Origin: a virus
IMG/VR virus record: IMGVR_UViG_3300043570_000570
Coordinates: 1-64,000 of that record
Length of the DNA stretch: 64,000 nucleotides
Reading direction: 5' to 3' (one strand)
The notes under the pieces were generated by a model. It saw only the letters and a program-made list of their open reading frames with translations. It did not search any database and was not told where the DNA came from. Every line of letters begins with the position of its first letter. Position 1 is the first letter of the stretch. The translations under genes and the position numbers were made by a program. This document shows, piece by piece, positions 1-64,000 of the stretch.

Positions 1-195
1 ATCCTTGTATAGATTGATTTGCTGACTGTCCAAATGAATAACAGTCTTAAGAACAACTACACGTTCTCTTGCTTTGATTCCCTTAAGGAATTCGTTATTC
101 AACTCCTTTAGCGGTAAGCTGTCTAGAGATTGTGAGTAGATACTTGGTGCCGTCAATGTCAGGCATAGTATCAAGAGCAATCTGAATAGTGTCAT
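1..195 (-). CDS. Exported spanin-like protein, partial (runs off left edge)
   Basis: The frame is open for 65 codons from an ATG at 193-195 to the window edge. The start, MTLFRLLLILCLTLTAPS, is a classic export signal: a short positive start, a leucine-rich core and a likely cleavage site near residues 20-21 (IYS-QS). After it come helical, charged residues. The gene begins inside, and in a different frame from, the membrane-anchored protein at 95-415 and overlaps it by 101 bases. This is the layout of Rz/Rz1 spanin pairs, in which an exported outer partner starts within the inner-membrane partner. A holin lies just upstream. The only early cysteine (residue 11) is in the hydrophobic core, so a lipobox is not clear. 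An exported lysis protein of another kind is possible. The C-terminus is outside the window. Confidence 0.6.
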   Translation of the reverse strand, partial: MTLFRLLLILCLTLTAPSIYSQSLDSLPLKELNNEFLKGIKARERVVVLKTVIHLDSQQINLYKD

Positions 196-415
196 ACTTG
201 AGGTTGATTTTTTCATAGTAACTAAATTGTTCATGTTTAAGTGTAGATAAAGAATCTACCCTACTGAGGAAACTTTCGTTGCGTTTCTCCATAGAGTCCA
301 TGTAAGACATAAATTTCTCTTCACTACCGCTACTTAAGCTTTGTCTTTCCCATAACAAAAAAGCTACTGTGATTAGTAGTAGCCCTATAACAATAACTTC
401 AATCTTGTTTTTCAT
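95..415 (-). CDS. Small inner-membrane protein, inner-spanin-like
   Basis: This 106-residue protein has one N-terminal membrane helix (about residues 6-22, IEVIVIGLLLITVAFLL), followed by a charged, mostly helical domain of about 80 residues rich in Lys, Glu and Ser. Such N-in/C-out proteins are typical i-spanins (Rz-like), which link the inner membrane to an outer-membrane partner and fuse the two at lysis. The start overlaps the end of the holin gene by 17 bases and a second exported gene is nested in its 3' part. The context therefore favours a lysis role. There is no family signature beyond topology, so the function is inferred from size, membrane segment and neighbours. Confidence 0.6.
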   Translation of the reverse strand: MKNKIEVIVIGLLLITVAFLLWERQSLSSGSEEKFMSYMDSMEKRNESFLSRVDSLSTLKHEQFSYYEKINLKYDTIQIALDTMPDIDGTKYLLTISRQLTAKGVE

Positions 416-818
416 TTACTTTATGTTGGTCGATTTTATCTAAGATTAACTGCAGTAACTCATTCTTTATGAACCCTGCCCTAGCTGCGTTCTTGAGTGC
501 ACTTATAAGCTGAAAGAGAATAAAAGGAGCACAGATAGTCTCACTTAACCAGAAAGTGCCCTCAAAGCCCTTCTCAATCATCAATATACCTGTAAGCATA
601 AATACCCACACCATTAAAGTTTTAAGCACGCTCAGAGCTTTATGTGTCTTAAAGCCTTCCATCTTAGTTCCTGCCCATACCCCAAAGAATCCATCTATAA
701 ACACAACAGCAACTACAGCTAAGTACTGTTCAGCATTATCTGCTCCTAGATTAAGGAAGTAAGCTCCTAAAAAAGCTAAGAGAGTTGTACCTGTGTATAA
801 GAGGAAAGAGGTCTTCAT
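399..818 (-). CDS. Phage holin (Phage_holin_4-like)
   Basis: This 139-residue membrane protein has about four hydrophobic segments (roughly residues 5-23, 32-49, 65-82 and 93-108) and a charged C-terminal tail. The stretch around residues 40-70 (VFIDGFFGVWAGTKMEG, then a Lys/Ser-rich turn and a second helix) matches the Asp-x-x-x-Gly pattern of holins common in phages of Firmicutes and Bacteroidota. Holins oligomerise in the host inner membrane and time lysis by forming holes. The stop overlaps the start of the spanin-like gene, and the start overlaps the end of an 82-residue gene by one base, so it is co-transcribed with the tail-tip genes. No endolysin is visible in this window. Confidence 0.75.
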   Translation of the reverse strand: MKTSFLLYTGTTLLAFLGAYFLNLGADNAEQYLAVVAVVFIDGFFGVWAGTKMEGFKTHKALSVLKTLMVWVFMLTGILMIEKGFEGTFWLSETICAPFILFQLISALKNAARAGFIKNELLQLILDKIDQHKVNEKQD

Positions 819-1066
819 TATTCAGTGGGAGGGAAAGGTGGGGTTACAACTTCAAACTCTGTGGGTTGTCCTAAAATTGGTGTAAGTGATTCATCAAAAA
901 CAATATACCAAAATTGCGGAGTGTTCAAATCTGCAAACTGATAATCAACCCAATTCTGGGTTATGTCATCAGGTGCAACAGGTATTCCGTAGTAAGTATC
1001 GCACAATTCCCTTGCGTTAATTGCTTCCTGTTCTGTTATGTATTGATATCCGTTAATAGATTGCAT
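818..1066 (-). CDS. Small tail-tip associated protein ending in PPFPP
   Basis: An 82-residue acidic, aromatic-rich protein of unknown family. It ends in VTPPFPPTE, nearly the same tail as the 77-residue protein at 1895-2128 (PAPPFPPSA). Both sit immediately downstream of a putative fibre gene. Its start overlaps the end of the 281-residue fibre gene by 14 bases, which implies translational coupling. Small proteins following a receptor-binding gene are often tail-fibre assembly chaperones or fibre caps. That role is inferred only from position and the shared tail. Confidence 0.6.
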   Translation of the reverse strand: MQSINGYQYITEQEAINARELCDTYYGIPVAPDDITQNWVDYQFADLNTPQFWYIVFDESLTPILGQPTEFEVVTPPFPPTE

Positions 1067-1898
1067 AATATGTATTAATGTTAGTATTGATTCCGCTAAT
1101 ATTTGAAGTTTGTGCCGTTGTGTAAAGAACTACCTCTTGAATTGAACCGTTAAATGGGTCATTATATTGGGTGTCACTACCGATTTGAACATCATTTAAA
1201 TTCGTTGTCAGTACCCTTGTATCATTTGTAAGTGATACGCTTGAATTATTCACTAACATTGAAATTGTTGTACTAACAGCGTTAATTGTTACAAGTTCTT
1301 GAACTAATGTTCTTGCACCATCGAAAGATTTCAAAACATCTGAATAAACTACCCTTGCATCGTTTCCTCCTGCCCCATAATATAAATAAGCAAATGCCGT
1401 TGCTGGTGTAATACTACCGATGGAAGTAATGGTTTGATAAGATGCTGAGTTATTATTAGATTTTGATAAAACAAAAAGCGTATTGCTTGAAGAAGTACCC
1501 GAACCAATAAATTTCATTATATCATTTGAGCCATCAAATTGTAAACATGGTTTTGAATTTACATTTATTATTGCACCACTACTAACTATTTGCGGCTGAT
1601 TTGCTGCTGTTGATTGCGTTGCGTTGTTTGCGTTTCCACTTTGATCGTACCAAGTAGTTACAAATCCATTTGTACCACTACAAAAAGTAGTTAAAGAAGA
1701 TGTATCTAAATTGCCAGAACTGAATCCAATATCCTGCTCTGTGTTGTCGCTTGACCTACGCACCCGAATAGCACTACCTGTGTAAGCAGTACGCAATAAA
1801 CGCACCGAATAAGCCGCCGCAGCCGATGGGTATAGGTCTAGCAGCAGGCTCGGTGCCAGTGTTGTTACTGAGATGGTATTTGAGTATCCTGTGATCAT
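1053..1898 (-). CDS. Putative receptor-binding fibre, arabinofuranosidase-catalytic-like/lectin fold
   Basis: This 281-residue protein has the run AYSVRLLRTAYTGSAIRVRR followed by a DIGF motif (about residues 29-58), then a TTWYDQSGN motif near residue 80. This combination resembles the arabinofuranosidase B catalytic (GH54-type) fold, which recurs in phage and Bacteroidota surface adhesins. The remainder is beta-rich and Ser/Thr/Asn-rich, as in concanavalin-type lectin modules. It may bind or trim host surface glycans at the tail tip; active enzyme chemistry is not shown. It overlaps both neighbours by a few bases. Local G+C is visibly higher near its 5' end than in the structural genes, consistent with module exchange. 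Confidence 0.6.
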   Translation of the reverse strand: MITGYSNTISVTTLAPSLLLDLYPSAAAAYSVRLLRTAYTGSAIRVRRSSDNTEQDIGFSSGNLDTSSLTTFCSGTNGFVTTWYDQSGNANNATQSTAANQPQIVSSGAIINVNSKPCLQFDGSNDIMKFIGSGTSSSNTLFVLSKSNNNSASYQTITSIGSITPATAFAYLYYGAGGNDARVVYSDVLKSFDGARTLVQELVTINAVSTTISMLVNNSSVSLTNDTRVLTTNLNDVQIGSDTQYNDPFNGSIQEVVLYTTAQTSNISGINTNINTYYAIY

Positions 1899-2128
1899 GC
1901 GCTAGGTGGGAATGGTGGGGCTGGTGGTGCGATATAATCACCTTCCGGTAAAGTTAGAATCCAATTCCAGGTAGGGTCGTTAACGATTACCTCTTTGTCC
2001 TGAGTAGACAGAAATAAGAACCAGACCCCATTAATATCTTGTACGCAATTAAAAAACTCATAGGGCGCATAAAACTGCCCTTGTATCTGTGTGTACTCCG
2101 ATTCCGAAAGTGTATATCCTATTGACAT
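1895..2128 (-). CDS. Small tail-tip associated protein ending in PPFPP
   Basis: A 77-residue protein, Trp/Phe/Tyr-rich, with an NGVWFLFLS strand in the middle and a proline-rich C-terminus (IAPPAPPFPPSA). The C-terminal PPFPP and the general layout recur in the 82-residue protein at 818-1066, so the two are probably related. Its stop overlaps the next fibre gene by four bases, and the HNH gene upstream overlaps its start by ten. The function is unknown; a fibre chaperone or cap is a guess from position. Confidence 0.55.
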   Translation of the reverse strand: MSIGYTLSESEYTQIQGQFYAPYEFFNCVQDINGVWFLFLSTQDKEVIVNDPTWNWILTLPEGDYIAPPAPPFPPSA

Positions 2129-2883
2129 GATTTAAGATTATTAATTATTTCTTTGAATGTATTGCTGTCATAACTGCCTCTCGCTTTGTTTGCCCATACA
2201 CAAACGAATTGAACGTTGCCTTCTTCATAACCCAAGTCATTCTGTATTCTGTCCAAAGATAATAAATATGGATTAGATGTCATTTCACGTTTTTCATTAT
2301 ATGTCTTGGGGCAAAGTAAACCACCCCCAGTCAAAGCACATTTATAATTTTGCGATTCTAAAACGCTTTGCAAGTACTCGATACTTACATTGAACGAGTA
2401 ATTTCTTGACTTTGCATTATACCTCCATCTACCAAACAAAGCATTGTGAATGTCTTGCGTTCCACCCTTATTACAATTCCTTGGCTTCCTTTTCCCGCTC
2501 GCCCATGCTTTTACCGAGGACGACCCACTTCCTTTCAACCTATCAATACCATTTCTATCTAATAATAAAATTACCTTCTCATTAGATACCTTGTACTTTC
2601 TGACTAAATCTGTTTGAGTTGCTCCATTTCTATAATCCTCACACAACGCATCCTCATAATCAAACTTTAATTGTTTGATGTTGGCGTACATCTCAGATTT
2701 ACCCATCATTGGTACGCCTTGCATTTTTAACACTCTGCGAACTCTGTCTGTGGTTGCGTTCAAATCGGTTGCAATTTGCTGTACGGTTTTCTTTCCATAG
2801 TTGCTTACAATGTAGTTTGCATCTAATGGTTTCATTGTTGACCATTGTCTTCCCATATCACAAATATACAACAGTGTAGACAT
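2119..2883 (-). CDS. HNH homing-type endonuclease with HTH repeats
   Basis: This protein has up to 254 residues. Two helix-turn-helix-like segments (about residues 31-57 and 87-113, each with the pattern of a sparse HTH ending in a Gly) precede a nuclease core. The core holds CALTG (182-186), SLDRI (209-213, with DR in the first-His position) and GYEEGNVQFVCVWANKARG (218-236), the pattern of HNH enzymes that recognise and nick DNA during homing. The real start may be Met10 or Met17, since the first nine residues look non-conserved. It is wedged between two tail-fibre genes without a promoter of its own, as expected for a free-standing mobile endonuclease that drives exchange of the surrounding receptor-binding genes. 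Confidence 0.75.
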   Translation of the reverse strand: MSTLLYICDMGRQWSTMKPLDANYIVSNYGKKTVQQIATDLNATTDRVRRVLKMQGVPMMGKSEMYANIKQLKFDYEDALCEDYRNGATQTDLVRKYKVSNEKVILLLDRNGIDRLKGSGSSSVKAWASGKRKPRNCNKGGTQDIHNALFGRWRYNAKSRNYSFNVSIEYLQSVLESQNYKCALTGGGLLCPKTYNEKREMTSNPYLLSLDRIQNDLGYEEGNVQFVCVWANKARGSYDSNTFKEIINNLKSCQ

Positions 2884-2888
2884 ATTTG

Positions 2889-3692
2889 TTAAACTACTTG
2901 GCGAGCGAGGGTTGTGTTAAACGCTTGCACTGCGGTGTAAAAGTTGGATGCTTGGGTGTCGGTCAAGCCATCACCGATTGAAGCAAATGCAGTTTCTTTG
3001 GTAGAAAATAAATTCGCCGTTCCGCCTTGGTTAAAACATCCTAAATAAACATTGAAACTATTCATACTATTAGAATTTTTAGTTAATGTTTGGCTAACGT
3101 TATTTGTATAGTATTTTTCTTCAGTGCTTACAATTCTGCTACCAATTAACATACCCAAAGTAGGGCTCATTGCTGATGTTCTGAGAGTTTCTGGGGCATT
3201 AATACCACTGGGTGCGATATTATTCAAATTCATAATTAAATAAAACGCATCGGTTGCACCACCAATAGAACCAATATCTACTTGTACGCCTACTATATTC
3301 GTTCTTGAGTAGTAGGAAAGGTGTGCATTGTCCAATGTAATGTTTGAACTTGGAACAAATCCAGTATTCATAAAAGCACTTGCACCGTTTGGCGTTGCGC
3401 CCGTACTCGCAAAAGTCCAACCGCTTGAAAAACTACCCGGAAAACTTGCACTCTTTAAGTTTTGCGCACACGCTGCCGCACTTGCTCCGACCATGGGATA
3501 CACAGCACGCATGGCCGTCCAAATTCCTGCGGCCTTCATGTCTAAAACCAGTTGGTTAGTAGCCGTCTGCTCTGTTCCGGTTAAGGTCCCGCCGGCTGCT
3601 GTCACCCTATCAAAGAATGCCTGAGCATCGGGGTCTATAGTAGGCCCAAAACCAGCTTTTTGAAATCCAAAGAATGATGGGACTGCGAACAT
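2889..3692 (-). CDS. Putative tail-tip/fibre structural protein
   Basis: A 267-residue protein. The N-terminal 60 residues are helical (IDPDAQAFFDRVTAAGG then TNQLVLDMKAAGIWTAMRAV), a module that recurs in Bacteroidota phage tail proteins. The rest is a Ser/Thr/Asn-rich beta domain, probably a jelly-roll or lectin fold for host binding. It lies directly downstream of the 530-residue fibre (one base apart) and upstream of the HNH gene. The N-terminal coding part (about 3420-3660) is close to half G+C, well above neighbouring virion genes, which suggests recent acquisition. No enzymatic motif was seen. Confidence 0.55.
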   Translation of the reverse strand: MFAVPSFFGFQKAGFGPTIDPDAQAFFDRVTAAGGTLTGTEQTATNQLVLDMKAAGIWTAMRAVYPMVGASAAACAQNLKSASFPGSFSSGWTFASTGATPNGASAFMNTGFVPSSNITLDNAHLSYYSRTNIVGVQVDIGSIGGATDAFYLIMNLNNIAPSGINAPETLRTSAMSPTLGMLIGSRIVSTEEKYYTNNVSQTLTKNSNSMNSFNVYLGCFNQGGTANLFSTKETAFASIGDGLTDTQASNFYTAVQAFNTTLARQVV

Positions 3693-3693
3693 A

Positions 3694-5286
3694 TTATAGT
3701 GATGTGTCTCCGCCTAAAATTGCCAATACGTTGGTGTACTTGATGATGCTTACCACTGAGTACTGTCCGTTGTTCTTGCTGTGTCCCTGTCTGTTTCCGA
3801 TAACCAATCCACCCGTACCTGCAATGCTTGAAATTGCAGCGTCCAACTGAATGAGCGTTACGTTAAACCCACCGGGAAGTGATGCGTCAAATGTAATCGT
3901 CAAGGCACCTGTCAACGCAATTACACTTGAGTTGTATGTAGCAGCGTTAGCTGAGTTAAGAGTTAAGTTAACTGAAGTACTTGCTTGGTTGGGGACAAAA
4001 TTATTTAATACTGATCCATTCAAATTTAATCCCTCGCCTATTTTAGTTACACCTGTTGCGCGATTTACCTCTAAAGGTGTACCCAACAAAGTGCCAGCAT
4101 CGTTATAGCGTCTTAAAACAAAGTTACTACCTGCATTAGATCCGCTTTCTGCTACGTTGTTACTATATAAACCCCAGCGCTGTAAACCAGCAGTACGGAA
4201 AGTAATAATTTTGCTTTGACCTGCATCGCCATCAATTACTTGACGAGTAGTACCGGCTGCTACTTTTAAGTGTAAAATACCTAAAGGCGCAGCTATACCT
4301 AATCCCAATCTTTTATTGGTATCGTCCCATATAAAATTAGGATCTGAATCAAAAGCCCCAGCGTTGTTAAACTGTACCTCGCTAGTAGAACCTGCTGGCG
4401 TTCCAGATACCACTAAATCACCTGCGCCCAACACAGAACTACCATTAATTGTCTTAATGTTAGTACCAGATACTAGCGCGGCCTGTTTGCCGTTGAATGT
4501 GCTCCAGTCGGTGCTTGTAAGAGCTCCTCTGTTGGATGCAGATGCGTTAGGTACATTTAAGGTAATGACAGGAGTAGTCGTGCTGTTGGCAACCGTAGAA
4601 CTCAAATCTGTTCCAGTAGTTCCTAGAGTCAGTGCCGATACGTTAGTAACGGTTCCACTTCCTCCTCCCCCACCTGTAGCGTTGATGGTTACAACGCCTG
4701 TTCCCCCTACCGGAGAAATAGTGACGTTAGTACCTGCTACAATCTGAGATACGCCACTTGCACCACCACCACTATACTGTGGGATGTTTAATGTACCACC
4801 AACCAATGTGGCCGCGCCACTTGTGCCGGTAGTAGTAAGCGTTAATGTTTGCTGCTTGCCATTCAATTGTGTTTGAATATTGTCGCTAAGTCCGTTTAAA
4901 TAGTCAAACTCAGCATTGCTTATTACACCACTGCTAATTTTAGCAGCGTCAATGCCTGTTGGCAAGTCACTAGCGGCTAGGTCAGCACCTGCTGTAACTA
5001 GTCCTTTTGCATCGTACGTGATCTTTGTCTTGGTGGCTCCTGTAATTGCAGCGTTCTCATCCACTTTCAAGTCTAATGCAGTTTGAGTTGCAGTTGATAC
5101 AGGTTTATTTGCATCTGATGTATTAGAAACGTTATCTAATGCTAATGCAACCTTCAGTTGACCTGGAGCTACTTTCTTTGTCTCTCCTACACCTGCTGCT
5201 ACACTAACATCTACAATTGGTATCATGTCATTGCTGACATCGATACCTCCAATCAGAGCTAGTTCGGTTATTTTTTGATTTGCCAT
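3694..5286 (-). CDS. Tail fibre protein
   Basis: A 530-residue fibre-like protein low in charge and rich in Gly, Thr, Ser, Asn and Ala. The N-terminal 60 residues (MANQKITELALIGG, then DVSNDMIPIVDVS) are the usual fibre-attachment start that organises trimers. The middle holds repeats typical of phage fibres: SDLPTGIDAAKISSG, FDYLNGLSDNIQTQLNGKQ and later STDWSTFNGKQ. It continues with a glycine-rich turn region and an LGLGIAAPLGILHLK peptide-type repeat. The last 90 residues form a beta-rich head. It probably trimerises at the tail tip. It is followed closely by the 267-residue protein. Confidence 0.75.
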   Translation of the reverse strand: MANQKITELALIGGIDVSNDMIPIVDVSVAAGVGETKKVAPGQLKVALALDNVSNTSDANKPVSTATQTALDLKVDENAAITGATKTKITYDAKGLVTAGADLAASDLPTGIDAAKISSGVISNAEFDYLNGLSDNIQTQLNGKQQTLTLTTTGTSGAATLVGGTLNIPQYSGGGASGVSQIVAGTNVTISPVGGTGVVTINATGGGGGSGTVTNVSALTLGTTGTDLSSTVANSTTTPVITLNVPNASASNRGALTSTDWSTFNGKQAALVSGTNIKTINGSSVLGAGDLVVSGTPAGSTSEVQFNNAGAFDSDPNFIWDDTNKRLGLGIAAPLGILHLKVAAGTTRQVIDGDAGQSKIITFRTAGLQRWGLYSNNVAESGSNAGSNFVLRRYNDAGTLLGTPLEVNRATGVTKIGEGLNLNGSVLNNFVPNQASTSVNLTLNSANAATYNSSVIALTGALTITFDASLPGGFNVTLIQLDAAISSIAGTGGLVIGNRQGHSKNNGQYSVVSIIKYTNVLAILGGDTSL

Positions 5287-5288
5287 AA

Positions 5289-5426
5289 TTATACTTTAAC
5301 TGTAGTTATAATTTGATCTCCTGATTGTAATAACAAGAAGTCTCCATCTTGCTTAGTCAACAAGCCAGTAGTTAAAACAACTGGTTTAGTGTTCCTTTTA
5401 AGGATACTTAAGAATATACCAATCAT
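5289..5426 (-). CDS. Small ORF (45 aa) between tail genes
   Basis: An ATG at 5424-5426 overlaps the stop of the 100-residue gene by one base and opens 45 codons ending at 5289: MIGIFLSILKRNTKPV, then VVLTTGLLTKQDGDFLLLQSG, ending ITTVKV. The TTA/CAT coupling, the lack of any other gene in the gap and the start of the fibre gene three bases later support a real gene. It looks like a beta-rich mini-protein with a short hydrophobic start. The function is unknown; a small tail-tip component is likely from context. Confidence 0.5.
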   Translation of the reverse strand: MIGIFLSILKRNTKPVVLTTGLLTKQDGDFLLLQSGDQIITTVKV

Positions 5427-5728
5427 TACTTGTACGCAATTACACTACCTGAAGAGATAGCAAAGCCAGTAATTAGTCCTCCAGGGATAAATGCCCCTTG
5501 AACAAAAGTTACACCACTCATACCATTGTTAGACAACTCAGAAGCACCATTGACAAGAAATTCTGTGAATACAGTATCTTCTTGTACTACTAGTGCACTG
5601 TAGCGTACGTTTGATACAGTACCTGTGCCGTGGCGTTTAAAACCTCCTGCACCTACTGCAAGACCTGAGGTAGAAGCTATTTGACGAAGCTTCTTTGAAT
5701 GTTCTTTAAGTAAATCATTATTTTCCAT
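5426..5728 (-). CDS. Small putative tail-tip protein, first gene of fibre operon
   Basis: A 100-residue protein with a short helical N-terminus (LLKEHSKKLRQIAST) followed by a Gly/Val/Ser-rich beta domain. It is the first gene after a Bacteroides-type promoter at 5811-5840 and after a leader with four copies of a 10-base repeat, so it heads the tail-tip, holin and spanin transcription unit. The N-terminal helix could dock it to a trimeric tail component. Its family is not recognised. Confidence 0.55.
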   Translation of the reverse strand: MENNDLLKEHSKKLRQIASTSGLAVGAGGFKRHGTGTVSNVRYSALVVQEDTVFTEFLVNGASELSNNGMSGVTFVQGAFIPGGLITGFAISSGSVIAYK

Positions 5729-5768
5729 AATCTTTTATAATCTTTTATAATTTTTTATAATCTTTTAT
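5729..5768 (-). repeat. Four 10-bp tandem repeats in 5' leader
   Basis: The plus strand reads AATCTTTTAT four times in a row from 5729 (the third copy has one change), directly upstream of the ATG at 5726-5728. On the transcribed strand this gives repeated ATAAAAGATT units. It lies between the promoter at 5811-5840 and the start codon, so it is part of the mRNA leader. Confidence 0.8.
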
Positions 5769-5810
5769 ATTATCTATTCGACTTTAAGTCCGACCTAAGT
5801 CCGAGTTTTA

Positions 5811-5840
5811 CAAATTTACCTTATTTAAAAATAAAGTCAA
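5811..5840 (-). promoter_or_regulatory. Bacteroides-type promoter for tail-tip/lysis operon
   Basis: On the minus strand TTG (5838-5840) is followed after 19 bases by TAAATTTG (5811-5818), matching the -33 TTG / -7 TAnnTTTG pattern of Bacteroidota housekeeping promoters. Downstream, the leader holds two copies of TCGGACTT three bases apart and then the AT-rich tandem repeats before the 100-residue gene. Confidence 0.7.
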
Positions 5841-5853
5841 GAAACTAAAGAGA

Positions 5854-8800
5854 CTATTTTCTTCCAGTTTCTGAGTATATATCTACAAGAGAAGATGTAC
5901 GTTCTTTTGACTCAGATCTTTCGTTTTGTAAAGATTCTATTTTTTCCAAAAGATTTTGTTTGGTATCTAGATCTTCTACGTAATCTAATTGTCTTTCTAT
6001 AGATTTAATTTGTTTACCAATAGAGTTTACAGATCTTTTTTCTGACTTTAAATCAGCATCTAGACTGCTTATATACCACTTAGGATTATACTTTTCATAC
6101 TTTCTAAATAAATATTCAGGATTTAAAAAATAGTTTATAGAAGCGTTTAATCCAAATAGTTTTTGAATACGTGCAGATATTTCCATATCTCCTTTAAGTG
6201 TAGGATCTGGTGGGTATCTCTTAGGATTAGAGATTTTTCCGCTTCTGCTTCTTGGTACATATTCATCAAAAGGATTTGCATCATCAAAAGGATTTAACAT
6301 CTCTATTGTAAGTTTTACAGCATCAGTAGCTCCTGAAAAAGGAAGAAGAACGTTTCTATTAAGATAGTATTGAGCAAAGTTTTGTCCATCTACGTTATTT
6401 TGAAATCTAGAATAATAGATAGACAAAGGACTGAATACAGGATTTAAACTGTTTAATTCATCTTCAATCATTAATAAGTTGTAAAGTAAAAAGTATACAA
6501 CATACATATCTTCTTCATCCTCGTCATCATATCTTATACTATTTAGTATTGCAGAGACTGCCATAATAACAGCTAAAGCAAGCATATCTATTGCTGCACC
6601 TTCTGCTTCTCTTCTTTCTGCAGGAGTCATTAAGTTTCTAGTAGCAGGTAATGAAAAATTGCTTTGATACAAAAGCTTAAGTGCTTGTACTACGGTTACA
6701 TAAAAACCTTGAAACTCTTCACCCGATCTTGGGTTAATAGTTCTACCTACTTTAAATCTTCGCATACCCTGGTAAGCAACCCATCCCTTCATGTTTCCTA
6801 TAATTCTACCTAGAGTATAACGACTATACTCTCCTTTGTCCATAGATCCATAAGCACCTTGAATAGCAGCATTGACGTGATTAAGTTTACCTCTGTAATA
6901 CTGTTCTATTTTTTGAAATCCTTCTTGGTCTACAATAGTATCCTTAGGAACAAGAATTCCATCTTTAAAATCATAAGCTTCAAACAAAGGAACTCCTTCA
7001 GGTTTATCTGTTAGAGGAATTAAAAACTGTTGCGAAAGTGCTTCTGCTACTGCACTCCTCATTTCAAATTCACCAAAAGTTCTAAAAAATCCTAAGAAGT
7101 TAAAAGGATTATACTTACGATACTTACCTAATTTCGAAATAAATAGTTTACGTCCTGTTTCACTTAGTTGATCTTCAGGCATAACATTAAAGTATCTCAT
7201 ACGAGAGATATATTCAGAATCTCTACCATCCTCTACTTCTGACTGGAATAAGTCTGCTATGTGAACAGCATTTCTACCCATAGCTTTAAAGATTTCTTTA
7301 CGGCTTAATCCATAAATACCTGCTTGTATAAACACGTTAGCAGATCCTGCCATAAAGTTTTTTACACTTGATGGAAGACGGTAAGCAAGAACAATAGGAG
7401 AGTTGGCAGACAATGCCATATCAAGTACTTTCTCTACCATTCTTCCTGCTTTATTGTTTACTAAGAACTTACGACTCTTACCCTGTAACTTACGTTCAAA
7501 CAAGTTATTAATCATCTTCTCAATCTTAGTACCAGGCAAAGACTCTTTTAATACATCCTGCATACCATAGATATAAGGCATTACTTCATACGCTTCTTTA
7601 AATCTAATCAAATCAGCTCCATACATTGCAATACTATTGAGTATGTTAATACTCATCTTATCAGCAGGAATAGGTTTATTATACTTTAAGTAAAGTTTCT
7701 TACTTACTTTTTGAATAATAGATCCTCCTTCTTGACTTCTTGCAGTCTCCTCATCGTCTTCAAAAGTAGCTTTGTCCCAAATTCCTTGAAAAGTGGCACC
7801 TATTTTAGACTTAAGAGTACCCATGTTAGTATTCTTTAGAGCCTTCTCTGCAGGATCCATAAGTACGCTAGGTAACTCTAAACCTTTCTTAAGATTCATA
7901 GGAGTACCTTTCTGTAGATCTAAGTAAACATCGGTTATTTTCTTAAGGATCTCTTTTTCTTTAGCGTCTAACTTATCATACTCTTTATTTCTATACTCAG
8001 TTTTATCAGTACGTAAAGGAACACGTTTACTATACTTTACATTTTTGATATCAGCCCTTACATACTTAGGATTAACAGCAATAGTATTCCACCTAAAAGA
8101 AGGAGAAGTATCCGTAATCAAGTTTTTATCTGTAGGTTCTGTTGACATCCAGAAGTATAAAGGTTCATCGGATAAAGTCCACATTTGGTTATTTTCATCC
8201 CATACATTTACTTTTTTATGATTTTGTTTATACCAATCTGTTTTTCTAAGTTCCTTTGTAGCATCAACCTCTAACAAAGCATCGTCTGCTTGGTCTTGAT
8301 AGCGTAAACTATTTGTTGCAATCAAAGAAGTCTTGATTAAATTTAACTTACTTGTATACTCTCTAACATAGTCAGGAGTGTAGACTTTTTCTTGGATGTC
8401 TCCAAAAGAAGAAAACAAATCTTTAAGATTATCTGCATCTTCTTTAGACATATCTACATCTGTTTTATAAGCAGTTTTAATCTTTTCTATCTCTTCTTCA
8501 TACTCTCTAACAAGACCAGCTAAGTTAGAAGGAGTCCCATCTGGATTTGGTGAAGCAATCTTAGAACCTTCATAAAAGTTATCAGAGTTCTTATATCCTT
8601 TCAATACTCCAAAAATATCATTCCACACCTCATCCATTCTACGTACTCCAGAAGGGGCAGGATACCTAGATTGAATAATGGTAATAGCATCTACAATCTC
8701 TTTTCTTTGTTTATAAAAGTCAGGACTAATTTTTCTTACACAGTTATTTGCTTTCCATAAATCAAACTGTTTCTTGTAATATTCTATAGTTTGCTTCTTA

Positions 8801-11652
8801 TACTCTAGAGTATCAACATCAGTAGTATCTATTAAAGCTTGATTGTAAGCAGCAACAGCTTTATCATAAGCAGTCTTTTTACTGTTGAGCTGTATATCAA
8901 ATAAGTCTTGATTCTCTCTACTTATAGTATAAGTATAAAGTTCTGCGGCAGCCCTACTTTTCTTCCACTCTCTGATATTAGCAGCTATTCTTAAACCTGC
9001 TTCATCTTTTAAGTTTTTATTTTTATCGTAGTCAGACTCAAGTAAGTCTAACTCTTCTTTTAAATCATCTAACTTATCCAGTTGTTCTTCAGAGTTTTCC
9101 TCTGTAAGACTACCCACCTGGATTTTGTTCATCTCTTCAAATATTAAATCTCGTGCTTCTTTTGATTCAGCACTCAACATATTCTGAATTTGATAATAAA
9201 CATCATCAAAAGGCTGCTCTTCAAACTCTAACTGTGTTCTTCTTATTTCAGCTTCTTTAGCTCTGATTAAGTCCTTCAGTGCAGAGTCTTGTACTTTAGT
9301 TTGTTTAAGTTCTCGTAACTCCGACTTTAATTTAGTAATAAGGTTGTTGTAACGAACTTCATCCATCTCACTTAAGAGAACCATAGTTTCTCTCTTAGAG
9401 ATTTTACCATTCCTACTTTCTAAGATTTCTACTTTCTTAAGAAATCTTCCAAAAACATTTTCAAAGTCAAAAGAAGTGTTAACACCTATACCTTTACTGG
9501 TTAAATGGGCTTGCAACTCGTCAGCTATTTTCTTCAACTTAACCTCCATTGCTTGAGCTTTTACGTTAGCTGAATCGAATTGATTAGCAATCATACCCCC
9601 TACAGTGCCTGTAAGAATGTTTCCAGACAATCCTGCAGATTCTAGGAATAAAGAAAAGTTCCCTACATCTTTAATCTGACCTCTAAGGGCTTTTAACAAG
9701 TTAGCTTTAGTTGCTAGTGTAGACATCCTAGCCTCTTCATTCCTGATACGATCTTCAGTAAGTTTGATAAGTCTTTCGTTACCGAGTTTTTGTAAACTTG
9801 CTAATGAAGTTTTAAATCTATCTATATTATCTTGAATTCGTTTTTGAGCGTCTTTTGTTTGAGGCTCAAACTCATCTGCTAATTTAATAGCCAAAGCTTC
9901 TACAGCGTTGTTAAAATAAGCTTTAGAAAGTGAGTCTGAGGTTGATTCTAAGTTAAGAAGTTGTTGACCTAAAACAGTGTTAGCTCCTAAGTCTCCCATT
10001 ACTCTACGATAGTTTTGAGCTAAGTTTGTATATTGTTCTCCTAACTCTTTAGCATGGTAAGCCTGTCTAAACAGTTTGTCTTTTGTAACACTAGGATCAG
10101 AAGACATTTTACTAAGAGAATTTCTTACACTTGCTAGATACTTAGAACTATCATAGAAGAAACTTACCAAAGATTTAAAAGACTCAGTAGCTTCTGCTGC
10201 AGAGATTTCTACAAAAAGATCTTTAGTTCTAAGTACACTACCTACATTTACTCCAAGAATTTCTGCTTGGTCTCTTATCTTATTCCAATCAATTAAGTTT
10301 TCTGTTTGTAAAAGTTCATCTAAACGAGCAAGAAACTCAACTTTGTCTCTTTTCTCATCATCTAAGAACTCGTCCATATCCCTCATCTGTGCATCACTCA
10401 TAGCATAAGGCATAGAGTTTAACTTAGTGTAAAGCACACTTGTATTAATATCTTGTGCAAAGAGTACTTCATTAAAGAAGTTCTCTAGTAGAAGATCTAC
10501 GTTTTCTAGACTATTAAGATTTTTATTTAGGTTTAGTTTCTTACCAAAGAACTTCCAAATTGCATCTACGATTTTAAGAAACCAATTAGGTTCCTCCTTT
10601 TCTAAAAGGTCTCTGAATGCTGGGTTAGTAAAAAACTCTGATACAAACTCGTGAATATCTCTAAATCCATAATAATCTTCTACCTTTTCTTTGGTAGAAT
10701 ACTTTTGTTGATAGTAAGCTAGAATAGGTTTAAGACTATTTACTAATGCTTTATCTGCTTCAGTTGTAGGGTTCTGTAAACTAGAAGCTAGAACTGAGTG
10801 TAAAATCTCGTGTAGAATTACACGTCTAGAATAATCCAGTCCTCTGCTTTTTAAACCAAATACATTTAATTTAATAGTATGAAATTCAGGTACATACTCT
10901 CCCATAGGAATTTCTTCCCTTCCCTCTAAGTCTTTTCCTGTAAAAAAGTCTAAGCCAATATTAGGAATCAAGTCTATGATAGGTAGAAGTTTTTTAATTA
11001 AAAACTTTTCATAATCAGGCGTCTCAGGATCATTAAGAATTTTAATTAAAGTATCATAAACATCAGGCTGTTGAAAGTCTACATACTTCTTTAAGAATTC
11101 TATTCTTGTTTCCTTACCCTTAGTCAAATTTTTGCTAAATACTTCACCTTCGATAAAACTGCCTAAGTAGATTGTGTTTAACTCTGTAAATGGTATTGGA
11201 TATATCTTATACATCCTGTCTAACACAGATGCTTCAGGATTAACAATATCTATACTTATAGAAGAAACTCCTTTTTGTTTAACGTAGTTAGCTACTTCAA
11301 GCAAAGTAGTTAGGTTGATTGCAGTATCTATTCTTACTTGAACATCTTCAAACAAGTCTTGTGCTCCTCTAAGATACTCTACTTGCTCAGGAGTTAAAGA
11401 ATCAATGCCTAAGTTGTTAAGCAAGTTGTCTGAGTCTATTTCTACAAAATTTCCAAACCTACCCTTATCCTTGTTTAAAGGTTTAGGCCAAGTATTATTT
11501 CCATCTTTCTTAGAATACAGACTTCCTTGTTTAACTAAGTCTATAGCTTGTTCATTACTGTATCCTACTTGGGATAAAGTATAAGCAAGTACAGAAGTTT
11601 GATTCATCCCTGTTACAGGATTAGTATATTTTATGACGCAGCCTTTAGACAT
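5854..11652 (-). CDS. Giant virion protein with zincin motif (cargo, RNAP-associated)
   Basis: This 1932-residue protein starts MSKGCVIKYTNPVTG, followed by a short helical bundle. A zincin metalloprotease signature, HEILH, lies at 281-285 in the context RRVILHEILHSVLASS. Long charged coiled-coil segments span roughly residues 440-1060. About residues 1350-1700 contain mixed alpha domains and a strongly hydrophobic helix near 1680-1700 (LALAVIMAVSAILNSI), followed by an acidic patch. The C-terminus is again coiled coil. In crAss-like phages the large genes beside the polymerase encode capsid cargo that is injected with the genome. Peptide cleavage or cell-wall passage is plausible for the zincin domain but not shown. 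It has a -7-like element of its own at 11692-11699. Confidence 0.7.
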   Translation of the reverse strand: MSKGCVIKYTNPVTGMNQTSVLAYTLSQVGYSNEQAIDLVKQGSLYSKKDGNNTWPKPLNKDKGRFGNFVEIDSDNLLNNLGIDSLTPEQVEYLRGAQDLFEDVQVRIDTAINLTTLLEVANYVKQKGVSSISIDIVNPEASVLDRMYKIYPIPFTELNTIYLGSFIEGEVFSKNLTKGKETRIEFLKKYVDFQQPDVYDTLIKILNDPETPDYEKFLIKKLLPIIDLIPNIGLDFFTGKDLEGREEIPMGEYVPEFHTIKLNVFGLKSRGLDYSRRVILHEILHSVLASSLQNPTTEADKALVNSLKPILAYYQQKYSTKEKVEDYYGFRDIHEFVSEFFTNPAFRDLLEKEEPNWFLKIVDAIWKFFGKKLNLNKNLNSLENVDLLLENFFNEVLFAQDINTSVLYTKLNSMPYAMSDAQMRDMDEFLDDEKRDKVEFLARLDELLQTENLIDWNKIRDQAEILGVNVGSVLRTKDLFVEISAAEATESFKSLVSFFYDSSKYLASVRNSLSKMSSDPSVTKDKLFRQAYHAKELGEQYTNLAQNYRRVMGDLGANTVLGQQLLNLESTSDSLSKAYFNNAVEALAIKLADEFEPQTKDAQKRIQDNIDRFKTSLASLQKLGNERLIKLTEDRIRNEEARMSTLATKANLLKALRGQIKDVGNFSLFLESAGLSGNILTGTVGGMIANQFDSANVKAQAMEVKLKKIADELQAHLTSKGIGVNTSFDFENVFGRFLKKVEILESRNGKISKRETMVLLSEMDEVRYNNLITKLKSELRELKQTKVQDSALKDLIRAKEAEIRRTQLEFEEQPFDDVYYQIQNMLSAESKEARDLIFEEMNKIQVGSLTEENSEEQLDKLDDLKEELDLLESDYDKNKNLKDEAGLRIAANIREWKKSRAAAELYTYTISRENQDLFDIQLNSKKTAYDKAVAAYNQALIDTTDVDTLEYKKQTIEYYKKQFDLWKANNCVRKISPDFYKQRKEIVDAITIIQSRYPAPSGVRRMDEVWNDIFGVLKGYKNSDNFYEGSKIASPNPDGTPSNLAGLVREYEEEIEKIKTAYKTDVDMSKEDADNLKDLFSSFGDIQEKVYTPDYVREYTSKLNLIKTSLIATNSLRYQDQADDALLEVDATKELRKTDWYKQNHKKVNVWDENNQMWTLSDEPLYFWMSTEPTDKNLITDTSPSFRWNTIAVNPKYVRADIKNVKYSKRVPLRTDKTEYRNKEYDKLDAKEKEILKKITDVYLDLQKGTPMNLKKGLELPSVLMDPAEKALKNTNMGTLKSKIGATFQGIWDKATFEDDEETARSQEGGSIIQKVSKKLYLKYNKPIPADKMSINILNSIAMYGADLIRFKEAYEVMPYIYGMQDVLKESLPGTKIEKMINNLFERKLQGKSRKFLVNNKAGRMVEKVLDMALSANSPIVLAYRLPSSVKNFMAGSANVFIQAGIYGLSRKEIFKAMGRNAVHIADLFQSEVEDGRDSEYISRMRYFNVMPEDQLSETGRKLFISKLGKYRKYNPFNFLGFFRTFGEFEMRSAVAEALSQQFLIPLTDKPEGVPLFEAYDFKDGILVPKDTIVDQEGFQKIEQYYRGKLNHVNAAIQGAYGSMDKGEYSRYTLGRIIGNMKGWVAYQGMRRFKVGRTINPRSGEEFQGFYVTVVQALKLLYQSNFSLPATRNLMTPAERREAEGAAIDMLALAVIMAVSAILNSIRYDDEDEEDMYVVYFLLYNLLMIEDELNSLNPVFSPLSIYYSRFQNNVDGQNFAQYYLNRNVLLPFSGATDAVKLTIEMLNPFDDANPFDEYVPRSRSGKISNPKRYPPDPTLKGDMEISARIQKLFGLNASINYFLNPEYLFRKYEKYNPKWYISSLDADLKSEKRSVNSIGKQIKSIERQLDYVEDLDTKQNLLEKIESLQNERSESKERTSSLVDIYSETGRK
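10798..10812 (-). other. HEILH zinc-protease motif
   Basis: These codons encode His281-Glu-Ile-Leu-His285 of the 1932-residue virion protein. The motif is flanked by hydrophobic residues on both sides (VIL before, SVL after), as expected for the active-site helix of HExxH metallopeptidases. The third zinc ligand is not assigned. Confidence 0.65.
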
Positions 11653-11691
11653 CTTGTTTGTTTAAATTTAAATTGTTTACTTATTTACTTA

Positions 11692-11721
11692 CAAATATAA
11701 TTGGTTTTTTAATCTTCCCTA
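11692..11721 (-). promoter_or_regulatory. Possible promoter, strong -7, weak -33
   Basis: The minus strand carries TATATTTG at 11692-11699, 40 bases upstream of the 1932-residue gene. At the expected 19-base spacing the -33 triplet is TAG (11719-11721), not TTG. The -7 element equals that of the better promoters elsewhere in the window. Confidence 0.45.
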
Positions 11722-14700
11722 CACTTAGTTACCTCAAACTCAGTGTTTTCTAAACTGTCCATGTCTGCAGGAATCATAGCAACTGTGGGAACCGTAAGCT
11801 CAAGATTAACTGCTTGTGGTGTCTGTAAACCATAAAGTACTGGAGTATTGTAGTTATAATTACTTAAATCTACTTTATAACCCCCAGGTTCCCCGTTTAA
11901 TCCCTCAACTTTGTTTTCCCATACAAGTTTAACTCCACTTACTTGAGTCATTGCATTATAAATAGCACCTGTTTCAATAGGTTTACTATTACTAATATTC
12001 ATAATAGTATTAACTACTCTATCTAGATTTTGTTTAGACTCTTTTTTATAGTCATTAAGTTTTTTAATAGCTTGTTCTAATTCTTTATCAGATAATTTTT
12101 TAATATCTTCTCCTGAATTAATACCTTCCTCACTGCTATCTAATATACCTATGTTTAAAGCAGCTTCATATTTTATCTCTTTAGCTCTTCGTTCAGTAGC
12201 TTGTTGGTATGCTTTTTCGTATTCTTGCTTTGAAATTAGAGTCCTTATAGATCCCTCTAATTTCTCGTATTTTCCAGAAACAGTACCTACATTGTCTACT
12301 TTTATTTTTTTAATAATAGGACTTATTTGTGTTTCATTAGTTTCTGTAATAATTCCATCTTGTTCTAATATCAACCCATTATTACCCTTAGTTACTTTTC
12401 CTATTAATAGGTCATTGTGGTATAATCCTTTGGTGTTTTTATCAAGTTCTTTAACTGATATATCATATTCCTCAGATAATAACTTCCTTTCTCCTTGATA
12501 CTGTTTAAAAATTACTTCATTAAATATAAACTCATTTTTATTCACAATATTAACCTCATCTTTACCTGCATATATTAAAGCAGTTCTGTCATTATTTTGT
12601 GTAAGTTTGGTAATTTCAAACCCACTAAAGTACATAGGAAAATCTTTTCCATACTGATTAATGTGTTTTTGAATAAGATGATGGACTAAGGGAGTAAAGT
12701 AATTCATCTCTACCTCCAGAGTCTGTTTTACTTCTTCCTCTACTTTTCCATAATCTTTCTCTAATTCTTCTTTTTTATCCAGTGCTTTTTGTTTTAATGC
12801 AGTGAAAGTATTTTGTTGTTCTGTAAATAATAAAAAACTAGTATCTATATCAAGTAATGAGGGATTAACCTGTTTTACGTAATCTAAAAACTCTTCAGAA
12901 GACCACCTAAACATCCCCATGTAACCAGTTTGACCTAGAAGCATTTCATCAAAACTAGGACTTTTTAATAGTCGTGCAACTACTTTTTTCTCTGTTGACT
13001 GATCGCCTGCAAAACTAAATTGATATTCTCCTAAATTTCCGTTAATAGTCTGCTCTAAGTACTGTATGATAGACTTAGCTTTTTTAGCTTCTGCGTTTTG
13101 CCCAGAGTTTAAGTCTTTTTGAGATTGCTCTTTAACAGACTGAACCAATAGATTTTGATTATATTTAAAATTCTCAATCAATGTGTTGAACTGATTAGCA
13201 GTTATTTTAGATAAACTTAAATTAAACTCATAAGCTGTAGTAGCATTTCTGGCCATACTATAAATTCGCTTAGTATCATTTATTGCTTTAGAAAGATATT
13301 TATCCATTTGTATTTCGGAAAACGCTAATAGAGAATCCACACTCTCGTTTAACTTCTCCTCATTTGTGCCCCTTAGGTGTCTTTGGTTTCTAGACAAACG
13401 TTTAGCAGGAACCGATAAAGCGATTAAAGGAGCGTTATCCCCATAGAGTTTTCTAAACCTCTCATTTATCCCTTCTCTCAAAGCAATAGTTCTAGATTTA
13501 AATATTTCTTTTTTCTCTGCTACAGTGAGGGCGTTATATTCCCACTCAGCAGTTTCTATAGGTTGATTTAACTCCCTTAATATAAGTCTCAATTCCGCTA
13601 ACTCACTCTCAGTGAGTAAAGATCTTATACCTCCTCTTTTCTTAAATTCTGCAAATTTTCTTTTAGCAGTGTAAGTTCCATCGACTAATTTTTGGGCTTT
13701 TTCAGGCCTAGTATATACACTATCATCTGATTTATAAAGTTCTATAGATTCAGCAATCCTTTGTTTAAAGGTAGCTAAAGCTTGACCCCCATCTATTCGC
13801 ATTTCTTTCAAACTATCTAATAAAGTATTTAAGGATTTATAAGTTGAAAATTCTCCACTAAAATGTGTTACGACACGTGAGTTTGGAGACTCTATTTGTG
13901 CAATATTAGCAAGCAACGTTTTGTTAAGATCCTGCAAATACCTGCCCAAAGAAGTTTCTACGTTTACTTTTTCCGATTTATATTCTCTAAGAAACTCTAT
14001 ATTATCGTTTTGTATTTCGTGCAAAAGTACTCGGTCTTTCCATTTATTTTTACCTGTATAAAAATAAGTAAGATTACCCCACGCAGAAGGAGACTTATTA
14101 AAGTGTCCTGATTTCAAATGATACTTGTCATTAAATCTTAACGACACTTTGTTATGGTATACGTCTGGGTTTTGTTTAGTTAGCCCTAATATAGTAGCTA
14201 TTCTCTGCCTTTCTGCAAAGGGAAGAGCTTGAATTTCTGCTTCTGTCATATTAGCTAACTCAAAATCTTCGTCCGAAGATCTATCTTTTACATTTGTAAA
14301 AGTTTGATCTACCCTATAGGATAAATAAGTACTTTCGTCAGCAAACCCTAATAGATAGTGAAAATTTAACCACTCATGTACTTGCTGTACAAAATCTTCT
14401 GCGGTTATAGATTTTAAATTAGGATTTTCTGATTTAATCATTTTCCTAATCCCGTCAAGAATAGAAAGTTCTTGTTTTTTAGCACCATCTAACTTAATGG
14501 TTTCAGAGAGTACAATAGGATTTTTTTTGTATTTTTGCAATAAATCAGGTAATACTTTTAATGTAGGAGCTATATTAGTGTAACCATTAGTTCGGACTAA
14601 CTGTTCTTTCTCTTCATCCGATAATTTTTTTGTTATTTTTTCTAACTCTTGAGAAACATTCCACGGTTCTAGTGTATATAAATTGTCAGAATCGACTATA

Positions 14701-17700
14701 TTAAAATACTTTCTAAGAGTTTTTGGCAAAAACTTTGATTTTTTTCTAAACGATTTATTTAAAAGTCTATCAAAAAATTGTTCGTTGTCTCGTACTTCTT
14801 GAATAATTGCTTTTTGTCTTTGATTATGTTCTGGAACATTAGTAGATACCCAATTATCAAGTTCTTGCTGAGTAGAAAAGTAAGGGGAATTGTCACCATA
14901 CTTTTGTTTATAATCAGAATTTCTAAAAACAAAACCATACTTAAAAACAATAGTATTATCCTCAACGATGAGAAGATTATCAGCTGCAATCCCTATATCA
15001 TCAATCAAAGTATAATCAACAGGGGCAACAGATTGATTAGTTAGTACATCAGCAAAATTTACTATATTATTTAACTTACTATACTCTGCCCACGTCATTA
15101 AATCAGACATATCAGATGAAAGTATCTTCATTGCTGCTACCTCAAAAGGATCAATAGTAGTATTCTTAAAGTTTTTAATTACACTGTTAACCCAATCTAA
15201 AAACTTTTTAAAGAAAGAGTAGTCTGAAGTATTAGCGTTTTTGTTTTCTATTCTTTTAATAGATTCTGCAATAAGTTGACCTATTGATTCTTCTGTAAGA
15301 TCCTCAGGTTTAGAAACTAGTTTACCATATTCTGTTTGATATAACTTATTATTTTTTAAAGCTACTTGATGTGACTCCCACAAAGCTTTTTTAAGCGGAG
15401 AATTAGTTTCTAATAATCTGTACCAAAAGTGAGCAGCTTCTTCTGGAAGTTTATTCCAGGCTTCAGGTCTTTTACTTAAGTCGTCTATAATATCCACAGT
15501 ACCTTCTATAAAGTTAGCGGCCGCTATAGCTCCTTCTACAACAGATCCTTCCTGAGATAAAAATTCAGAAACTAATCTTTGTTCTACTCCTACATTTTCA
15601 AGAAACTGGGCTACTACGTTTAAAGTATTCACATGAAACTCTAACTGTCCCTGATTTTGAAGATCTATTCCAAATAAGATATCGTTATTCTGTGTAGTAG
15701 TAGATGGTTGAGTAGATACAGGTATATCTCCTGTATTATCAATACCTATTTCAGCAAGTTTTATATTAAGATAATTCCATATTTTAGGAGCACTATCTTT
15801 CATATTAGAAATAGCACCTTTACCAAAAGGCATTTCTGCACCAAACTTAATACCATTATAGTTCTTAGATGCCTGTTTAATAGTTTCTATTTCATCATCA
15901 ATAATTTTCTTGTATTCATTAAACTGGTCATCTGTCCATTGAGTTCTCTTATCATCTACCATTGTAGTAATAGGATAAACATTTTTAAGACCTCTTGCTA
16001 CAGCTTGTGTTTTACTTGCATATTTTTTATCTGCACCATATTTTTTAGCATACCAACTGTTAGGATCAATAACTCCTGAGCCTGATGTTCTACCAGCATT
16101 ATCTGTAAATAAATACATATACTCTGTATCTTTTTCAGCTGATTCTCTAGTAAATCTTTGTGATTCATTTAGAGGAATTACTTCAACACTAGTAGATGGT
16201 TGAGTAGTAGCTGCAAGTGTCTTAACTTGTTTTTGTTTAGTTCTTTCAGCTATAATAGATGCCTCATCAAAACTATCAAATTCAGGTTCAGAAGCATCAT
16301 TAGAAGATTCCTGTGCATAGGTCTTAGCTTTAGCTAAGTTATCCCCATTTGTAATTTTAGATTCTTTTACGGGCTCTTTTGTAAAGTCTGGGAAAGTTTT
16401 CATTTTACTTGTTACCACAACTTCATTTAATTTACCAGGCCAATAAATAGCAGAGTGAATATCAGTAGTTTTTTGTAAAAAGTTACCTAAAAACTCTGAA
16501 GTTTCAGGGTTGTCTATAGACTCTTTAATCTTCTTAAGAACAATAGAAAGTTCAATCATAATATCCGTTTGAGCTTCCATAGGAATAAAGTTATGGATAG
16601 AACGATACTTGATGTTAGATCCTTGACTTAATAAAACAGTGTTAGCTAAGTCACTAAAGAACCCTCTTACTTCGGGGTTAGGATGGTTAAGTCCATCAGA
16701 GAAATCTTTTTGTCCTGCATTTACCGTATCTACATCCTTCTCGTTAGTCAACATACCTGGATAGAACATAGTTGTGCCATCTACCATGATAGAAGTAAAG
16801 TTATTTAAGATAATATTATTATTAGCAAAGGTTCTTAGTTTAGAATCTTCTGTATTGTTAAAGATAGTATCAAACCTAGATCGCAAGTTGTTCTTAGCTG
16901 TAGTGTCTAGTAATCCTGAATCAGGACCATATTTAGCATACCAAGGCTTAAGTTCAGGAGTATTCTGGAAGAAAGACAACATCATAGAATTCATGAGTTG
17001 GTTAAAGTTTTTAACTGTTTTATCCCTTCCCCAATACTTACCATAGTAGTTCTTTACCATATGTAAATGTTGTTTAACTATGTCTAAAGAGAAAAAGTCC
17101 CATACTTGATCTACTACAGACTGGTTAGCTTCTAGAATGTTAAAAGGAGAAACAACACTGTTTTCAAGAATCTTATTAATTCCTTCAGGATTAAAATTGT
17201 CTGAAGCTTCTATAATACCTTGAGCAGTAGAATAAAACTCTGTATTAATACGATAATTTGCTGTATTAAAGTCGATGTTAGTTGTTAACTCCAGTAACAT
17301 TTGATTCTGGGTTTGAACTATATAGTATTGAGCAATAAAAGCCAACTGTGCTTTAAGAGCCTTTGTTCCTTCCTTTGTATTTCTGTTTGCCTTAATTTTA
17401 TCATAAGGACTTCTGTATACGTTAGGGTTAGGGGGGTAGTTAGTTTTGTTAAAATTTTCTGCTGATAATGCTTCTACAATACTTGGAGTACTCATTACTT
17501 TTTCTATAGTACGACTCTCATCTATCTTTCCATTTACATACACAGGCTTTTCGTTTAAGAAGTTCATAGCAGGAATAATATAGTCTTTAAACAAATCAGC
17601 AGGTTTCTGTCCTAATGCTTTACCTACCTTAGTAATCTTACTAGATCTAATGTAGTGTTGTACAATAGGTTGGTTCACTAAAAGAATAGCTTCTTCTACA

Positions 17701-20700
17701 GGAGTACCATTAATTACCATTTGAAGAATCAAGGGGGTTCTTTCCCTATCTGCGTTAAAGAAGTTAATCCAGTCTTCCTTCTCGATATCTACGTGCCCGT
17801 TAATAAACTCGTTGATTACGTCAGAAATTAAATTAATTCCATCAGCATCATACAAACCTCCCAACTCAATCTCTTTAGTGTTTTTATTTTTATTGGCTTT
17901 AAGTAAGTAGAATTTATTTAAATCAATAATTTCTGGATTGCTCTTAAATCGTAATCCAGTTTGTTGGTAAAGTTTATGTAAAGCGTTTACTTTAGCATCT
18001 ACTCCCAAAGATTTTTTACCTAAGTTGTTCTCAGTAAAGATTCTAACTGAGGTTTCAATTAAGAACATAGCACTAGAAGAAATACGACTAGATTTACCTT
18101 TCATCTTTTGATACTCTTCAGCAATAGCTGGCAAGATTATGTTAGTGTTTGGTTTTGTAAACTCTGTAAAGATACTAGGCTCCGACAATATAGAAGATAT
18201 TACAGAAATCATATTGTTAGAAGCAGATCCTTTAATTGCTTTCTCTGAAATGTCTTTCATATCAGCAAGTACTTCATTGACAGCAACTAAATTTTGTAAC
18301 ATTTCTACTACGTTAGGATCTTGACTACGAAGGGTTTTAAATCTCTCAATAGCAATACTAAGCTTCATGTTTAACGGACCAATGTTTTCTTTAAATTCTG
18401 TAATTGTATCTGTATCTCCAGACTTCTTAGCTTCTTTTAGATTGTCTATAAACTTCTTAAGAGTTTCAATTTCTTTAGATACTAAGCCAGCCTCTTTAAA
18501 GTCAGCAGAGGCAAACAAGCTTTGTAAGCTGTTTGCTTTAACAGCTAAGAATTCATTCTTTGCTAAGATATTATCTATGATTTGTGCTCTAAACTCAGGA
18601 TCATTTAGTCTAGGATTAGATACTAAGTTTCCATTGTCATCCAACTCTGGCTCATACATAAACAATTTATCTATGTCAAAATCCGATCCAGACTTAGTTA
18701 TAATAGAAGGAGGAACTACCATTACAGGGCCCCCTACATTAGATAAGAACCTACGTACTCTAAAATACTCCATAGAGTTTAATCCTTGTACAGGAATACG
18801 TACTCCTACTATAGTAATTTTAGCAGAGTGTTCTGTTACCCAAGCATCATCTTCTAAAGCCTGGTTAAGTCTATCTAAAGTTGCAATACGTTCTCCGTTC
18901 CAAGTAAGATTAAGTAAAGGAGAATGTTTCTTAGGATTAAAAGGAATTAAAACATCTGCAGGTTGTACTACTCCATTTTCAACACGATAGTCTCTTAAAC
19001 CACTTACGTTAAATCCACTTGCTATAGTTTTAAGTTGAGCAGTAGTAGGTTTCTTCATCCTAGTTCCTAATTTATTAAACCCTGTAGAAGCTAATTGAAT
19101 ATACGCTTCACCGAACAACTTAGGTCTTAATACACGTTTAGATAGTGCACTAGAAATAATCTGATCTATTAAAGAACGTTGTACACCTGCATCTAAAGAA
19201 AATACAAAAGAATTGGTAAGAGTAGGTCTTAAGAAAGAGTATACCGAAGTAGGAACATCCTTCTTATCAAATTCATTTTCTAACCAAATGGTAAAATCCA
19301 TAGTATTAATAGCAGTTATATTTCCGTTATCATCTACAGTTGCTCCAATTTGAGAATAGATTTTTGCTTTTTCTACGTCTACAATAACTTGTACGTTTTC
19401 AATAAAAGCATTTTGAAGAGCGTTAATCTTATCTTTTAAGTGAGCATACTGAGGATTCATTTCTCCTGCTACATAAAAGTTAGAAAAAATAAGTTTAACC
19501 ATCTGAGTAGAAAGGGTAACTTCGTTCTTAGTCTTAGGAGCTATGTACTGCTGTCTACGCAATCCATCAATAGGAAGTCTAAATACAGCTTCAGGATCTA
19601 CTTTAGTAAGTTTTAATTCGCCATTCTCTCCCTCTACGTACGTAGAAACCCCCTTTACATTTTTCTTTTCATAGTAAGAAAGTTCTTTTGTAGGAGTAGA
19701 CATTTTATTACCACTAGAAAAGGTCGCTAAATCAACTCCCTTGTCTAAGTAATCCAGCATTAAACCTTCTAAGTCAGTATCAAACACCATAGAAGGACTC
19801 AAAGGAAATACAGAGTACTTACCTAGTACATTGTATTTTGTGTAATCTGTAGGAGATCCATAGTATCCTAACTTTAAAGAAGTTAAAATACCTAGATTAC
19901 TCTTTTCAATTAAATTATATACTTTGGCTTTGTCTGCATCAGACTTAGACTCTCTGTAAGTTTTAATTGCTTTAAATACTTCTAACTCATGTTTGTATGC
20001 TTTCTCTAGTTGAGGAGGCCATTCTCCTACAGAGTTAAGATAGAAACGAATAAAATCTAAACTAGCATAAGCTTGAGCATTTGCTTCTTCGTCCTGTGCA
20101 AAAACAGCATTGACGTTGTTATCAATCTTTTTAGTTTCTCTAGCTACTTCCCCAGGAGTAAGAGGACCTTTAACAGAAACTAATGCACTTATATAATTTT
20201 CTCTCATGCTCTCTCTGATACTATCTCTTGTACTTTCGTCTAGATACTCAAATGTTTTTACATCTTCGTACTGTACATAGTTAAGATTATTATCATAAGC
20301 TCTTGCTTTTCCTTTACCTCTTTGAAGTTCTTCTAATCCTCTAGACAAAACACCGTTAGAACTATTGTTCCAAGAGTTAATATCTTGATTATCCAAACGA
20401 GGTTGTTTTCCTGGAGAAATAGCAGCACCTAGACGCTTAAATACCTCTCTCCATTCTCCGTTTTTAATCTTAAAGTTAGAAGGATCACCTATAAGCAAGT
20501 GCAGTAACTCTACCTGGTGAGCATAGTAGTTAGTAGCAAAGTGCATTAAAGTAGAGTTTATCTCCTCATCAGTGTATTCAGAGCCATCGTTCTTTGGGTA
20601 TAGTCTATTAAACTGTTTGGCCAAGTCTTTGTTTTCTCCCTTGCTTAGGATTTCTATAAAAGAAGTTCTTAGACTCTGAACAGAATCTGTAAAGTAATCT

Positions 20701-23700
20701 GTCAAAGAGTTTTTAAACTCCCCATAAAGACTGTTACTAGACATTCCAAACATTCCAAGTAAAGCACCTTTAAGAGCAGCTTTGTTTTCAGCAACATTTA
20801 TAGCTTCCTTAATTCTATCTTGCATAGATTCAGGAATCATATCTTTAAATATAATAAAGTCTGATCCTAAAATTTCTTTTCTGTTTGATTGTGCTTTGTC
20901 ATCAAACATACGCATAGCCTCAAAATACAAGTACTGTTGCATCTGTGCTACAAAAGAAGAAGCAAGTACAGTTTTATTTTTAAAGTTATATTCTTCGTAC
21001 GGAAAGTACTCTCTATCTGATTTGTTACCGTTTATAGAAGTTGCAAAAGAACTACTCTTAGCTCCTACTCGCATATTTTCTACAATAGCATCTCTCTTAA
21101 AAGAAATAAAATCTTGAAGTAACTTACCATCTCCAGTAAGGTTAGTTGTCTTGTCCCCCATAGAAGTTCCTATGGTATAGCCTGACATGTTAGCAACTCT
21201 TAATTCTACAGCTTCTCCTGCAGTAGTAAATCTTCTTGTACCATCATCTGCACGAAACATTTTCTTCATTAGGATACTATATTCTAAGAAGTTGTTTGTT
21301 TCAGGGTTTAAGTGACCACTTAAGTCATAGATACTTTCTACACTATTAATCTTAGAAGCAGTGTCTAACAAGTGATTCCATTCTCTTACTGCGTACTCTA
21401 AGTTACCTTCTGGACTAATGTATGAAGCAGAGTTAGAAATATTATAGATTTTTTCAAAAGCAGAAAAAGCAGAAGTTCTTTCGTTATCTAATGTAGCAAA
21501 CTTAAAATGTGCAGCTACATATTCTTTTATTGCTTTCTCTTTAGGACTAGAACCTAACTTATCTATCTGACCTTTAAGTTGCTTAGACAAATCAGAAGAC
21601 AAAGTCAATAAAGGGTTAGAACCTACAACAGGTGCAGAAAGTTCTGAAGGAAGCATTGAAATAAGATTTAACTTAAACAGTGCATTGTTTGCTATTCGTA
21701 CAATGTTTCTTGTATTGGTAGGAGTAAATACTGGATTTACACTAAACTGTAATTCTCCTTTCTTGTTAAACAACAAGTTAGGGTTTCTATTACCAATTAA
21801 ATCAATACCAAAAACATCATTTAAAAATTCAAAAACTGCTTTGTGAGAACTGAAACCTGTTTCTTTATAAATAGAGTAGTCTGTTAACACACCTGCAGAA
21901 TCAAATATAGCTAAAGTACTTTCACTAGAATCTGTTATTCTATATTTACGAAGTCTGTTAGTTACAAAGTTTTGATCAAAGTATTCTATAAGCTTTTCTT
22001 GAGACAAAGTATTGTTCAAGAAAGTTACGTGTTCCATTACAGTGTCCTTATCTTGAGATACTTTGACAGTTGTAGATTTAATTCTAGACTTAACTTCATA
22101 AGGAGATACAGTAGGCATAGCTGCAAACTGCATAAACTGTGCTTTTAAAGCCATCTGAGACAATGAAAGTGTGTCAGTAGACTTAGGTAACCTATCTATT
22201 AAGTTCTGTAACTGAGGAGCAATATCTAAAGAATCCCTTAGTCTCTGCAATGCTTCTTCATAGTTTATAGAACCGCTTACCTTATTTAAGATTAAGTTCT
22301 TGTTTCTAAGGAAGTCCCCTGCTTGTGGTAAACCAAAAGAATTACCTGTAGCTGTTATTAGTTCTCCTTTATTATTATAATAAATTCCTGGAAGAGTTTT
22401 AATAAGTTGTAAGATTTCAGGAGAAGCGAGTGTCATAGGATCTACATCTTCTGCATTTGCAAAACTTCGACTATCTCTAGTAAAGTTTTCTTCATTCATT
22501 TCATCTAACCTATTGTCTACATCAGACTCATTTATATTATTTCCTAAATAGAATACACCTCCTTTAGAATTCTTTTGATGATTCTTTACTACTTGACTCC
22601 AACCATCATTCTCTGCAGTACGTACTACTAATCCTTTTAGATTCTTTATTCTAGAATTTAAAACAAGTGCAGTAGCTTCATCAGCAGTAGTTGCTTCTAG
22701 TTGTAAAGCACTGATATATTGCAACATAGAATCCCTAGCACTTTCATATAACTTAGGAAGGTACACAGACTTAAGTCTAGTGTCAAGCAAGAAAGACATA
22801 TCTAACTTAGAAACGTTACCGTCTGCATCTGTAAAATTGTCCATTGCATCTGCTAAGAAGTAGTCAATAGCACTAAATATTTCTGCAGCCTCTAAAGCGT
22901 TATAACCAAAAGGAATAACTCTACCATCCTTTGCTTTGTATTCAATCTGGAAAGCTTTATTTCTGTTTAAAGCTTTTTCAGAAATGTTACTGACATTTGG
23001 TTTGTATTCAGATAATTGATTAGAATATAATTTTTCAAACAAACCAGCAATACCTTCTACTAATGCTTCTGGGCTCTGTTGAGCAACCTCTTGAGGACTT
23101 ACTATAAATAAATCTGTAAGAAAGTCCCAAATTCTTTGAAAGATAGTTCTTACAGGAGTCTCTACTATAGGGGGAACAACTTCAGGATTAGATTTATTTA
23201 AAGCAAAGTCTCTAAACTCTTCTGCAAGCACTTCTTCTATCTGACGATTAGTTAAAGAGTAGTAAGGTACTTCAGTACCATTAATATTAACAGTAGAAGG
23301 TCTAGATTTAACTGTTTGATATAAAGCAGTTCTCTCTTCTTTGGTCATGAATCGTTGAGTAAATTCATGCCATCCTTCGTGATAAAGATCGGAGTAATCA
23401 GATCCTTTGTATAAAGTAATTGCAGACTTAGTCCAGGTAGCAAAAGAACTTTCTTCTCTATTCTGCATGTTAGCAAACTGTAAGTGAGCAGACAAAGGAG
23501 AACTCTTAAACCAGATGTAAGAATCTAATAACTGTCTGCCATTAGCAATCTTACGTGTTTCATCAAAAGCAACTTTTTGTAGATTCTCACTTATAACTCT
23601 TTCTGCTTTAAATCCTTGAGCAACAAACTTCATTACTCTCTCTGAAGCTTTTTCTAAAGTTTCATTCTCCTGTACAAAACTGTGTATGATGTTTGCCTGT

Positions 23701-23990
23701 TCTTGTATTGGAAGATCTTTAAAGTTTGGATTGTTTTTATGTAGCTTCTTGCTATAAAAGATAGCAGTGGCTAATGTAGCTTGTTTTACATTGTTGTAAG
23801 AGTTTAAAAAGTGATTGTATAAAGGATTGTCTACGACTGTTTCTTTTCCTTTTATTTTTATCACCGTTTTATCTAGAGGATATCCTCCGTTTCTATTCCA
23901 TACAAAATAGGCAAAGTCTTCTCCTACTAGGTTACTAAGGTGAGTAAACTCAGCACGTATACTACTATCACTTAAATTAGGACAAATCAT
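11709..23990 (-). CDS. Giant virion RNA polymerase fusion polypeptide
   Basis: One open frame of 4093 codons. The core motif is SGSDFDIDKLF, with Asp1770, Asp1772 and Asp1774, preceded at 1731-1736 by RIPVQG and a conserved SMEYFRV helix. This is the metal-binding double-psi beta-barrel loop of crAss-like single-chain RNA polymerases (the phi14:2 gp66 family, related to eukaryotic RNA-interference polymerases). Before it lies a zincin motif HEGWH at 204-208. After it come a FTDNAGRTSG module (about 2625-2740), a degenerate zincin-like PEEAAHF (2849-2855) and a polyvalent-protein type module with HEIQND (3324-3329). The last 500 residues are coiled-coil rich. Family members are packaged in the capsid and, after injection, transcribe early genes. 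The length is about twice that of phi14:2 gp66, so several virion proteins appear fused. Confidence 0.85.
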   Translation of the reverse strand: MICPNLSDSSIRAEFTHLSNLVGEDFAYFVWNRNGGYPLDKTVIKIKGKETVVDNPLYNHFLNSYNNVKQATLATAIFYSKKLHKNNPNFKDLPIQEQANIIHSFVQENETLEKASERVMKFVAQGFKAERVISENLQKVAFDETRKIANGRQLLDSYIWFKSSPLSAHLQFANMQNREESSFATWTKSAITLYKGSDYSDLYHEGWHEFTQRFMTKEERTALYQTVKSRPSTVNINGTEVPYYSLTNRQIEEVLAEEFRDFALNKSNPEVVPPIVETPVRTIFQRIWDFLTDLFIVSPQEVAQQSPEALVEGIAGLFEKLYSNQLSEYKPNVSNISEKALNRNKAFQIEYKAKDGRVIPFGYNALEAAEIFSAIDYFLADAMDNFTDADGNVSKLDMSFLLDTRLKSVYLPKLYESARDSMLQYISALQLEATTADEATALVLNSRIKNLKGLVVRTAENDGWSQVVKNHQKNSKGGVFYLGNNINESDVDNRLDEMNEENFTRDSRSFANAEDVDPMTLASPEILQLIKTLPGIYYNNKGELITATGNSFGLPQAGDFLRNKNLILNKVSGSINYEEALQRLRDSLDIAPQLQNLIDRLPKSTDTLSLSQMALKAQFMQFAAMPTVSPYEVKSRIKSTTVKVSQDKDTVMEHVTFLNNTLSQEKLIEYFDQNFVTNRLRKYRITDSSESTLAIFDSAGVLTDYSIYKETGFSSHKAVFEFLNDVFGIDLIGNRNPNLLFNKKGELQFSVNPVFTPTNTRNIVRIANNALFKLNLISMLPSELSAPVVGSNPLLTLSSDLSKQLKGQIDKLGSSPKEKAIKEYVAAHFKFATLDNERTSAFSAFEKIYNISNSASYISPEGNLEYAVREWNHLLDTASKINSVESIYDLSGHLNPETNNFLEYSILMKKMFRADDGTRRFTTAGEAVELRVANMSGYTIGTSMGDKTTNLTGDGKLLQDFISFKRDAIVENMRVGAKSSSFATSINGNKSDREYFPYEEYNFKNKTVLASSFVAQMQQYLYFEAMRMFDDKAQSNRKEILGSDFIIFKDMIPESMQDRIKEAINVAENKAALKGALLGMFGMSSNSLYGEFKNSLTDYFTDSVQSLRTSFIEILSKGENKDLAKQFNRLYPKNDGSEYTDEEINSTLMHFATNYYAHQVELLHLLIGDPSNFKIKNGEWREVFKRLGAAISPGKQPRLDNQDINSWNNSSNGVLSRGLEELQRGKGKARAYDNNLNYVQYEDVKTFEYLDESTRDSIRESMRENYISALVSVKGPLTPGEVARETKKIDNNVNAVFAQDEEANAQAYASLDFIRFYLNSVGEWPPQLEKAYKHELEVFKAIKTYRESKSDADKAKVYNLIEKSNLGILTSLKLGYYGSPTDYTKYNVLGKYSVFPLSPSMVFDTDLEGLMLDYLDKGVDLATFSSGNKMSTPTKELSYYEKKNVKGVSTYVEGENGELKLTKVDPEAVFRLPIDGLRRQQYIAPKTKNEVTLSTQMVKLIFSNFYVAGEMNPQYAHLKDKINALQNAFIENVQVIVDVEKAKIYSQIGATVDDNGNITAINTMDFTIWLENEFDKKDVPTSVYSFLRPTLTNSFVFSLDAGVQRSLIDQIISSALSKRVLRPKLFGEAYIQLASTGFNKLGTRMKKPTTAQLKTIASGFNVSGLRDYRVENGVVQPADVLIPFNPKKHSPLLNLTWNGERIATLDRLNQALEDDAWVTEHSAKITIVGVRIPVQGLNSMEYFRVRRFLSNVGGPVMVVPPSIITKSGSDFDIDKLFMYEPELDDNGNLVSNPRLNDPEFRAQIIDNILAKNEFLAVKANSLQSLFASADFKEAGLVSKEIETLKKFIDNLKEAKKSGDTDTITEFKENIGPLNMKLSIAIERFKTLRSQDPNVVEMLQNLVAVNEVLADMKDISEKAIKGSASNNMISVISSILSEPSIFTEFTKPNTNIILPAIAEEYQKMKGKSSRISSSAMFLIETSVRIFTENNLGKKSLGVDAKVNALHKLYQQTGLRFKSNPEIIDLNKFYLLKANKNKNTKEIELGGLYDADGINLISDVINEFINGHVDIEKEDWINFFNADRERTPLILQMVINGTPVEEAILLVNQPIVQHYIRSSKITKVGKALGQKPADLFKDYIIPAMNFLNEKPVYVNGKIDESRTIEKVMSTPSIVEALSAENFNKTNYPPNPNVYRSPYDKIKANRNTKEGTKALKAQLAFIAQYYIVQTQNQMLLELTTNIDFNTANYRINTEFYSTAQGIIEASDNFNPEGINKILENSVVSPFNILEANQSVVDQVWDFFSLDIVKQHLHMVKNYYGKYWGRDKTVKNFNQLMNSMMLSFFQNTPELKPWYAKYGPDSGLLDTTAKNNLRSRFDTIFNNTEDSKLRTFANNNIILNNFTSIMVDGTTMFYPGMLTNEKDVDTVNAGQKDFSDGLNHPNPEVRGFFSDLANTVLLSQGSNIKYRSIHNFIPMEAQTDIMIELSIVLKKIKESIDNPETSEFLGNFLQKTTDIHSAIYWPGKLNEVVVTSKMKTFPDFTKEPVKESKITNGDNLAKAKTYAQESSNDASEPEFDSFDEASIIAERTKQKQVKTLAATTQPSTSVEVIPLNESQRFTRESAEKDTEYMYLFTDNAGRTSGSGVIDPNSWYAKKYGADKKYASKTQAVARGLKNVYPITTMVDDKRTQWTDDQFNEYKKIIDDEIETIKQASKNYNGIKFGAEMPFGKGAISNMKDSAPKIWNYLNIKLAEIGIDNTGDIPVSTQPSTTTQNNDILFGIDLQNQGQLEFHVNTLNVVAQFLENVGVEQRLVSEFLSQEGSVVEGAIAAANFIEGTVDIIDDLSKRPEAWNKLPEEAAHFWYRLLETNSPLKKALWESHQVALKNNKLYQTEYGKLVSKPEDLTEESIGQLIAESIKRIENKNANTSDYSFFKKFLDWVNSVIKNFKNTTIDPFEVAAMKILSSDMSDLMTWAEYSKLNNIVNFADVLTNQSVAPVDYTLIDDIGIAADNLLIVEDNTIVFKYGFVFRNSDYKQKYGDNSPYFSTQQELDNWVSTNVPEHNQRQKAIIQEVRDNEQFFDRLLNKSFRKKSKFLPKTLRKYFNIVDSDNLYTLEPWNVSQELEKITKKLSDEEKEQLVRTNGYTNIAPTLKVLPDLLQKYKKNPIVLSETIKLDGAKKQELSILDGIRKMIKSENPNLKSITAEDFVQQVHEWLNFHYLLGFADESTYLSYRVDQTFTNVKDRSSDEDFELANMTEAEIQALPFAERQRIATILGLTKQNPDVYHNKVSLRFNDKYHLKSGHFNKSPSAWGNLTYFYTGKNKWKDRVLLHEIQNDNIEFLREYKSEKVNVETSLGRYLQDLNKTLLANIAQIESPNSRVVTHFSGEFSTYKSLNTLLDSLKEMRIDGGQALATFKQRIAESIELYKSDDSVYTRPEKAQKLVDGTYTAKRKFAEFKKRGGIRSLLTESELAELRLILRELNQPIETAEWEYNALTVAEKKEIFKSRTIALREGINERFRKLYGDNAPLIALSVPAKRLSRNQRHLRGTNEEKLNESVDSLLAFSEIQMDKYLSKAINDTKRIYSMARNATTAYEFNLSLSKITANQFNTLIENFKYNQNLLVQSVKEQSQKDLNSGQNAEAKKAKSIIQYLEQTINGNLGEYQFSFAGDQSTEKKVVARLLKSPSFDEMLLGQTGYMGMFRWSSEEFLDYVKQVNPSLLDIDTSFLLFTEQQNTFTALKQKALDKKEELEKDYGKVEEEVKQTLEVEMNYFTPLVHHLIQKHINQYGKDFPMYFSGFEITKLTQNNDRTALIYAGKDEVNIVNKNEFIFNEVIFKQYQGERKLLSEEYDISVKELDKNTKGLYHNDLLIGKVTKGNNGLILEQDGIITETNETQISPIIKKIKVDNVGTVSGKYEKLEGSIRTLISKQEYEKAYQQATERRAKEIKYEAALNIGILDSSEEGINSGEDIKKLSDKELEQAIKKLNDYKKESKQNLDRVVNTIMNISNSKPIETGAIYNAMTQVSGVKLVWENKVEGLNGEPGGYKVDLSNYNYNTPVLYGLQTPQAVNLELTVPTVAMIPADMDSLENTEFEVTKCRED
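18669..18683 (-). other. DFDID polymerase catalytic loop
   Basis: The codons GAT TTT GAC ATA GAT (minus strand) encode residues 1770-1774. Three aspartates in a DxDxD arrangement coordinate the catalytic metal in double-psi beta-barrel RNA polymerases. The surrounding residues (SGS before, KLF after) match the crAss-like version. Confidence 0.85.
23367..23381 (-). other. HEGWH zinc-protease motif in polymerase polypeptide
   Basis: These codons encode His204-Glu-Gly-Trp-His208 in the context SDLYHEGWHEFTQRFM. The sequence is an intact HExxH, located in the N-terminal segment of the polymerase fusion, where it could process virion proteins or act during entry. Confidence 0.65.
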
Positions 23991-24012
23991 TTTATTTTAG
24001 TTGTTATTATTA

Positions 24013-24020
24013 CAAATATA
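24013..24020 (-). promoter_or_regulatory. Possible promoter -7 element upstream of polymerase gene
   Basis: TATATTTG is present on the minus strand 23 bases upstream of the polymerase start at 23990. No TTG lies at 19-21 bases, so it is a weak candidate. Position and the exact -7 octamer are the only support. Confidence 0.35.
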
Positions 24021-24058
24021 AGTTGTTAATGTTGTTTTGGTTTAAATATCAAAGATAC

Positions 24059-27000
24059 TTAAGCAATATCGTCTAGGTCACCCTTACAAGCCTCTTTTAC
24101 TTCTTTAGCTGCTGCTCTAAGTTCTTCTTCATCTTGTAAAGAATCTAAGAAAGGAGACTCACTAGTTACTTCTGCCTGAGGCTCTTCAAAAGTATTTGCT
24201 GTAAGTACAGGACGAGTCTTCTTGGCAACAGGAGGTTCTGCAGGTTGCGTAGGAACAACAGGAGCAGTAGGGACAGTAGAACTCATCTTACCTTCAGAAG
24301 GATTTGCTAAATCTATTTCTGCAAGGAATCTAGGAGTACCAAAGTTTTTACCAAAAGGAGAATTAGGCTTTACTAAAATAATAGTAACAGGCTTTTCTCT
24401 TTCTGCTATTTGTACTCTAGCTGCATAGAACGGAGAACCTAATGCACCTGGATCTTCTGAATCATAAGGAGTAAGTTCAAAGTATACACTAGCTCCTGTA
24501 CCTCCGTTATTATTTTTTATTAACTTGGGATAGTACACAGTAGATAATTTACTAGGATCTGCAAGAACTGTGTTAACTGCCATTTGATAAAATTCTTCTC
24601 CAATTCGAGTAATCCCTGATAATTGAGAAGCATCTGGTACAGCGCTTTTACTTATAGCATCTAATGCTTTAGGATATAAAAGAATAGACAAAGTCTGTAA
24701 TGCAGATGGTCCACTAGGTTTAGCAGGTGTTTCTAAAGCAGCTACAACATCTATAGGTTGAGCAGGAACAGCAGGAGCATTTACTACTTGCTTAGGAGTT
24801 TCTACCTTAGGCACAACTCCAACTATTTCTGGAAACTGTTCTTTAAGAATTTCAGTAGAAAGATAAACAACCTTGTTTACAGGTCTAGCTACTTCTCCAT
24901 CTTTAATAGGGAAGTTGTGAGTATCTTTTAAGTACTCAGCGTAAGACTGAGTTACAGGACCTTCTGGTTTAAGTCTTAAAATAGAATCTCCACTCTTCAT
25001 CAAAGTAAGACTTGCCTTATAATAATGGTTTTTAAGAACGTCTGCAAACTCTTCTTTAGTTAACACACTGTTTTGAAATCCCGTAGGAGTCTTTTTTGAT
25101 TGAACAATTACTACAGGAAATTGACCATTGCCAGGTTCATAGTCTTCGTTTACAAAAAAGTGTAAACGACTATCTCTGTCTACTTGGTTAATTAAATTAA
25201 ACAAATAACCTTCAGCTTCTTTAGGACTTGCAAAATAAGGGTTCTCTTCAGAGAAATATAATTCAGCTAATGCATCTGCTTCTGCTGGATCTATTTTATT
25301 GTTAGTCAATAAAGTAGGATTACCATTATTGTTAAAGTAAACACGACCTTTCTCAAAAGCATAATTCCTTCCAAACACAGGCTCTCTAGGATCTTCTATA
25401 ATTTTAAAGTCACTAATTCTTGCTTTCTTTATGTTTTCTAATTCCGTACTACTTCCTCTCTCAAAAGTATTTATAGGAGTAGGAAGCATAATTCCAAAAG
25501 AAACATCGTAATCAAAATCTAAATAAGGTAAAGAATCTTCAAAAGAATTTGCTTCAGACACTGCTTTCTTTAAAGCAAGTAATCTTTGAAATGTATCTGC
25601 ATTTTTATTCCTAAGCTCTTGTTCTGATCCCCCCAACTTAGAGTACTCTCTGATAACATTGTCACTAATTTTAAAACTACTAGAAGTAGTTAATGATAAA
25701 TTTAACTCCATAGGAAGACCCTCTAGTGTTACTAGGTTTTCTTCTGAATCTATAGCTGTAATAATTGCTTCTGAATTTGTAAATAAACCAGAACCTACTG
25801 GAAGAAGTTTACCGTTAGTATCTGTAGAGGTAAAAAAGAATTTAATCATTCCTGAGTCATAGAAATTCTTTCCTATGATTGCATCTATAGGAGTCATTAG
25901 AATTTCCTTATCCTCTTCACTCATAGCATTCCAAATATCTACAGACATTTGGTTTTCAGAGATATGAGTAACAATCTTTTCAAACTCTTGTGTAGGATCT
26001 ACATCCTCACTTCTCTGCATTATATGATACTTCAAGAATAGTTTCCTATTCATAATCCTAATCTTAATATTAGGAGTAGTAGTAAGTTGTTCTATTAAAG
26101 ATACATTTCTTCTTACTGCAGGATCTTCGTTCTTAGTGTTATTCTTAGTATACTCAAGTGCTGCACTTCTTAAAGGAGAAGCTAAGTACTCTAACTGAGT
26201 TTTACGAGCCTGTACTTCTTGAGTAACTACTTCATTTAACCTATCAACCTTACCTTTTTGTTTAGGATTAGGCTCGTTTTTCTTAGGTACAGTCTTAGTT
26301 CCAGTGGGGGGAATAGTTGTAGTAGTTGTAGTCGTAGTTGTAGTGGTAGTCGTAGTTTTTTGAGCTACTCTATCTGCAGGCATATCATTTGCAAAGTATC
26401 TATCTGCAATAAACTTAAGGAATATTACAGCATCTGCTTTACTTTTATTCTCTTTATTAGCTCTCCATACAGATAAGAAAATATTTCTAAACTCTGCAGG
26501 AGTAATCTTTTTGTCAAGCAAGTTATCAAAAGCATTTATTAAAGTATCATAATCTTTTGTGCCTTTACTAAATACTGTAGCCAATCGTTTTTTAATCTCA
26601 CCTTCGATAGCTGGAGCAAATCCTAAAGGATTACTCTTTGCCCTCTCTACCATTCTTTCATATCCTGCAAGGTAAATATCATCTCTGTTAGATTTACCAG
26701 ACTCATCTACTACTTCAGGAGTTTCAGCTGCTTGTAATGCTACTTCGTTAAATTCTTTTTGTCTTTCTTGATCTTCTTCACCTTCAGGTAAAACTTGAGT
26801 GCTTACAGATTGTTTTGATCTAGCGTCTGCTCTTCTTTGAATAAGCGCTTCTCTTGAATCTTCTAGTTCTTCCTGTGTATACTTTGCAGCAGGGAACATT
26901 TGATTTACCAAATCTACATTATAAGCGTAATTAGTATTTTTTAAAGTTACTTTATCTAAAAAATCAACAAGGACTTTAGACCTAACCTCAGGAGTAGCCT

Positions 27001-30000
27001 CAGCTAAAGCAGATTGTGCTCTGTCAAAACTATCGTTAAGATTCTCTTGAATAGTTTCATACAAATCCTGATTAACGTGGTCTTTGTTTGATTCCAAATA
27101 CTCTTGTGCTTTAAGCATAGAGTAAAAGTCACCCTCTTGTTCCATAGTATTAGCATCAAAAGTGCTAACCTTCTGTTCTATTTTATTTTGACCAAATTCA
27201 TCTCTTTCATTGGTAAGATCATACATCTGCTTTCCGTAAGCATCAAGTAATCTTTCTTTATGTTCAATCTGACCAGGAACCTCTTCTTCTCCCTTTAACT
27301 TGAGATAGTTTAAATCATTTCTAAGTGCAGTCATAGAGGATACAAGATCTCCTGCACTGTCTATACCCATTACAGCTTCTATCTTCTCATCATATACCTT
27401 TTTAATAATCTCATTCTTTTCAGAATTAGTTAAGTTAGCATAACGATCTATTCTCTTCTGAGTCTTTAGGATAGACTTGTCTATAGATGCAATTTCTTTA
27501 TCAACGTCTTCTTGAGAATATTGTAAATCAGCATCTTGCAATACTCCTTTCTCGTAAAAAAACTTTTTGTCCTCGTCAGTAATCTCTCCCTTTTTTACAA
27601 ACTGAGTATTAGCTCTAGTTAACCTTTGATACATAAGGGTCAACTCTATACGTTTGTCTTGTTCTTCTTTAGTAGCAGTCTCTCTAGGAGGTAACTCTGC
27701 TAGTTGCTGTTTGATCTCCTGTACTCTAGTTGTTTGTTCTTTAGATAGCTTATTTCCTATCTTGTACTTAGCTAAAGTGTTTTTTTCATCCTCAGATAAA
27801 GAGTCATAATCTATTTGAAGTAAATCATTCTTTCTAAGAAGGTTTGTAAATAAATTGTACTGTTCGTCTTTATCTAGGTTTAAAGTCTTTAGGTCTCTGA
27901 TATTATCAAAGCCTACCATTGACTTAAGTGTACCTTCTAAGTTACGAGCCTTAGCCATACCTTGAACAAAGTCTTGATCTGTTATCTTTCCTTTGTCTTT
28001 TAAGTCACTAAGTTTAGCTATGAATAGGTCAGCATTATTTGCTGCTTCCCAGTTAGCCATGTTATTTAAGTTCTGAGGTCTAGTGTAAGAGTAAGCTCCT
28101 GCACCTGTAGTACCAAAACTATATATCAAACCTGCAGCAAACGACTCTACTAATGTATCGGTTAATGTTTTTGCAGTAATTTCCTCACGATCTCTTAAAG
28201 CATACTCTTCAGGCATCAAAGTGTTCTGAACAATAGAATTACCTATAAGAGAAAGTTCTTCTTCTAATGCTTCAACTGCATTTTGTTTAAGACCTAATTT
28301 AGCAAACTGGTAAGAGTTATTTAAATACGCACCTAATCTTTGTCCAAAACCTAATTCTAAGTTCGCTGCTCGCATTGCAGAAGATGTTAAGGTAGTAGTC
28401 ATAGGACGCATCTTTAATGCTCCTACATCAGGAAATCCTACTGCTTCAGCTGTTGCCTCTACTATACCTCCTGCAAAGCCTCTTTTTACATAATCACCTC
28501 CCCATCTTTTTTCTTGTTCTACAAAGTGGGGTATAGTGTTAGCTGCAACAGACGCAAAAGTTGCAACTCTATCTGCTAATTTAAGTTCTTTACCTAAAGC
28601 AGAAACTTTATTTAAAGCATCGTAACCACGAGCTACTCCTGCTGCTGCGCTAGAAGCCCAACCTAATTCTGCTCCTGCTACTCCTTTTATTGCTCCACCT
28701 ACTAAACCTCCTACAGCAATAATAGGCATCATCTGTGCAACCATAGCTCCTCCTGCTTCAGGAATTGCTCCAAAATTAAATCCTTTAGATCCATCAGTTT
28801 TTGTATACATAAACTGATTAGACATTACAGGTTTATTTTCTTTATCGTAAGTAACTACTTCAGGCTTATAGAAAGCCTCACTAAATACTGCTTTATCAAA
28901 ATCACTTCCCCCAATTAAATCTTGTACCCATTGTCCTGGAAGAGTATCTCCAAAAGCTTTAACAGTACTTCTACGTGCAGAACTACTTTCTCCAAATAAA
29001 GTTTTTTGAATGTCTGGAGCATATTTATCTACTTTGTAAACACCACTAAGTGAGTTTAATCTTTGATCAATTATGTTTAAAGAGTTTCTGTAGTACTTAA
29101 TGTTATCTGCATTATAGTCTACTGCATCTCTAGGTTTTAATAACTCTCCTTGAAGTTTTTGCATTACTGCACCCTTTAAAGAAGACAAAGATTCTTTTTC
29201 TAAATCATGTTTAAAGTTTGCACTTATTTGATTTTGAGTAGGATTAGCAAAAGCATTTCTTGCATCTTTTTGAAACTGTGCACCTTCTTCTCCCTCTCTA
29301 TAAAGATAATGTCCTTTAGTAGCAAAAGCATCGTCAAGTCTAGGAGCAACAAATGCATCAAAGTCTTTAAATGAACCTGATGATCCATGTCTTGCTTTTT
29401 CTAAAGCTTGATTAAGTTCTAAGGGACTCTGGTACTTTTGTATTACTTGTTGTCCGTAAGATTTAAAATCAGCTTCTTTTAAAGCATTAATACCTTCAAC
29501 AAAAAGATCTCTAGGAAGTACTGATCCTGATATAGAAGCTAAGTCAGGATTTGCTTGAGTTAAAAGTTTTTTCTTTTTTTCTACTTCAGTTTCTTTACCT
29601 AAGAACAATCCTTTTGCAGTAGAAGCAAGACTCTCACCAAGACCAGAGAAAGTCTCCATAGCATCAAACAAAAAAAGATTATCTTGTGCTTTCTCTCTAA
29701 TGCTTTCTATCTCTCCGTAGATATTATTAATATCTTGTTTAGAGGTAGCATTTTCTATTCTATCAAATACAGAAGAAGCTGCCCTATCTGCAAATTGAGC
29801 ATTAGGCATAGCTTGTCTGTATAAACTCTTAAGAGAGTTTAACTTTACATTTCTTTGTTCCTGTAGTAGTTTTTGATTTTCTAATCTGTCTGCCTCTAGT
29901 ACATCTATTTCTGCTTTCTGTTGATAAGCATTCTGTACTTCCAAAGGTACGAGAGCATTAAATCTGCTTCTCATATCCCCAGGAGCTGCCCCCGCTAAAG

Positions 30001-30043
30001 GACGAGCATAAGGACCTACACTACCTTTAAATTTATCTGGCAT
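24059..30043 (-). CDS. Giant virion cargo protein
   Basis: This 1994-residue protein begins with a Pro/Ala/Arg-rich segment (GPYARPLAGAAPGD), then helical regions. A small-residue hydrophobic stretch near residues 425-465 (VAQMMPIIAVGGLVGGAIKG) and another Gly/Ala-rich area near 520 could insert into or cross a membrane during ejection. Residues about 690-1150 are highly charged coiled coil. A run of 14 threonines (1230-1243) then separates this from C-terminal mixed domains ending in a Pro-rich linker and an acidic helix. No catalytic motif was found. Position next to the polymerase gene and overlap by one base with the 573-residue gene argue for an internal, ejected virion protein. Confidence 0.6.
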   Translation of the reverse strand: MPDKFKGSVGPYARPLAGAAPGDMRSRFNALVPLEVQNAYQQKAEIDVLEADRLENQKLLQEQRNVKLNSLKSLYRQAMPNAQFADRAASSVFDRIENATSKQDINNIYGEIESIREKAQDNLFLFDAMETFSGLGESLASTAKGLFLGKETEVEKKKKLLTQANPDLASISGSVLPRDLFVEGINALKEADFKSYGQQVIQKYQSPLELNQALEKARHGSSGSFKDFDAFVAPRLDDAFATKGHYLYREGEEGAQFQKDARNAFANPTQNQISANFKHDLEKESLSSLKGAVMQKLQGELLKPRDAVDYNADNIKYYRNSLNIIDQRLNSLSGVYKVDKYAPDIQKTLFGESSSARRSTVKAFGDTLPGQWVQDLIGGSDFDKAVFSEAFYKPEVVTYDKENKPVMSNQFMYTKTDGSKGFNFGAIPEAGGAMVAQMMPIIAVGGLVGGAIKGVAGAELGWASSAAAGVARGYDALNKVSALGKELKLADRVATFASVAANTIPHFVEQEKRWGGDYVKRGFAGGIVEATAEAVGFPDVGALKMRPMTTTLTSSAMRAANLELGFGQRLGAYLNNSYQFAKLGLKQNAVEALEEELSLIGNSIVQNTLMPEEYALRDREEITAKTLTDTLVESFAAGLIYSFGTTGAGAYSYTRPQNLNNMANWEAANNADLFIAKLSDLKDKGKITDQDFVQGMAKARNLEGTLKSMVGFDNIRDLKTLNLDKDEQYNLFTNLLRKNDLLQIDYDSLSEDEKNTLAKYKIGNKLSKEQTTRVQEIKQQLAELPPRETATKEEQDKRIELTLMYQRLTRANTQFVKKGEITDEDKKFFYEKGVLQDADLQYSQEDVDKEIASIDKSILKTQKRIDRYANLTNSEKNEIIKKVYDEKIEAVMGIDSAGDLVSSMTALRNDLNYLKLKGEEEVPGQIEHKERLLDAYGKQMYDLTNERDEFGQNKIEQKVSTFDANTMEQEGDFYSMLKAQEYLESNKDHVNQDLYETIQENLNDSFDRAQSALAEATPEVRSKVLVDFLDKVTLKNTNYAYNVDLVNQMFPAAKYTQEELEDSREALIQRRADARSKQSVSTQVLPEGEEDQERQKEFNEVALQAAETPEVVDESGKSNRDDIYLAGYERMVERAKSNPLGFAPAIEGEIKKRLATVFSKGTKDYDTLINAFDNLLDKKITPAEFRNIFLSVWRANKENKSKADAVIFLKFIADRYFANDMPADRVAQKTTTTTTTTTTTTTTIPPTGTKTVPKKNEPNPKQKGKVDRLNEVVTQEVQARKTQLEYLASPLRSAALEYTKNNTKNEDPAVRRNVSLIEQLTTTPNIKIRIMNRKLFLKYHIMQRSEDVDPTQEFEKIVTHISENQMSVDIWNAMSEEDKEILMTPIDAIIGKNFYDSGMIKFFFTSTDTNGKLLPVGSGLFTNSEAIITAIDSEENLVTLEGLPMELNLSLTTSSSFKISDNVIREYSKLGGSEQELRNKNADTFQRLLALKKAVSEANSFEDSLPYLDFDYDVSFGIMLPTPINTFERGSSTELENIKKARISDFKIIEDPREPVFGRNYAFEKGRVYFNNNGNPTLLTNNKIDPAEADALAELYFSEENPYFASPKEAEGYLFNLINQVDRDSRLHFFVNEDYEPGNGQFPVVIVQSKKTPTGFQNSVLTKEEFADVLKNHYYKASLTLMKSGDSILRLKPEGPVTQSYAEYLKDTHNFPIKDGEVARPVNKVVYLSTEILKEQFPEIVGVVPKVETPKQVVNAPAVPAQPIDVVAALETPAKPSGPSALQTLSILLYPKALDAISKSAVPDASQLSGITRIGEEFYQMAVNTVLADPSKLSTVYYPKLIKNNNGGTGASVYFELTPYDSEDPGALGSPFYAARVQIAEREKPVTIILVKPNSPFGKNFGTPRFLAEIDLANPSEGKMSSTVPTAPVVPTQPAEPPVAKKTRPVLTANTFEEPQAEVTSESPFLDSLQDEEELRAAAKEVKEACKGDLDDIA
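26315..26356 (-). repeat. Poly-threonine codon run
   Basis: Fourteen ACN codons in a row (Thr1230-Thr1243) form an imperfect repeat of ACTACG/ACTACA-type hexamers, bounded by Lys and by Ile-Pro-Pro. It probably works as a flexible linker between the coiled-coil and C-terminal halves of the protein. Confidence 0.9.
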
Positions 30044-31764
30044 TACTTTGGATCTGTGTTGGGTTTAACTCTTCTAATATCTTGTGCATTAAACAGAGAC
30101 ATTGCATCCATACTTCCTAATTCTTCTAAGTCGAACTTATAACCGAATCCACCTGCATCTGTTATGTAATAGTCTTCAACTGCTACATCTTTCTTTGGAA
30201 CTAGAGTATAACCTGAACCCATAGTAGCATCTCTAGAATTTACTTCACTAATGTCTACAATATCACCATTTCTATCTTGAATGTCATATAGTCCAGTAGC
30301 AATATTTCTTAAATTTTCTACTGTCTTTCTATATTTAGAATCATCGCCAAAAGTGGCTTTAATTATTTTAGTATCTTGAGGATCCCAAGTATTGCTAAGT
30401 ACTGCACGAAGTAAAGCATCTTTTACATTTACAGGTATATCTTGTCCATTAGCATCTTGACCCCTAGATAATAGTTTCTTAAGAGCAACCATTAACTGTT
30501 GTTGTTTCTGTAAATCATTAGTTCCAACACCTGATAAAAGATCATTCTTAAGAGTCAAGCCTGTAGGTTTACCTGAAACACTTTGAGTCTCTTTCATAAA
30601 TCCACCATCTATTTCAAAACTTCCAGGAGGCAAAGCAATCTTACCTTCTTTGGCGTTAGTACTTAGCCCCATCCTATCAAGAGTAACTTCTTCTTGTATT
30701 CTTAAACTCGATTCATAAGCTTTTAATTTGTATTGATCTACATCTAGATCTTTCTCTACCTGGGTATAAGCATAGGCATTACTTGCATCAAATATAGTTT
30801 GATCTTGTAGATAACCTATTACTTCATTATCTGGAATATCTGCTAAACTCCTAGAAGCTCTTTGAGATAAAATATCTCTTTGAATGTAAGCTCTACTCAG
30901 AGAACGGTCTACTTCAAGAATCCTAGGGTCATCCATAGGGATATTCTTTTGTTTAGCCATCTCTTTCCTACCTTCTAAGTCTGCAATCTGTGCATTACTT
31001 AATTGTAGAGTTTCATTAATATGTCCCAAGTATTCAGTTTTAATTCCATCTTGATTAGAGTTTAAATACTTGTATTGAGAATCCATTTGTAACTGTTCAC
31101 TTTCAGCAGGGGTAAGCATGGATGTATAAGCATCTCTAATACGTCCTTGATCTACACTACTTATTATTGTTTTTTCAATACGTCTTCCGTCTGGAGTAAA
31201 CTCATACTTAGTTTCAATGTTAGGTTTAATTTTAGAGAAAGCTTCTCCCCACTTTTTACCTGTGCCCTCTTGATAAGGTTTATAACTTTGGTAACCAAGT
31301 TTACTTGCAACATCTCCGTTATTCTTCCATTCTGCAATATCTTTAAAAAAGAAATAGTCATTAGCAGGCCCCCTAAGTTTAGGATCAAGTTTTTTATACT
31401 CGTCCATCATAGTATTATAAGTCTTAGAAGACTCTACTGCAGTACGAAGGGTAGGATCATTCTCTAAAGGTCTTCCTATGTTTAAAACAGAATCTACATT
31501 TCCTTTAACGGAAAAATCTAAACCTGCATTCTGGTTAATTGCTTTAACCATGTTAGACATGTTCTTATCAAAGTATTCTTTGTCTACGTCTCTAACTAGG
31601 TTGTTTCTTATTTTACCGTAAGCATCTATACTTTGTTGTACTCTAGATCTACCTTCATCAAACATTTCCTGTTTTTTAACAGCAAGTTTAATTAAATCAT
31701 CTGCAGGCAAAGATTCAACGTAGTCTGGGTAAACAAATTTGGTATGTTGGGCTGAAATTGGCAT
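30043..31764 (-). CDS. Virion cargo protein, family not recognised
   Basis: A 573-residue, mostly helical and charged protein starting MPISAQHTKFVYPDYVESLP. Helices rich in Lys, Asp and Gln dominate residues 25-330, with no transmembrane segment and no enzyme motif. It sits between two cargo-type genes: the downstream start overlaps its stop by one base, and three bases separate it from the 822-residue gene. It is therefore part of the same transcript and probably the same injected complex. In crAss-like phages genes at this location encode capsid cargo. The function is inferred from position. Confidence 0.55.
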   Translation of the reverse strand: MPISAQHTKFVYPDYVESLPADDLIKLAVKKQEMFDEGRSRVQQSIDAYGKIRNNLVRDVDKEYFDKNMSNMVKAINQNAGLDFSVKGNVDSVLNIGRPLENDPTLRTAVESSKTYNTMMDEYKKLDPKLRGPANDYFFFKDIAEWKNNGDVASKLGYQSYKPYQEGTGKKWGEAFSKIKPNIETKYEFTPDGRRIEKTIISSVDQGRIRDAYTSMLTPAESEQLQMDSQYKYLNSNQDGIKTEYLGHINETLQLSNAQIADLEGRKEMAKQKNIPMDDPRILEVDRSLSRAYIQRDILSQRASRSLADIPDNEVIGYLQDQTIFDASNAYAYTQVEKDLDVDQYKLKAYESSLRIQEEVTLDRMGLSTNAKEGKIALPPGSFEIDGGFMKETQSVSGKPTGLTLKNDLLSGVGTNDLQKQQQLMVALKKLLSRGQDANGQDIPVNVKDALLRAVLSNTWDPQDTKIIKATFGDDSKYRKTVENLRNIATGLYDIQDRNGDIVDISEVNSRDATMGSGYTLVPKKDVAVEDYYITDAGGFGYKFDLEELGSMDAMSLFNAQDIRRVKPNTDPK

Positions 31765-31767
31765 GGT

Positions 31768-34236
31768 TTAATATTTAGATTTTTTATACATTCCTTTTTT
31801 AGCAGTCTTCTTTTCCTTGGATGTAGTACCGTCTACATAGTCATTGAATTGATTGAAGTAAAAAGGTAGTTGTCCATCAACTACATCCATCTGACCTTGA
31901 GACTTTGTATTAAAAGAAGGAACAAGGTTATTAATAAAAGCAGCTTTACGAGACTCACTTTGATCAAAGTAAGCTTTCTTGTTAATTAAATTTGCAATTG
32001 CTGCTTGTTTTTCTGCAGACTGAGCATCACTTGCTTGAGCCATTTGATTGTTATATACTTTATCAAAAGCATTCAAGTTTATTTGATCTGCTTGAAATTT
32101 CATCTGAGCATTGGCTTGATCTGTATTAGCCCTACTCTGCATGTCATAGTTTTCTCCAGTTTCTGAAATTTTTTGCTTAGCATCTAACCCTGCAATATAA
32201 ACATCTAAAGGATCTGCTCCTGCTCTTATTGCAGCTGTACCTGAATTATCTACGTTTTGCATCTGACTACGAGTATTATAAGTTTGAGAACGAAGATAAG
32301 GAGAATCGACTTCAGGAATACCATAAGCATATTTTTCTTGTGCTCGAGCAAGTCCCATGAGTTCAGGAATAGCTTGATACAAAGGAAATTTACCTGCAGT
32401 ATATTGTCCTCTTGGAGCAGTACCTGATTGATTGAATGTTATTTCTCCTGGATCTACTGGAGCATTTTCATACTGATAGTCCATACCATCCTCTCTACTT
32501 TTTAATCTTAACATTTCTCCAATAGTAGTATTTCCTATAATTCCATCAGCTTTTGATATAGCTTTTCCTTTATACATATCATCGTACACACCTTGAGGAG
32601 TAAGATCAACGTCAGCTAAAACATCTTTAAATTCTGGATTGTCTTTTAAATCTGCTAAATCTAAATAAGATTGTTGGAAAGTAGTACCTTGCTCCGTGCT
32701 TAGGGGAGTCATACCTAGTTTCGTTGCTATCTGATTGTATATTTTATTCTTCATCCCTCCTGATGTTCTATCAAGATCTTCTGTTTTAATATCTAGATTA
32801 GGATCATTTTTAGCAGCTTCTTTAATTGTGTAAAATTGTTTTTGAGCATTCATAAAGTTATCCATGAATTGATCTTTAGTGATATCTTCATTAGGATTTC
32901 TTTCTTTGTATTTAGCATACATTGCATCTTTAACTTTAGCAAACTCTGGACGATTAAAAGTGCTACTTAATTCATCAAAGTTTGTATTGTAGTCTCCAAG
33001 AGTAGTTTTCTTATTAGCCGCAGTTACTTTCATAGGTCTATTGTTTTCTCCCATGACATAGTCTCCTACCTGAATAGAAGGATCTCCTTGTTTTTTAATA
33101 GTAACTCCTGCAGGAACTTTATACTTAACTCCTCCATCTTCCATCTGTAAAGTTTGCGCTTCTTGAACATTTCCCCCATACTGCATTTCTGCAAGTATTT
33201 TATCTTGCACACTTTGAGGAAGTGCCTTGAAGCCTGCATTGTTAATGCTTGCACCATTTCTTGACATTAATTCTCCATTAGAATTTCCATTAAGAGCCTG
33301 TTGATCATTAAACAAACTATCAAGTATTTTCTGGTTACGTTGCATCATAATACCAGCAGTATCTTTATCTACTTGTTTAGCAAAAGGATTATCAAGAGTC
33401 TTCTTATATGATGTGATGTCATAGTTCTTAGCCATTTGAGCAAAGGTCTTTTTAGAACCTTCGGGCTTCAGACTGTTAGAATATACACGAGTTTCATCAG
33501 GAAGGTTTGTAGGTATCCCTCCACGCTCGTGAGAAGGGCCTGTAGCTATTTCTGTTTCAAAGTTTGGAAGTTGGATAAACTCTCCACCCTCAATCTCTAC
33601 GTTATTGCCCCCACCAGAAGAATAACGTTTGTTTATTTGTGCACCCATTTCTGCTGTAATTACATTTTTTCTTCCTGTACCTCCACTACTAGTACGACCA
33701 TACATATAGTTGTAATCGTAAAGAGGCTTAGAGTTTCGTTGTTGTATTGATTGGTTTACTGTACGGTCGTTTTTTAAATCTTGATTATAAGCAAAGGCTG
33801 AGTCTACCGCTAGTAATCCTAATGTAGGCAAATAATTTGGTTCAGTATCTTTTGTATCTTCAGGCTTTGTTTGACCTTCATTTGCTTTAGTACCTGTATT
33901 ACTATAAAGAAAATTAAGAGTTTTAGAAGCATCATTAAATGTTCCAGGCTCATAAGTAGTTCCTTCTGAAGTAATTGTACCTTCAGGCATTAAAGAACTT
34001 CTGTAACTTCCTTTAGGAGCAAAGGGTTTACCTAGTGTATTAGAATTACGTTGAGCAAAGTCTTTTTGTAATACAGCATTTAATTCTTCTGCTGTAGGGA
34101 TATTTAGATTTCCTTCGTTAGTAATTTGTTCTACTTGAGGAGAAACAAGATTATTAGGGGAAGTACTAATACCTTTATTAGGAATATCATCTATTCCTCC
34201 AGTGCCAAATTTTTTGTAAAGCGAGTATCGTAACAT
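31768..34236 (-). CDS. Virion cargo protein with SHERGG and MxxGG motifs
   Basis: An 822-residue protein. Residues about 205-255 hold a recurring phage virion motif: VEIEGGEFIQLPN, then GPSHERGGIPTNLPDETRV. MQYGG (351-355) and MEDGG (365-369) follow. Later KADGIIGNTTIGEML resembles the core of a peptidoglycan-binding module (DGxxGxxT). The C-terminal third is Gln/Asn/Ala-rich and the last residues are very basic (KEKKTAKKGMYKKSKY). It is the first gene after the terminator and promoter pair at 34300-34348. Role in the capsid as cargo or ejection protein is inferred from motifs and context. Confidence 0.6.
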   Translation of the reverse strand: MLRYSLYKKFGTGGIDDIPNKGISTSPNNLVSPQVEQITNEGNLNIPTAEELNAVLQKDFAQRNSNTLGKPFAPKGSYRSSLMPEGTITSEGTTYEPGTFNDASKTLNFLYSNTGTKANEGQTKPEDTKDTEPNYLPTLGLLAVDSAFAYNQDLKNDRTVNQSIQQRNSKPLYDYNYMYGRTSSGGTGRKNVITAEMGAQINKRYSSGGGNNVEIEGGEFIQLPNFETEIATGPSHERGGIPTNLPDETRVYSNSLKPEGSKKTFAQMAKNYDITSYKKTLDNPFAKQVDKDTAGIMMQRNQKILDSLFNDQQALNGNSNGELMSRNGASINNAGFKALPQSVQDKILAEMQYGGNVQEAQTLQMEDGGVKYKVPAGVTIKKQGDPSIQVGDYVMGENNRPMKVTAANKKTTLGDYNTNFDELSSTFNRPEFAKVKDAMYAKYKERNPNEDITKDQFMDNFMNAQKQFYTIKEAAKNDPNLDIKTEDLDRTSGGMKNKIYNQIATKLGMTPLSTEQGTTFQQSYLDLADLKDNPEFKDVLADVDLTPQGVYDDMYKGKAISKADGIIGNTTIGEMLRLKSREDGMDYQYENAPVDPGEITFNQSGTAPRGQYTAGKFPLYQAIPELMGLARAQEKYAYGIPEVDSPYLRSQTYNTRSQMQNVDNSGTAAIRAGADPLDVYIAGLDAKQKISETGENYDMQSRANTDQANAQMKFQADQINLNAFDKVYNNQMAQASDAQSAEKQAAIANLINKKAYFDQSESRKAAFINNLVPSFNTKSQGQMDVVDGQLPFYFNQFNDYVDGTTSKEKKTAKKGMYKKSKY

Positions 34237-34299
34237 GTTTTAATTATTTATGTTATTAACATAGAAAGTTAATAACTGCTTGAGTTTAAGCTAGTTATA

Positions 34300-34329
34300 C
34301 AAATATACAAGATTAAGATAAAAAAGCAA
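34300..34329 (-). promoter_or_regulatory. Bacteroides-type promoter for cargo/RNAP operon
   Basis: On the minus strand TTG (34327-34329) and TATATTTG (34300-34307) are separated by 19 bases. It lies about 65 bases upstream of the 822-residue gene. The TTG touches the base of the terminator hairpin for the preceding genes, so termination and initiation share the same 50 bases. Confidence 0.75.
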
Positions 34330-34348
34330 GGGTTGATTTCTCAACCCT
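34320..34348 (-). terminator. Intrinsic terminator after 50-aa basic gene
   Basis: The minus-strand RNA forms a perfect 8-bp stem AGGGTTGA / TCAACCCT with a GAAA tetraloop (34329-34348), followed by GC and six T residues (34320-34325). The TGA stop of the basic peptide gene is within the first arm of the stem. Confidence 0.85.
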
Positions 34349-34493
34349 GACCTCTACTTTTCTTGAGATAATTTTTGCTAGACTTTGACTTAGATGCCTT
34401 AGTCTTTGCTACAACTCCTTTTCTTCTTACCTTAGGTTTAACCTTAAACTTTGAAGATGAAGATGTATTTGATTTAGATGCTTTAGCTGCCAT
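34341..34493 (-). CDS. Histone-like basic peptide (50 aa)
   Basis: ATG at 34491-34493 opens 50 codons ending in a TGA inside the terminator stem: MAAKASKSNTSSSSKFKVKP, then KVRRKGVVAKTKASKSKSSK, then NYLKKSRGQG. It has 14 Lys and 3 Arg and no Asp or Glu, with Lys-Ala-Ser type spacing as in histone H1 tails and DNA-condensing peptides. It fills the gap between the 190-residue gene and the terminator. It could bind packaged DNA or charge-neutralise it. The composition is observed and the role is inferred. Confidence 0.7.
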   Translation of the reverse strand: MAAKASKSNTSSSSKFKVKPKVRRKGVVAKTKASKSKSSKNYLKKSRGQG

Positions 34494-34524
34494 ATATTTA
34501 GTTTTAGTTTTTTAGTATTTTAGT

Positions 34525-35097
34525 TTAGCACTTCCAACGTTTACGTGCTTGACGTATTCTGCTGTTAGGATCATTCTGTGTAGCCTGTGAAGATCCACGT
34601 AGTTGTCCTAATGAACGAGCACAATAAGATTTTCTACGACCAGCTGCTTTGCTGCCTGCTTTAACCTTACCTGTTACTGCTGTGCTTAAGTTAGATCCAG
34701 GGTTTGCTCTACGATAAGCCATAACTCCTTTTTGAGTCATGCCTGCTCCTGACTTAGTAGGACGATAGTTTGCTCCTGGTCCTTTAGTAGTCTTTGCAAT
34801 AGTTCCTCCTTTAGCCATGTAAGCAGCTTTAAGTCTTCCTCCTGACATAAACTTGTATCCGTACTTAGAAGCATCTTGTCTAGCCTCAGATACGTTTCCT
34901 TTATTAGCTGCTACAAATCTTGCCTTAGCAACACTAGTAGGCATCTTACCGCCATCAGCCATTTCACGTTTAATCTTACGTTCTTGCTTAAGCATTTCTG
35001 GAGTAGGTTTCTTGCCTGAGCCTCTCTTTGCACGGATGTTATCCCACAATCCTCTTTGTGAGTAAGATCCATCTTTACGTTTTATCATCTGTTTCAT
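34525..35097 (-). CDS. Small basic virion protein (DUF6321-like)
   Basis: A 190-residue, Lys/Arg/Gly-rich protein. Residues 17-31 (GLWDNIRAKRGSGKK) and the C-terminal block (SYCARSLGQLRGSS, then DPNSRIRQARKRWKC) match a small family seen in many phages and named, from memory, DUF6321. Between them are three Met-(x)-x-Gly-Gly units (MADGG 46, MSGG 84, MAKGG 94). No catalytic motif was found. The start overlaps the 737-residue gene by four bases (ATGA type). It is likely a DNA- or RNA-associated virion component; the biochemical role is unknown. Confidence 0.65.
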   Translation of the reverse strand: MKQMIKRKDGSYSQRGLWDNIRAKRGSGKKPTPEMLKQERKIKREMADGGKMPTSVAKARFVAANKGNVSEARQDASKYGYKFMSGGRLKAAYMAKGGTIAKTTKGPGANYRPTKSGAGMTQKGVMAYRRANPGSNLSTAVTGKVKAGSKAAGRRKSYCARSLGQLRGSSQATQNDPNSRIRQARKRWKC

Positions 35098-37307
35098 TTT
35101 TTTACTTTTGATTTAGCTAAGAATGAAGTTAGGTCATACTTTACTTTTTCTCTATCGAACTGTTTTGATAGTTGGTTAGCCAACTTTAATCTGTTGGGTT
35201 TACTTTCTACTCTACGAAGAATACTTGCTACTCCGTTAACCATGTCTTTATCATCACTGTGGTCTATCTTGCCTCCTCTTTCATAAGTACTAAAAGGTAA
35301 ATACTTACTAAATGAAGAAGCATTTTTTTGACCTTCTGATTGATCCTTTATATAATCAATAGCTTTTTTTTGGTCTGGAAATAAACTAGTTTTTCCTCGA
35401 CCTAAAAAAGTATTCTCTCCCTGACGTAGTTGATTTACTCTATTTGCATTTAATATACCTTCTGATGTATTATACATAAAAGGAGCAGTAGACATAGTGT
35501 TGTAATCCATTTCTGTTAGTTTACCTGTCCGCATCCTATCAATAGCACCATCTCCCAAAACACTAGCAAATTCTTGATCGGTTAATTTACCTTTTCCCAT
35601 ACTCATAATTCGTGCTTCCTCTGGCATACCCTCCGCAAACTGTTGTTTCATTTTATACTCAGGAAGGCGATCTCGCATCATTCTTACAGGCTCTACTTCA
35701 CCTTTAAAATAATTTTTAGTTACAAATCCTTCTCCCTGAGGAGTCTTTAAATTGTTCACGTAAAATTCAGAACCACGTAAATCATCTAATGCCCATCTAC
35801 CTGTAAGATCATTAGGTGTTGCTGCTTTATTAAAGTTTGCATGTTCTGTTCTATATACATTTTTATAAGTAGGCAGTGCAGGTTTACCTGCAATTTTAGA
35901 AGTTTGTACTACATCGTCAGCATATTTAGAAACTCCCTTGAGTATCGAACTACCAAAAGGTTTAATTGCTTTAGCAGCTGGTATAACTTGAAGTGCATTC
36001 ATACCAGCATTTAACAAATCGCTCCCGGCTTCAGCAAAATTACCTTGTGCAACATTAGATACAGCAGATCCTGTATTGCCTACTAAATCAGTTGCTGCAA
36101 ATGCAAGTGAAGCAGGATTAACCATATCTAATACATGGTCTAATGGATCAGCAGAACCTTTACGTTGTTCTGCCTGAGATACAAAGGAAGTAGCTTCTCT
36201 AGCTTTTTCATAATCAGATTTAACTTTACCTTGAGTAACACTACCAACTTTCCTTGCATACTGAGCAGCTTCTGCTGCTTTTCTATTAGCTAAGTCAGGA
36301 GTACTTACTTTAGTGTTATCACTATAGCCAGCATTACCTGCAGGACTAGTTCTCATGTAAGGTTTATCAACAATAGGAGTCCAGCCAGACCATCCTCCAT
36401 TATCCATCCGTGTAAGTGGGTAAGTAGGAGTGTTTTGTTGCACTTTAAAAGGTCCTGCAGTAGGCAAATCATTAGGACTGAAAGAGTAAACATTACCTGA
36501 AGGATCCATAGCATGTGAGTATCCTGCAGCTTTATCCCCCCTAATAGCCATGCTAGCAGTTGGATGATCCATAGCTTTTAACATTTTTCCAGTTTGAGGA
36601 TGTCTAGAATATGCATGATATAACCCATCATCTTCCTTAAGTTGAGAATAATCAAAACCAATAGGTCTTTTTAATGAATCCCAATATCCTCTTATGTCAT
36701 ACTGAGAAGTATCACTTTGTAAATTAGAAGGAAGAGTTTTATAAAATTTTTGAAATTCTGTTTCTTCTTTAGGAGTTAAAGAAGTTAATCCTCCATTAGG
36801 CATTATGGGTCTATTAGGATTAGGTCTCATAACCACTTGAGCATTGTCCCTTTGAGGAACTCTCATAGTATTATTATTGTTAACACTAAACTCGTTAACT
36901 GTACCTGCTACTCTTGTAATAGGTTTTATTGTATTGTTAACTCTATTAACTGTTCTGCTAGCTTGAGCAGCACCTATAGCTAAATTACTATAAGGTCTAA
37001 TTCGATTTGCTACTCTAGCTACTCCCATTAATCCTTTAGCAGTTCCTCCTGTTACTATATTTAAAGCGTCTAATCCTGCTCCCATGTAATCACCTTGAGC
37101 AATATTGGATGCAGCACTAGCACCTGAAGCATACATACCTATAGGCCCAGGAATATAACTAGCTGCTTCTACAGCCATACCGAATCCTGTACTTCCCCCA
37201 TTAGGCATCTTACGCTTCTTAGAATTCTTATATGCACCCTTAAGTCTTGAACCTGTAGGTGCATTAGAATTTGCAATTATAGAACCGTTAACCCCTGGGA
37301 CAAACAT
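35094..37307 (-). CDS. Virion cargo protein with MPNGG repeats and duplicated modules
   Basis: A 737-residue protein. The N-terminus (VPGVNGSIIANSNAP) is followed by a basic patch and MPNGG at 34. A Gly/Ala-rich membrane-active-looking segment comes next (SNIAQGDYMGAGLDALNIV), which recurs near residue 420 as SNVAQGNFAEAGSDLLNA. MPNGG (169) starts a module LTPKEETEFQKFYKTLP ... YDIRGYW ... HPTASM known from other phage virion proteins; MDNGG is at 301. A C-terminal domain near residue 485 begins NVYRTEHANF and GRWALDD. An ADP-ribosyltransferase-like fold is possible for it but unproven. It is likely ejected with DNA. Confidence 0.6.
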   Translation of the reverse strand: MFVPGVNGSIIANSNAPTGSRLKGAYKNSKKRKMPNGGSTGFGMAVEAASYIPGPIGMYASGASAASNIAQGDYMGAGLDALNIVTGGTAKGLMGVARVANRIRPYSNLAIGAAQASRTVNRVNNTIKPITRVAGTVNEFSVNNNNTMRVPQRDNAQVVMRPNPNRPIMPNGGLTSLTPKEETEFQKFYKTLPSNLQSDTSQYDIRGYWDSLKRPIGFDYSQLKEDDGLYHAYSRHPQTGKMLKAMDHPTASMAIRGDKAAGYSHAMDPSGNVYSFSPNDLPTAGPFKVQQNTPTYPLTRMDNGGWSGWTPIVDKPYMRTSPAGNAGYSDNTKVSTPDLANRKAAEAAQYARKVGSVTQGKVKSDYEKAREATSFVSQAEQRKGSADPLDHVLDMVNPASLAFAATDLVGNTGSAVSNVAQGNFAEAGSDLLNAGMNALQVIPAAKAIKPFGSSILKGVSKYADDVVQTSKIAGKPALPTYKNVYRTEHANFNKAATPNDLTGRWALDDLRGSEFYVNNLKTPQGEGFVTKNYFKGEVEPVRMMRDRLPEYKMKQQFAEGMPEEARIMSMGKGKLTDQEFASVLGDGAIDRMRTGKLTEMDYNTMSTAPFMYNTSEGILNANRVNQLRQGENTFLGRGKTSLFPDQKKAIDYIKDQSEGQKNASSFSKYLPFSTYERGGKIDHSDDKDMVNGVASILRRVESKPNRLKLANQLSKQFDREKVKYDLTSFLAKSKVKK

Positions 37308-37309
37308 AC

Positions 37310-38287
37310 TTATGGACGAATTGAATTATATAACTTAGCTTCAGCTAGTATATTATTTAAAGTTTTTCTTGCTTTACTCATTTTATCTTTGGCTTTCTTA
37401 AGCTTGCCTACATTAGCAAAAGCTTCCGTAACTTCAGCAGGTTCTGCTACTTTAGAAAGTTGTTCTGGATTTATTGCAGTTTGTTTTAAGTTACTAGCAT
37501 TAGACATGCCAGAGTTAGTGTTAGCTGTTGCTCTTGCGTTGTTTTCTGCCATAGCTTTATCCCATTGTTGTGGGGTATAATTCCAAGTTTCTGAAGAAGC
37601 CGTAGCAGTATTCTTAGCAGCAGGTTGAACTTTATTTTCAACTTGAGTTCCTGCTGTTTTTGATTTAATGTAAGACTCATAAGCAGCTTGAGTTTTAGGA
37701 CCCCAAGCACCATCTGTTGCAATATCAAAACCTTTACCACGAAGCATTTCTTGATATGCTCTTACTTTCTCAGTGCCTCCTCTAGCAAGAGGAGTTTTAG
37801 CAGCAGAAGTAGCAGCAGTTGCTGGAGCAACTACAGCAGCATTAGCTACAGGACGAGCTGCATTCTCTGCTTGAGCTTTATCCCAAGTAGATTCATTGTA
37901 CCAGTTTGCAGGACTTTCAATAGTGTTAGGAGCAACAGGCATGCCCATAGAAGACTCGGCAGTAATACCTTTAGGCTCAATAGCCATTACATCTTTTCTT
38001 GCTTCTTTAAGATCTCTTTTAGATACTGTCATACCATCTTCTCCCTTACGCATTCCTGCAAGAGTCTTAGCCAAGTTAGCTCTCTTAACAGTAGTAGAAG
38101 AGTAAGCGCCTTTATTGCTTAGTACCTTATTACGAAATGCAGGTACAGACATACCAGCTCTATTAGCTTGAGCTGTAAAAGATCCTGGTTTCTTAATAGC
38201 ACCTTTGATCCAGTTACCTCCAGATTTCATTTTTATCTTACCTCCGCAATTCATGCAGCCAGAGTAAGAATTCTTTAAACGATTCAT
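37310..38287 (-). CDS. Cargo protein with peptidoglycan-binding-like domain
   Basis: A 325-residue protein. The N-terminus has MNCGG and MKSGG followed by WIKGAIKKPGSFTAQ (26-40), a lysine-proline-glycine motif frequent at ends of phage virion proteins. Residues 173-207 (KVRAYQEMLRGKGFDIATDG, then AWGPKTQAAYESYI) fit a peptidoglycan-binding type 1 fold. It is flanked by two copies of WDKAxAENxARxxAN at 135-149 and 242-256. The middle is Ala/Pro-rich linker and the C-terminus a coiled coil. It may contact the cell wall during DNA entry. It lies two bases upstream of the 737-residue gene. Confidence 0.65.
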   Translation of the reverse strand: MNRLKNSYSGCMNCGGKIKMKSGGNWIKGAIKKPGSFTAQANRAGMSVPAFRNKVLSNKGAYSSTTVKRANLAKTLAGMRKGEDGMTVSKRDLKEARKDVMAIEPKGITAESSMGMPVAPNTIESPANWYNESTWDKAQAENAARPVANAAVVAPATAATSAAKTPLARGGTEKVRAYQEMLRGKGFDIATDGAWGPKTQAAYESYIKSKTAGTQVENKVQPAAKNTATASSETWNYTPQQWDKAMAENNARATANTNSGMSNASNLKQTAINPEQLSKVAEPAEVTEAFANVGKLKKAKDKMSKARKTLNNILAEAKLYNSIRP

Positions 38288-38303
38288 ATTGTTTTGTTTT
38301 ATT

Positions 38304-38699
38304 TTAAGTTAGTGTTAGTAAGTATAGAGTCTCAGTAATAAGACCAATAATCTCATCAATGATGTTTTGGATGTGAGTGTTTTCCATACCCAGTACTCCT
38401 CTGTGTTTGAAGACGTAATCTTTCATGTAGGTTAAGTGAGTCTTAGAGTTCATGTATTCAGATGCAGGGATCTTAATGTTAAGACGTTTTCCTACAGTAC
38501 CAAAGTACGATTCAGTAAGCGAATCAATAAGGTCAAGAATTCCATCATAATAAGAATTCAAAGCTTTGTGTTCTGAAAACGAAGTACTTTGAAGGTGAGT
38601 CAAGTGCATCATATCACGTGACTGAAACAATTGGCCGATAAAAATCTCAGGTTTAATTGTTGTGAATAATTCTTTTTCTTTCATGTTGAAATTGCTCAT
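38304..38699 (-). CDS. Ferritin-like helical protein (DUF5856-like)
   Basis: A 131-residue all-helical protein. Residues about 24-47 read LFQSRDMMHLTHLQSTSFSE then HKALNSYYD, a histidine-spaced pattern (HxxH and a later His) typical of a small phage family resembling Dps/ferritin helices, named from memory as DUF5856. Long C-terminal helices follow. It could bind metal or DNA in the virion. It sits between the large tail gene and the cargo genes on the same transcript, with 16-18 base gaps and no promoter. Confidence 0.6.
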   Translation of the reverse strand: MSNFNMKEKELFTTIKPEIFIGQLFQSRDMMHLTHLQSTSFSEHKALNSYYDGILDLIDSLTESYFGTVGKRLNIKIPASEYMNSKTHLTYMKDYVFKHRGVLGMENTHIQNIIDEIIGLITETLYLLTLT

Positions 38700-38717
38700 G
38701 GTTTGGTTAGAGTTTAA

Positions 38718-41700
38718 TTATGGATTGGTTTGTGTTATTTGTATGGTGTTGATAAACTTAAATCTAGAGTAAGCATCTTGTATAAGTCTTATCTTAGCAA
38801 AGTCTGATTTAATTTTATTCTTCTGATAAGATACAGACACAGGTCTTACACTTTTTGTATTTGGAACCTTATCAATTGGATACTGAGTTACTAGATCTCC
38901 CCATTGAGTTGACCAAAGTGGTTGTCCATTTCCTTGCGCTGCAACGTTCCAAAATCCATTAAAGGTATAAAGCTGTTCTCTGCGAGAGATAAGAGCTTCT
39001 ATGCCCGTTGCTGTCATTCTAGGATAGGTTATCTTTTGTCTAGTGTTACCGAACTCTTCAGGAATCAACTTAATAATACCAGAAGACTGTTCTTTGTTAT
39101 AAATAATCGCCTTAGTAAAGTTTGCTAAGTTCTTTTTGTTTGCGGTAGACAAAGAGTAGTACTCATAATCAGAGTAGTATTCTTGAATGTCTTGCATCAA
39201 AGTAACAGAGTTGACTGTAGATACTTGAGGGAATGAATTTACATTATACTCTAGTATGTAAGGATACAAAATTCCGTAGTAAGTCTGATAAGTATAAACA
39301 GACAAATTATGATTCCAAATACTTGAACCTGTTCCTGTATTAATGATAGTTTGAAAGTGACCTAACAAAGGAACAAAGAAGTTAGGAAGGAAAGAATAGA
39401 ATGAAATAAAGTTTTTAAGTTTAGGAGAGTAGGCTACTGTCCAAGACTTATTCTCAAAGTATGTTGGATTAGTTAACTGAACTTCTATTCTTAAGTTTAT
39501 TTCTTGGTAATAAAATTTACGATCCTCATAAGTTATAATACCCACTAGATCTTTACGTGCTAGATAATCTAGTTTAGTAATAAACACTCTTTCATATCTT
39601 TCATCCCATCCCATTACAATGCCTAATCCTGATTGTGGATTATCTATGTCTGCATCAGGAAAGTCCTTAAGGATATTAAAAGGTAAATTATTTTTAAACC
39701 AGTTAAAGTTATTCTCTGTTTTAATCTCGTTAAACCCTTCTCCTGTAATTTGATAAATGTGACCACGCTTAGCGTCTACCCAGAATGTTCCGAACTCGCA
39801 CTTAACATAAGCTTTGTGTTGAGTTCCTATGTAACCTAGATCTGTCTTAGAAAGTTCTACAGGTTTTTGTTTGAACATTTCTGCATTACCAATCTCTAAC
39901 TGATAAGGAGAGGTAGTGCTTAGGGTAATACGAGAGTTGTATACTTTAGTTGTATTTTCAAATCTAGCATATACTCTTTCGTTCTCTCCTGCATTCAAAT
40001 CTATTAAGCGACCTCCTTGTTTAGGAAAATCATAAAAATTACCAGGACGGAATACTCTCCAAGCATCTGAAAGATAGTTAGAAGCATTTGCAGGATCTGA
40101 ATAGATAACTCTGTTCTGATGGTAGGTAAGACACTCTAAAGAAGGATACTTTAATCTGTAAGGTAAGTTAGGACTTAAGTTCTGTGCAGAGTAAGTAGCA
40201 TTGTAGCTGTAGAAGTTGTCAAACTTAATAGGTACGTTTACTTCATGCAACCAATCATCAGGAATACCATCTCCTACGTTAGGGTAGAAGTTTTCTTCTA
40301 GATCATTTCTTCCATGACGTAAGTCTACGTTAATATCAGACTCTACATAAAATACAGGAATACCATAAGACGCTGTATAGAATACTCCCTTTTGATAAAA
40401 AAATCTATTAGGATCTGCATCTAAGTTATTTTTCTTTACGAACAAACTGTATATAGATGCCAGTGTTCCTGAGATAAATGCATTAAGTGTTACTCCACTA
40501 GTTGCTCCTCCAAATACTGCAGGAGACGCCAATAGTGTAGTTAACGCTGCTCCTACTCCTGTAGCAAGACTTGAAGCAATTCCCGCATTTATTTCTTCAG
40601 GAGACTCTCCTATATAATACGTAGGATATCCTAAGTTAGGATAAAGCCAATAATCAAAAGGAACATTATTTACTTTAGCAGGAAGGTTCGCTAAGTTACG
40701 AGTAAAGAAAGAATGTTTACGTTTAAGAGCAAACTTATTAATATAAGTATCTCCGCCAAATGCAGGATAATACTTCTTAAGAATCTTTGCTGTGCCATTT
40801 AAACTTGTAGTTACATCAACAATGTATCCTGTAGATACATATCTAATGTTTTCTATCTGTCCATACTGATTTGGAAACTCACGTTTAATAGAAGCATAGT
40901 AAGCTCTTGTATCGCTTTCTGTTACTTTTTCTGGAGTGTCTTCTAGATTATTTTCTCCTATTGTATAACGACTAGTATCTTGAATAAAAGGATACTCATA
41001 AGAAAAACCAGCACTTGTCTTAAGGTAAACTGAAGTCTCTCTTAGGCGATTATGTAAAGGTCTATCATCGTTTAATTCTACTATCTTATCATTAGCGTAT
41101 AATCCAATATCTAAGAAACGTCTTCTGTTACCCCTAGTAGTGATAGGTCTAAAACTTGTGTACTTACCTACTGAGTTAAACTGATAAGCAAAGTTTGTAT
41201 TAGGAATCAGTCTTTCTATTAAATCTATAAATATTTGATTGTTGGTTAGGATTGAAAGACCATCTGTTTTTAATTTAGTATTAGGATCAACTGCAGAAGC
41301 TGTAGTTTCAAAGGCTAAAGAAAGTGCATCTGCTAAAACAGCAGACAAACCGTAATCAGCTTTGGTTAAGAATTTATACTGAGGATGATCTAATACAGGC
41401 ATAAACTTTCCTTGCACTTTACCAAACTCTAATGTTTCTATTTTAAGTTCTGTTCCAATCTTAGGAAGTTGGAAGTGTGTGTCAGGTGAGTGAAATGTGT
41501 ATCTAGATCCAATAGTGTTAAATCCTTTGTGGGGACCCATTCCTGGGATGTTGTCATTCTTTTCTCCTCTGTCTGCTGCGTTGTACCAATCTGGACTAGA
41601 CTTAATATAACCATCTTCCCTGATATCATTGTAAGGATAGTTAGGATAGTAAAACTTCTTACCAGATTCAACATCTTCAAAAGTTCCTACATCATAAATA

Positions 41701-43730
41701 AGACCTTTAGCAATTACTGACTTATTGTTTACACGATTACCTCTTACTAATTCATAACCACAGATAAGTTCCTTAACAGGGATCTGATTATTACCGTAAG
41801 TATTTAAAGGATCGTATACTGTAAAGGTATTTAAATACCCTTCAAAGTCACTCTCAAGAATACGTACTCCAATAGGGTAAATTAAATCTTTACTGTCTGC
41901 ATGTATGTGAGAAATTGCATTCTCAGGAAACTTATGAAATCTTATAGGTTGTTCAGCTAGTGCTCCCCATACTTCTGTGTAACAAGGATAAGTCTCAGTA
42001 GACTCCCAGTAAGCAAACTCTCCTGAGTCTTTTACAGTAATCTTACAACTGTACTGAGCTTCTTGTATAGAAGGTTCATTACTAGGAGGTGTAAGTCCTG
42101 CAGTAGCTGTGTTATATACTTTCCAAGTAGGTAGATCTTTTTCTACAATACAATCATTGGGAACAGTAAATACGTCTAAACTAGATCCCTTAGATAAAGT
42201 ATTTGTATCAGAACCAGAAGCAACTCTTCCTGGAATATGGAATACATCTGTATACTTTCCGTTCTTTAATCTAAACTTAATTCCGAATGGATAAACTTCA
42301 TCTCTTTGATATGTACGGAAGAAGTATGCAATCTCTGGATTAGAGTAATCAAACTTACTATCAGCAGGCATCTCTACGGTTTCCCAACGTAACTTAATAT
42401 TGTTTGCAAGTAACTGAAAGTTATACTTAGGCGTTTCTGTTAAATCCGCTAACATTAACATGTCAGTTTGCTTATCAATAATCCCTGCACTATCATAGTG
42501 AGGACTGCGAATAAGAGGAACAATAGAAGAGAACGTAGAAGAATAATCTCCTGTATAGATTAAAGAATCTTTATTTGTAGTTTGGTTAACTCTATAAGTA
42601 CCTACTAGTTGGTATGTAGTTACTTGATTTATGTTTTCAGCTACTACTAGATTAAAGTAATCAAAAATAGCAGTACTGTGTTCTATAGCAACTCGGATAG
42701 ATTTAGAAGTCTCGTATTCAGTTTGCTCAGTAATAGACCTTTCAAAGATTGGGATAGGATTACAAAAGTCTACATAATCAGTAAGTTCTTTTCCATTCTC
42801 ATCTGCATAAGCAATAGAAAAAGAATATACTCCTCCTTTTAATACTCCTCCTGAGTTAACAGAAGTTGGATAGATATCTGCTTGACAGAAATCGGGAAAT
42901 AACTTTAGTCTTTCACAAGAGTCAGTTAAACAATCAGCCAATACTCCGCACTGATCTTTGCCATAAGGTTCTTCCAATGAGAAGAATCTAGGACTAATGT
43001 TCTTTGCAATAAAATAAACTTTGGTATTACAGTTGTCTATACGGTACTCAGAATATACAGGATAGTCTGGACTTAAGCCTAAACAACACTTACTAGACTT
43101 AGGTACACAAATTCCCTGAGATATAAAACGTTCAGAAACAATACCTGTGTCTGGAGTTAGAGTGTATTTATCTTTTCTAGCTCTAAATACTCCTACTTGT
43201 CCCGCAGGAAAAGTAATATTAGTCTCTAAACCAGAACAATCTATATAATTTACTATGTAAGGAGAAACAGAAACACTCTCTACCGAGTATTCGTAACAGT
43301 CAGAACAATCACAACAGTTGTCTACAACTAAAGGAGTAAAAGTACAACAACCCTCAGCTAAGTCTACCGTACTAGATAGTGCAGTACCTGATACACAACC
43401 ACAATCTTTTTCACTTTCTACCAGACTAGTACAGTCTTTTCCTAAGTCAGTAACCTGTCCAATCAAAGAACGTCCATCTGGGTGTGCTAAGAAGACAATA
43501 AGTTTAGATTGTTCGGTAATACTTAATGTTCCTGTAATTTTAAATCCAGGATACAAGTTGACAAAATCATAACAGATCTGACTAGAGGATTCATTAGTAT
43601 AGGTAGTTGAGTTACCATCATGAGATTGAACATTTGCGTTTAAAGCAAACGTAATCATGTTCTCCTTTATCTGGTAGTTAACTGAATCTAAATTTAACCC
43701 AGCAGTATTCTGATTGATTTTATTCTCCAT
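38718..43730 (-). CDS. Large tail protein (muzzle/stabilisation type)
   Basis: A 1670-residue virion protein starting MENKINQNTAGLNLDS, the usual start of the largest tail-hub proteins of crAss-like phages. Residues 90-145 contain a striking cysteine cluster (CCTFTPLVVDNCCDCSDC). The rest is beta-rich with many Tyr, Asn and Pro residues and a hydrophobic Ala/Gly stretch near residues 1055-1105 (SSLATGVGAALTTLLASPAV). It follows the ring-protein genes directly. In the solved crassvirus structure the corresponding position holds the protein closing the tail end, and annotation pipelines call such genes tail stabilisation proteins. No enzyme motif was seen. Confidence 0.7.
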   Translation of the reverse strand: MENKINQNTAGLNLDSVNYQIKENMITFALNANVQSHDGNSTTYTNESSSQICYDFVNLYPGFKITGTLSITEQSKLIVFLAHPDGRSLIGQVTDLGKDCTSLVESEKDCGCVSGTALSSTVDLAEGCCTFTPLVVDNCCDCSDCYEYSVESVSVSPYIVNYIDCSGLETNITFPAGQVGVFRARKDKYTLTPDTGIVSERFISQGICVPKSSKCCLGLSPDYPVYSEYRIDNCNTKVYFIAKNISPRFFSLEEPYGKDQCGVLADCLTDSCERLKLFPDFCQADIYPTSVNSGGVLKGGVYSFSIAYADENGKELTDYVDFCNPIPIFERSITEQTEYETSKSIRVAIEHSTAIFDYFNLVVAENINQVTTYQLVGTYRVNQTTNKDSLIYTGDYSSTFSSIVPLIRSPHYDSAGIIDKQTDMLMLADLTETPKYNFQLLANNIKLRWETVEMPADSKFDYSNPEIAYFFRTYQRDEVYPFGIKFRLKNGKYTDVFHIPGRVASGSDTNTLSKGSSLDVFTVPNDCIVEKDLPTWKVYNTATAGLTPPSNEPSIQEAQYSCKITVKDSGEFAYWESTETYPCYTEVWGALAEQPIRFHKFPENAISHIHADSKDLIYPIGVRILESDFEGYLNTFTVYDPLNTYGNNQIPVKELICGYELVRGNRVNNKSVIAKGLIYDVGTFEDVESGKKFYYPNYPYNDIREDGYIKSSPDWYNAADRGEKNDNIPGMGPHKGFNTIGSRYTFHSPDTHFQLPKIGTELKIETLEFGKVQGKFMPVLDHPQYKFLTKADYGLSAVLADALSLAFETTASAVDPNTKLKTDGLSILTNNQIFIDLIERLIPNTNFAYQFNSVGKYTSFRPITTRGNRRRFLDIGLYANDKIVELNDDRPLHNRLRETSVYLKTSAGFSYEYPFIQDTSRYTIGENNLEDTPEKVTESDTRAYYASIKREFPNQYGQIENIRYVSTGYIVDVTTSLNGTAKILKKYYPAFGGDTYINKFALKRKHSFFTRNLANLPAKVNNVPFDYWLYPNLGYPTYYIGESPEEINAGIASSLATGVGAALTTLLASPAVFGGATSGVTLNAFISGTLASIYSLFVKKNNLDADPNRFFYQKGVFYTASYGIPVFYVESDINVDLRHGRNDLEENFYPNVGDGIPDDWLHEVNVPIKFDNFYSYNATYSAQNLSPNLPYRLKYPSLECLTYHQNRVIYSDPANASNYLSDAWRVFRPGNFYDFPKQGGRLIDLNAGENERVYARFENTTKVYNSRITLSTTSPYQLEIGNAEMFKQKPVELSKTDLGYIGTQHKAYVKCEFGTFWVDAKRGHIYQITGEGFNEIKTENNFNWFKNNLPFNILKDFPDADIDNPQSGLGIVMGWDERYERVFITKLDYLARKDLVGIITYEDRKFYYQEINLRIEVQLTNPTYFENKSWTVAYSPKLKNFISFYSFLPNFFVPLLGHFQTIINTGTGSSIWNHNLSVYTYQTYYGILYPYILEYNVNSFPQVSTVNSVTLMQDIQEYYSDYEYYSLSTANKKNLANFTKAIIYNKEQSSGIIKLIPEEFGNTRQKITYPRMTATGIEALISRREQLYTFNGFWNVAAQGNGQPLWSTQWGDLVTQYPIDKVPNTKSVRPVSVSYQKNKIKSDFAKIRLIQDAYSRFKFINTIQITQTNP

Positions 43731-43735
43731 TAATC

Positions 43736-44572
43736 TTATTGAATATGGTATTTGATAAAGCGATTACGCATCTTAACTACGTTATCTGCCATTTGCTGTT
43801 TAGTGTAAGTCAACAAGTAACCATTAGCTGCTTGTAGTTTACTCAATTGATCTTGTCTGTAGTACTGAAACTTAGCTTCTACTTGACGTTGACTCTCGTC
43901 TACTACTGAATGCCAAAGTTGTTCAAAAAACTTAAACTTAAGATAAGACTTGATATACTCTTCAACTTCAAGAACTTCTGGCACCATAGGTAGGTTATCA
44001 TCGTCCATTGGACGTGAGAAATATCTAACGTATATGCAACCAGTTTCAAACGTAGATGTAACAGTTTTATTAGGATGGATTTGAATAACATCATTTGAAG
44101 AAGTACTAATGTTAGGACAGTCTTCAACACATAGTGCTTTAGATCCGTAGTAAACCTTAATCCAAGTAGGTTCTCTCATTGTAATCTTAAAGCCAGGAGT
44201 AGAAACAGATACTGTTTCATACATCTCTTCTTTAAGTCCACAATCTGTACAACCATCAGTACACTGAATTGATTTGTACCAAGAACCTTTTACAGAGTTA
44301 ACCCCCTGAGACCAGAAGATCTCAGAGTCATAATATATAGCATAGTCTAATAGCCCAAAGTCGCAAGGAAGTTCTGACTTGTAATCGTGAAAAGACAAAA
44401 CCAATTCTTCTGGTTTTAAGACCATGACTCTAAGTTTACGAAGTGCTTGGTCTACATAGGTAGGAATCATCACTTCACTTATTGCACCTGCCTCAAAGTA
44501 CGACTTTAACTCCTGCTTTACTTCCGCAATTAGGGGCTCAGATGAAATAAAGTTAGTGTTATCGTAATTCAT
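43736..44572 (-). CDS. Ring/tail tubular protein (gp4/gp11-like)
   Basis: A 278-residue protein. The N-terminal helix has the pattern of podovirus adaptor proteins (YVDQALRKLRVM, then a loop). The middle is beta-rich with a cysteine cluster (CTDGCTDCGL near residue 95) and a second Cys pair. Near the C-terminus a helix begins EVEEYIKSYLKFKFFEQLW. This architecture recurs in the 213- and 238-residue proteins of this window and resembles P22 gp4 and T7 gp11, which form rings between portal and tail. It is placed immediately before the large tail gene, with a 5-base gap. Confidence 0.7.
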   Translation of the reverse strand: MNYDNTNFISSEPLIAEVKQELKSYFEAGAISEVMIPTYVDQALRKLRVMVLKPEELVLSFHDYKSELPCDFGLLDYAIYYDSEIFWSQGVNSVKGSWYKSIQCTDGCTDCGLKEEMYETVSVSTPGFKITMREPTWIKVYYGSKALCVEDCPNISTSSNDVIQIHPNKTVTSTFETGCIYVRYFSRPMDDDNLPMVPEVLEVEEYIKSYLKFKFFEQLWHSVVDESQRQVEAKFQYYRQDQLSKLQAANGYLLTYTKQQMADNVVKMRNRFIKYHIQ

Positions 44573-44583
44573 GTTTTTATATT

Positions 44584-45075
44584 TTAAGACTGTATGTCTA
44601 TTTTGTTTTCTCTTATAGCTTGCGCTAGTACTGCTTTGTGTTTGTTAGACACTCTTAAGTCATAAAAGCCAAACTGTACTACCCTCTTATAGTAAGGATA
44701 CAAGTGAAACTTATAGACGGCACCATTGGTATGTGTGTTTCTATAAGGCACTTTGACACCAGTTTCGTGGTAGAGTTTCCAGTTAATAATCGTATGTTTA
44801 GCTTTTGGAATTGCATTTTCTGTCTTTACAACTTTAATGGAACCTAAGTTTGGAAATCTAATTGCGTATCTACCACGTAACAATCTCTCCATAAGTTTTA
44901 AGTGTATCCTTTTAGGAATGCCACAAAATTCTTTGTAGGTGATATCTTTACGTTTGGTTTCTCTTAAGAACATTTCGTAAGCACCAAGACAGACATAGTT
45001 CGTATCTGAAGCTGTGTCTTTCTCTTTTTGTCTTACTTTGGGTTGCTGGTTTTTTCTTATAAAGTCTTTCGACAT
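44584..45075 (-). CDS. Conserved tail-region protein, unknown
   Basis: A 163-residue basic protein. Residues 29-90 are helical with YEMFLRETKRKDITYKEF, then RFPNLGSIKVVK, which vaguely recalls the beta-arm of HU/IHF proteins. Later come many Tyr/His/Lys residues. It lies between two ring-protein genes (2- and 11-base gaps), so it may be a further tail component or a regulator. The family is not recognised with confidence. Confidence 0.5.
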   Translation of the reverse strand: MSKDFIRKNQQPKVRQKEKDTASDTNYVCLGAYEMFLRETKRKDITYKEFCGIPKRIHLKLMERLLRGRYAIRFPNLGSIKVVKTENAIPKAKHTIINWKLYHETGVKVPYRNTHTNGAVYKFHLYPYYKRVVQFGFYDLRVSNKHKAVLAQAIRENKIDIQS

Positions 45076-45077
45076 AA

Positions 45078-45719
45078 TTAGTTGGGTTCGTCTCTGTTGT
45101 TATCTTCCAAGTCTTGAGGGATTCTTTGATAGTTCATCAATGACTGAGTACACATTTCAATTAATGCGTCTGTTAGATAACCTGGGAACTTAAATTGTTT
45201 ATCATACATACTCATGCATTCTGTACCATCTAAGTCTTCTATAGACTCAGTGAAGTAAGCGTACATATTAACACACTCTACGTCAGGATCTAAAACATAC
45301 AAATATCCATTACGAATGGTGTAGTATTTTTTAGGGGTCTTAAAACGTAAGCGGGTATGATTGATGTAATCTCTAATAGTCGTGGGGAAAAGTTCTTCTG
45401 AGTTCGAAGTATTGAATACCCCCTGAATGAAATATGAATATAAACCTTCATCTATGTTTGGTAGTTTGTGTTTGGTTCTACGGATAGGACAATTTAAATC
45501 ACACTCCGATCCCTTAGCTTCAATCAAGTGTACACACTCATATGATTGATAAACATTATCTGAAGTAAGCAACCTTCTCAAATTGATCTCTCTACGTAGT
45601 AAAGTAGCTGCTTTTGTTTTTAATAAACCATAAATATAACGATCAGTGATTAAGTCATCGTCACTAACAAACTTGTTAGCACTCTTAACTCTACCGATTA
45701 ATTCTGAATTTGTGTACAT
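45078..45719 (-). CDS. Ring-type tail protein
   Basis: A 213-residue protein with helix, beta domain, helix order. N-terminal IYGLLKTKAATLLRREINL is followed by a Cys-containing loop (CDLNCPIRR), a beta domain (YTIRNGYLYVLDPD) and a closing helix (LTDALIEMCTQSLM) after a FPGY turn. This layout is shared with T7 gp11-like adaptors and with the other two ring-type proteins here. It is the first gene after the promoter at 45756-45786 and starts the tail operon. Confidence 0.65.
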   Translation of the reverse strand: MYTNSELIGRVKSANKFVSDDDLITDRYIYGLLKTKAATLLRREINLRRLLTSDNVYQSYECVHLIEAKGSECDLNCPIRRTKHKLPNIDEGLYSYFIQGVFNTSNSEELFPTTIRDYINHTRLRFKTPKKYYTIRNGYLYVLDPDVECVNMYAYFTESIEDLDGTECMSMYDKQFKFPGYLTDALIEMCTQSLMNYQRIPQDLEDNNRDEPN

Positions 45720-45755
45720 CTCAGGATATAGTTTGGGTTAATTTAAGGTTCATTA

Positions 45756-45786
45756 CAAATATAATTTAATTTTAAGTTTAAGTCAA
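45756..45786 (-). promoter_or_regulatory. Bacteroides-type promoter for tail operon
   Basis: On the minus strand TTGAC (TTG at 45784-45786) is followed after 20 bases by TATATTTG (45756-45763). It lies between the terminator hairpins at 45797-45866 and the start at 45719, with a 37-base leader. Confidence 0.8.
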
Positions 45787-45796
45787 GGGTTATTTT

Positions 45797-45866
45797 AAAA
45801 CTAGAAGAGCCCACTTTCGCAGGCTCCTACTAGCAAGATGACAGGAAAACCAACCAAAAAATCCTG
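45797..45866 (-). terminator. Tandem hairpins ending the fibre transcript
   Basis: Downstream of the 627-residue fibre gene the minus-strand RNA can form two hairpins. The first, at 45842-45866 and slightly beyond, pairs GGCAGGA with TCCTGTC around a U-rich loop. The second, at 45807-45826, pairs GAGCCTGC with GTGGGCTC (two G-U pairs) with a GAAA loop and is followed by TTCTAGTTTT. The second looks like the real terminator. Confidence 0.65.
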
Positions 45867-45878
45867 CCAAGATTTTTA

Positions 45879-47762
45879 TTAAATTGCTGCGTAAGAATTT
45901 CCTCCGATAAATATCTCAAGAGATTCTCCAACAGCTAAAGATATTGGACTTGCAGGGTTATTCAATTCTATCGTTAAGTCACTACCATTTATGTAACATA
46001 CACCTTGATACACAACAGTCGAGTTAGTACCTGAAGTTGTTGCATACTTAAGAATCAATACGTTAAATACTGGAAGGTATAGAGGAAGATATCCTGCAGG
46101 AACTGTTGCAAAGACTAAAGATTGACCGTGTGCCCAAGCAAAAGAACCTGAAGCATTTACAGCCAAACTTCCAACGATTGTAATTGTTTTACCAAACTTA
46201 GATACTTTAGGCAAAGATCCACTTGGGAATCTTAAAGAAGGAGCAACTACTGCATTGGTTAAAGTTCCTGCAACTAAATTAACTGCTGTAGCCGTTCCAC
46301 TAGATCCAGAAGACTCTAAGTTAATAGTTACATTACCTGCATTATCAGCACGAGTAATAGACACTGTTCCTCCAGTAGAAGTAAAGATAAGTTCTTTATT
46401 TACAAACTCAGAACCATTCCAGAACAAAGTATGGTAGGTTGCAGGAGAACTTGTAGTTACATCAGACAGAGCAGAGATAGAACAAGTACTCAATTGAGAG
46501 CAAGCAAATCTTACTCCTGAAGCCAAAGCTACATTTAATCCGTCTGCATCACTCGTAGCAACAAAGTCACTAGAATTTAATTTAAGTTTTAATCTACCTA
46601 AAGTAGAAACGATCTTTCCTAATTGGTTAATTAGTGTATCTGAACTGTTAGTAAAACCAAAAGTATAACCGTAATAAGGAGTTGATCCAAAGTTTGTAGC
46701 CCAAGTTAAAGCATAACTAGAAGCAGGTATAGAAGCTAAGGTAGTATTAATTGCACAGATCTGACTTGTAAACAAGATAGCTGCTGCAGCTAAAGTGCTA
46801 GTTGCTGATCCTCCTGTAATACATGAAGTATTAATAGATGCTGGAACAGAACCTCCGCCAGCTACATAAAGTTTAAGATCGTTAGCTGTAACAGTTACAG
46901 TACCAATATTAGTGTTTTGCAAAGTATGCATACCACACATGTTAGTAGTAACCCAGTTAATATAATCCGAAACTACAGTGGTAGAAGGCTTAGTAGTAAA
47001 TGAGTAAGAGATACAAGGATTGTTTACAACCCCAGTCATATCTACACTTGTGTTAATAGAACAGATTTTTGTTCCGTAAGCAGTCAAGATTTGACTTAAA
47101 GTAGAAGTACCTGAAGTAATCCCAGATACACAAGCTGCAACAAACGTAGGAGTTTCTAAAGCAAGAGTCCTAGTATTCAAAGAACATAAAGCAGCAGAGG
47201 TAGCTTCAGTGAACTGTTGTGCAGTTGTAATAGCTGTTCCTATACCTGTTAAAGCTCCTCCTACACGTAGACAAGAGTAGTTGAACCCAGAGTAGTTAAG
47301 ACCTACTGAGGTAATCGTACAAAGTCTTTGGTGTAAGTTAGTAATAGCTTGATCTAAAGTACTAGTAGTAGAAATTAAAGCTGCTAAAGATGTAACAGTT
47401 AAAACTAAGTCGTTAGCAGTAGTAGCTCCACCTAACGCTGTACCTAATATTGTAATAGTATCGTTTACTGTATAAGAAGATCCTGAAGATACAATAGTAA
47501 CAGTGTAAACAGTAGATCCAACAGTTCTAGTTACTTTAACTTGAAGTCCACTACCTGTTCCACCCGCAGGTGTTAAGGTCACTTCAGTTGTGGTTAAAGG
47601 GGGTACTGCTGTACCTGTAAAAGTAAGTGTACCTACTCCCCCTGTAGCACAGTACAAAGGAGAACCAGAGTAAGTAATACACTTACCGTAGTTCGTTGAA
47701 AGACATCCTACTTCAGCGCAGGGTGTGTATATAGTTCCAGTGCAATCAATACAAGTAGACAT
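45879..47762 (-). CDS. Cysteine-repeat fibre protein
   Basis: A 627-residue fibre-like protein. The first 42 residues hold six Cys (C4, C7, C15, C20, C28, C38), forming a likely knotted cap. Residues about 120-400 contain repeated units ending in a single Cys: LCTITS, LCSLNT, ICSINT, MCGMHT, ICAINT, each after a helix-like Thr/Ser/Ala stretch. The last 150 residues are beta-rich without cysteines, probably a receptor-binding head. It is the last gene of the fibre transcript. Head or tail fibre location is not decided by sequence alone. Confidence 0.65.
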   Translation of the reverse strand: MSTCIDCTGTIYTPCAEVGCLSTNYGKCITYSGSPLYCATGGVGTLTFTGTAVPPLTTTEVTLTPAGGTGSGLQVKVTRTVGSTVYTVTIVSSGSSYTVNDTITILGTALGGATTANDLVLTVTSLAALISTTSTLDQAITNLHQRLCTITSVGLNYSGFNYSCLRVGGALTGIGTAITTAQQFTEATSAALCSLNTRTLALETPTFVAACVSGITSGTSTLSQILTAYGTKICSINTSVDMTGVVNNPCISYSFTTKPSTTVVSDYINWVTTNMCGMHTLQNTNIGTVTVTANDLKLYVAGGGSVPASINTSCITGGSATSTLAAAAILFTSQICAINTTLASIPASSYALTWATNFGSTPYYGYTFGFTNSSDTLINQLGKIVSTLGRLKLKLNSSDFVATSDADGLNVALASGVRFACSQLSTCSISALSDVTTSSPATYHTLFWNGSEFVNKELIFTSTGGTVSITRADNAGNVTINLESSGSSGTATAVNLVAGTLTNAVVAPSLRFPSGSLPKVSKFGKTITIVGSLAVNASGSFAWAHGQSLVFATVPAGYLPLYLPVFNVLILKYATTSGTNSTVVYQGVCYINGSDLTIELNNPASPISLAVGESLEIFIGGNSYAAI

Positions 47763-47765
47763 AGT

Positions 47766-48293
47766 TTATGGGCAGCAGGTACAAAGTTTAGTAATAATAG
47801 TTCTAAGCAATCCTCCAAGATCAGTAGGTAAACCTGTACCACAAGGATCATCACCTAAACATTTAGTTTTCAAAAAAGCAATAAAATCAGGACTTAAAGG
47901 AAGATTTTCCCAGTAAACATTACCCTTGTTGGTATTAATGTCTCCTGCAGAAAGGTAATTCATACGAGAACGCAACTCACAAATAACTCCTAGAAGTTTA
48001 AGTACCACTTCAGAAGAGTAATACTTATCGTCTTTTACTGTAAGACCAGTTGTAGAAATTACGGAAGTAAGTCCACATGCTGTATTAGCATTATCAAATG
48101 CAGTTTTATTTAATCCTACACGAACATCTAAGTTAACTACCTTATCATCCAATAACTTAAGCAAGTCATTCAGGTAGGGATCACAAGAGTCAAAAGAATC
48201 AATCAGACCTCCTGTAGTAGGAGTACCTGTATACTTTACGCACCCAGAAGGTACGATTTCTACACAGTTGTTATTAGGGCAGCAGTTAGTCAT
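47766..48293 (-). CDS. Cysteine-rich small virion protein
   Basis: A 175-residue protein with cysteines at both ends (MTNCCPNNNCVEIVPSGC at the start, LCTCCP at the end) and several inside, framing an alpha/beta centre. Such spacing suggests disulphides or bound metal. It sits three bases upstream of the 627-residue fibre gene and shares its CC pairs. It is therefore probably part of the same fibre complex, perhaps its base. The family is unknown. Confidence 0.55.
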   Translation of the reverse strand: MTNCCPNNNCVEIVPSGCVKYTGTPTTGGLIDSFDSCDPYLNDLLKLLDDKVVNLDVRVGLNKTAFDNANTACGLTSVISTTGLTVKDDKYYSSEVVLKLLGVICELRSRMNYLSAGDINTNKGNVYWENLPLSPDFIAFLKTKCLGDDPCGTGLPTDLGGLLRTIITKLCTCCP

Positions 48294-48294
48294 T

Positions 48295-48483
48295 TTACAA
48301 TTTTATTTTAAGTGTTTGTGTAGTATCACATTCTAAACAGTGGGAGTACTTAAGCAATCTTGCTAATACTCTTGATTTCTTGTAATACGGTTTAGTTAAG
48401 TATTTAATATGCTGAAGCTCCTTGTAAGCAGCTGTAGCAAGTTTTTTCTTAACAGTCAAGCTCAAGTCTTCTGAGTAGGTCAT
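48295..48483 (-). CDS. Small lysine-rich protein, start at internal Met
   Basis: The open frame extends to 48534, but an ATG at 48481-48483 gives 62 residues (MTYSEDLSLTVKKKLATAAY onward) and limits the overlap with the preceding gene to 35 bases rather than 86. It is therefore the preferred start. The protein is Lys/Tyr/Leu-rich and helical, ends with HCLECDTTQTLKIKL, and has no recognised family. Both neighbours are cysteine-rich virion genes; this one has a CLEC pair of cysteines. Confidence 0.5.
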   Translation of the reverse strand: MTYSEDLSLTVKKKLATAAYKELQHIKYLTKPYYKKSRVLARLLKYSHCLECDTTQTLKIKL

Positions 48484-48955
48484 CGGCTTTCTTATATAAT
48501 TCGGTAGCTTTTGTAGGGTTGCATAAGTCAGCATGTGCTTCGGCTCCCTTTAACAGAAACTCAATCTTGTCTAAGTAATATAACATCTTCTCATCATCAC
48601 AGCAGTCTACATATTTAGCCCATTGTGTAGCAAGACGACAATCAATCTTACAAGTCCTTAGGTGATGTCTAGAGTTAACTCCAGTATCAGGACAGGTTGT
48701 TATAACTAATGAATATACACCATCTGGTAATTCTGTAAATCCAGAAGTAGCTGAAGTCGTAAAGCCAAAAGAATAAGAGTTATAAGTATTGGTTTCTCCT
48801 AATAAGAAAACAAACTCATAAGCTGAATCATAACCAGGAACTCCAATAAAAATACTTGCACTTGTAGGAGCTAGAGGATATACAGATGTGTCAATGATTG
48901 TTAAGTAAGAACAATTTTTAGCTTTTAATGCTTCTATATTTAGTTGTACATTCAT
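48449..48955 (-). CDS. Virion protein, beta plus helix, unknown
   Basis: A 168-residue protein. The first 100 residues look like a beta-sandwich (SASIFIGVPGYDSAYEFVFL). A Cys-containing region (TCPDTG, TCKIDC, VDCCDDE) and a C-terminal helical pair (YYLDKIEFLLKGAEAH, ELYKKADDLLRRLEL) follow. The helical tail may pair with the fibre neighbours. It belongs to the fibre operon by position, with a 17-base gap to the 318-residue gene. Confidence 0.5.
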   Translation of the reverse strand: MNVQLNIEALKAKNCSYLTIIDTSVYPLAPTSASIFIGVPGYDSAYEFVFLLGETNTYNSYSFGFTTSATSGFTELPDGVYSLVITTCPDTGVNSRHHLRTCKIDCRLATQWAKYVDCCDDEKMLYYLDKIEFLLKGAEAHADLCNPTKATELYKKADDLLRRLELDC

Positions 48956-48972
48956 TTGTAGTTATTCTTTAA

Positions 48973-49929
48973 TTATAATACAGAAGTTACTGTTTGCCAA
49001 CCTGTAGTAGTACTGATACAAAGTTTTTGTAAAGTAGTATCAAAAACTAAAAGACCATTAGCAGGACTTGAAATAGCATTTTTTTGAGTACTAGTCATTC
49101 TTGGAAGTAAAAGTCCTTTGTTTGTACTCTCAATTTCCATAGCAGCAGAAGCATGTATTGCACCACTACTTACATTTATTCCCAGTGTACTTTGGATATT
49201 AAACATCCTAGTATTACGAACAACATAAAATACATTACCTAAAAGTGTTCCAGCATCAGAAAATGTACTAAGGACTAAATTATTAGATCCGGTGTCTGTT
49301 ATACTAAACTCAATCATTTTAACATTATTATCCCTAAAAGATAAATAAGTAGTTCTACTAGGAGAACTCTTATCTAAGTTAACTATGGTATCGCCACTAA
49401 CCTGTTGGATATGTAACAAAGATTTAGGAAACCGTAAACCGATACCAATATTACCGTTTGTGGTAAAAGACATAGCTTCACTTAAGAATACACCATCTCT
49501 GTAGGTTCTAAATGCTCCTACACTATCTGTTTCAAGAGTTGGATTTGAAGCAAAGTCTACATTTACTTGTTCTTGTACAGGATTTCTTTGGATTGTAAAT
49601 CTGTTATCTCCAGAATCATCTAATATATTAAGATATACTGGAGCATCTGTCTTAATAGATAACAAACCTTTTACCATTGTTTCAGTAGTAGATAACTGAA
49701 GTATAGAAAGATTATTAGAAGGATCAACTACTGTAGTTAAAGTAGATGTTATGTTAACACCTCCAGCTAACTTTAAAAATCCACTTCCTCCTCCAAAATT
49801 CTTTGGGCAACAAGTGGGATTATTAATTACACTAACTATAAAGTTTTCTAGTGAAAGACCTACAATATCACTACCAGTAGTAGTAGATTTATATACAAAA
49901 GTTCCGGGTTTTAAAAAAATATCTTTCAT
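48973..49929 (-). CDS. Head/tail fibre protein with shared N-terminal anchor
   Basis: A 318-residue fibre. The N-terminal 45 residues (MKDIFLKPGTFVYKS, SLENFIVSVINNPTCCPKN) match those of the 148-residue protein upstream and probably anchor both to the same site in the virion. A beta-repeat shaft and a typical fibre end follow: LHIQQ near residue 175, LLLPRMTSTQKNAISSPANG and LVFDTTLQKLCIST at 275-310. It is preceded by its own promoter and a terminator at 49986-50005. Confidence 0.7.
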   Translation of the reverse strand: MKDIFLKPGTFVYKSTTTGSDIVGLSLENFIVSVINNPTCCPKNFGGGSGFLKLAGGVNITSTLTTVVDPSNNLSILQLSTTETMVKGLLSIKTDAPVYLNILDDSGDNRFTIQRNPVQEQVNVDFASNPTLETDSVGAFRTYRDGVFLSEAMSFTTNGNIGIGLRFPKSLLHIQQVSGDTIVNLDKSSPSRTTYLSFRDNNVKMIEFSITDTGSNNLVLSTFSDAGTLLGNVFYVVRNTRMFNIQSTLGINVSSGAIHASAAMEIESTNKGLLLPRMTSTQKNAISSPANGLLVFDTTLQKLCISTTTGWQTVTSVL

Positions 49930-49940
49930 TTAGTGTAGTA

Positions 49941-49970
49941 CAAAAATAGTCTATTTAAAAATTAACACAA
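49941..49970 (-). promoter_or_regulatory. Bacteroides-type promoter for fibre genes
   Basis: TTG (49968-49970) and TATTTTTG (49941-49948) are separated by 19 bases on the minus strand, 12 bases upstream of the 318-residue gene. The stretch is nearly identical to the promoter at 56360-56389, sharing TCTCTTGTGTTAATTTTT and the CTATTTTTG end. Confidence 0.8.
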
Positions 49971-49985
49971 GAGACTATTAAATTA

Positions 49986-50005
49986 AGGGGAGTATTACCT
50001 CCCCT
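49986..50005 (-). terminator. Intrinsic terminator after 148-aa gene
   Basis: The minus-strand RNA forms AGGGGAG, a six-base loop, CTCCCCT, then TTAATTTAAT. It lies seven bases after the stop of the 148-residue gene. The T-rich tail is interrupted by A residues. Confidence 0.75.
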
Positions 50006-50011
50006 ATTTAA

Positions 50012-50458
50012 TTAAAGGATTGCGTAATTAATTTTAATTGCTGACAACACAGCGCCTGTAGCGTTGTAGATGCGGATAGCAAAAGAACCTGCAGCAACAC
50101 TCTCAACCGAAAGGTGGATAGAGTAAGCAGCCAATCCAGTAGTGTTGATAGTCAACAAAATAACTGAATCTGCTTTTACATAAGAGTTGTTTACAGTAAA
50201 TACAGCGTTACCTGCAATTGCAATGTTGGTAGTATCAGTAGTGATAACTCCAGCAGGGGCATTCAAAGTAACAGCAGTAGCACGAGAAGTAGCTTGAGTA
50301 ACAGTTCCTTTAGTCAAAGAAACGTTTTTTACACAGCAAGTAGGGTTAGCCAATACACTTATTACAAAATTCTCCAAAGATTCTCCTGGGATAGTATTTG
50401 AGTGCGATGTCTTAGTCTCCTTAAGGTATGTACCTGATTTTAGAATAATATCTTTCAT
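50012..50458 (-). CDS. Short fibre with shared N-terminal anchor
   Basis: A 148-residue protein whose start (MKDIILKSGTYLKE and SLENFVISVLANPTCCVKN) matches the 318-residue fibre, followed by a beta-sandwich of about 95 residues rich in Ala, Thr and Val. The pair probably decorate the same capsid or tail position with different tips. It is bounded on both sides by terminators (49986-50005 and 50482-50510), with no promoter recognised in the 30 bases upstream. Its transcript is therefore likely read-through from the capsid-protein gene. Confidence 0.65.
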   Translation of the reverse strand: MKDIILKSGTYLKETKTSHSNTIPGESLENFVISVLANPTCCVKNVSLTKGTVTQATSRATAVTLNAPAGVITTDTTNIAIAGNAVFTVNNSYVKADSVILLTINTTGLAAYSIHLSVESVAAGSFAIRIYNATGAVLSAIKINYAIL

Positions 50459-50481
50459 TTTTGTTTTATTTAATTAAGGTT

Positions 50482-50510
50482 AAAAAAGGGGAGAGTATTA
50501 GTCTCCCCTA
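50482..50510 (-). terminator. Intrinsic terminator after 448-aa gene
   Basis: The minus-strand RNA GGGGAGA, a seven-base loop, TCTCCCC (50488-50508) is followed by six T (50482-50487). It is among the strongest terminators in the window and falls within ten bases of the 448-residue stop codon. Confidence 0.85.
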
Positions 50511-50516
50511 TTTAGA

Positions 50517-51863
50517 TTAGACGTGAAGACTAGTTGGCAATACGTTATTCAACGCAGTAGCAACCGCAGTGCTAAGAGTAGATGATGGTGTACCTGCTAC
50601 AACGCTAGCAGCCAAGATGATAATAGAATGAGTGTTCTCAGACTTCTTCTCAAATCCTACTGGAGAAGACTCTAGGTAAGTGATCTCATACATATCGTAA
50701 AGATTACCACTATTTACATACAAGAAACCGTTAGAATCTTCGTTGTAGATAGGGTTCCAATATCTACGAGCATCAGCAGTAGCAGGCAAGTTATTACCGA
50801 AGTAATGACGCTCCATTTCTGCCATAGCAACACCAGCACCAATAGGATACTTGATCTCTTGAGTAGTAGTTACAGGGATAGCAGCACAGAAGTTTTCGAT
50901 ATCGAAATCTTGAGTGTTGTAAGGACCTTCATGAATTTCTACTTTGAAACGTACCAAGTTGAATACATAAGGAACTGCATCAGGAACACAAGCGTTTCCG
51001 AATTCATCCAAAACATTACCAGTAAGTTTAACACCACAAGCAGTTACAGCAGCAGCAGTTACTAATACTTTTTCCCAAGCAACACCATTGAATACAGGCA
51101 TCAAAGCGATGTCTACCAAAGGAGAAGCAATTTCAAACATTGTGTTACCAGTGGTGTTTGCATCATCAGCTCCGTCAGCATCTGCAGTCAAAGTAATAGT
51201 ACCATAAGTACCAGAAGGGAAAGCAGGTTGCAAAGTAGAACTAATATAAGTAGCAGCAGCACCAGTACCGAATGTATCAGGAATAGTTAATGTGTACTTG
51301 TAAACAGGCAAAGAACCTTTGTAAACGTAGCTAGCAGTTACATACTTGCTCAACAAAGGAGAAGCATTAATTTTAGCAGCAAGATCTCCCATGTAAGTAG
51401 AGCAACCCAAAGAGTCACATCCACCGCCACAGTCAGCGCAACAAGCAGTTTTAATGCTTACTGACTCTTGGATCATAGGTTGGAAAACACCTTTGCTCCA
51501 GTATTCGTCAATTTTCAAAGTAACAACATACTCTTCATCGCAAGAGAAAGAAGGAGTTTTGAAGTCGTTAACTTCATCAAAGCCAATGTAAGAGATTTGC
51601 TGTTTAGTATTGTTATCATGTACAGTTTTAACTGCAGAGATAATGTTAGAAACTTTAATAGCAGAAGTCTTGAAAGAACCGTATTTGCTACCAACTGCAG
51701 CAGATCCGATAGCTACCAAGAAATCAGCATCAGCAGTAGTACCACCAATGTTAGAAAAAGTATTAGGGTTATAAATACCCATTACTTGCTTACCTAAAGC
51801 ATCAGTAGTCAATGAAGTACTTACTGAGGTAGGAACGAAAATTTGTGTGATTTTGTGATTCAT
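50517..51863 (-). CDS. Putative auxiliary capsid/decoration protein
   Basis: A 448-residue beta-rich virion protein starting MNHKITQIFVPTSVSTSL. It has a cysteine cluster CCADCGGGCDSLGC near residues 138-152 and further Cys near the middle. The C-terminal residues are Ala/Ser/Thr-rich. It is placed between the MCP-linked genes and the head-fibre genes and is followed by a strong terminator, as expected for an abundant capsid protein. In crAss-like phages an auxiliary capsid protein is encoded near here, but homology could not be tested. Codon use appears even and high-expression like (many GCA, GTA). Confidence 0.55.
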   Translation of the reverse strand: MNHKITQIFVPTSVSTSLTTDALGKQVMGIYNPNTFSNIGGTTADADFLVAIGSAAVGSKYGSFKTSAIKVSNIISAVKTVHDNNTKQQISYIGFDEVNDFKTPSFSCDEEYVVTLKIDEYWSKGVFQPMIQESVSIKTACCADCGGGCDSLGCSTYMGDLAAKINASPLLSKYVTASYVYKGSLPVYKYTLTIPDTFGTGAAATYISSTLQPAFPSGTYGTITLTADADGADDANTTGNTMFEIASPLVDIALMPVFNGVAWEKVLVTAAAVTACGVKLTGNVLDEFGNACVPDAVPYVFNLVRFKVEIHEGPYNTQDFDIENFCAAIPVTTTQEIKYPIGAGVAMAEMERHYFGNNLPATADARRYWNPIYNEDSNGFLYVNSGNLYDMYEITYLESSPVGFEKKSENTHSIIILAASVVAGTPSSTLSTAVATALNNVLPTSLHV

Positions 51864-51874
51864 AATTTTATGTT

Positions 51875-52591
51875 TTATTCAGAGTTTTTAGTTAGACGAT
51901 CTTCGGCAAACACAGCTTGTGCTTGATTGTCATTTGATTGGGCAGCAAACTTAACAGCTAGGTCGACAACGTCTGACTTAGCATATTCAGGGAGTTCACA
52001 GTCTTGATTAACAGAACTACTTCCATCAAACTTTACGTAACCCTGGACATCTATGCTAAGGGGATAACGTAAGTATGTAATGTAGACCTGGTCAACTGTA
52101 AACTTACCATCAGTATAGACTGTCAAATTATCATTCCCCAGTGTGGCTATCGTAGTTCTCCACTTAAACGAAGGGTTATAATTATCATCTAGATACTTAG
52201 TAGTAAGTTCTCCGTGTCTAATTAAGTCTATGGTTATTGGCTCAGAACATTTGTTTTCTTTAGCTATAGCGTAAGACGAAATATAGAACATATAGTTTAC
52301 TGCATCTTTCAAAGGGCAGTCATAGCCAATGTGAAAGAGATCGTTTGTTTTAATTGGTTTTAAAAGAACGTTAGATTGTTTTAAGACTTGTAAGTCGTCA
52401 ATCCGTTTTCTGATAGAATCATACCCTACTCTATAAACGTTGTTAGGATTAAGTTTAGTTTTAACCCAACTAACTTGAGCTTTGTTGAGATAAACCATAA
52501 TGTCTTCAATCGGGATATCAATGTTATCCTGACGGTTGACTTTGTTTATGGTTAGTTTAAACTCATAGATGAGTTCCTCAACTGAGATCAT
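51875..52591 (-). CDS. Ring/neck protein (gp11/gp4-like)
   Basis: A 238-residue protein with N-terminal helices (DIMVYLNKAQVSWVKTKL), a beta middle and a C-terminal helix (LPEYAKSDVVDLAVKFAAQS). It matches the layout of podovirus adaptor rings and two other proteins in this window at 45078-45719 and 43736-44572. Placement close to the capsid genes suggests the head-proximal ring. It is followed by an 11-base gap to the 448-residue gene. Confidence 0.6.
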   Translation of the reverse strand: MISVEELIYEFKLTINKVNRQDNIDIPIEDIMVYLNKAQVSWVKTKLNPNNVYRVGYDSIRKRIDDLQVLKQSNVLLKPIKTNDLFHIGYDCPLKDAVNYMFYISSYAIAKENKCSEPITIDLIRHGELTTKYLDDNYNPSFKWRTTIATLGNDNLTVYTDGKFTVDQVYITYLRYPLSIDVQGYVKFDGSSSVNQDCELPEYAKSDVVDLAVKFAAQSNDNQAQAVFAEDRLTKNSE

Positions 52592-52606
52592 AGTTTTTGT
52601 TTATTT

Positions 52607-53545
52607 TTAGAGAGCGTCAATTCTAGCTTTATTCTTTAACTTATCCTTAAAGGAATCGTATTCTTCAGTGTGTTTAGGGTCAGTTAAGAAAAGTTCAAAC
52701 TCTTCAATTGACTTAGCCCATACATGCTCACCTTCGTATATGATAGAACCTTTAATTCTTACTATGTTTTTGTCTACTAGGTCTTTAACAAGAGCCTTAA
52801 CATCAAGCAAGTCATCACTATAAGAAGTGATTTTTGCAAACTGTTCAATAGGATCTCTGTCCATTGCACTAGCAGGTGTACGTAAGAATTCATCTATAGC
52901 ATTATAAACTTCTTCTTCTGTACTATCCATTGGCAATCCTAAGCCGATAAGTTTCTGAATCTTCTTACGCTTAACTGCAGTCATCTTATCAAGAGATGCA
53001 ATAGCGCTGTTGATCTTTTTCTTGCGTTCAAAGGTTACCTTTGTTTCAACTTCTCCATTGTAAACATAAAACTTTACAATTGAGGTGTCTACTTTTCCAC
53101 TTTCAATGTCATCTAATGAATTGGCTACCATATCAGTCTCCATAATCCAATAGAAATTTACAGCTTCACGGGGGTTCTCCATGTTAAAGATGTTTTCACC
53201 ATCTTCTAGGGTAACTCCGTTTTCTTTCATTTCGTCATAGAACGTACTATTAGGTTCTAAAGATTCGTCAAGGATCGACTCATAGTAATCTTTCAATTGC
53301 TTGATTCGTTGTACCTCAGCTTCTTTTACTTTAGGATCAAAGATGGCTCTGATTTTTGGAGAGTTCTCATCTAATCCTGTCCTAATAACTCCACGTGAAT
53401 CTACACGAGGATAAAACTTTCTTGTTGTTCCTGGAATGAATGAATATCCATTCTGGTACAATGATCCTTCTAACGTACGCATGTTAGAGGGTTCTCTTTT
53501 GTAAGGGCGAATAATGCGCATACCCTTAATGTTGTTGTTACTCAT
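52607..53545 (-). CDS. MCP-linked structural protein, unknown
   Basis: A 312-residue charged protein. The first 60 residues have an extended basic-aromatic start (IRPYKREPSNMRTLEGSLYQ). The rest is helical with many Lys/Glu/Asp residues and a C-terminal beta-hairpin followed by helices. It sits between the MCP and the ring protein genes, with a terminator but no new promoter in front, so its level likely depends on read-through past the MCP terminator. Comparable genes lie beside the MCP in crAss-like phages. The function is not known. Confidence 0.55.
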   Translation of the reverse strand: MSNNNIKGMRIIRPYKREPSNMRTLEGSLYQNGYSFIPGTTRKFYPRVDSRGVIRTGLDENSPKIRAIFDPKVKEAEVQRIKQLKDYYESILDESLEPNSTFYDEMKENGVTLEDGENIFNMENPREAVNFYWIMETDMVANSLDDIESGKVDTSIVKFYVYNGEVETKVTFERKKKINSAIASLDKMTAVKRKKIQKLIGLGLPMDSTEEEVYNAIDEFLRTPASAMDRDPIEQFAKITSYSDDLLDVKALVKDLVDKNIVRIKGSIIYEGEHVWAKSIEEFELFLTDPKHTEEYDSFKDKLKNKARIDAL

Positions 53546-53588
53546 TTGGTTTGGTTTTTGGTTTAGGGGTTCTAATCTTTATCTATTT

Positions 53589-53612
53589 GGGAGGAGTGAT
53601 TAAACCCCTCCC
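53589..53612 (-). terminator. Terminator-like hairpin after MCP
   Basis: The minus-strand RNA GGGAGGGG, an eight-base loop, CTCCTCCC lies 16 bases after the MCP stop codon. It has an 8-bp stem with one G-U pair. The following AAATAGATAAAG has no proper T run, so it may be a weak terminator or an mRNA 3' end stabiliser. Confidence 0.65.
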
Positions 53613-53627
53613 TTATAGAATCGTTAA

Positions 53628-55157
53628 TTAGATACGAGGGAATTCTTTAATGATTACTGACTTAGTAGGATCTTCCAAGAAGATACCGCAGAAGTCTTTC
53701 ATCATGTAGGTGGAGTAAGGATCTTTGCTAGCAACAACAGTTTGTTGGCTTCCGAATCCTACTGAACCTGGGATATACTGATAGTACATGTTAGGACGAG
53801 TAGACAATTTCACTTCACGAATTCCAGCGTCATCTTGACCACTGATATCCAAAATGATAAAGATTGGAGGAGTCTTCTTGTTAGGACCCAATTCCAAGAA
53901 AGTTGCATGCTCATTCAATTGCTCTAGTTCTACGAACTCAACTGGACCAGTTTCAGTAGTCATGAAGTGATCAAATTGGAAAGCATAACCTTGCTTCAAA
54001 CGATCTTTACCATCCATGAACTTACCTGCATCTACCATGAAGTTCTGACCGTTGAAGTCTTTACGGATAGCAGTAGCTGCTAATTCCATACCAGAACGGT
54101 TAGTGTAGATTTTAACGCTACGATCTTTGATCAACACACGGTTGTAGAACAAATCTCCAACAGCAGCACGAATCAAGTTCAAAGAGAACTGACCACGATC
54201 ATAATAGATAACGTTACCCAAGTGAAGTTGTTGCCACAAACCTTGCTTAGCACGAGTTGGACGACCTTTTTCATCTTTAGCGTTACCTTGACGACCCCAC
54301 ATCAATGTGTTGGCCTTCATACGCATCATCTCCATACGAAGCAAACGAGATACTGTAGGCTCCCAACCAACAATCTTGGTCTTTTCGCCAACAGCCATAG
54401 CATCAGTTACAGAATAATAAGTAATGTCTAAAGGATTGCCTGTAGCATCTGTCTGCATACCCAATTTGGTTGCATCAGCCCAGTCAGTGATAGTGTGTTC
54501 AACACCATACTGTTGCAATACATCAGCCATAACTTCTAAGTTACCATCAAACAATCCCAAGCTAGAGAAAGAAGTGGTGAATTCACCCAAGATGTTACCA
54601 ATCTTGAAGTACTCAGTACCGATTTGTAAGAAACGTTGGTTAACGAAATCAGAACTAGAAGCACCAATTGCACGAGCACGGTACTTAAAACCATTCTGAT
54701 ACTTTTCACCTTCAGCTACAACTTGGATCTGAGTTTCTTGCTCATAACGATGTGCAGTGATGATATCGTTTACAACGAATACATTTTTGTCAAACACAAT
54801 CTCGAACTCTTGTCCATCAATACCAGGTTTAGCAATGCTAGAAGCCAAGTTAACAATAACTTTAGGCAATTCAGCACGCTTCTTGATTTTGTAAGTGAAC
54901 ACACCATTAGGATCGTTAACCATGTAGGGCTTACCGCTCTTCATAACTAGGTCGATCAAATCGTTAGAATACAATTTAGTGTCAGTGAATAGACGGATCA
55001 TCATTTTGTCATACTGGTCAGGCTTAGTGCGCAACATAGTTTCTACAAAATTCTTGTCAGTCAATTTACCCAAACCATTCTTAGAATAGAATGAGCTGGT
55101 CATGTGGGCGTTAGCTATAACTCTCCCGTTAACCCTTGGAATACTTTGATTAGGCAT
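53628..55157 (-). CDS. Major capsid protein
   Basis: A 509-residue protein starting MPNQSIPRVNGRVIANAHMT and ending TKSVIIKEFPRI. Helix and strand alternation is typical of HK97-fold capsid proteins, with a likely E-loop segment in the first third and a long helix-rich P domain (MKANTLMWGRQGNAKDEKG region near residues 285-305). Strong gene-order evidence comes from the scaffold-like protein just upstream, then portal and TerL, with ring and fibre genes downstream. It is followed by a terminator hairpin, as expected for the most abundant virion protein. The N-terminal PxVNGxxIAN motif also occurs in the 737-residue cargo protein. Confidence 0.8.
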   Translation of the reverse strand: MPNQSIPRVNGRVIANAHMTSSFYSKNGLGKLTDKNFVETMLRTKPDQYDKMMIRLFTDTKLYSNDLIDLVMKSGKPYMVNDPNGVFTYKIKKRAELPKVIVNLASSIAKPGIDGQEFEIVFDKNVFVVNDIITAHRYEQETQIQVVAEGEKYQNGFKYRARAIGASSSDFVNQRFLQIGTEYFKIGNILGEFTTSFSSLGLFDGNLEVMADVLQQYGVEHTITDWADATKLGMQTDATGNPLDITYYSVTDAMAVGEKTKIVGWEPTVSRLLRMEMMRMKANTLMWGRQGNAKDEKGRPTRAKQGLWQQLHLGNVIYYDRGQFSLNLIRAAVGDLFYNRVLIKDRSVKIYTNRSGMELAATAIRKDFNGQNFMVDAGKFMDGKDRLKQGYAFQFDHFMTTETGPVEFVELEQLNEHATFLELGPNKKTPPIFIILDISGQDDAGIREVKLSTRPNMYYQYIPGSVGFGSQQTVVASKDPYSTYMMKDFCGIFLEDPTKSVIIKEFPRI

Positions 55158-55186
55158 AGTAGTAATTTATTTTTGTTTTGTTTTGT

Positions 55187-56338
55187 TTATTTGAAATACT
55201 TTGAGAAGGCATCTTCGTTTGACTTGTTAGACGGTGAAGACTTCTTACTCTTAGTTTTAAGATTGTTGAACAGAGAATTGGTTTCATCTGTTACTGCTTT
55301 TCTTTTTACAGGAGACAAGTCCAAATTGCTTTGAACTAGTTTTGCTACAGCTAAGAACTTACTAGGATCTTCTTGACGCATACGAGCTAGTTTGTATTCA
55401 AACTCACTAATACGTTGTCCGTTTGGAAGAACATGAGGCTTAGAAAGAACAAAGTCAAATAGTTCGTTTGCAGCTTGCTCATTGATAGGATAACCTTCAA
55501 TAGAACCTGAAGCAATTGCTCCATCTAATACATCTGCATATAACTGTTCTCTTTCTTCTTCTTTCTGTCTCATCACTTGAACCCTTGCTTCACTCTCTTG
55601 GGCAAGTACTGCTCTTTCCTGTTGCATTTTCTCTACAAGTTTACCGTGGTATTTTTGAGAGTAGGCTTCTAAGCGATCATTGTCCCTAGCGTAGTTAAGT
55701 TGATCTTGGATTTCATCTTCGTCCATTCCTGTTTTAGCTAGATACAAACGGAAAACTCTTTCCTGATTTGATTCTACACTCAAGTCTACATTTTCTACAA
55801 TCTGTTCGTTAGAGAACTTCTGTAAGTATTCTTGTACTGGAACTTTATTAATGAAGATATCTTCGATCATCTGTACTCCTGCTTCTCCGTAGGTTTCTGT
55901 TGCAAGTTGCTCTAGTTGATTCCAAGCCTTGTCTTCGATGGTATCATTCATCTTAGCTAAGAAGGTTTGTTCATTCCATTCGATTTCTTCGCCTTCTTCT
56001 ACATTAAGCATTCCTGCTTGTATAAGACCATTGGCAAAAACCTCAAATTGATTCTCTTCTCCTTCTTCATCTTCGTCATCCTCTAGGTTTACTTCTTCTT
56101 CCTCTTCTTCTGCAGGTGCAGGAGTAGTTTTCTTTTTAGGTAAAGGTAAATCATCATCTCCTAAAGGATCTTCAGAACCTTCTGGCTCTGTTTCCTCAGC
56201 TAGGGGATCGTAATTTTCCCCATTTAAGATGTCTGGTTTGACGTTGGCATTGGGATCTTCTGCGGCATCCTCGAAAGGATCATCCACGGAAAAACTGTCA
56301 AAGAACTCTAAGTTCTCTAATGGATTATCATTAGTCAT
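55187..56338 (-). CDS. Head scaffold-like protein
   Basis: A 383-residue, very acidic protein. Residues 40-100 contain nearly continuous Glu/Asp with Pro/Lys linkers (PAPAEEEEEEVNLEDDEDEE). A coiled-coil middle and a basic C-terminus (KRKAVTDETNSLFNNLKTKS) follow. Acidic, helical proteins with a basic capsid-binding end encoded between portal and MCP are classic scaffolds, which shape the procapsid and are then removed. A promoter and terminator pair separates it from the portal gene, so scaffold and MCP are co-expressed. No protease domain was seen. Confidence 0.7.
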   Translation of the reverse strand: MTNDNPLENLEFFDSFSVDDPFEDAAEDPNANVKPDILNGENYDPLAEETEPEGSEDPLGDDDLPLPKKKTTPAPAEEEEEEVNLEDDEDEEGEENQFEVFANGLIQAGMLNVEEGEEIEWNEQTFLAKMNDTIEDKAWNQLEQLATETYGEAGVQMIEDIFINKVPVQEYLQKFSNEQIVENVDLSVESNQERVFRLYLAKTGMDEDEIQDQLNYARDNDRLEAYSQKYHGKLVEKMQQERAVLAQESEARVQVMRQKEEEREQLYADVLDGAIASGSIEGYPINEQAANELFDFVLSKPHVLPNGQRISEFEYKLARMRQEDPSKFLAVAKLVQSNLDLSPVKRKAVTDETNSLFNNLKTKSKKSSPSNKSNEDAFSKYFK

Positions 56339-56359
56339 AATGGTTAGTTTGGTTTAATT

Positions 56360-56389
56360 CAAAAATAGTATTTTAAAAAATTAACACAA
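56360..56389 (-). promoter_or_regulatory. Bacteroides-type promoter for scaffold/MCP
   Basis: On the minus strand TTG (56387-56389) is followed after 19 bases by TATTTTTG (56360-56367), 22 bases upstream of the scaffold-like gene. It is nearly the same sequence as the promoter at 49941-49970. Confidence 0.8.
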
Positions 56390-56428
56390 GAGATTAATTA
56401 TTTATGATACGTTATATACAATATGTTG

Positions 56429-56460
56429 AAAAGGGGGATTTTGTAGCTCATAAACCCCCC
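56429..56460 (-). terminator. Intrinsic terminator after portal gene
   Basis: The minus-strand RNA pairs a run of G (56455-56460) with CCCCC (56433-56437), extended by TTT/AAA pairs, around an ATGAGCTAC loop, and is followed by TTTTC. It begins 14 bases past the portal stop codon. Confidence 0.75.
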
Positions 56461-56474
56461 AATTTCAGATCATT

Positions 56475-58928
56475 CTAGCGCTTTTTTGAGCCAGAATCGT
56501 ATTTGTTTTTATTTGTTTGAGCTATTTTTAGCTTAGTGTCGATATCTTTCTCCTTGAGTGCTAGCTCTTTCTCTTTCAAACTCAGCTCTTTATTCTTAGT
56601 TACTTTCTCGAAAGTTTGTTTAGAAATATCTTGAGCTATTTTAGTTTGTTCAATTAAAAGTCCAGTAGTATCTACTTCTGGATTATAAGAACCTTCGTTA
56701 GCAATACCTTGAAGTTGAACAATCTGAAGTTTGTTCTCACGATCTAACTGTTTGTTCATGTCATCACGTTGAGCTTCTTTCTCATCTTGGGCAGCTTCCA
56801 TTTGCATCTTCTGCTGGAACTGTTCTTGTTGTTGTTGCAACTCTTGCTGTTTAAGTGCTTGATCTTGTTGACGGATAGCTTCTTTACGTTTCTGTACATC
56901 ACCTAATGTCTTACGAAGACTTCTCTCAGAGTTAGCTGTAAACAAGTCTACCATTTCAGAAAGCTCTGCTCCATTCTGCATTGCAGGCTGAGCCAATTGC
57001 TTTAACTGCTCTAGAGTTACTTTGTCTTCTGCGTATGAGGATACAAATACAAACAACTCGTGAAGTAGTTCGTTCTTGCTTACTCGTAGAAATACATTCT
57101 CTAATTCAGAGTTAAGATAGTTAAGCGTAGAAGTAGGTTTCTGCAATTCAATGTACTGAGCCATATCTAGAATAGTCTGATATACTCTTTGAAGTACGTT
57201 GTCATGCCAAGCAAACCAAGTTTCTGTTTGAGCAAAAGATTGAATCAAAGCATTGTTAGCAGCTGTTGCTGTATCTGATGCCTGTGAGTTACCTAGACGT
57301 TGACGAGTAATACCCACTAACTCATAGGCCTCTAGACGAAGTTGTTGAGCTAATTGGATACGTGCTTGGATTTCTTGAGAACGTGTAAGGTCAATACGAG
57401 AGAACTGGTTAAACTGTACAGCTCCTCCTGTATTCTCAATTGAAGTATCAATCAAAAGAGTACCTCTGTTCTTAGCATTCCATAACATTGTCTCAATGGG
57501 ATCTTGAGAGTCTTTTTTAGGAACTACCTTTAAGTCACCTAAGAATACAACACCAATCTCTTTTTCAAGTAATTCCCATAACTGGTTCATACAAATGTTA
57601 TAAAGAACCTGGTAAGGCTTAAGAAGATCTAGAAGAGATTTACCTTGAGTATTACGAGAAGTATTAATGATTCCTACTAATGGACAATCTTGGATAAACT
57701 CTAGAGGTTCTACGTTTACGTAGATATTAGCTCCAATTTTGATTCCTCTCCACCACTCATTGATCCAAAGTTCTTCAACAGAAATATCTCCTAGAGTTTT
57801 ATCCATTTTGTACTCTTCAGATACAAACATCTCTTGTTGGTATCCTTCTTCATCTAGGTAAGTTCTTTTAAAGATTTTTTTCTTAGACTGCCAGTACGAA
57901 GTAATTACCGTATAGGCATGCTGAGAGTTAAAAGAAAATACGTTGTGATCAATACCTCCATTAGCAAAGTCACCTACGTTCTCAAACGTTAATTGCCACA
58001 AAGGATCGTTAGGATCTGGAAGTGCAGGAGCCATAGGAGAGTATTCGTTATTCCTTAAGTTCTGAAGAGAACGATCTCTTAAGTGTTCTACTTCTTCTCC
58101 TGTTAAGGTGTAGCGATCTACAATCTCAGTCATAGAAAGAACTTCAATAAGTCCTAGTGCCCAACAGTCTGTAGTGTACTGAGCATTACGATTGCCTAAG
58201 TACCATACGTTAGAAGGGTTCTCTACTTTATAATTAAATCCTAAGCGAGAATTATCAGGGTAGAAGTGGTGAAACTCTTTACCTGTTACTAAGAAGTCTA
58301 GAAATGATTGTTGAGATTTATCTCTAAAGTTAAAATGATATTTAAGAGCATTAAGAGTTTTGTTACCCCATTCTTCAGCAACTGAAGTATAATCCAAGAT
58401 TTTATTCTGAATGTCTTGCTCCATCTGTGCTCTTTGTTCAGGATCAATTTCTTGTCCTTCTAGCTGAGCTTCTAAGTTTTTTAAGAAGTGTTCTTTAATT
58501 AACTCTGTTCTAAAGTCAATAGTTTCGTTAATCGCTTCATCATCTACAGCTTTTACTTTGTATTTGTGAGGACGGTTAATCAACTCTCCTTTTAACTGAT
58601 TGATAGGAGGGTTTACTATTGGATAGTGCTTTAAGTGCTGAGGAACATCTGGATCCTGGTTAGGAGCATCTTCCAAGTAACTAATTAGCTCTTGATAGTC
58701 TGCTACGTTTGTATAGTCAGCAAAGTTAAATTCACCGTTAAGTAAGCGGTAGTTCTTTCTAAATTCTACGTTCTGCTTGTATTGTGCAAATGCAATATTT
58801 GCAAAGTAGTCCATAGTAGACTTTACCCAATGCTCAGACTGCTTCTCTTTTAAGCTTACAAATTGCTCAGGGTAGAAGTAGGCATGATTGACAGGGTCAG
58901 TATGCTCTTTAAATGCTTCAATAATCAT
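56475..58928 (-). CDS. Portal protein
   Basis: An 817-residue protein with mixed alpha/beta start (MIIEAFKEHTDPVNHAYFYP) and the central pattern of crAss-like portals: FRKNYRLLNGEFNF near residue 56, KYKVKAVDDEA near 120, and later a helix-rich stem/clip region (about residues 420-600). The C-terminal 130 residues are a Gln/Lys/Glu-rich coiled coil (barrel domain; QQQEQFQQKMQMEAAQDEKE). Position between TerL and scaffold supports the call. Portals form the dodecameric gate for DNA packaging and exit. A strong terminator follows. Confidence 0.85.
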   Translation of the reverse strand: MIIEAFKEHTDPVNHAYFYPEQFVSLKEKQSEHWVKSTMDYFANIAFAQYKQNVEFRKNYRLLNGEFNFADYTNVADYQELISYLEDAPNQDPDVPQHLKHYPIVNPPINQLKGELINRPHKYKVKAVDDEAINETIDFRTELIKEHFLKNLEAQLEGQEIDPEQRAQMEQDIQNKILDYTSVAEEWGNKTLNALKYHFNFRDKSQQSFLDFLVTGKEFHHFYPDNSRLGFNYKVENPSNVWYLGNRNAQYTTDCWALGLIEVLSMTEIVDRYTLTGEEVEHLRDRSLQNLRNNEYSPMAPALPDPNDPLWQLTFENVGDFANGGIDHNVFSFNSQHAYTVITSYWQSKKKIFKRTYLDEEGYQQEMFVSEEYKMDKTLGDISVEELWINEWWRGIKIGANIYVNVEPLEFIQDCPLVGIINTSRNTQGKSLLDLLKPYQVLYNICMNQLWELLEKEIGVVFLGDLKVVPKKDSQDPIETMLWNAKNRGTLLIDTSIENTGGAVQFNQFSRIDLTRSQEIQARIQLAQQLRLEAYELVGITRQRLGNSQASDTATAANNALIQSFAQTETWFAWHDNVLQRVYQTILDMAQYIELQKPTSTLNYLNSELENVFLRVSKNELLHELFVFVSSYAEDKVTLEQLKQLAQPAMQNGAELSEMVDLFTANSERSLRKTLGDVQKRKEAIRQQDQALKQQELQQQQEQFQQKMQMEAAQDEKEAQRDDMNKQLDRENKLQIVQLQGIANEGSYNPEVDTTGLLIEQTKIAQDISKQTFEKVTKNKELSLKEKELALKEKDIDTKLKIAQTNKNKYDSGSKKR

Positions 58929-58957
58929 TTTAGTATATTTGTTTTAGTTTAGTAGTA

Positions 58958-60967
58958 TTAGTATCTAAATGGGGATGAGGTTGTACGGAACAATGAGTTT
59001 CCTTTCTTCTCTCGGAAGTAAGCTTGGATTCTATTGTCGTCACTAGAGTTTGAAATAATAACCTGTGTAGTAAGAGTCTTAGCCATAGCTAAAGTTAATC
59101 CGAATGAAATAACTCGGTCAACGTTTAACTTAGGTGTAAACTTAATTAACTCCTTAATCAAGAGAGGATCTAAGATTCTAGTTACACCTAGTCTTTCTTT
59201 TATGATAGCTCCGTCTTCATCTCTTTCTACTTCTATTACTTCGGTTATGTACTCGATGATAAGAGACATCAAATAGTTCTTAATGTCTTTAGTCATGTGA
59301 ATACCATAGTCACGATTAACTGTAGAGTTAGGGTGGATATCATTTAGGAACTTAGGCGTCTTCTCTAGGACTTTAGGAGACTCGTTCTTATCTACACAAT
59401 GCTGTATAAAACCATAGTCCATGTTTTCACAAAGAGTCTTAGCATTATAATACTTAAGAAGCATCTTAGTTGTCTCATACCAAGTCTCAATTTTCTTAGG
59501 ACGACCTGTGTAACAAGCTACAACTATATTCTGCCAGCCTTCTCCACTTAAGTTATGGACCCTCTTATAAATATAAGTAGAACCCAAAGAAGTTGAGTAG
59601 TGTGCCTGTGATTGTTTGTAAGGATCCGTTCCTGCTGTATAAAGTCCATAGGGGGCTTCTGAGAGAGGATATTCCCAAATCTGAACACAACCCTCAATAG
59701 GATCTGTAGACTTAACAGGGAAGTTAATAACAGGCTTCTTATCTGTAAACTTGTGTCTGATCTTTCCTTCAGAGTTAATGAAAAGTTCTACGTTGTCTGC
59801 TTGAATTTCTTGGGCACTTAGTTTCTGTAGTTGTTCTTGAAGTAAGTCTACAGGGAATATGTTCTGAGATAGTTCTAAGAAACACTCTTCGTGATTTAAA
59901 GGATAGTACATTACTTCTTTTAAGTAAGCTTCTAATCCGTTTGATTTCTTAGTCTGTTCTCTAGACTTTAAGATAAGTTCTTTTCCTTTTTCTTCATCTG
60001 CTACCCAGATCTTAATTAGATCTAACTCAGAAGGATTTTCTTTACCTAAGTAAAGTCCTAGAGGAGTTTCTTGCTTTGGAACTTTCAAAGAACGTGTACC
60101 TGGAATAAAGAGTCCATAAGACTTTCCTGTTTCATTAGATTCTACAGGAAGGAAGTTATAGGCTTCAGGATTGTTAAAGAGTTCTTCTAGGTCTGCTGCC
60201 TTAGTCATATCTCCAGAAGTTCCGATGACAAAAGGAGAACAACGCCATCCAAATGGACTGTCAAAACAAGGAGTAGTTGCCGCTAAGCAAGAAAGGATCT
60301 TTCCTTTTCCTCCTTCTTCTAAGAGAAATGAAGATAGAGTAAGACCTGCCGCTGCCTCCGTATTGTTGCCTTCATCAAAGTTACGTACGTGGAACTTAGA
60401 CCACTCATTACGAGAGTTAGTTCTCTTGTCTTTAAATCCTAAAGTTACCTGTCTCTTCCAGTCATCCTCAATACGAGGAAATCTAAAGTAGTCAGGAAGG
60501 TTTCTAATACCTAAGTCTACGTAATCTGTGATTACTTTTAAGTCAGGTTGGTTAAGCGCAGATATCAAATTGTCAGAACCTTTCTGTGTAATGGCTTTGT
60601 GAGCCATATAAGAAGAAGTTAAAACTGACTTAGAGATACGTCTTGATCCTACCATCACAACTCCTTTCTTTCCGTCTACGTGATTTTCTGCTTTGTGGAT
60701 AGTCTCGTCTACTGCTAAATAGGTATCCCAAAGCTGAGGTTTGTCTAGCTTTCTAATTTGACGCTTACCTACCATTGTATCTATGTATATAGACCAGTAG
60801 TTTAAATGCCAATAAATAAAAGGCGAGAAATAGAATCCATTAATAGTTACACCTTCTGTAATCTTTTTGTCTTCATTCTCCCAAAATGCATCATACTCCT
60901 CTGAGCCAATCTCAGGGAAGGACTTAACATTAATAAAGAATTCTGGACTTTCTAGATTAGCATGCAT
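58958..60967 (-). CDS. terL: Large terminase subunit
   Basis: A 669-residue protein. Walker A is at 107-114 (GSRRISKS) and Walker B at 212-220 (SSFLLEEGG), with a likely coupling motif VIGTSGD at 247-253. The nuclease half starts with TAGTDPY (Asp448) and CENMD (Glu514); a later Asp (VDRVISFGLT) completes the RNase H-like site. This two-domain motor pumps and cuts concatemeric DNA. The ATP-binding glycine loop is variant (Arg-Ile instead of the usual Gly-Lys neighbours), as in other crAss-like terminases. The start is one base after the stop of the 105-residue gene. Portal follows after 29 bases. Confidence 0.9.
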   Translation of the reverse strand: MHANLESPEFFINVKSFPEIGSEEYDAFWENEDKKITEGVTINGFYFSPFIYWHLNYWSIYIDTMVGKRQIRKLDKPQLWDTYLAVDETIHKAENHVDGKKGVVMVGSRRISKSVLTSSYMAHKAITQKGSDNLISALNQPDLKVITDYVDLGIRNLPDYFRFPRIEDDWKRQVTLGFKDKRTNSRNEWSKFHVRNFDEGNNTEAAAGLTLSSFLLEEGGKGKILSCLAATTPCFDSPFGWRCSPFVIGTSGDMTKAADLEELFNNPEAYNFLPVESNETGKSYGLFIPGTRSLKVPKQETPLGLYLGKENPSELDLIKIWVADEEKGKELILKSREQTKKSNGLEAYLKEVMYYPLNHEECFLELSQNIFPVDLLQEQLQKLSAQEIQADNVELFINSEGKIRHKFTDKKPVINFPVKSTDPIEGCVQIWEYPLSEAPYGLYTAGTDPYKQSQAHYSTSLGSTYIYKRVHNLSGEGWQNIVVACYTGRPKKIETWYETTKMLLKYYNAKTLCENMDYGFIQHCVDKNESPKVLEKTPKFLNDIHPNSTVNRDYGIHMTKDIKNYLMSLIIEYITEVIEVERDEDGAIIKERLGVTRILDPLLIKELIKFTPKLNVDRVISFGLTLAMAKTLTTQVIISNSSDDNRIQAYFREKKGNSLFRTTSSPFRY

Positions 60968-60968
60968 A

Positions 60969-61286
60969 TCAACTGAATTGTTTCATCTTACCATTAATCT
61001 CTTGAGAACCTCTAGCTTCTGCTTTCTGTTCTTCCTTCTCTCTTAACCTATCTACTACTTCTAAAAGAGCTAAGTACTCTTTCATAGTATCTCTCAAAGA
61101 TTTGATTTGAGATTCTTGGCTAGCAATAACCATAGGCATAGTTCCACCTTTAGCTGTTGGCTTCCATTCAATTCTATCTTTCAAAGAGTTAATAGGGTTG
61201 TTATCTATATACCCTCTCCACTCAGTTAAGCGTTGTTCTGCCCACTCTAGTTCTGCTGATATGTATGATAATTTCTTAACGGCCAT
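60969..61286 (-). CDS. Coiled-coil protein upstream of terL, small-terminase candidate
   Basis: A 105-residue helical protein (ISAELEWAEQRLTEWRGYID, then LKDRIEW and a long C-terminal coiled coil with Glu/Lys). Size, coiled coil and place immediately before terL are what one expects of a small terminase subunit, but no helix-turn-helix is evident. It overlaps the 67-residue gene by 11 bases. Confidence 0.5.
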   Translation of the reverse strand: MAVKKLSYISAELEWAEQRLTEWRGYIDNNPINSLKDRIEWKPTAKGGTMPMVIASQESQIKSLRDTMKEYLALLEVVDRLREKEEQKAEARGSQEINGKMKQFS

Positions 61287-61479
61287 TTGAGTATTTCTTT
61301 AAAAATTCTTCTTGAGACATATTCATGATGTCTTCTAGCACACGTGCATAGAATTCTTCATCTCTGCCTGTTTTACTATATGAGTATCCTGCTTTCCAAA
61401 ATATCTTAAACGTCTCGAATAAGTTATCTTGTAAAGTAAAGTTTACATATGGCTGGGAGGTTGGTTGGTTGTCTGTCAT
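61276..61479 (-). CDS. Small acidic protein, unknown
   Basis: A 67-residue protein, mostly helical (LQDNLFETFKIFWKAGYSYS, then EEFYARVLEDIMNMSQEEFL). The family is not recognised. It overlaps the coiled-coil gene by 11 bases and lies one base after the stop of the 42-residue gene, so it is part of the packaging transcript. A DNA-packaging partner is possible from position. Confidence 0.5.
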   Translation of the reverse strand: MTDNQPTSQPYVNFTLQDNLFETFKIFWKAGYSYSKTGRDEEFYARVLEDIMNMSQEEFLKKYSNGR

Positions 61480-61480
61480 C

Positions 61481-61609
61481 TTATTTTGCTTTAGAAGAAA
61501 CCTTAGTTAAAGGTTTGTCGGCAGGCAAGAAGTAGATCTGAACTCCACACTTGCTACCTGGTTTTTTGTCGCAACCGTTCTTGATGGTTACTGTTCTGTG
61601 CTTTTCCAT
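61481..61609 (-). CDS. Small ORF (42 aa), basic
   Basis: ATG at 61607-61609 opens 42 codons: MEKHRTVTIKNGCDKKPGSK, then CGVQIYFLPADKPLTKVSSK, then AK, stop at 61481. It fills an otherwise gene-free 108-base gap, overlaps the zinc-ribbon gene by 22 bases and ends one base from the start region of the 67-residue gene. Two cysteines (C13, C21) and seven Lys before residue 35 suggest a small nucleic-acid- or metal-binding peptide. The function is unknown. Confidence 0.6.
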   Translation of the reverse strand: MEKHRTVTIKNGCDKKPGSKCGVQIYFLPADKPLTKVSSKAK

Positions 61610-61965
61610 TTTAATTCTATTTTATGTAAAGGGTGTTCTGCGTTCCAATCTGCTATTCCACAATCTGAAGATAGAGATGCCGTTTTGTAGGTAGCGATGC
61701 AGCCACAAAACGAACAGTGAAGTTCACTTCTGTTAGTGCTGTAGTGCTTGCCTGTGAGTTGTACATACTCGGCAGAAGTGACTGCGTTTCTCGAATTGTA
61801 GGGACAATTAATGCAAATGTCCATTCTGTCTGCGATAATGTTCTTCTTTTCATTGCTCAGTAGTTTGAATTGATTCGCTGTCTTCGTTGCTACTCCCTCC
61901 AATACTTTGTTCAAATTCTTTAGCCCCTTCAGGCTCAGGGCCATGTACTCTTTGTAAGGATTCAT
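61588..61965 (-). CDS. Zinc-ribbon protein
   Basis: A 125-residue protein: a helical first third, then CINCPY (near residue 52) and CSFCGC (near residue 84), with a later Cys (DCGIADW near residue 105). Four-cysteine spacing with a Gly knuckle marks a zinc ribbon like those found beside terminases in many phages. It could bind DNA or serve as a transcription cofactor. The start lies inside the end of the IHF-like gene (116-base overlap in another frame), and the product length is given from the first Met. Confidence 0.7.
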   Translation of the reverse strand: MNPYKEYMALSLKGLKNLNKVLEGVATKTANQFKLLSNEKKNIIADRMDICINCPYNSRNAVTSAEYVQLTGKHYSTNRSELHCSFCGCIATYKTASLSSDCGIADWNAEHPLHKIELKWKSTEQ

Positions 61966-62410
61966 ATAATTTCTGGTGGTTTAATATTTGTGTCTGGTAT
62001 GTTCTATCCATATACTCTATTGTTTGTTGGTTGTAGAGTTTTTTAAATTGTCCTCTTTCGTATCTGTCTTTAAATAGTTTAAGCCAATCTCCCAGCATGT
62101 AGTAGTTAGCATAACCTCTGATTGCTGTGAGTCCTTGTCTTTCTGTTTCATAAGTTAACAGATACTCTGACTTAAGTTTCTTAGCTATTACCTTGATTGC
62201 TCTAGAAGGGTTAAATACTAAAACTCCTAATCCAGATAATCTTACTTTAACTGTAGGTAGTTCTACTATGTCCTCAATAGTCTTTTTTAGGTACCACTCG
62301 TATACAGTACTTACTTTATCAATAGTAAGACCCATTTCTTTTGCTACATCAGAGTAGGCAGCGTAAGTCTTAATTTCAATAGTTTCGTATGTATCTCTTA
62401 TTGAGGTCAT
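61850..62410 (-). CDS. HU/IHF-like DNA-bending protein
   Basis: A 186-residue protein. Residues 15-75 (AYSDVAKEMGLTIDKVSTVY, then KTIEDIVELP and VRLSGLGVLVFNP) have the helix-helix-beta-arm layout of the HU/IHF family, which crAss-like phages encode next to their packaging genes. The C-terminal 90 residues are a charged extension with a Glu/Ser-rich end. It probably bends or wraps DNA, for packaging or regulation. It overlaps the winged-helix gene by four bases (ATGA), so the two are co-translated. Confidence 0.7.
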   Translation of the reverse strand: MTSIRDTYETIEIKTYAAYSDVAKEMGLTIDKVSTVYEWYLKKTIEDIVELPTVKVRLSGLGVLVFNPSRAIKVIAKKLKSEYLLTYETERQGLTAIRGYANYYMLGDWLKLFKDRYERGQFKKLYNQQTIEYMDRTYQTQILNHQKLYESLQRVHGPEPEGAKEFEQSIGGSSNEDSESIQTTEQ

Positions 62411-62760
62411 GCAGTTGCTACAGCTTCTTGTTTAAGAACAGGTTGATCTAAAGTAGAAAGAACCAGAGTAAGTGTGACACCTTGCTTGCTAGTAGGACAC
62501 AATCTTGGGTTGACTGCATTCTTTTCTAAGATGCCCATCTTTCTTAACTTTGTTATCCCGTTAGAGATAACTTGGATTGATGTGTCAAACTCACTGGCGA
62601 TTCTTTCTTTTACTACTTTATCTAAAGTACCGTAAAATGAACTATGGGCTAATATACTGGTGTACAGATCGGATAATCTATATCCCGCAAGTCTTAGTAG
62701 TACATCAATGTATGCCTGATGTAACTTAACTCCTTCTTCGTATTTACGTGCTACTTTCAT
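62407..62760 (-). CDS. Winged-helix DNA-binding protein
   Basis: A 117-residue protein. Residues 45-90 (GTLDKVVKERIASEFDTSIQ, then VISNGITKLRKMGILEKNA) fit a winged helix similar to those of MarR-type or replication-initiation proteins. It heads the leftward block behind the promoter at 62784-62813, in a region rich in TTAAC boxes, so it may act on those sites as a switch regulator. Target and effect are unknown. Confidence 0.55.
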   Translation of the reverse strand: MKVARKYEEGVKLHQAYIDVLLRLAGYRLSDLYTSILAHSSFYGTLDKVVKERIASEFDTSIQVISNGITKLRKMGILEKNAVNPRLCPTSKQGVTLTLVLSTLDQPVLKQEAVATA

Positions 62761-62783
62761 TGGTTGGTTTGGTTTAACATGAA

Positions 62784-62813
62784 CAAATATACTATCTTAA
62801 CAAAAAAAGTCAA
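62784..62813 (-). promoter_or_regulatory. Leftward Bacteroides-type promoter
   Basis: On the minus strand TTGAC (TTG at 62811-62813), then 19 bases after TTG, TATATTTG (62784-62791). It is placed 24 bases upstream of the winged-helix gene and would start the whole packaging transcript. Confidence 0.8.
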
Positions 62814-62909
62814 GTTATATGTTAACTCAAAGAATACTTTTAACTTAAGATATTAACCGTGTTAACCCAACTCTTAACACCTATGGTTATTTTAGTGAAA
62901 AACTATCTC

Positions 62910-62939
62910 TAGACAAAAAATAATTTAAGATTATATTTG
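62910..62939 (+). promoter_or_regulatory. Rightward promoter for 90-aa gene
   Basis: TATATTTG (62932-62939) is preceded after 19 bases by TAG (62910-62912) in place of TTG. It lies five bases from the strong ribosome binding site of the 90-residue gene, so the transcript would have almost no leader. Confidence 0.6.
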
Positions 62940-62944
62940 TACAA

Positions 62945-62949
62945 GGAGG
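62945..62949 (+). promoter_or_regulatory. Strong Shine-Dalgarno site
   Basis: GGAGG (in AAGGAGG) lies seven bases before the ATG at 62957-62959. It is the only textbook site seen in this window, where most genes have A-rich leaders, and it fixes the start of the 90-residue protein. Confidence 0.8.
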
Positions 62950-62956
62950 ATTTGTT

Positions 62957-63229
62957 ATGTCGATGGATAAAATTAAAAAACCAAATGCCCAGGAAGTATT
63001 TGATATTTTCTTACTAGCACTCCAAGATGAGCAAGTAAAGCTAGAAGGAGATATAGGAGGATTTAAATTAGCTCTCTATGATGGCTTTAAAACATTTACT
63101 TATCGTAAGAAGTATAACGAAGAGATGCTATTTGACTACATTGAAGAAGCTTTAACAGAACTTTTAGATGAAGATCAACCTATGCAACAGACTGACTACA
63201 TGCATGCTCAGAAGTCAGCAGGAATTTGA
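62957..63229 (+). CDS. Small rightward protein (90 aa), unknown
   Basis: A 90-residue, acidic, helical protein (MSMDKIKKPNAQEVFDIFLL, then an EEALTELLDED helix). It is the only gene in the window read rightward. It has a Bacteroides-type promoter and a strong ribosome binding site, uncommon among its neighbours, so it is probably made early or in large amounts. No family or motif was recognised. A regulator or anti-host factor is possible from position, not from sequence. Confidence 0.65.
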   Translation: MSMDKIKKPNAQEVFDIFLLALQDEQVKLEGDIGGFKLALYDGFKTFTYRKKYNEEMLFDYIEEALTELLDEDQPMQQTDYMHAQKSAGI

Positions 63230-63567
63230 TTCCACAATTTATCCACAGAGCAAACAGTTGACTACAAAATGTAGTTACCTTCGTAGTGACATCACATCTT
63301 TGTGTTCGCAGACGAGGATTTAAAAGTAATCTGCTAGAAGTTGGATTGTATGAGTAGCCCTCAGAGGTGAAAAGAGGTTTCTCCGATAGTGTCAAAATGT
63401 TCTAATAAAGTTTACAGTGCTCTAACCTACAACTAATAGACCGTAGGCAATAAGTGGACAGAATAGAGACTTAGCTTCTGAGAGGCTATTTGGTTAAAAA
63501 CTGCTGTAATATAAGTTAGAATAGAAAGTCAAAATAGACTACTTCTCGAAGAGAGAAGGAACCTATC
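63230..63567 (+). ncRNA. Hairpin-rich non-coding region, possible structured RNA
   Basis: 338 bases without a convincing gene lie between convergent genes. Hairpins seen on the plus strand: ACTACA/TGTAGT with an AAA loop (63261-63275); CTTCGT/ACGAGG (63279-63317) enclosing CACA/TGTG; CCTAC/GTAGG (63426-63447); TAGCTTC/GAGGCTA (63472-63488); and CTTCTC/GAGAAG (63542-63558). The last could end transcription of the secreted protein gene. No tRNA fold was found. Function is unknown; an RNA gene is only a possibility. Confidence 0.35.
63239..63247 (+). other. DnaA-box consensus 9-mer
   Basis: TTATCCACA, the exact DnaA-box consensus, lies just after the stop of the 90-residue gene. About 0.5 exact copies would be expected by chance in 64 kb, so a single hit is weak evidence for a replication origin. 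Confidence 0.3.
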
Positions 63568-64000
63568 CTATTTTAAACTTTCAAACCCATTCTTAAACGA
63601 CTTCTCTAAAGCCTTAGAATAAGCTTTTCTGTTATGAGGAATACCTTCTACAGAAATAAACATAGCATTAACGTAAACTACTTTACTAGCTTCTCCTTGA
63701 AGAAGAATTCCATTTACGTTAATTTCTGTACTTACAATATATTCTCTTTTAAGAAACTGTAAGCCTACAATATTTACAAGTTGTTCAGGCATTGCAATGG
63801 ATTTGATTTTTCCTGAAATAGGACTGCCCTCATTACATAATTGGTACTTTGAAGAAGCAATCTCTTCTAGAGTAGTTTGTGCTCCAAAGATTATAGGTCT
63901 TCCTCCTATCTCTGTTACAGTTGCAATTGAAGTTACAGTGTCAATCTTGTAGCATTGAGCACTCAGAGAAGTCATCATAGTGACTAAAGCGGAAAGTATA
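63568..64000 (-). CDS. Secreted protein, partial (runs off right edge)
   Basis: The frame continues upstream past the first Met to the window edge and reads ILSALVTMMTSLSAQC before the mature part, which looks like the end of a signal peptide with a likely cleavage near LSA-QC. The true start is therefore outside the window, and the Met at 63976-63978 is probably internal. The mature region is a beta-rich domain of about 125 residues ending KALEKSFKNGFESLK. Family and function are unknown; an exported protein is supported by the hydrophobic start. Confidence 0.6.
   Translation of the reverse strand, partial: ILSALVTMMTSLSAQCYKIDTVTSIATVTEIGGRPIIFGAQTTLEEIASSKYQLCNEGSPISGKIKSIAMPEQLVNIVGLQFLKREYIVSTEINVNGILLQGEASKVVYVNAMFISVEGIPHNRKAYSKALEKSFKNGFESLK

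Follow-up and report, generated by a model that had tools for sequence, protein, structure and literature searches.

No gut phages are more abundant than crassviruses, whose virions have to hold several megadaltons of protein and pass it out by way of a narrow portal and tail. Gly-Gly sites at domain boundaries serve for processing of virion precursors in the polyproteins of adenovirus and African swine fever virus, and in adenovirus a hydrophobic residue lies upstream of the Gly-Gly pair. In the cargo protein C1 (gp45) of the crass phage crAss001, cryo-EM resolved residues 214-245 and 425-552 (PMC10172136). The internal proteins of phage T4 have an N-terminal 10-residue peptide that is cut after Glu (PMC9026906), and work on polyvalent proteins predicts that zincin-like peptidases process multidomain injected proteins (Iyer et al. 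2017, PMC5512222).

The window analysed here, positions 1 to 64,000 of IMG/VR record IMGVR_UViG_3300043570_000570, is part of an environmental crAss-like phage of 116 kb. The phage has a muzzle of crass fold (Table 1), portal, TerL and MCP of crass type (PHROGs matches), and matches to CrAss_Ring_1, CrAss_Ring_2 and CrAss_Ring_3_4, the last below cut-off. Just downstream of the muzzle gene, in the position of C1 in crAss001, we find several genes rather than one. Four genes there carry the short motif MxxGG and, by synteny with gp45, are presumably virion genes. Gene order together with a weak profile match to the portal-bound domain makes the 822-aa protein a probable C1 cargo protein and a candidate homologue of gp45; Foldseek with its model returned no match, and iterated profile searches started from it did not reach gp45. 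Among the smaller proteins, the DUF6321 profile scored 40.5 bits, above its curated cut-off of 28.5, the PG_binding_3 match in the 325-aa ORF lay under the Pfam cut-off, and residues 1-87 of the 190-aa ORF matched nothing in the phage collection. The 4093-aa ORF contains the motif KSGSDFDIDKLF, of the type found in giant vRNAPs.

Table 1. Positions of the cargo genes, joint motifs and modules within the window.
Feature	Position	Strand	Remarks
1932-aa cargo ORF	5854..11652	-	HExxH motif (ILHEILHS); lacks MxxGG
4093-aa vRNAP-like cargo ORF	11709..23990	-	DFDID; HExxH motif (LYHEGWH); lacks MxxGG
822-aa ORF, probable C1 cargo (gp45-like)	31768..34236	-	FGTGG near N-terminus, portal-domain-like region, MQYGG/MEDGG, variable middle, helical C-terminus
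MEDGG joint motif (M365), 822-aa ORF	33130..33144	-	downstream of joint region, relatives L005/L006 carry unrelated sequence
MQYGG joint motif (M351), 822-aa ORF	33172..33186	-	segment predicted disordered, pLDDT <50 at 349-370
Region aligning with portal-bound domain of crAss001 gp45, 822-aa ORF residues 205-330	33247..33624	-	hhalign E=9.5e-4, probability only 22%; fold predicted confidently
190-aa cargo ORF	34525..35097	-	IKRKDGSYS module, MADGG, MPTSVAKAR module, FMSGG, MAKGG, DUF6321 module
DUF6321 module (residues 99-190), 190-aa ORF	34528..34803	-	PF19846 E=4e-10; separate 93-aa protein in pelagiphages
MAKGG joint motif (M94), 190-aa ORF	34804..34818	-	GG 21/21, M 20/21
FMSGG, FxxGG variant joint motif, 190-aa ORF	34837..34851	-	
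MADGG joint motif (M46), 190-aa ORF	34948..34962	-	end point of segment 1-50, common to otherwise differing ORFs
737-aa cargo ORF	35094..37307	-	stretch MPNGG(34) to MDNGG(301) missing from several relatives
MDNGG joint motif (M301), 737-aa ORF	36393..36407	-	downstream edge of insert
MPNGG joint motif (M169), 737-aa ORF	36789..36803	-	within insert; M 6/7, GG 7/7
MPNGG joint motif (M34), 737-aa ORF	37194..37208	-	M 18/18
325-aa cargo ORF	37310..38287	-	basic N-terminal peptide, MNCGG, MKSGG, WIKxAIKKPGS module (residues 25-83), weak PG_binding_3-like stretch
WIKxAIKKPGSF module, 325-aa ORF	38039..38215	-	separate 59-aa protein in Thermus phages (P74p110)
MKSGG joint motif (M20), 325-aa ORF	38216..38230	-	immediately precedes WIK module
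MNCGG joint motif (M12), 325-aa ORF	38240..38254	-	M 20/21, GG 21/21, x1 varies S/E/N/M
Muzzle protein (gp44 homologue), anchor of cargo locus	38718..43730	-	PF25731 E=1.1e-38

Restriction of MxxGG to cargo genes and selection on the protein

An earlier note on this DNA had listed nine exact copies of MxxGG in the four genes, where well under one would be expected. All nine are in frame in the ORFs it named, on the minus strand of the window, against 0.57 expected over 2,074 residues (Poisson P ~1e-8), and 20,000 residue shuffles of the four proteins gave a mean of 0.57 and a maximum of 5. The reported absence from TerL, portal, MCP, polymerase and fibre proteins extends to the whole remainder of the ORF list (38 ORFs, 18,600 aa), in which none of 61 Gly-Gly pairs has Met at -3, compared with 9 of 19 in the four proteins. 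The additional MSGG, in full F-M-S-G-G, is the motif in an FxxGG form. The start given for the region, 33142, falls just within the last motif, and the four genes described as adjacent are neighbours but not strictly contiguous, a gap of 288 bp separating the 822-aa and 190-aa genes.

The same restriction holds across 81 muzzle-anchored crass loci, where MxxGG occurs 342 times in cargo ORFs (29.6 expected) and, without enrichment, 22 times in all other ORFs (30.1 expected). At least two copies of [MFY]xxGG are present in 68 of 70 loci, at a median density of 4.04 per 1000 residues compared with 0.21 upstream. A locus holds up to ten copies, most of them internal and many in one protein; the motif is also over-represented among the first 25 residues, where it follows a basic peptide. 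Among 503 non-redundant Gly-Gly contexts, Met stands at -3 in 92 (15 expected, z 20) and Gln at -2 in 95 (28 expected, z 13). Written out in full, the consensus reads K-[M/Y/F]-[Q/A/K]-[N/D]-G-G-x-[I/V/M]-P, with Met the usual first motif residue and Phe or Tyr in some lineages. No earlier description of it turned up in the literature searched.

In aligned relatives, Met and the Gly-Gly pair are mostly 95-100% kept, whereas x1 and x2 drop to 10-46% at several sites and the flanks vary. Equal frequency in non-virion proteins and loss of the motif beside conserved flanks, both of which the earlier note had named as counting against its reading, were not what we observed. The Gly codons themselves drift synonymously, and the alignments thus show selection at the level of the protein rather than a DNA-level site.

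Module boundaries and start codons at the motif

What the earlier note overlooked is the motif's location: as judged from alignments, it marks the joints between exchangeable modules. Homology breaks, insertions and deletions coincide with it. In the 737-aa protein an insert is bounded by MPNGG and MDNGG, in the 822-aa protein unrelated sequence begins after the motif in two relatives, and in the 190-aa protein the segment from MADGG to FMSGG is cleanly missing from relatives. At 60-100% identity, internal homology breaks fall on [MFYL]xxGG in 100 of 218 cases (29 expected) and 86 of 256 (37 expected), counts that may be inflated because alignments between modules may run on to the next shared motif; below 60% identity the excess is smaller (68 of 517 against 46; 115 of 549 against 52). 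In the same break analysis, Gly-Gly without a preceding M, F, Y or L showed no excess at starts, and other linker-like pairs (KK, SS and NN) hardly coincide with boundaries.

Modules that follow the motif are separate genes elsewhere, with Gly-Gly at the place of their start Met. Thus, with a slash after the exchanged element, MAKGG/TIAKTTKG corresponds to M/TIRKTTKG, MKSGG/NWIK to M/SWIK, FKNGG/LIKRADGSYS and MAQGG/MIKRADGHYS to MKQMIKRKDGSYS, and MQMGG/MSIPGVNG to MVVPGVNG; the statistic is small, at 6 of 24 against 1.2 expected. We rejected a relict start Met of fused genes as the origin of the motif, since it leaves the F and Y forms and the Gly-Gly pair unexplained; such a pattern is seen for one module in other phages (MEEDG/ENWIK versus MAED/xNWIK).

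AlphaFold predicts disorder around MQYGG in the 822-aa protein (Table 1). For the 190-aa protein, the quality of the model does not allow its joints to be judged. In gp45, its own Gly-Gly motifs at 209, 263, 427 and 562 bracket the two cryo-EM segments, the second of which starts at the 427 motif. Homology between the WIK module and the GKFT module of gut gp45 is only suggestive.

We consider it likely that the injected cargo proteins of C1 type (gp45-like) in Crassvirales are built from modules joined at MxxGG. Such cargo would be a string of small units that fold on their own: a portal-binding domain, helical segments, and short modules, most of them basic, which other phages encode as genes in their own right. 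Short motif-bearing segments would connect these units. The joint may let modules occupy different places in portal, tail barrel and capsid, unfold sequentially and thread through the portal at ejection, and be swapped. It would supply a sequence rule for dividing hardly alignable cargo proteins, predict sites of structural flexibility or cleavage, and offer a way of finding and counting injected modules across environmental crass genomes. The question of C1 ejection would become a point-mutation or N-terminomics problem.

Possible readers of the joint

Constraint extends to both sides of Gly-Gly (K at -4, M/Y/F at -3, Q/A at -2, I/V/M at +2 and P at +3), and non-homologous sites share a lineage-specific preference at -3 (z 3.8, control 1.1). 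Because positions -4 to +3 are constrained and position -3 follows a lineage dialect, we infer one common reader; a protease that processes the cargo seems about as probable as a docking surface or a structured turn.

Tentatively, each copy could dock onto the same partner, be it the portal tunnel, the tail barrel, the vRNAP complex or a scaffold, and so keep the cargo in position during assembly and ejection. The two-sided constraint and the dialect fit this arrangement, but the dialect is explained in part by differing Met content, and the reported contacts of gp45 with portal and tail come from folded segments, not from motifs (PMC10172136).

It is likewise possible, though doubtful, that the cargo is cleaved by a protease at Gly-Gly or just behind it, be it ahead of packaging, inside the capsid or post-injection, freeing the modules as separate polypeptides. 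The motif's place at module joints, in a predicted disordered segment and interchangeable with start codons, would suit a cleavage site, as would the basic N-terminal peptides that end in it (26 of 102, 11 expected). On the other hand, Pro directly after Gly-Gly is not significantly depleted (7 against 10.4 expected), and gp45 of crAss001 has been reported in virions at 90.8 kDa, with peptides that cover several of its modules and no reported cleavage. The candidate enzyme, as proposed for polyvalent proteins, is a putative zincin-like domain of the giant cargo proteins encoded by the same phage. Of 8 crass genomes sampled, 7 have HExxH in giant cargo ORFs, among them gp47 of crAss001 and two ORFs of the window, but the HExxH motifs gave no family match. 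Pfam scans of nearly all ORFs recognised no protease family. No S78 prohead protease appeared in these scans of the genome or in 24 crass records, and no C39 double-glycine leader peptidase (PF03412) in the 24 records, where controls were detected; a C39 enzyme of the host is conceivable. PF02902 (clan CE, C48; Ulp1/adenain type) matched neither crass records nor controls. A 383-aa ORF upstream of the MCP gene was rejected as a protease, being acidic, Glu-rich and scaffold-like. A more elaborate form seems unlikely to us: [M/Y/F]xxGG as a lineage-tuned recognition code at every joint of a modular injected polyprotein, cut by a protease of the phage (perhaps a zincin belonging to the co-injected RNA polymerase complex), with modules released during assembly or in the host.

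Nor do we favour a neutral flexible linker or recombination scar that has no reader. Gly-Gly is flexible and modules are exchanged at it, yet a flexible linker would not need the preferences at -3, -2 and +2, KK, SS and NN hardly mark boundaries, and the synonymous codon variation speaks against a DNA-level site. We rejected a DNA-level site or internal Shine-Dalgarno sequence because of this variation and because the SD-like GGAGGT is not required.

A packaging tag for entry into the prohead, comparable to the capsid targeting sequence of T4, was among the functions the earlier note had suggested, and it accords with confinement to predicted cargo genes and enrichment near N-termini. It is improbable as the main role, because the motif is missing from the co-encoded giant cargo proteins, the counterparts of which in crAss001 occur in virions; crAss001 gp49 and gp50, also present in virions, lack it as well, and the copies are mostly internal and numerous. 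That the ATG of M-type motifs opens shorter isoforms by internal translation can be discarded, since other lineages have F or Y at this position, as gp45 does.

Comparison with known systems

The joint shares with the adenovirus and African swine fever virus sites a Gly-Gly pair at domain boundaries and, with adenovirus, a hydrophobic residue upstream. In crass cargo this residue lies one position farther from Gly-Gly than in the adenovirus consensus, no related protease was found, and cleavage is hypothetical. T4 capsid targeting sequences and gp21 sites likewise are short motifs in packaged, injected proteins with a short N-terminal peptide (PMC9026906), whereas crass cargo has its motif mostly inside the protein, in several copies and with Gly-Gly as its core, and no prohead protease was found.

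Polyvalent proteins, as the available text describes them, are multidomain, predicted to be co-injected with DNA and extensively shuffled, with zincin-like peptidases as a theme; that text reports no conserved joint motif and contains neither 'glycine' nor 'crAss' (Iyer et al. 2017, PMC5512222). The window shows a modular architecture, with injection predicted, but its modules are short, and in most of them no enzymatic domain is recognised. The free-standing DUF6321 and WIKxAIKKPGS (P74p110) proteins are clearly homologous to window modules (~47-85% identity); elsewhere they are independent genes, and here they are cargo modules behind a joint. Compared with crAss001 gp45, the window splits comparable modules over four genes and has M instead of F/Y at -3, and the sequence match is weak; the two have in common a location directly downstream of the muzzle gene, a putative portal-domain-like region and repeated xxGG motifs between modules.

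The motif in the predicted cargo genes

The window comes from a virus record of 116,182 bases from a crAss-like phage, with the muzzle (PF25731) and ring proteins as crass hallmarks and with a portal, a TerL and an MCP that belong to PHROGs families. The muzzle gene is followed by a DUF5856 gene, the four motif genes (predicted cargo proteins), a 573-aa ORF and three giant ORFs, one of which (4093 aa) carries a DFDID motif that we take to be the catalytic motif of a virion RNA polymerase. The DUF5856 product, which also has counterparts in many relatives, belongs to PHROG 858, labelled starvation-inducible regulator. HExxH motifs like those in two giant ORFs of the window also occur in crAss001 gp47 and in giant ORFs of most crass genomes sampled. 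The muzzle gene of crAss001 is followed by the gene for gp45, the cargo protein C1, a virion component whose residues 425-552 bind the portal and residues 214-245 the tail barrel (PMC10172136). Because of this gene order and a weak alignment with the portal-bound domain of gp45, the 822-aa protein is probably C1.

Features with coordinates (L-numbers: loci of other phages, crass-like relatives among them)
Feature	Locus	Position	Description
HExxH	window	23381-23367	zincin-like; in the 4093-aa vRNAP-like ORF
HExxH	window	10812-10798	zincin-like; in the 1932-aa giant ORF
N-terminal peptide	window	34236-34195	example of leader-like cargo N-terminus
Intergenic gap	window	34237-34524	288 bp, between 190- and 822-aa genes
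DUF5856 gene	window	38304-38699	131 aa, between muzzle and cargo genes
383-aa ORF	window	55187-56338	acidic, Glu-rich, directly upstream of MCP; probably scaffold protein
633-aa protein	L007	3851-5749 (record 67851-69749)	Cohesin and type IX secretion sorting domains
ORF at site of the 190-/822-aa gap	L006	11923-12654	homing-endonuclease-like

All nine MxxGG that the earlier note had counted in the 325-, 737-, 190- and 822-aa ORFs are in frame on the minus strand, where shuffling of those proteins predicts 0.57. Met stands three residues before the first Gly (position -3) at 9 of 19 GG in these ORFs, versus none of 61 in 38 other listed ORFs. The extra MSGG of that note reads FMSGG and counts as the same motif once relatives, in which Phe or Tyr can occupy -3, are considered. 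In 81 loci for which the muzzle gene served as anchor, with ORFs starting at most 4.6 kb downstream of it taken as cargo and every other ORF as control, we found 342 MxxGG in cargo (29.6 expected) and 22 in control ORFs (30.1 expected). Among 503 non-redundant cargo GG contexts, Met (92 versus 15), Phe (42 versus 16) and Tyr (52 versus 23) are over-represented at -3, as is Gln at -2 (95 versus 28), and 210 non-redundant [MFY] sites yield the consensus K-[M/Y/F]-[Q/A/K]-[N/D]-G-G-x-[I/V/M]-P. At least two [MFY]xxGG occur in 68 of the 70 loci having enough sequence, at a median density of 4.04 per 1000 aa versus 0.21 upstream; the corresponding gut-crassvirus proteins (crAss001, DAC15, cr126_1, cr85_1, cr111_1, Carjivirus, crAss002, cr3_1) mostly carry the F/Y type. 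Many cargo N-termini (26 of 102, 11 expected) consist of a short, leader-like basic peptide ending in [MFYLKI]xxGG.

In orthologues of the window proteins, the Met and GG are about 95-100% kept at most sites and the two residues between them vary; around M351 of the 822-aa protein, percent identity runs E40 M100 Q35 Y44 G100 G100 N45 V22. The Gly codons vary synonymously, and selection therefore acts at the protein level. Since it is confined to cargo ORFs and conserved around variable residues, the motif shows neither the equal frequency in non-virion proteins nor the loss in relatives that the earlier note had raised against it.

Module joints and start codons

The motif is, as a well-supported conclusion, the joint of modular cargo proteins that are probably portal-docked and injected. 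The stretch from MPNGG(34) to MDNGG(301) of the 737-aa protein is absent from L003-L006, leaving a single fused motif, and that from MADGG to FMSGG of the 190-aa protein is absent from L003 and L005. Residues 1-50 of the latter, ending exactly at MADGG, are common to otherwise dissimilar ORFs, and in the 822-aa protein the five sequences compared are all alike up to the motif, beyond which those of L005 and L006 are unrelated. In local alignments of 60-100% identity covering 307 cargo ORFs, the internal ends fell on [MFYL]xxGG at 100 of 218 starts (29 expected) and 86 of 256 ends (37 expected), an excess that alignments extending to a shared motif may inflate and that is smaller at 25-60% identity. 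GG without such a residue was at the expected level at starts (21 of 218 versus 21) and slightly above it at ends (33 of 256 versus 21); KK, SS and NN showed little or no excess. In the AlphaFold model of the 822-aa protein, residues 349-370, which hold both its motifs, form a segment of pLDDT below 50 between more confident regions; the model of the 190-aa protein is too poor for judging joints. Both cryo-EM-resolved gp45 segments each fall between successive GG motifs, and the portal-bound one begins at such a motif (with PMC10172136).

Modules downstream of the motif in the window are whole proteins elsewhere, whose start Met aligns at or beside the second Gly (slash): MAKGG/TIAKTTKG, a form present in all 10 crass loci examined, corresponds to M/TIRKTTKG of 93-aa proteins in other phages, and MKSGG/NWIKGAIKKPGS to M/SWIKRAIKRPGS of Thermus phage P74-26. 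Conversely, window gene starts lie internally, behind the motif, in other crass-like proteins, that of the 190-aa gene in FKNGG/LIKRADGSYS (L252) and MAQGG/MIKRADGHYS (L080), that of the 737-aa gene in MQMGG/MSIPGVNG (L058). L252 holds in a single 1,074-aa polypeptide, with FxxGG/YxxGG joints, modules split over three window genes.

Several further observations concern module content. MEED/xNWIKGAIKxPGAF recurs behind variable flanks in large proteins of other phages (L241, L244, L246, L249, L250), where MEED apparently retains the start Met of the free-standing module. Metallopeptidase-like HExxH stretches form modules within cargo proteins of distant crass loci (L064, L067, L075, L086), and by eye L082 has, within its crass cargo locus, an ORF like a TnpB-type transposon protein 4205 bases downstream of the muzzle. 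The domains of the L007 633-aa protein suggest that it may be exported by a Bacteroidota host.

Candidate readers of the joint

The constraint on both sides of the GG suggests that one common reader would recognise the joints, as does a preference at -3 that, among sites that are not homologous, is specific to the lineage (z 3.8 versus 1.1 at control GG sites, partly compositional). This could be a protease cutting there or a common partner for docking, both proposed in the earlier note and about equally probable. Cleavage agrees with the motif's position at joints, its predicted disorder, its exchange with start codons, the presence in 7 of 8 genomes of HExxH motifs within giant cargo ORFs, and a polyvalent-protein precedent with predicted zincin processing (PMC5512222); however, neither Pfam scans of nearly all ORFs nor searches for S78 and C39 in 24 crass records found a protease family, Pro after GG is not significantly depleted, and gp45 is reported as a 90.8-kDa virion protein (PMC10172136). 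Docking would account for a motif that extends to both sides of the GG, but no density is reported at it. As the motif is missing from the giant cargo proteins, the packaging tag of the same note is unlikely.

In gp45, 179 residues have to span ~420 Å (PMC10172136). As these probably include at least two folded modules, we infer that the modules would be unfolded or the chain discontinuous.

We found no description of the motif in the open-licence literature on crass cargo, proteases, linkers and Gly-Gly, an absence that carries little weight. That phages inject modular proteins is already known; what appears to be new is a joint motif conserved across a phage order.
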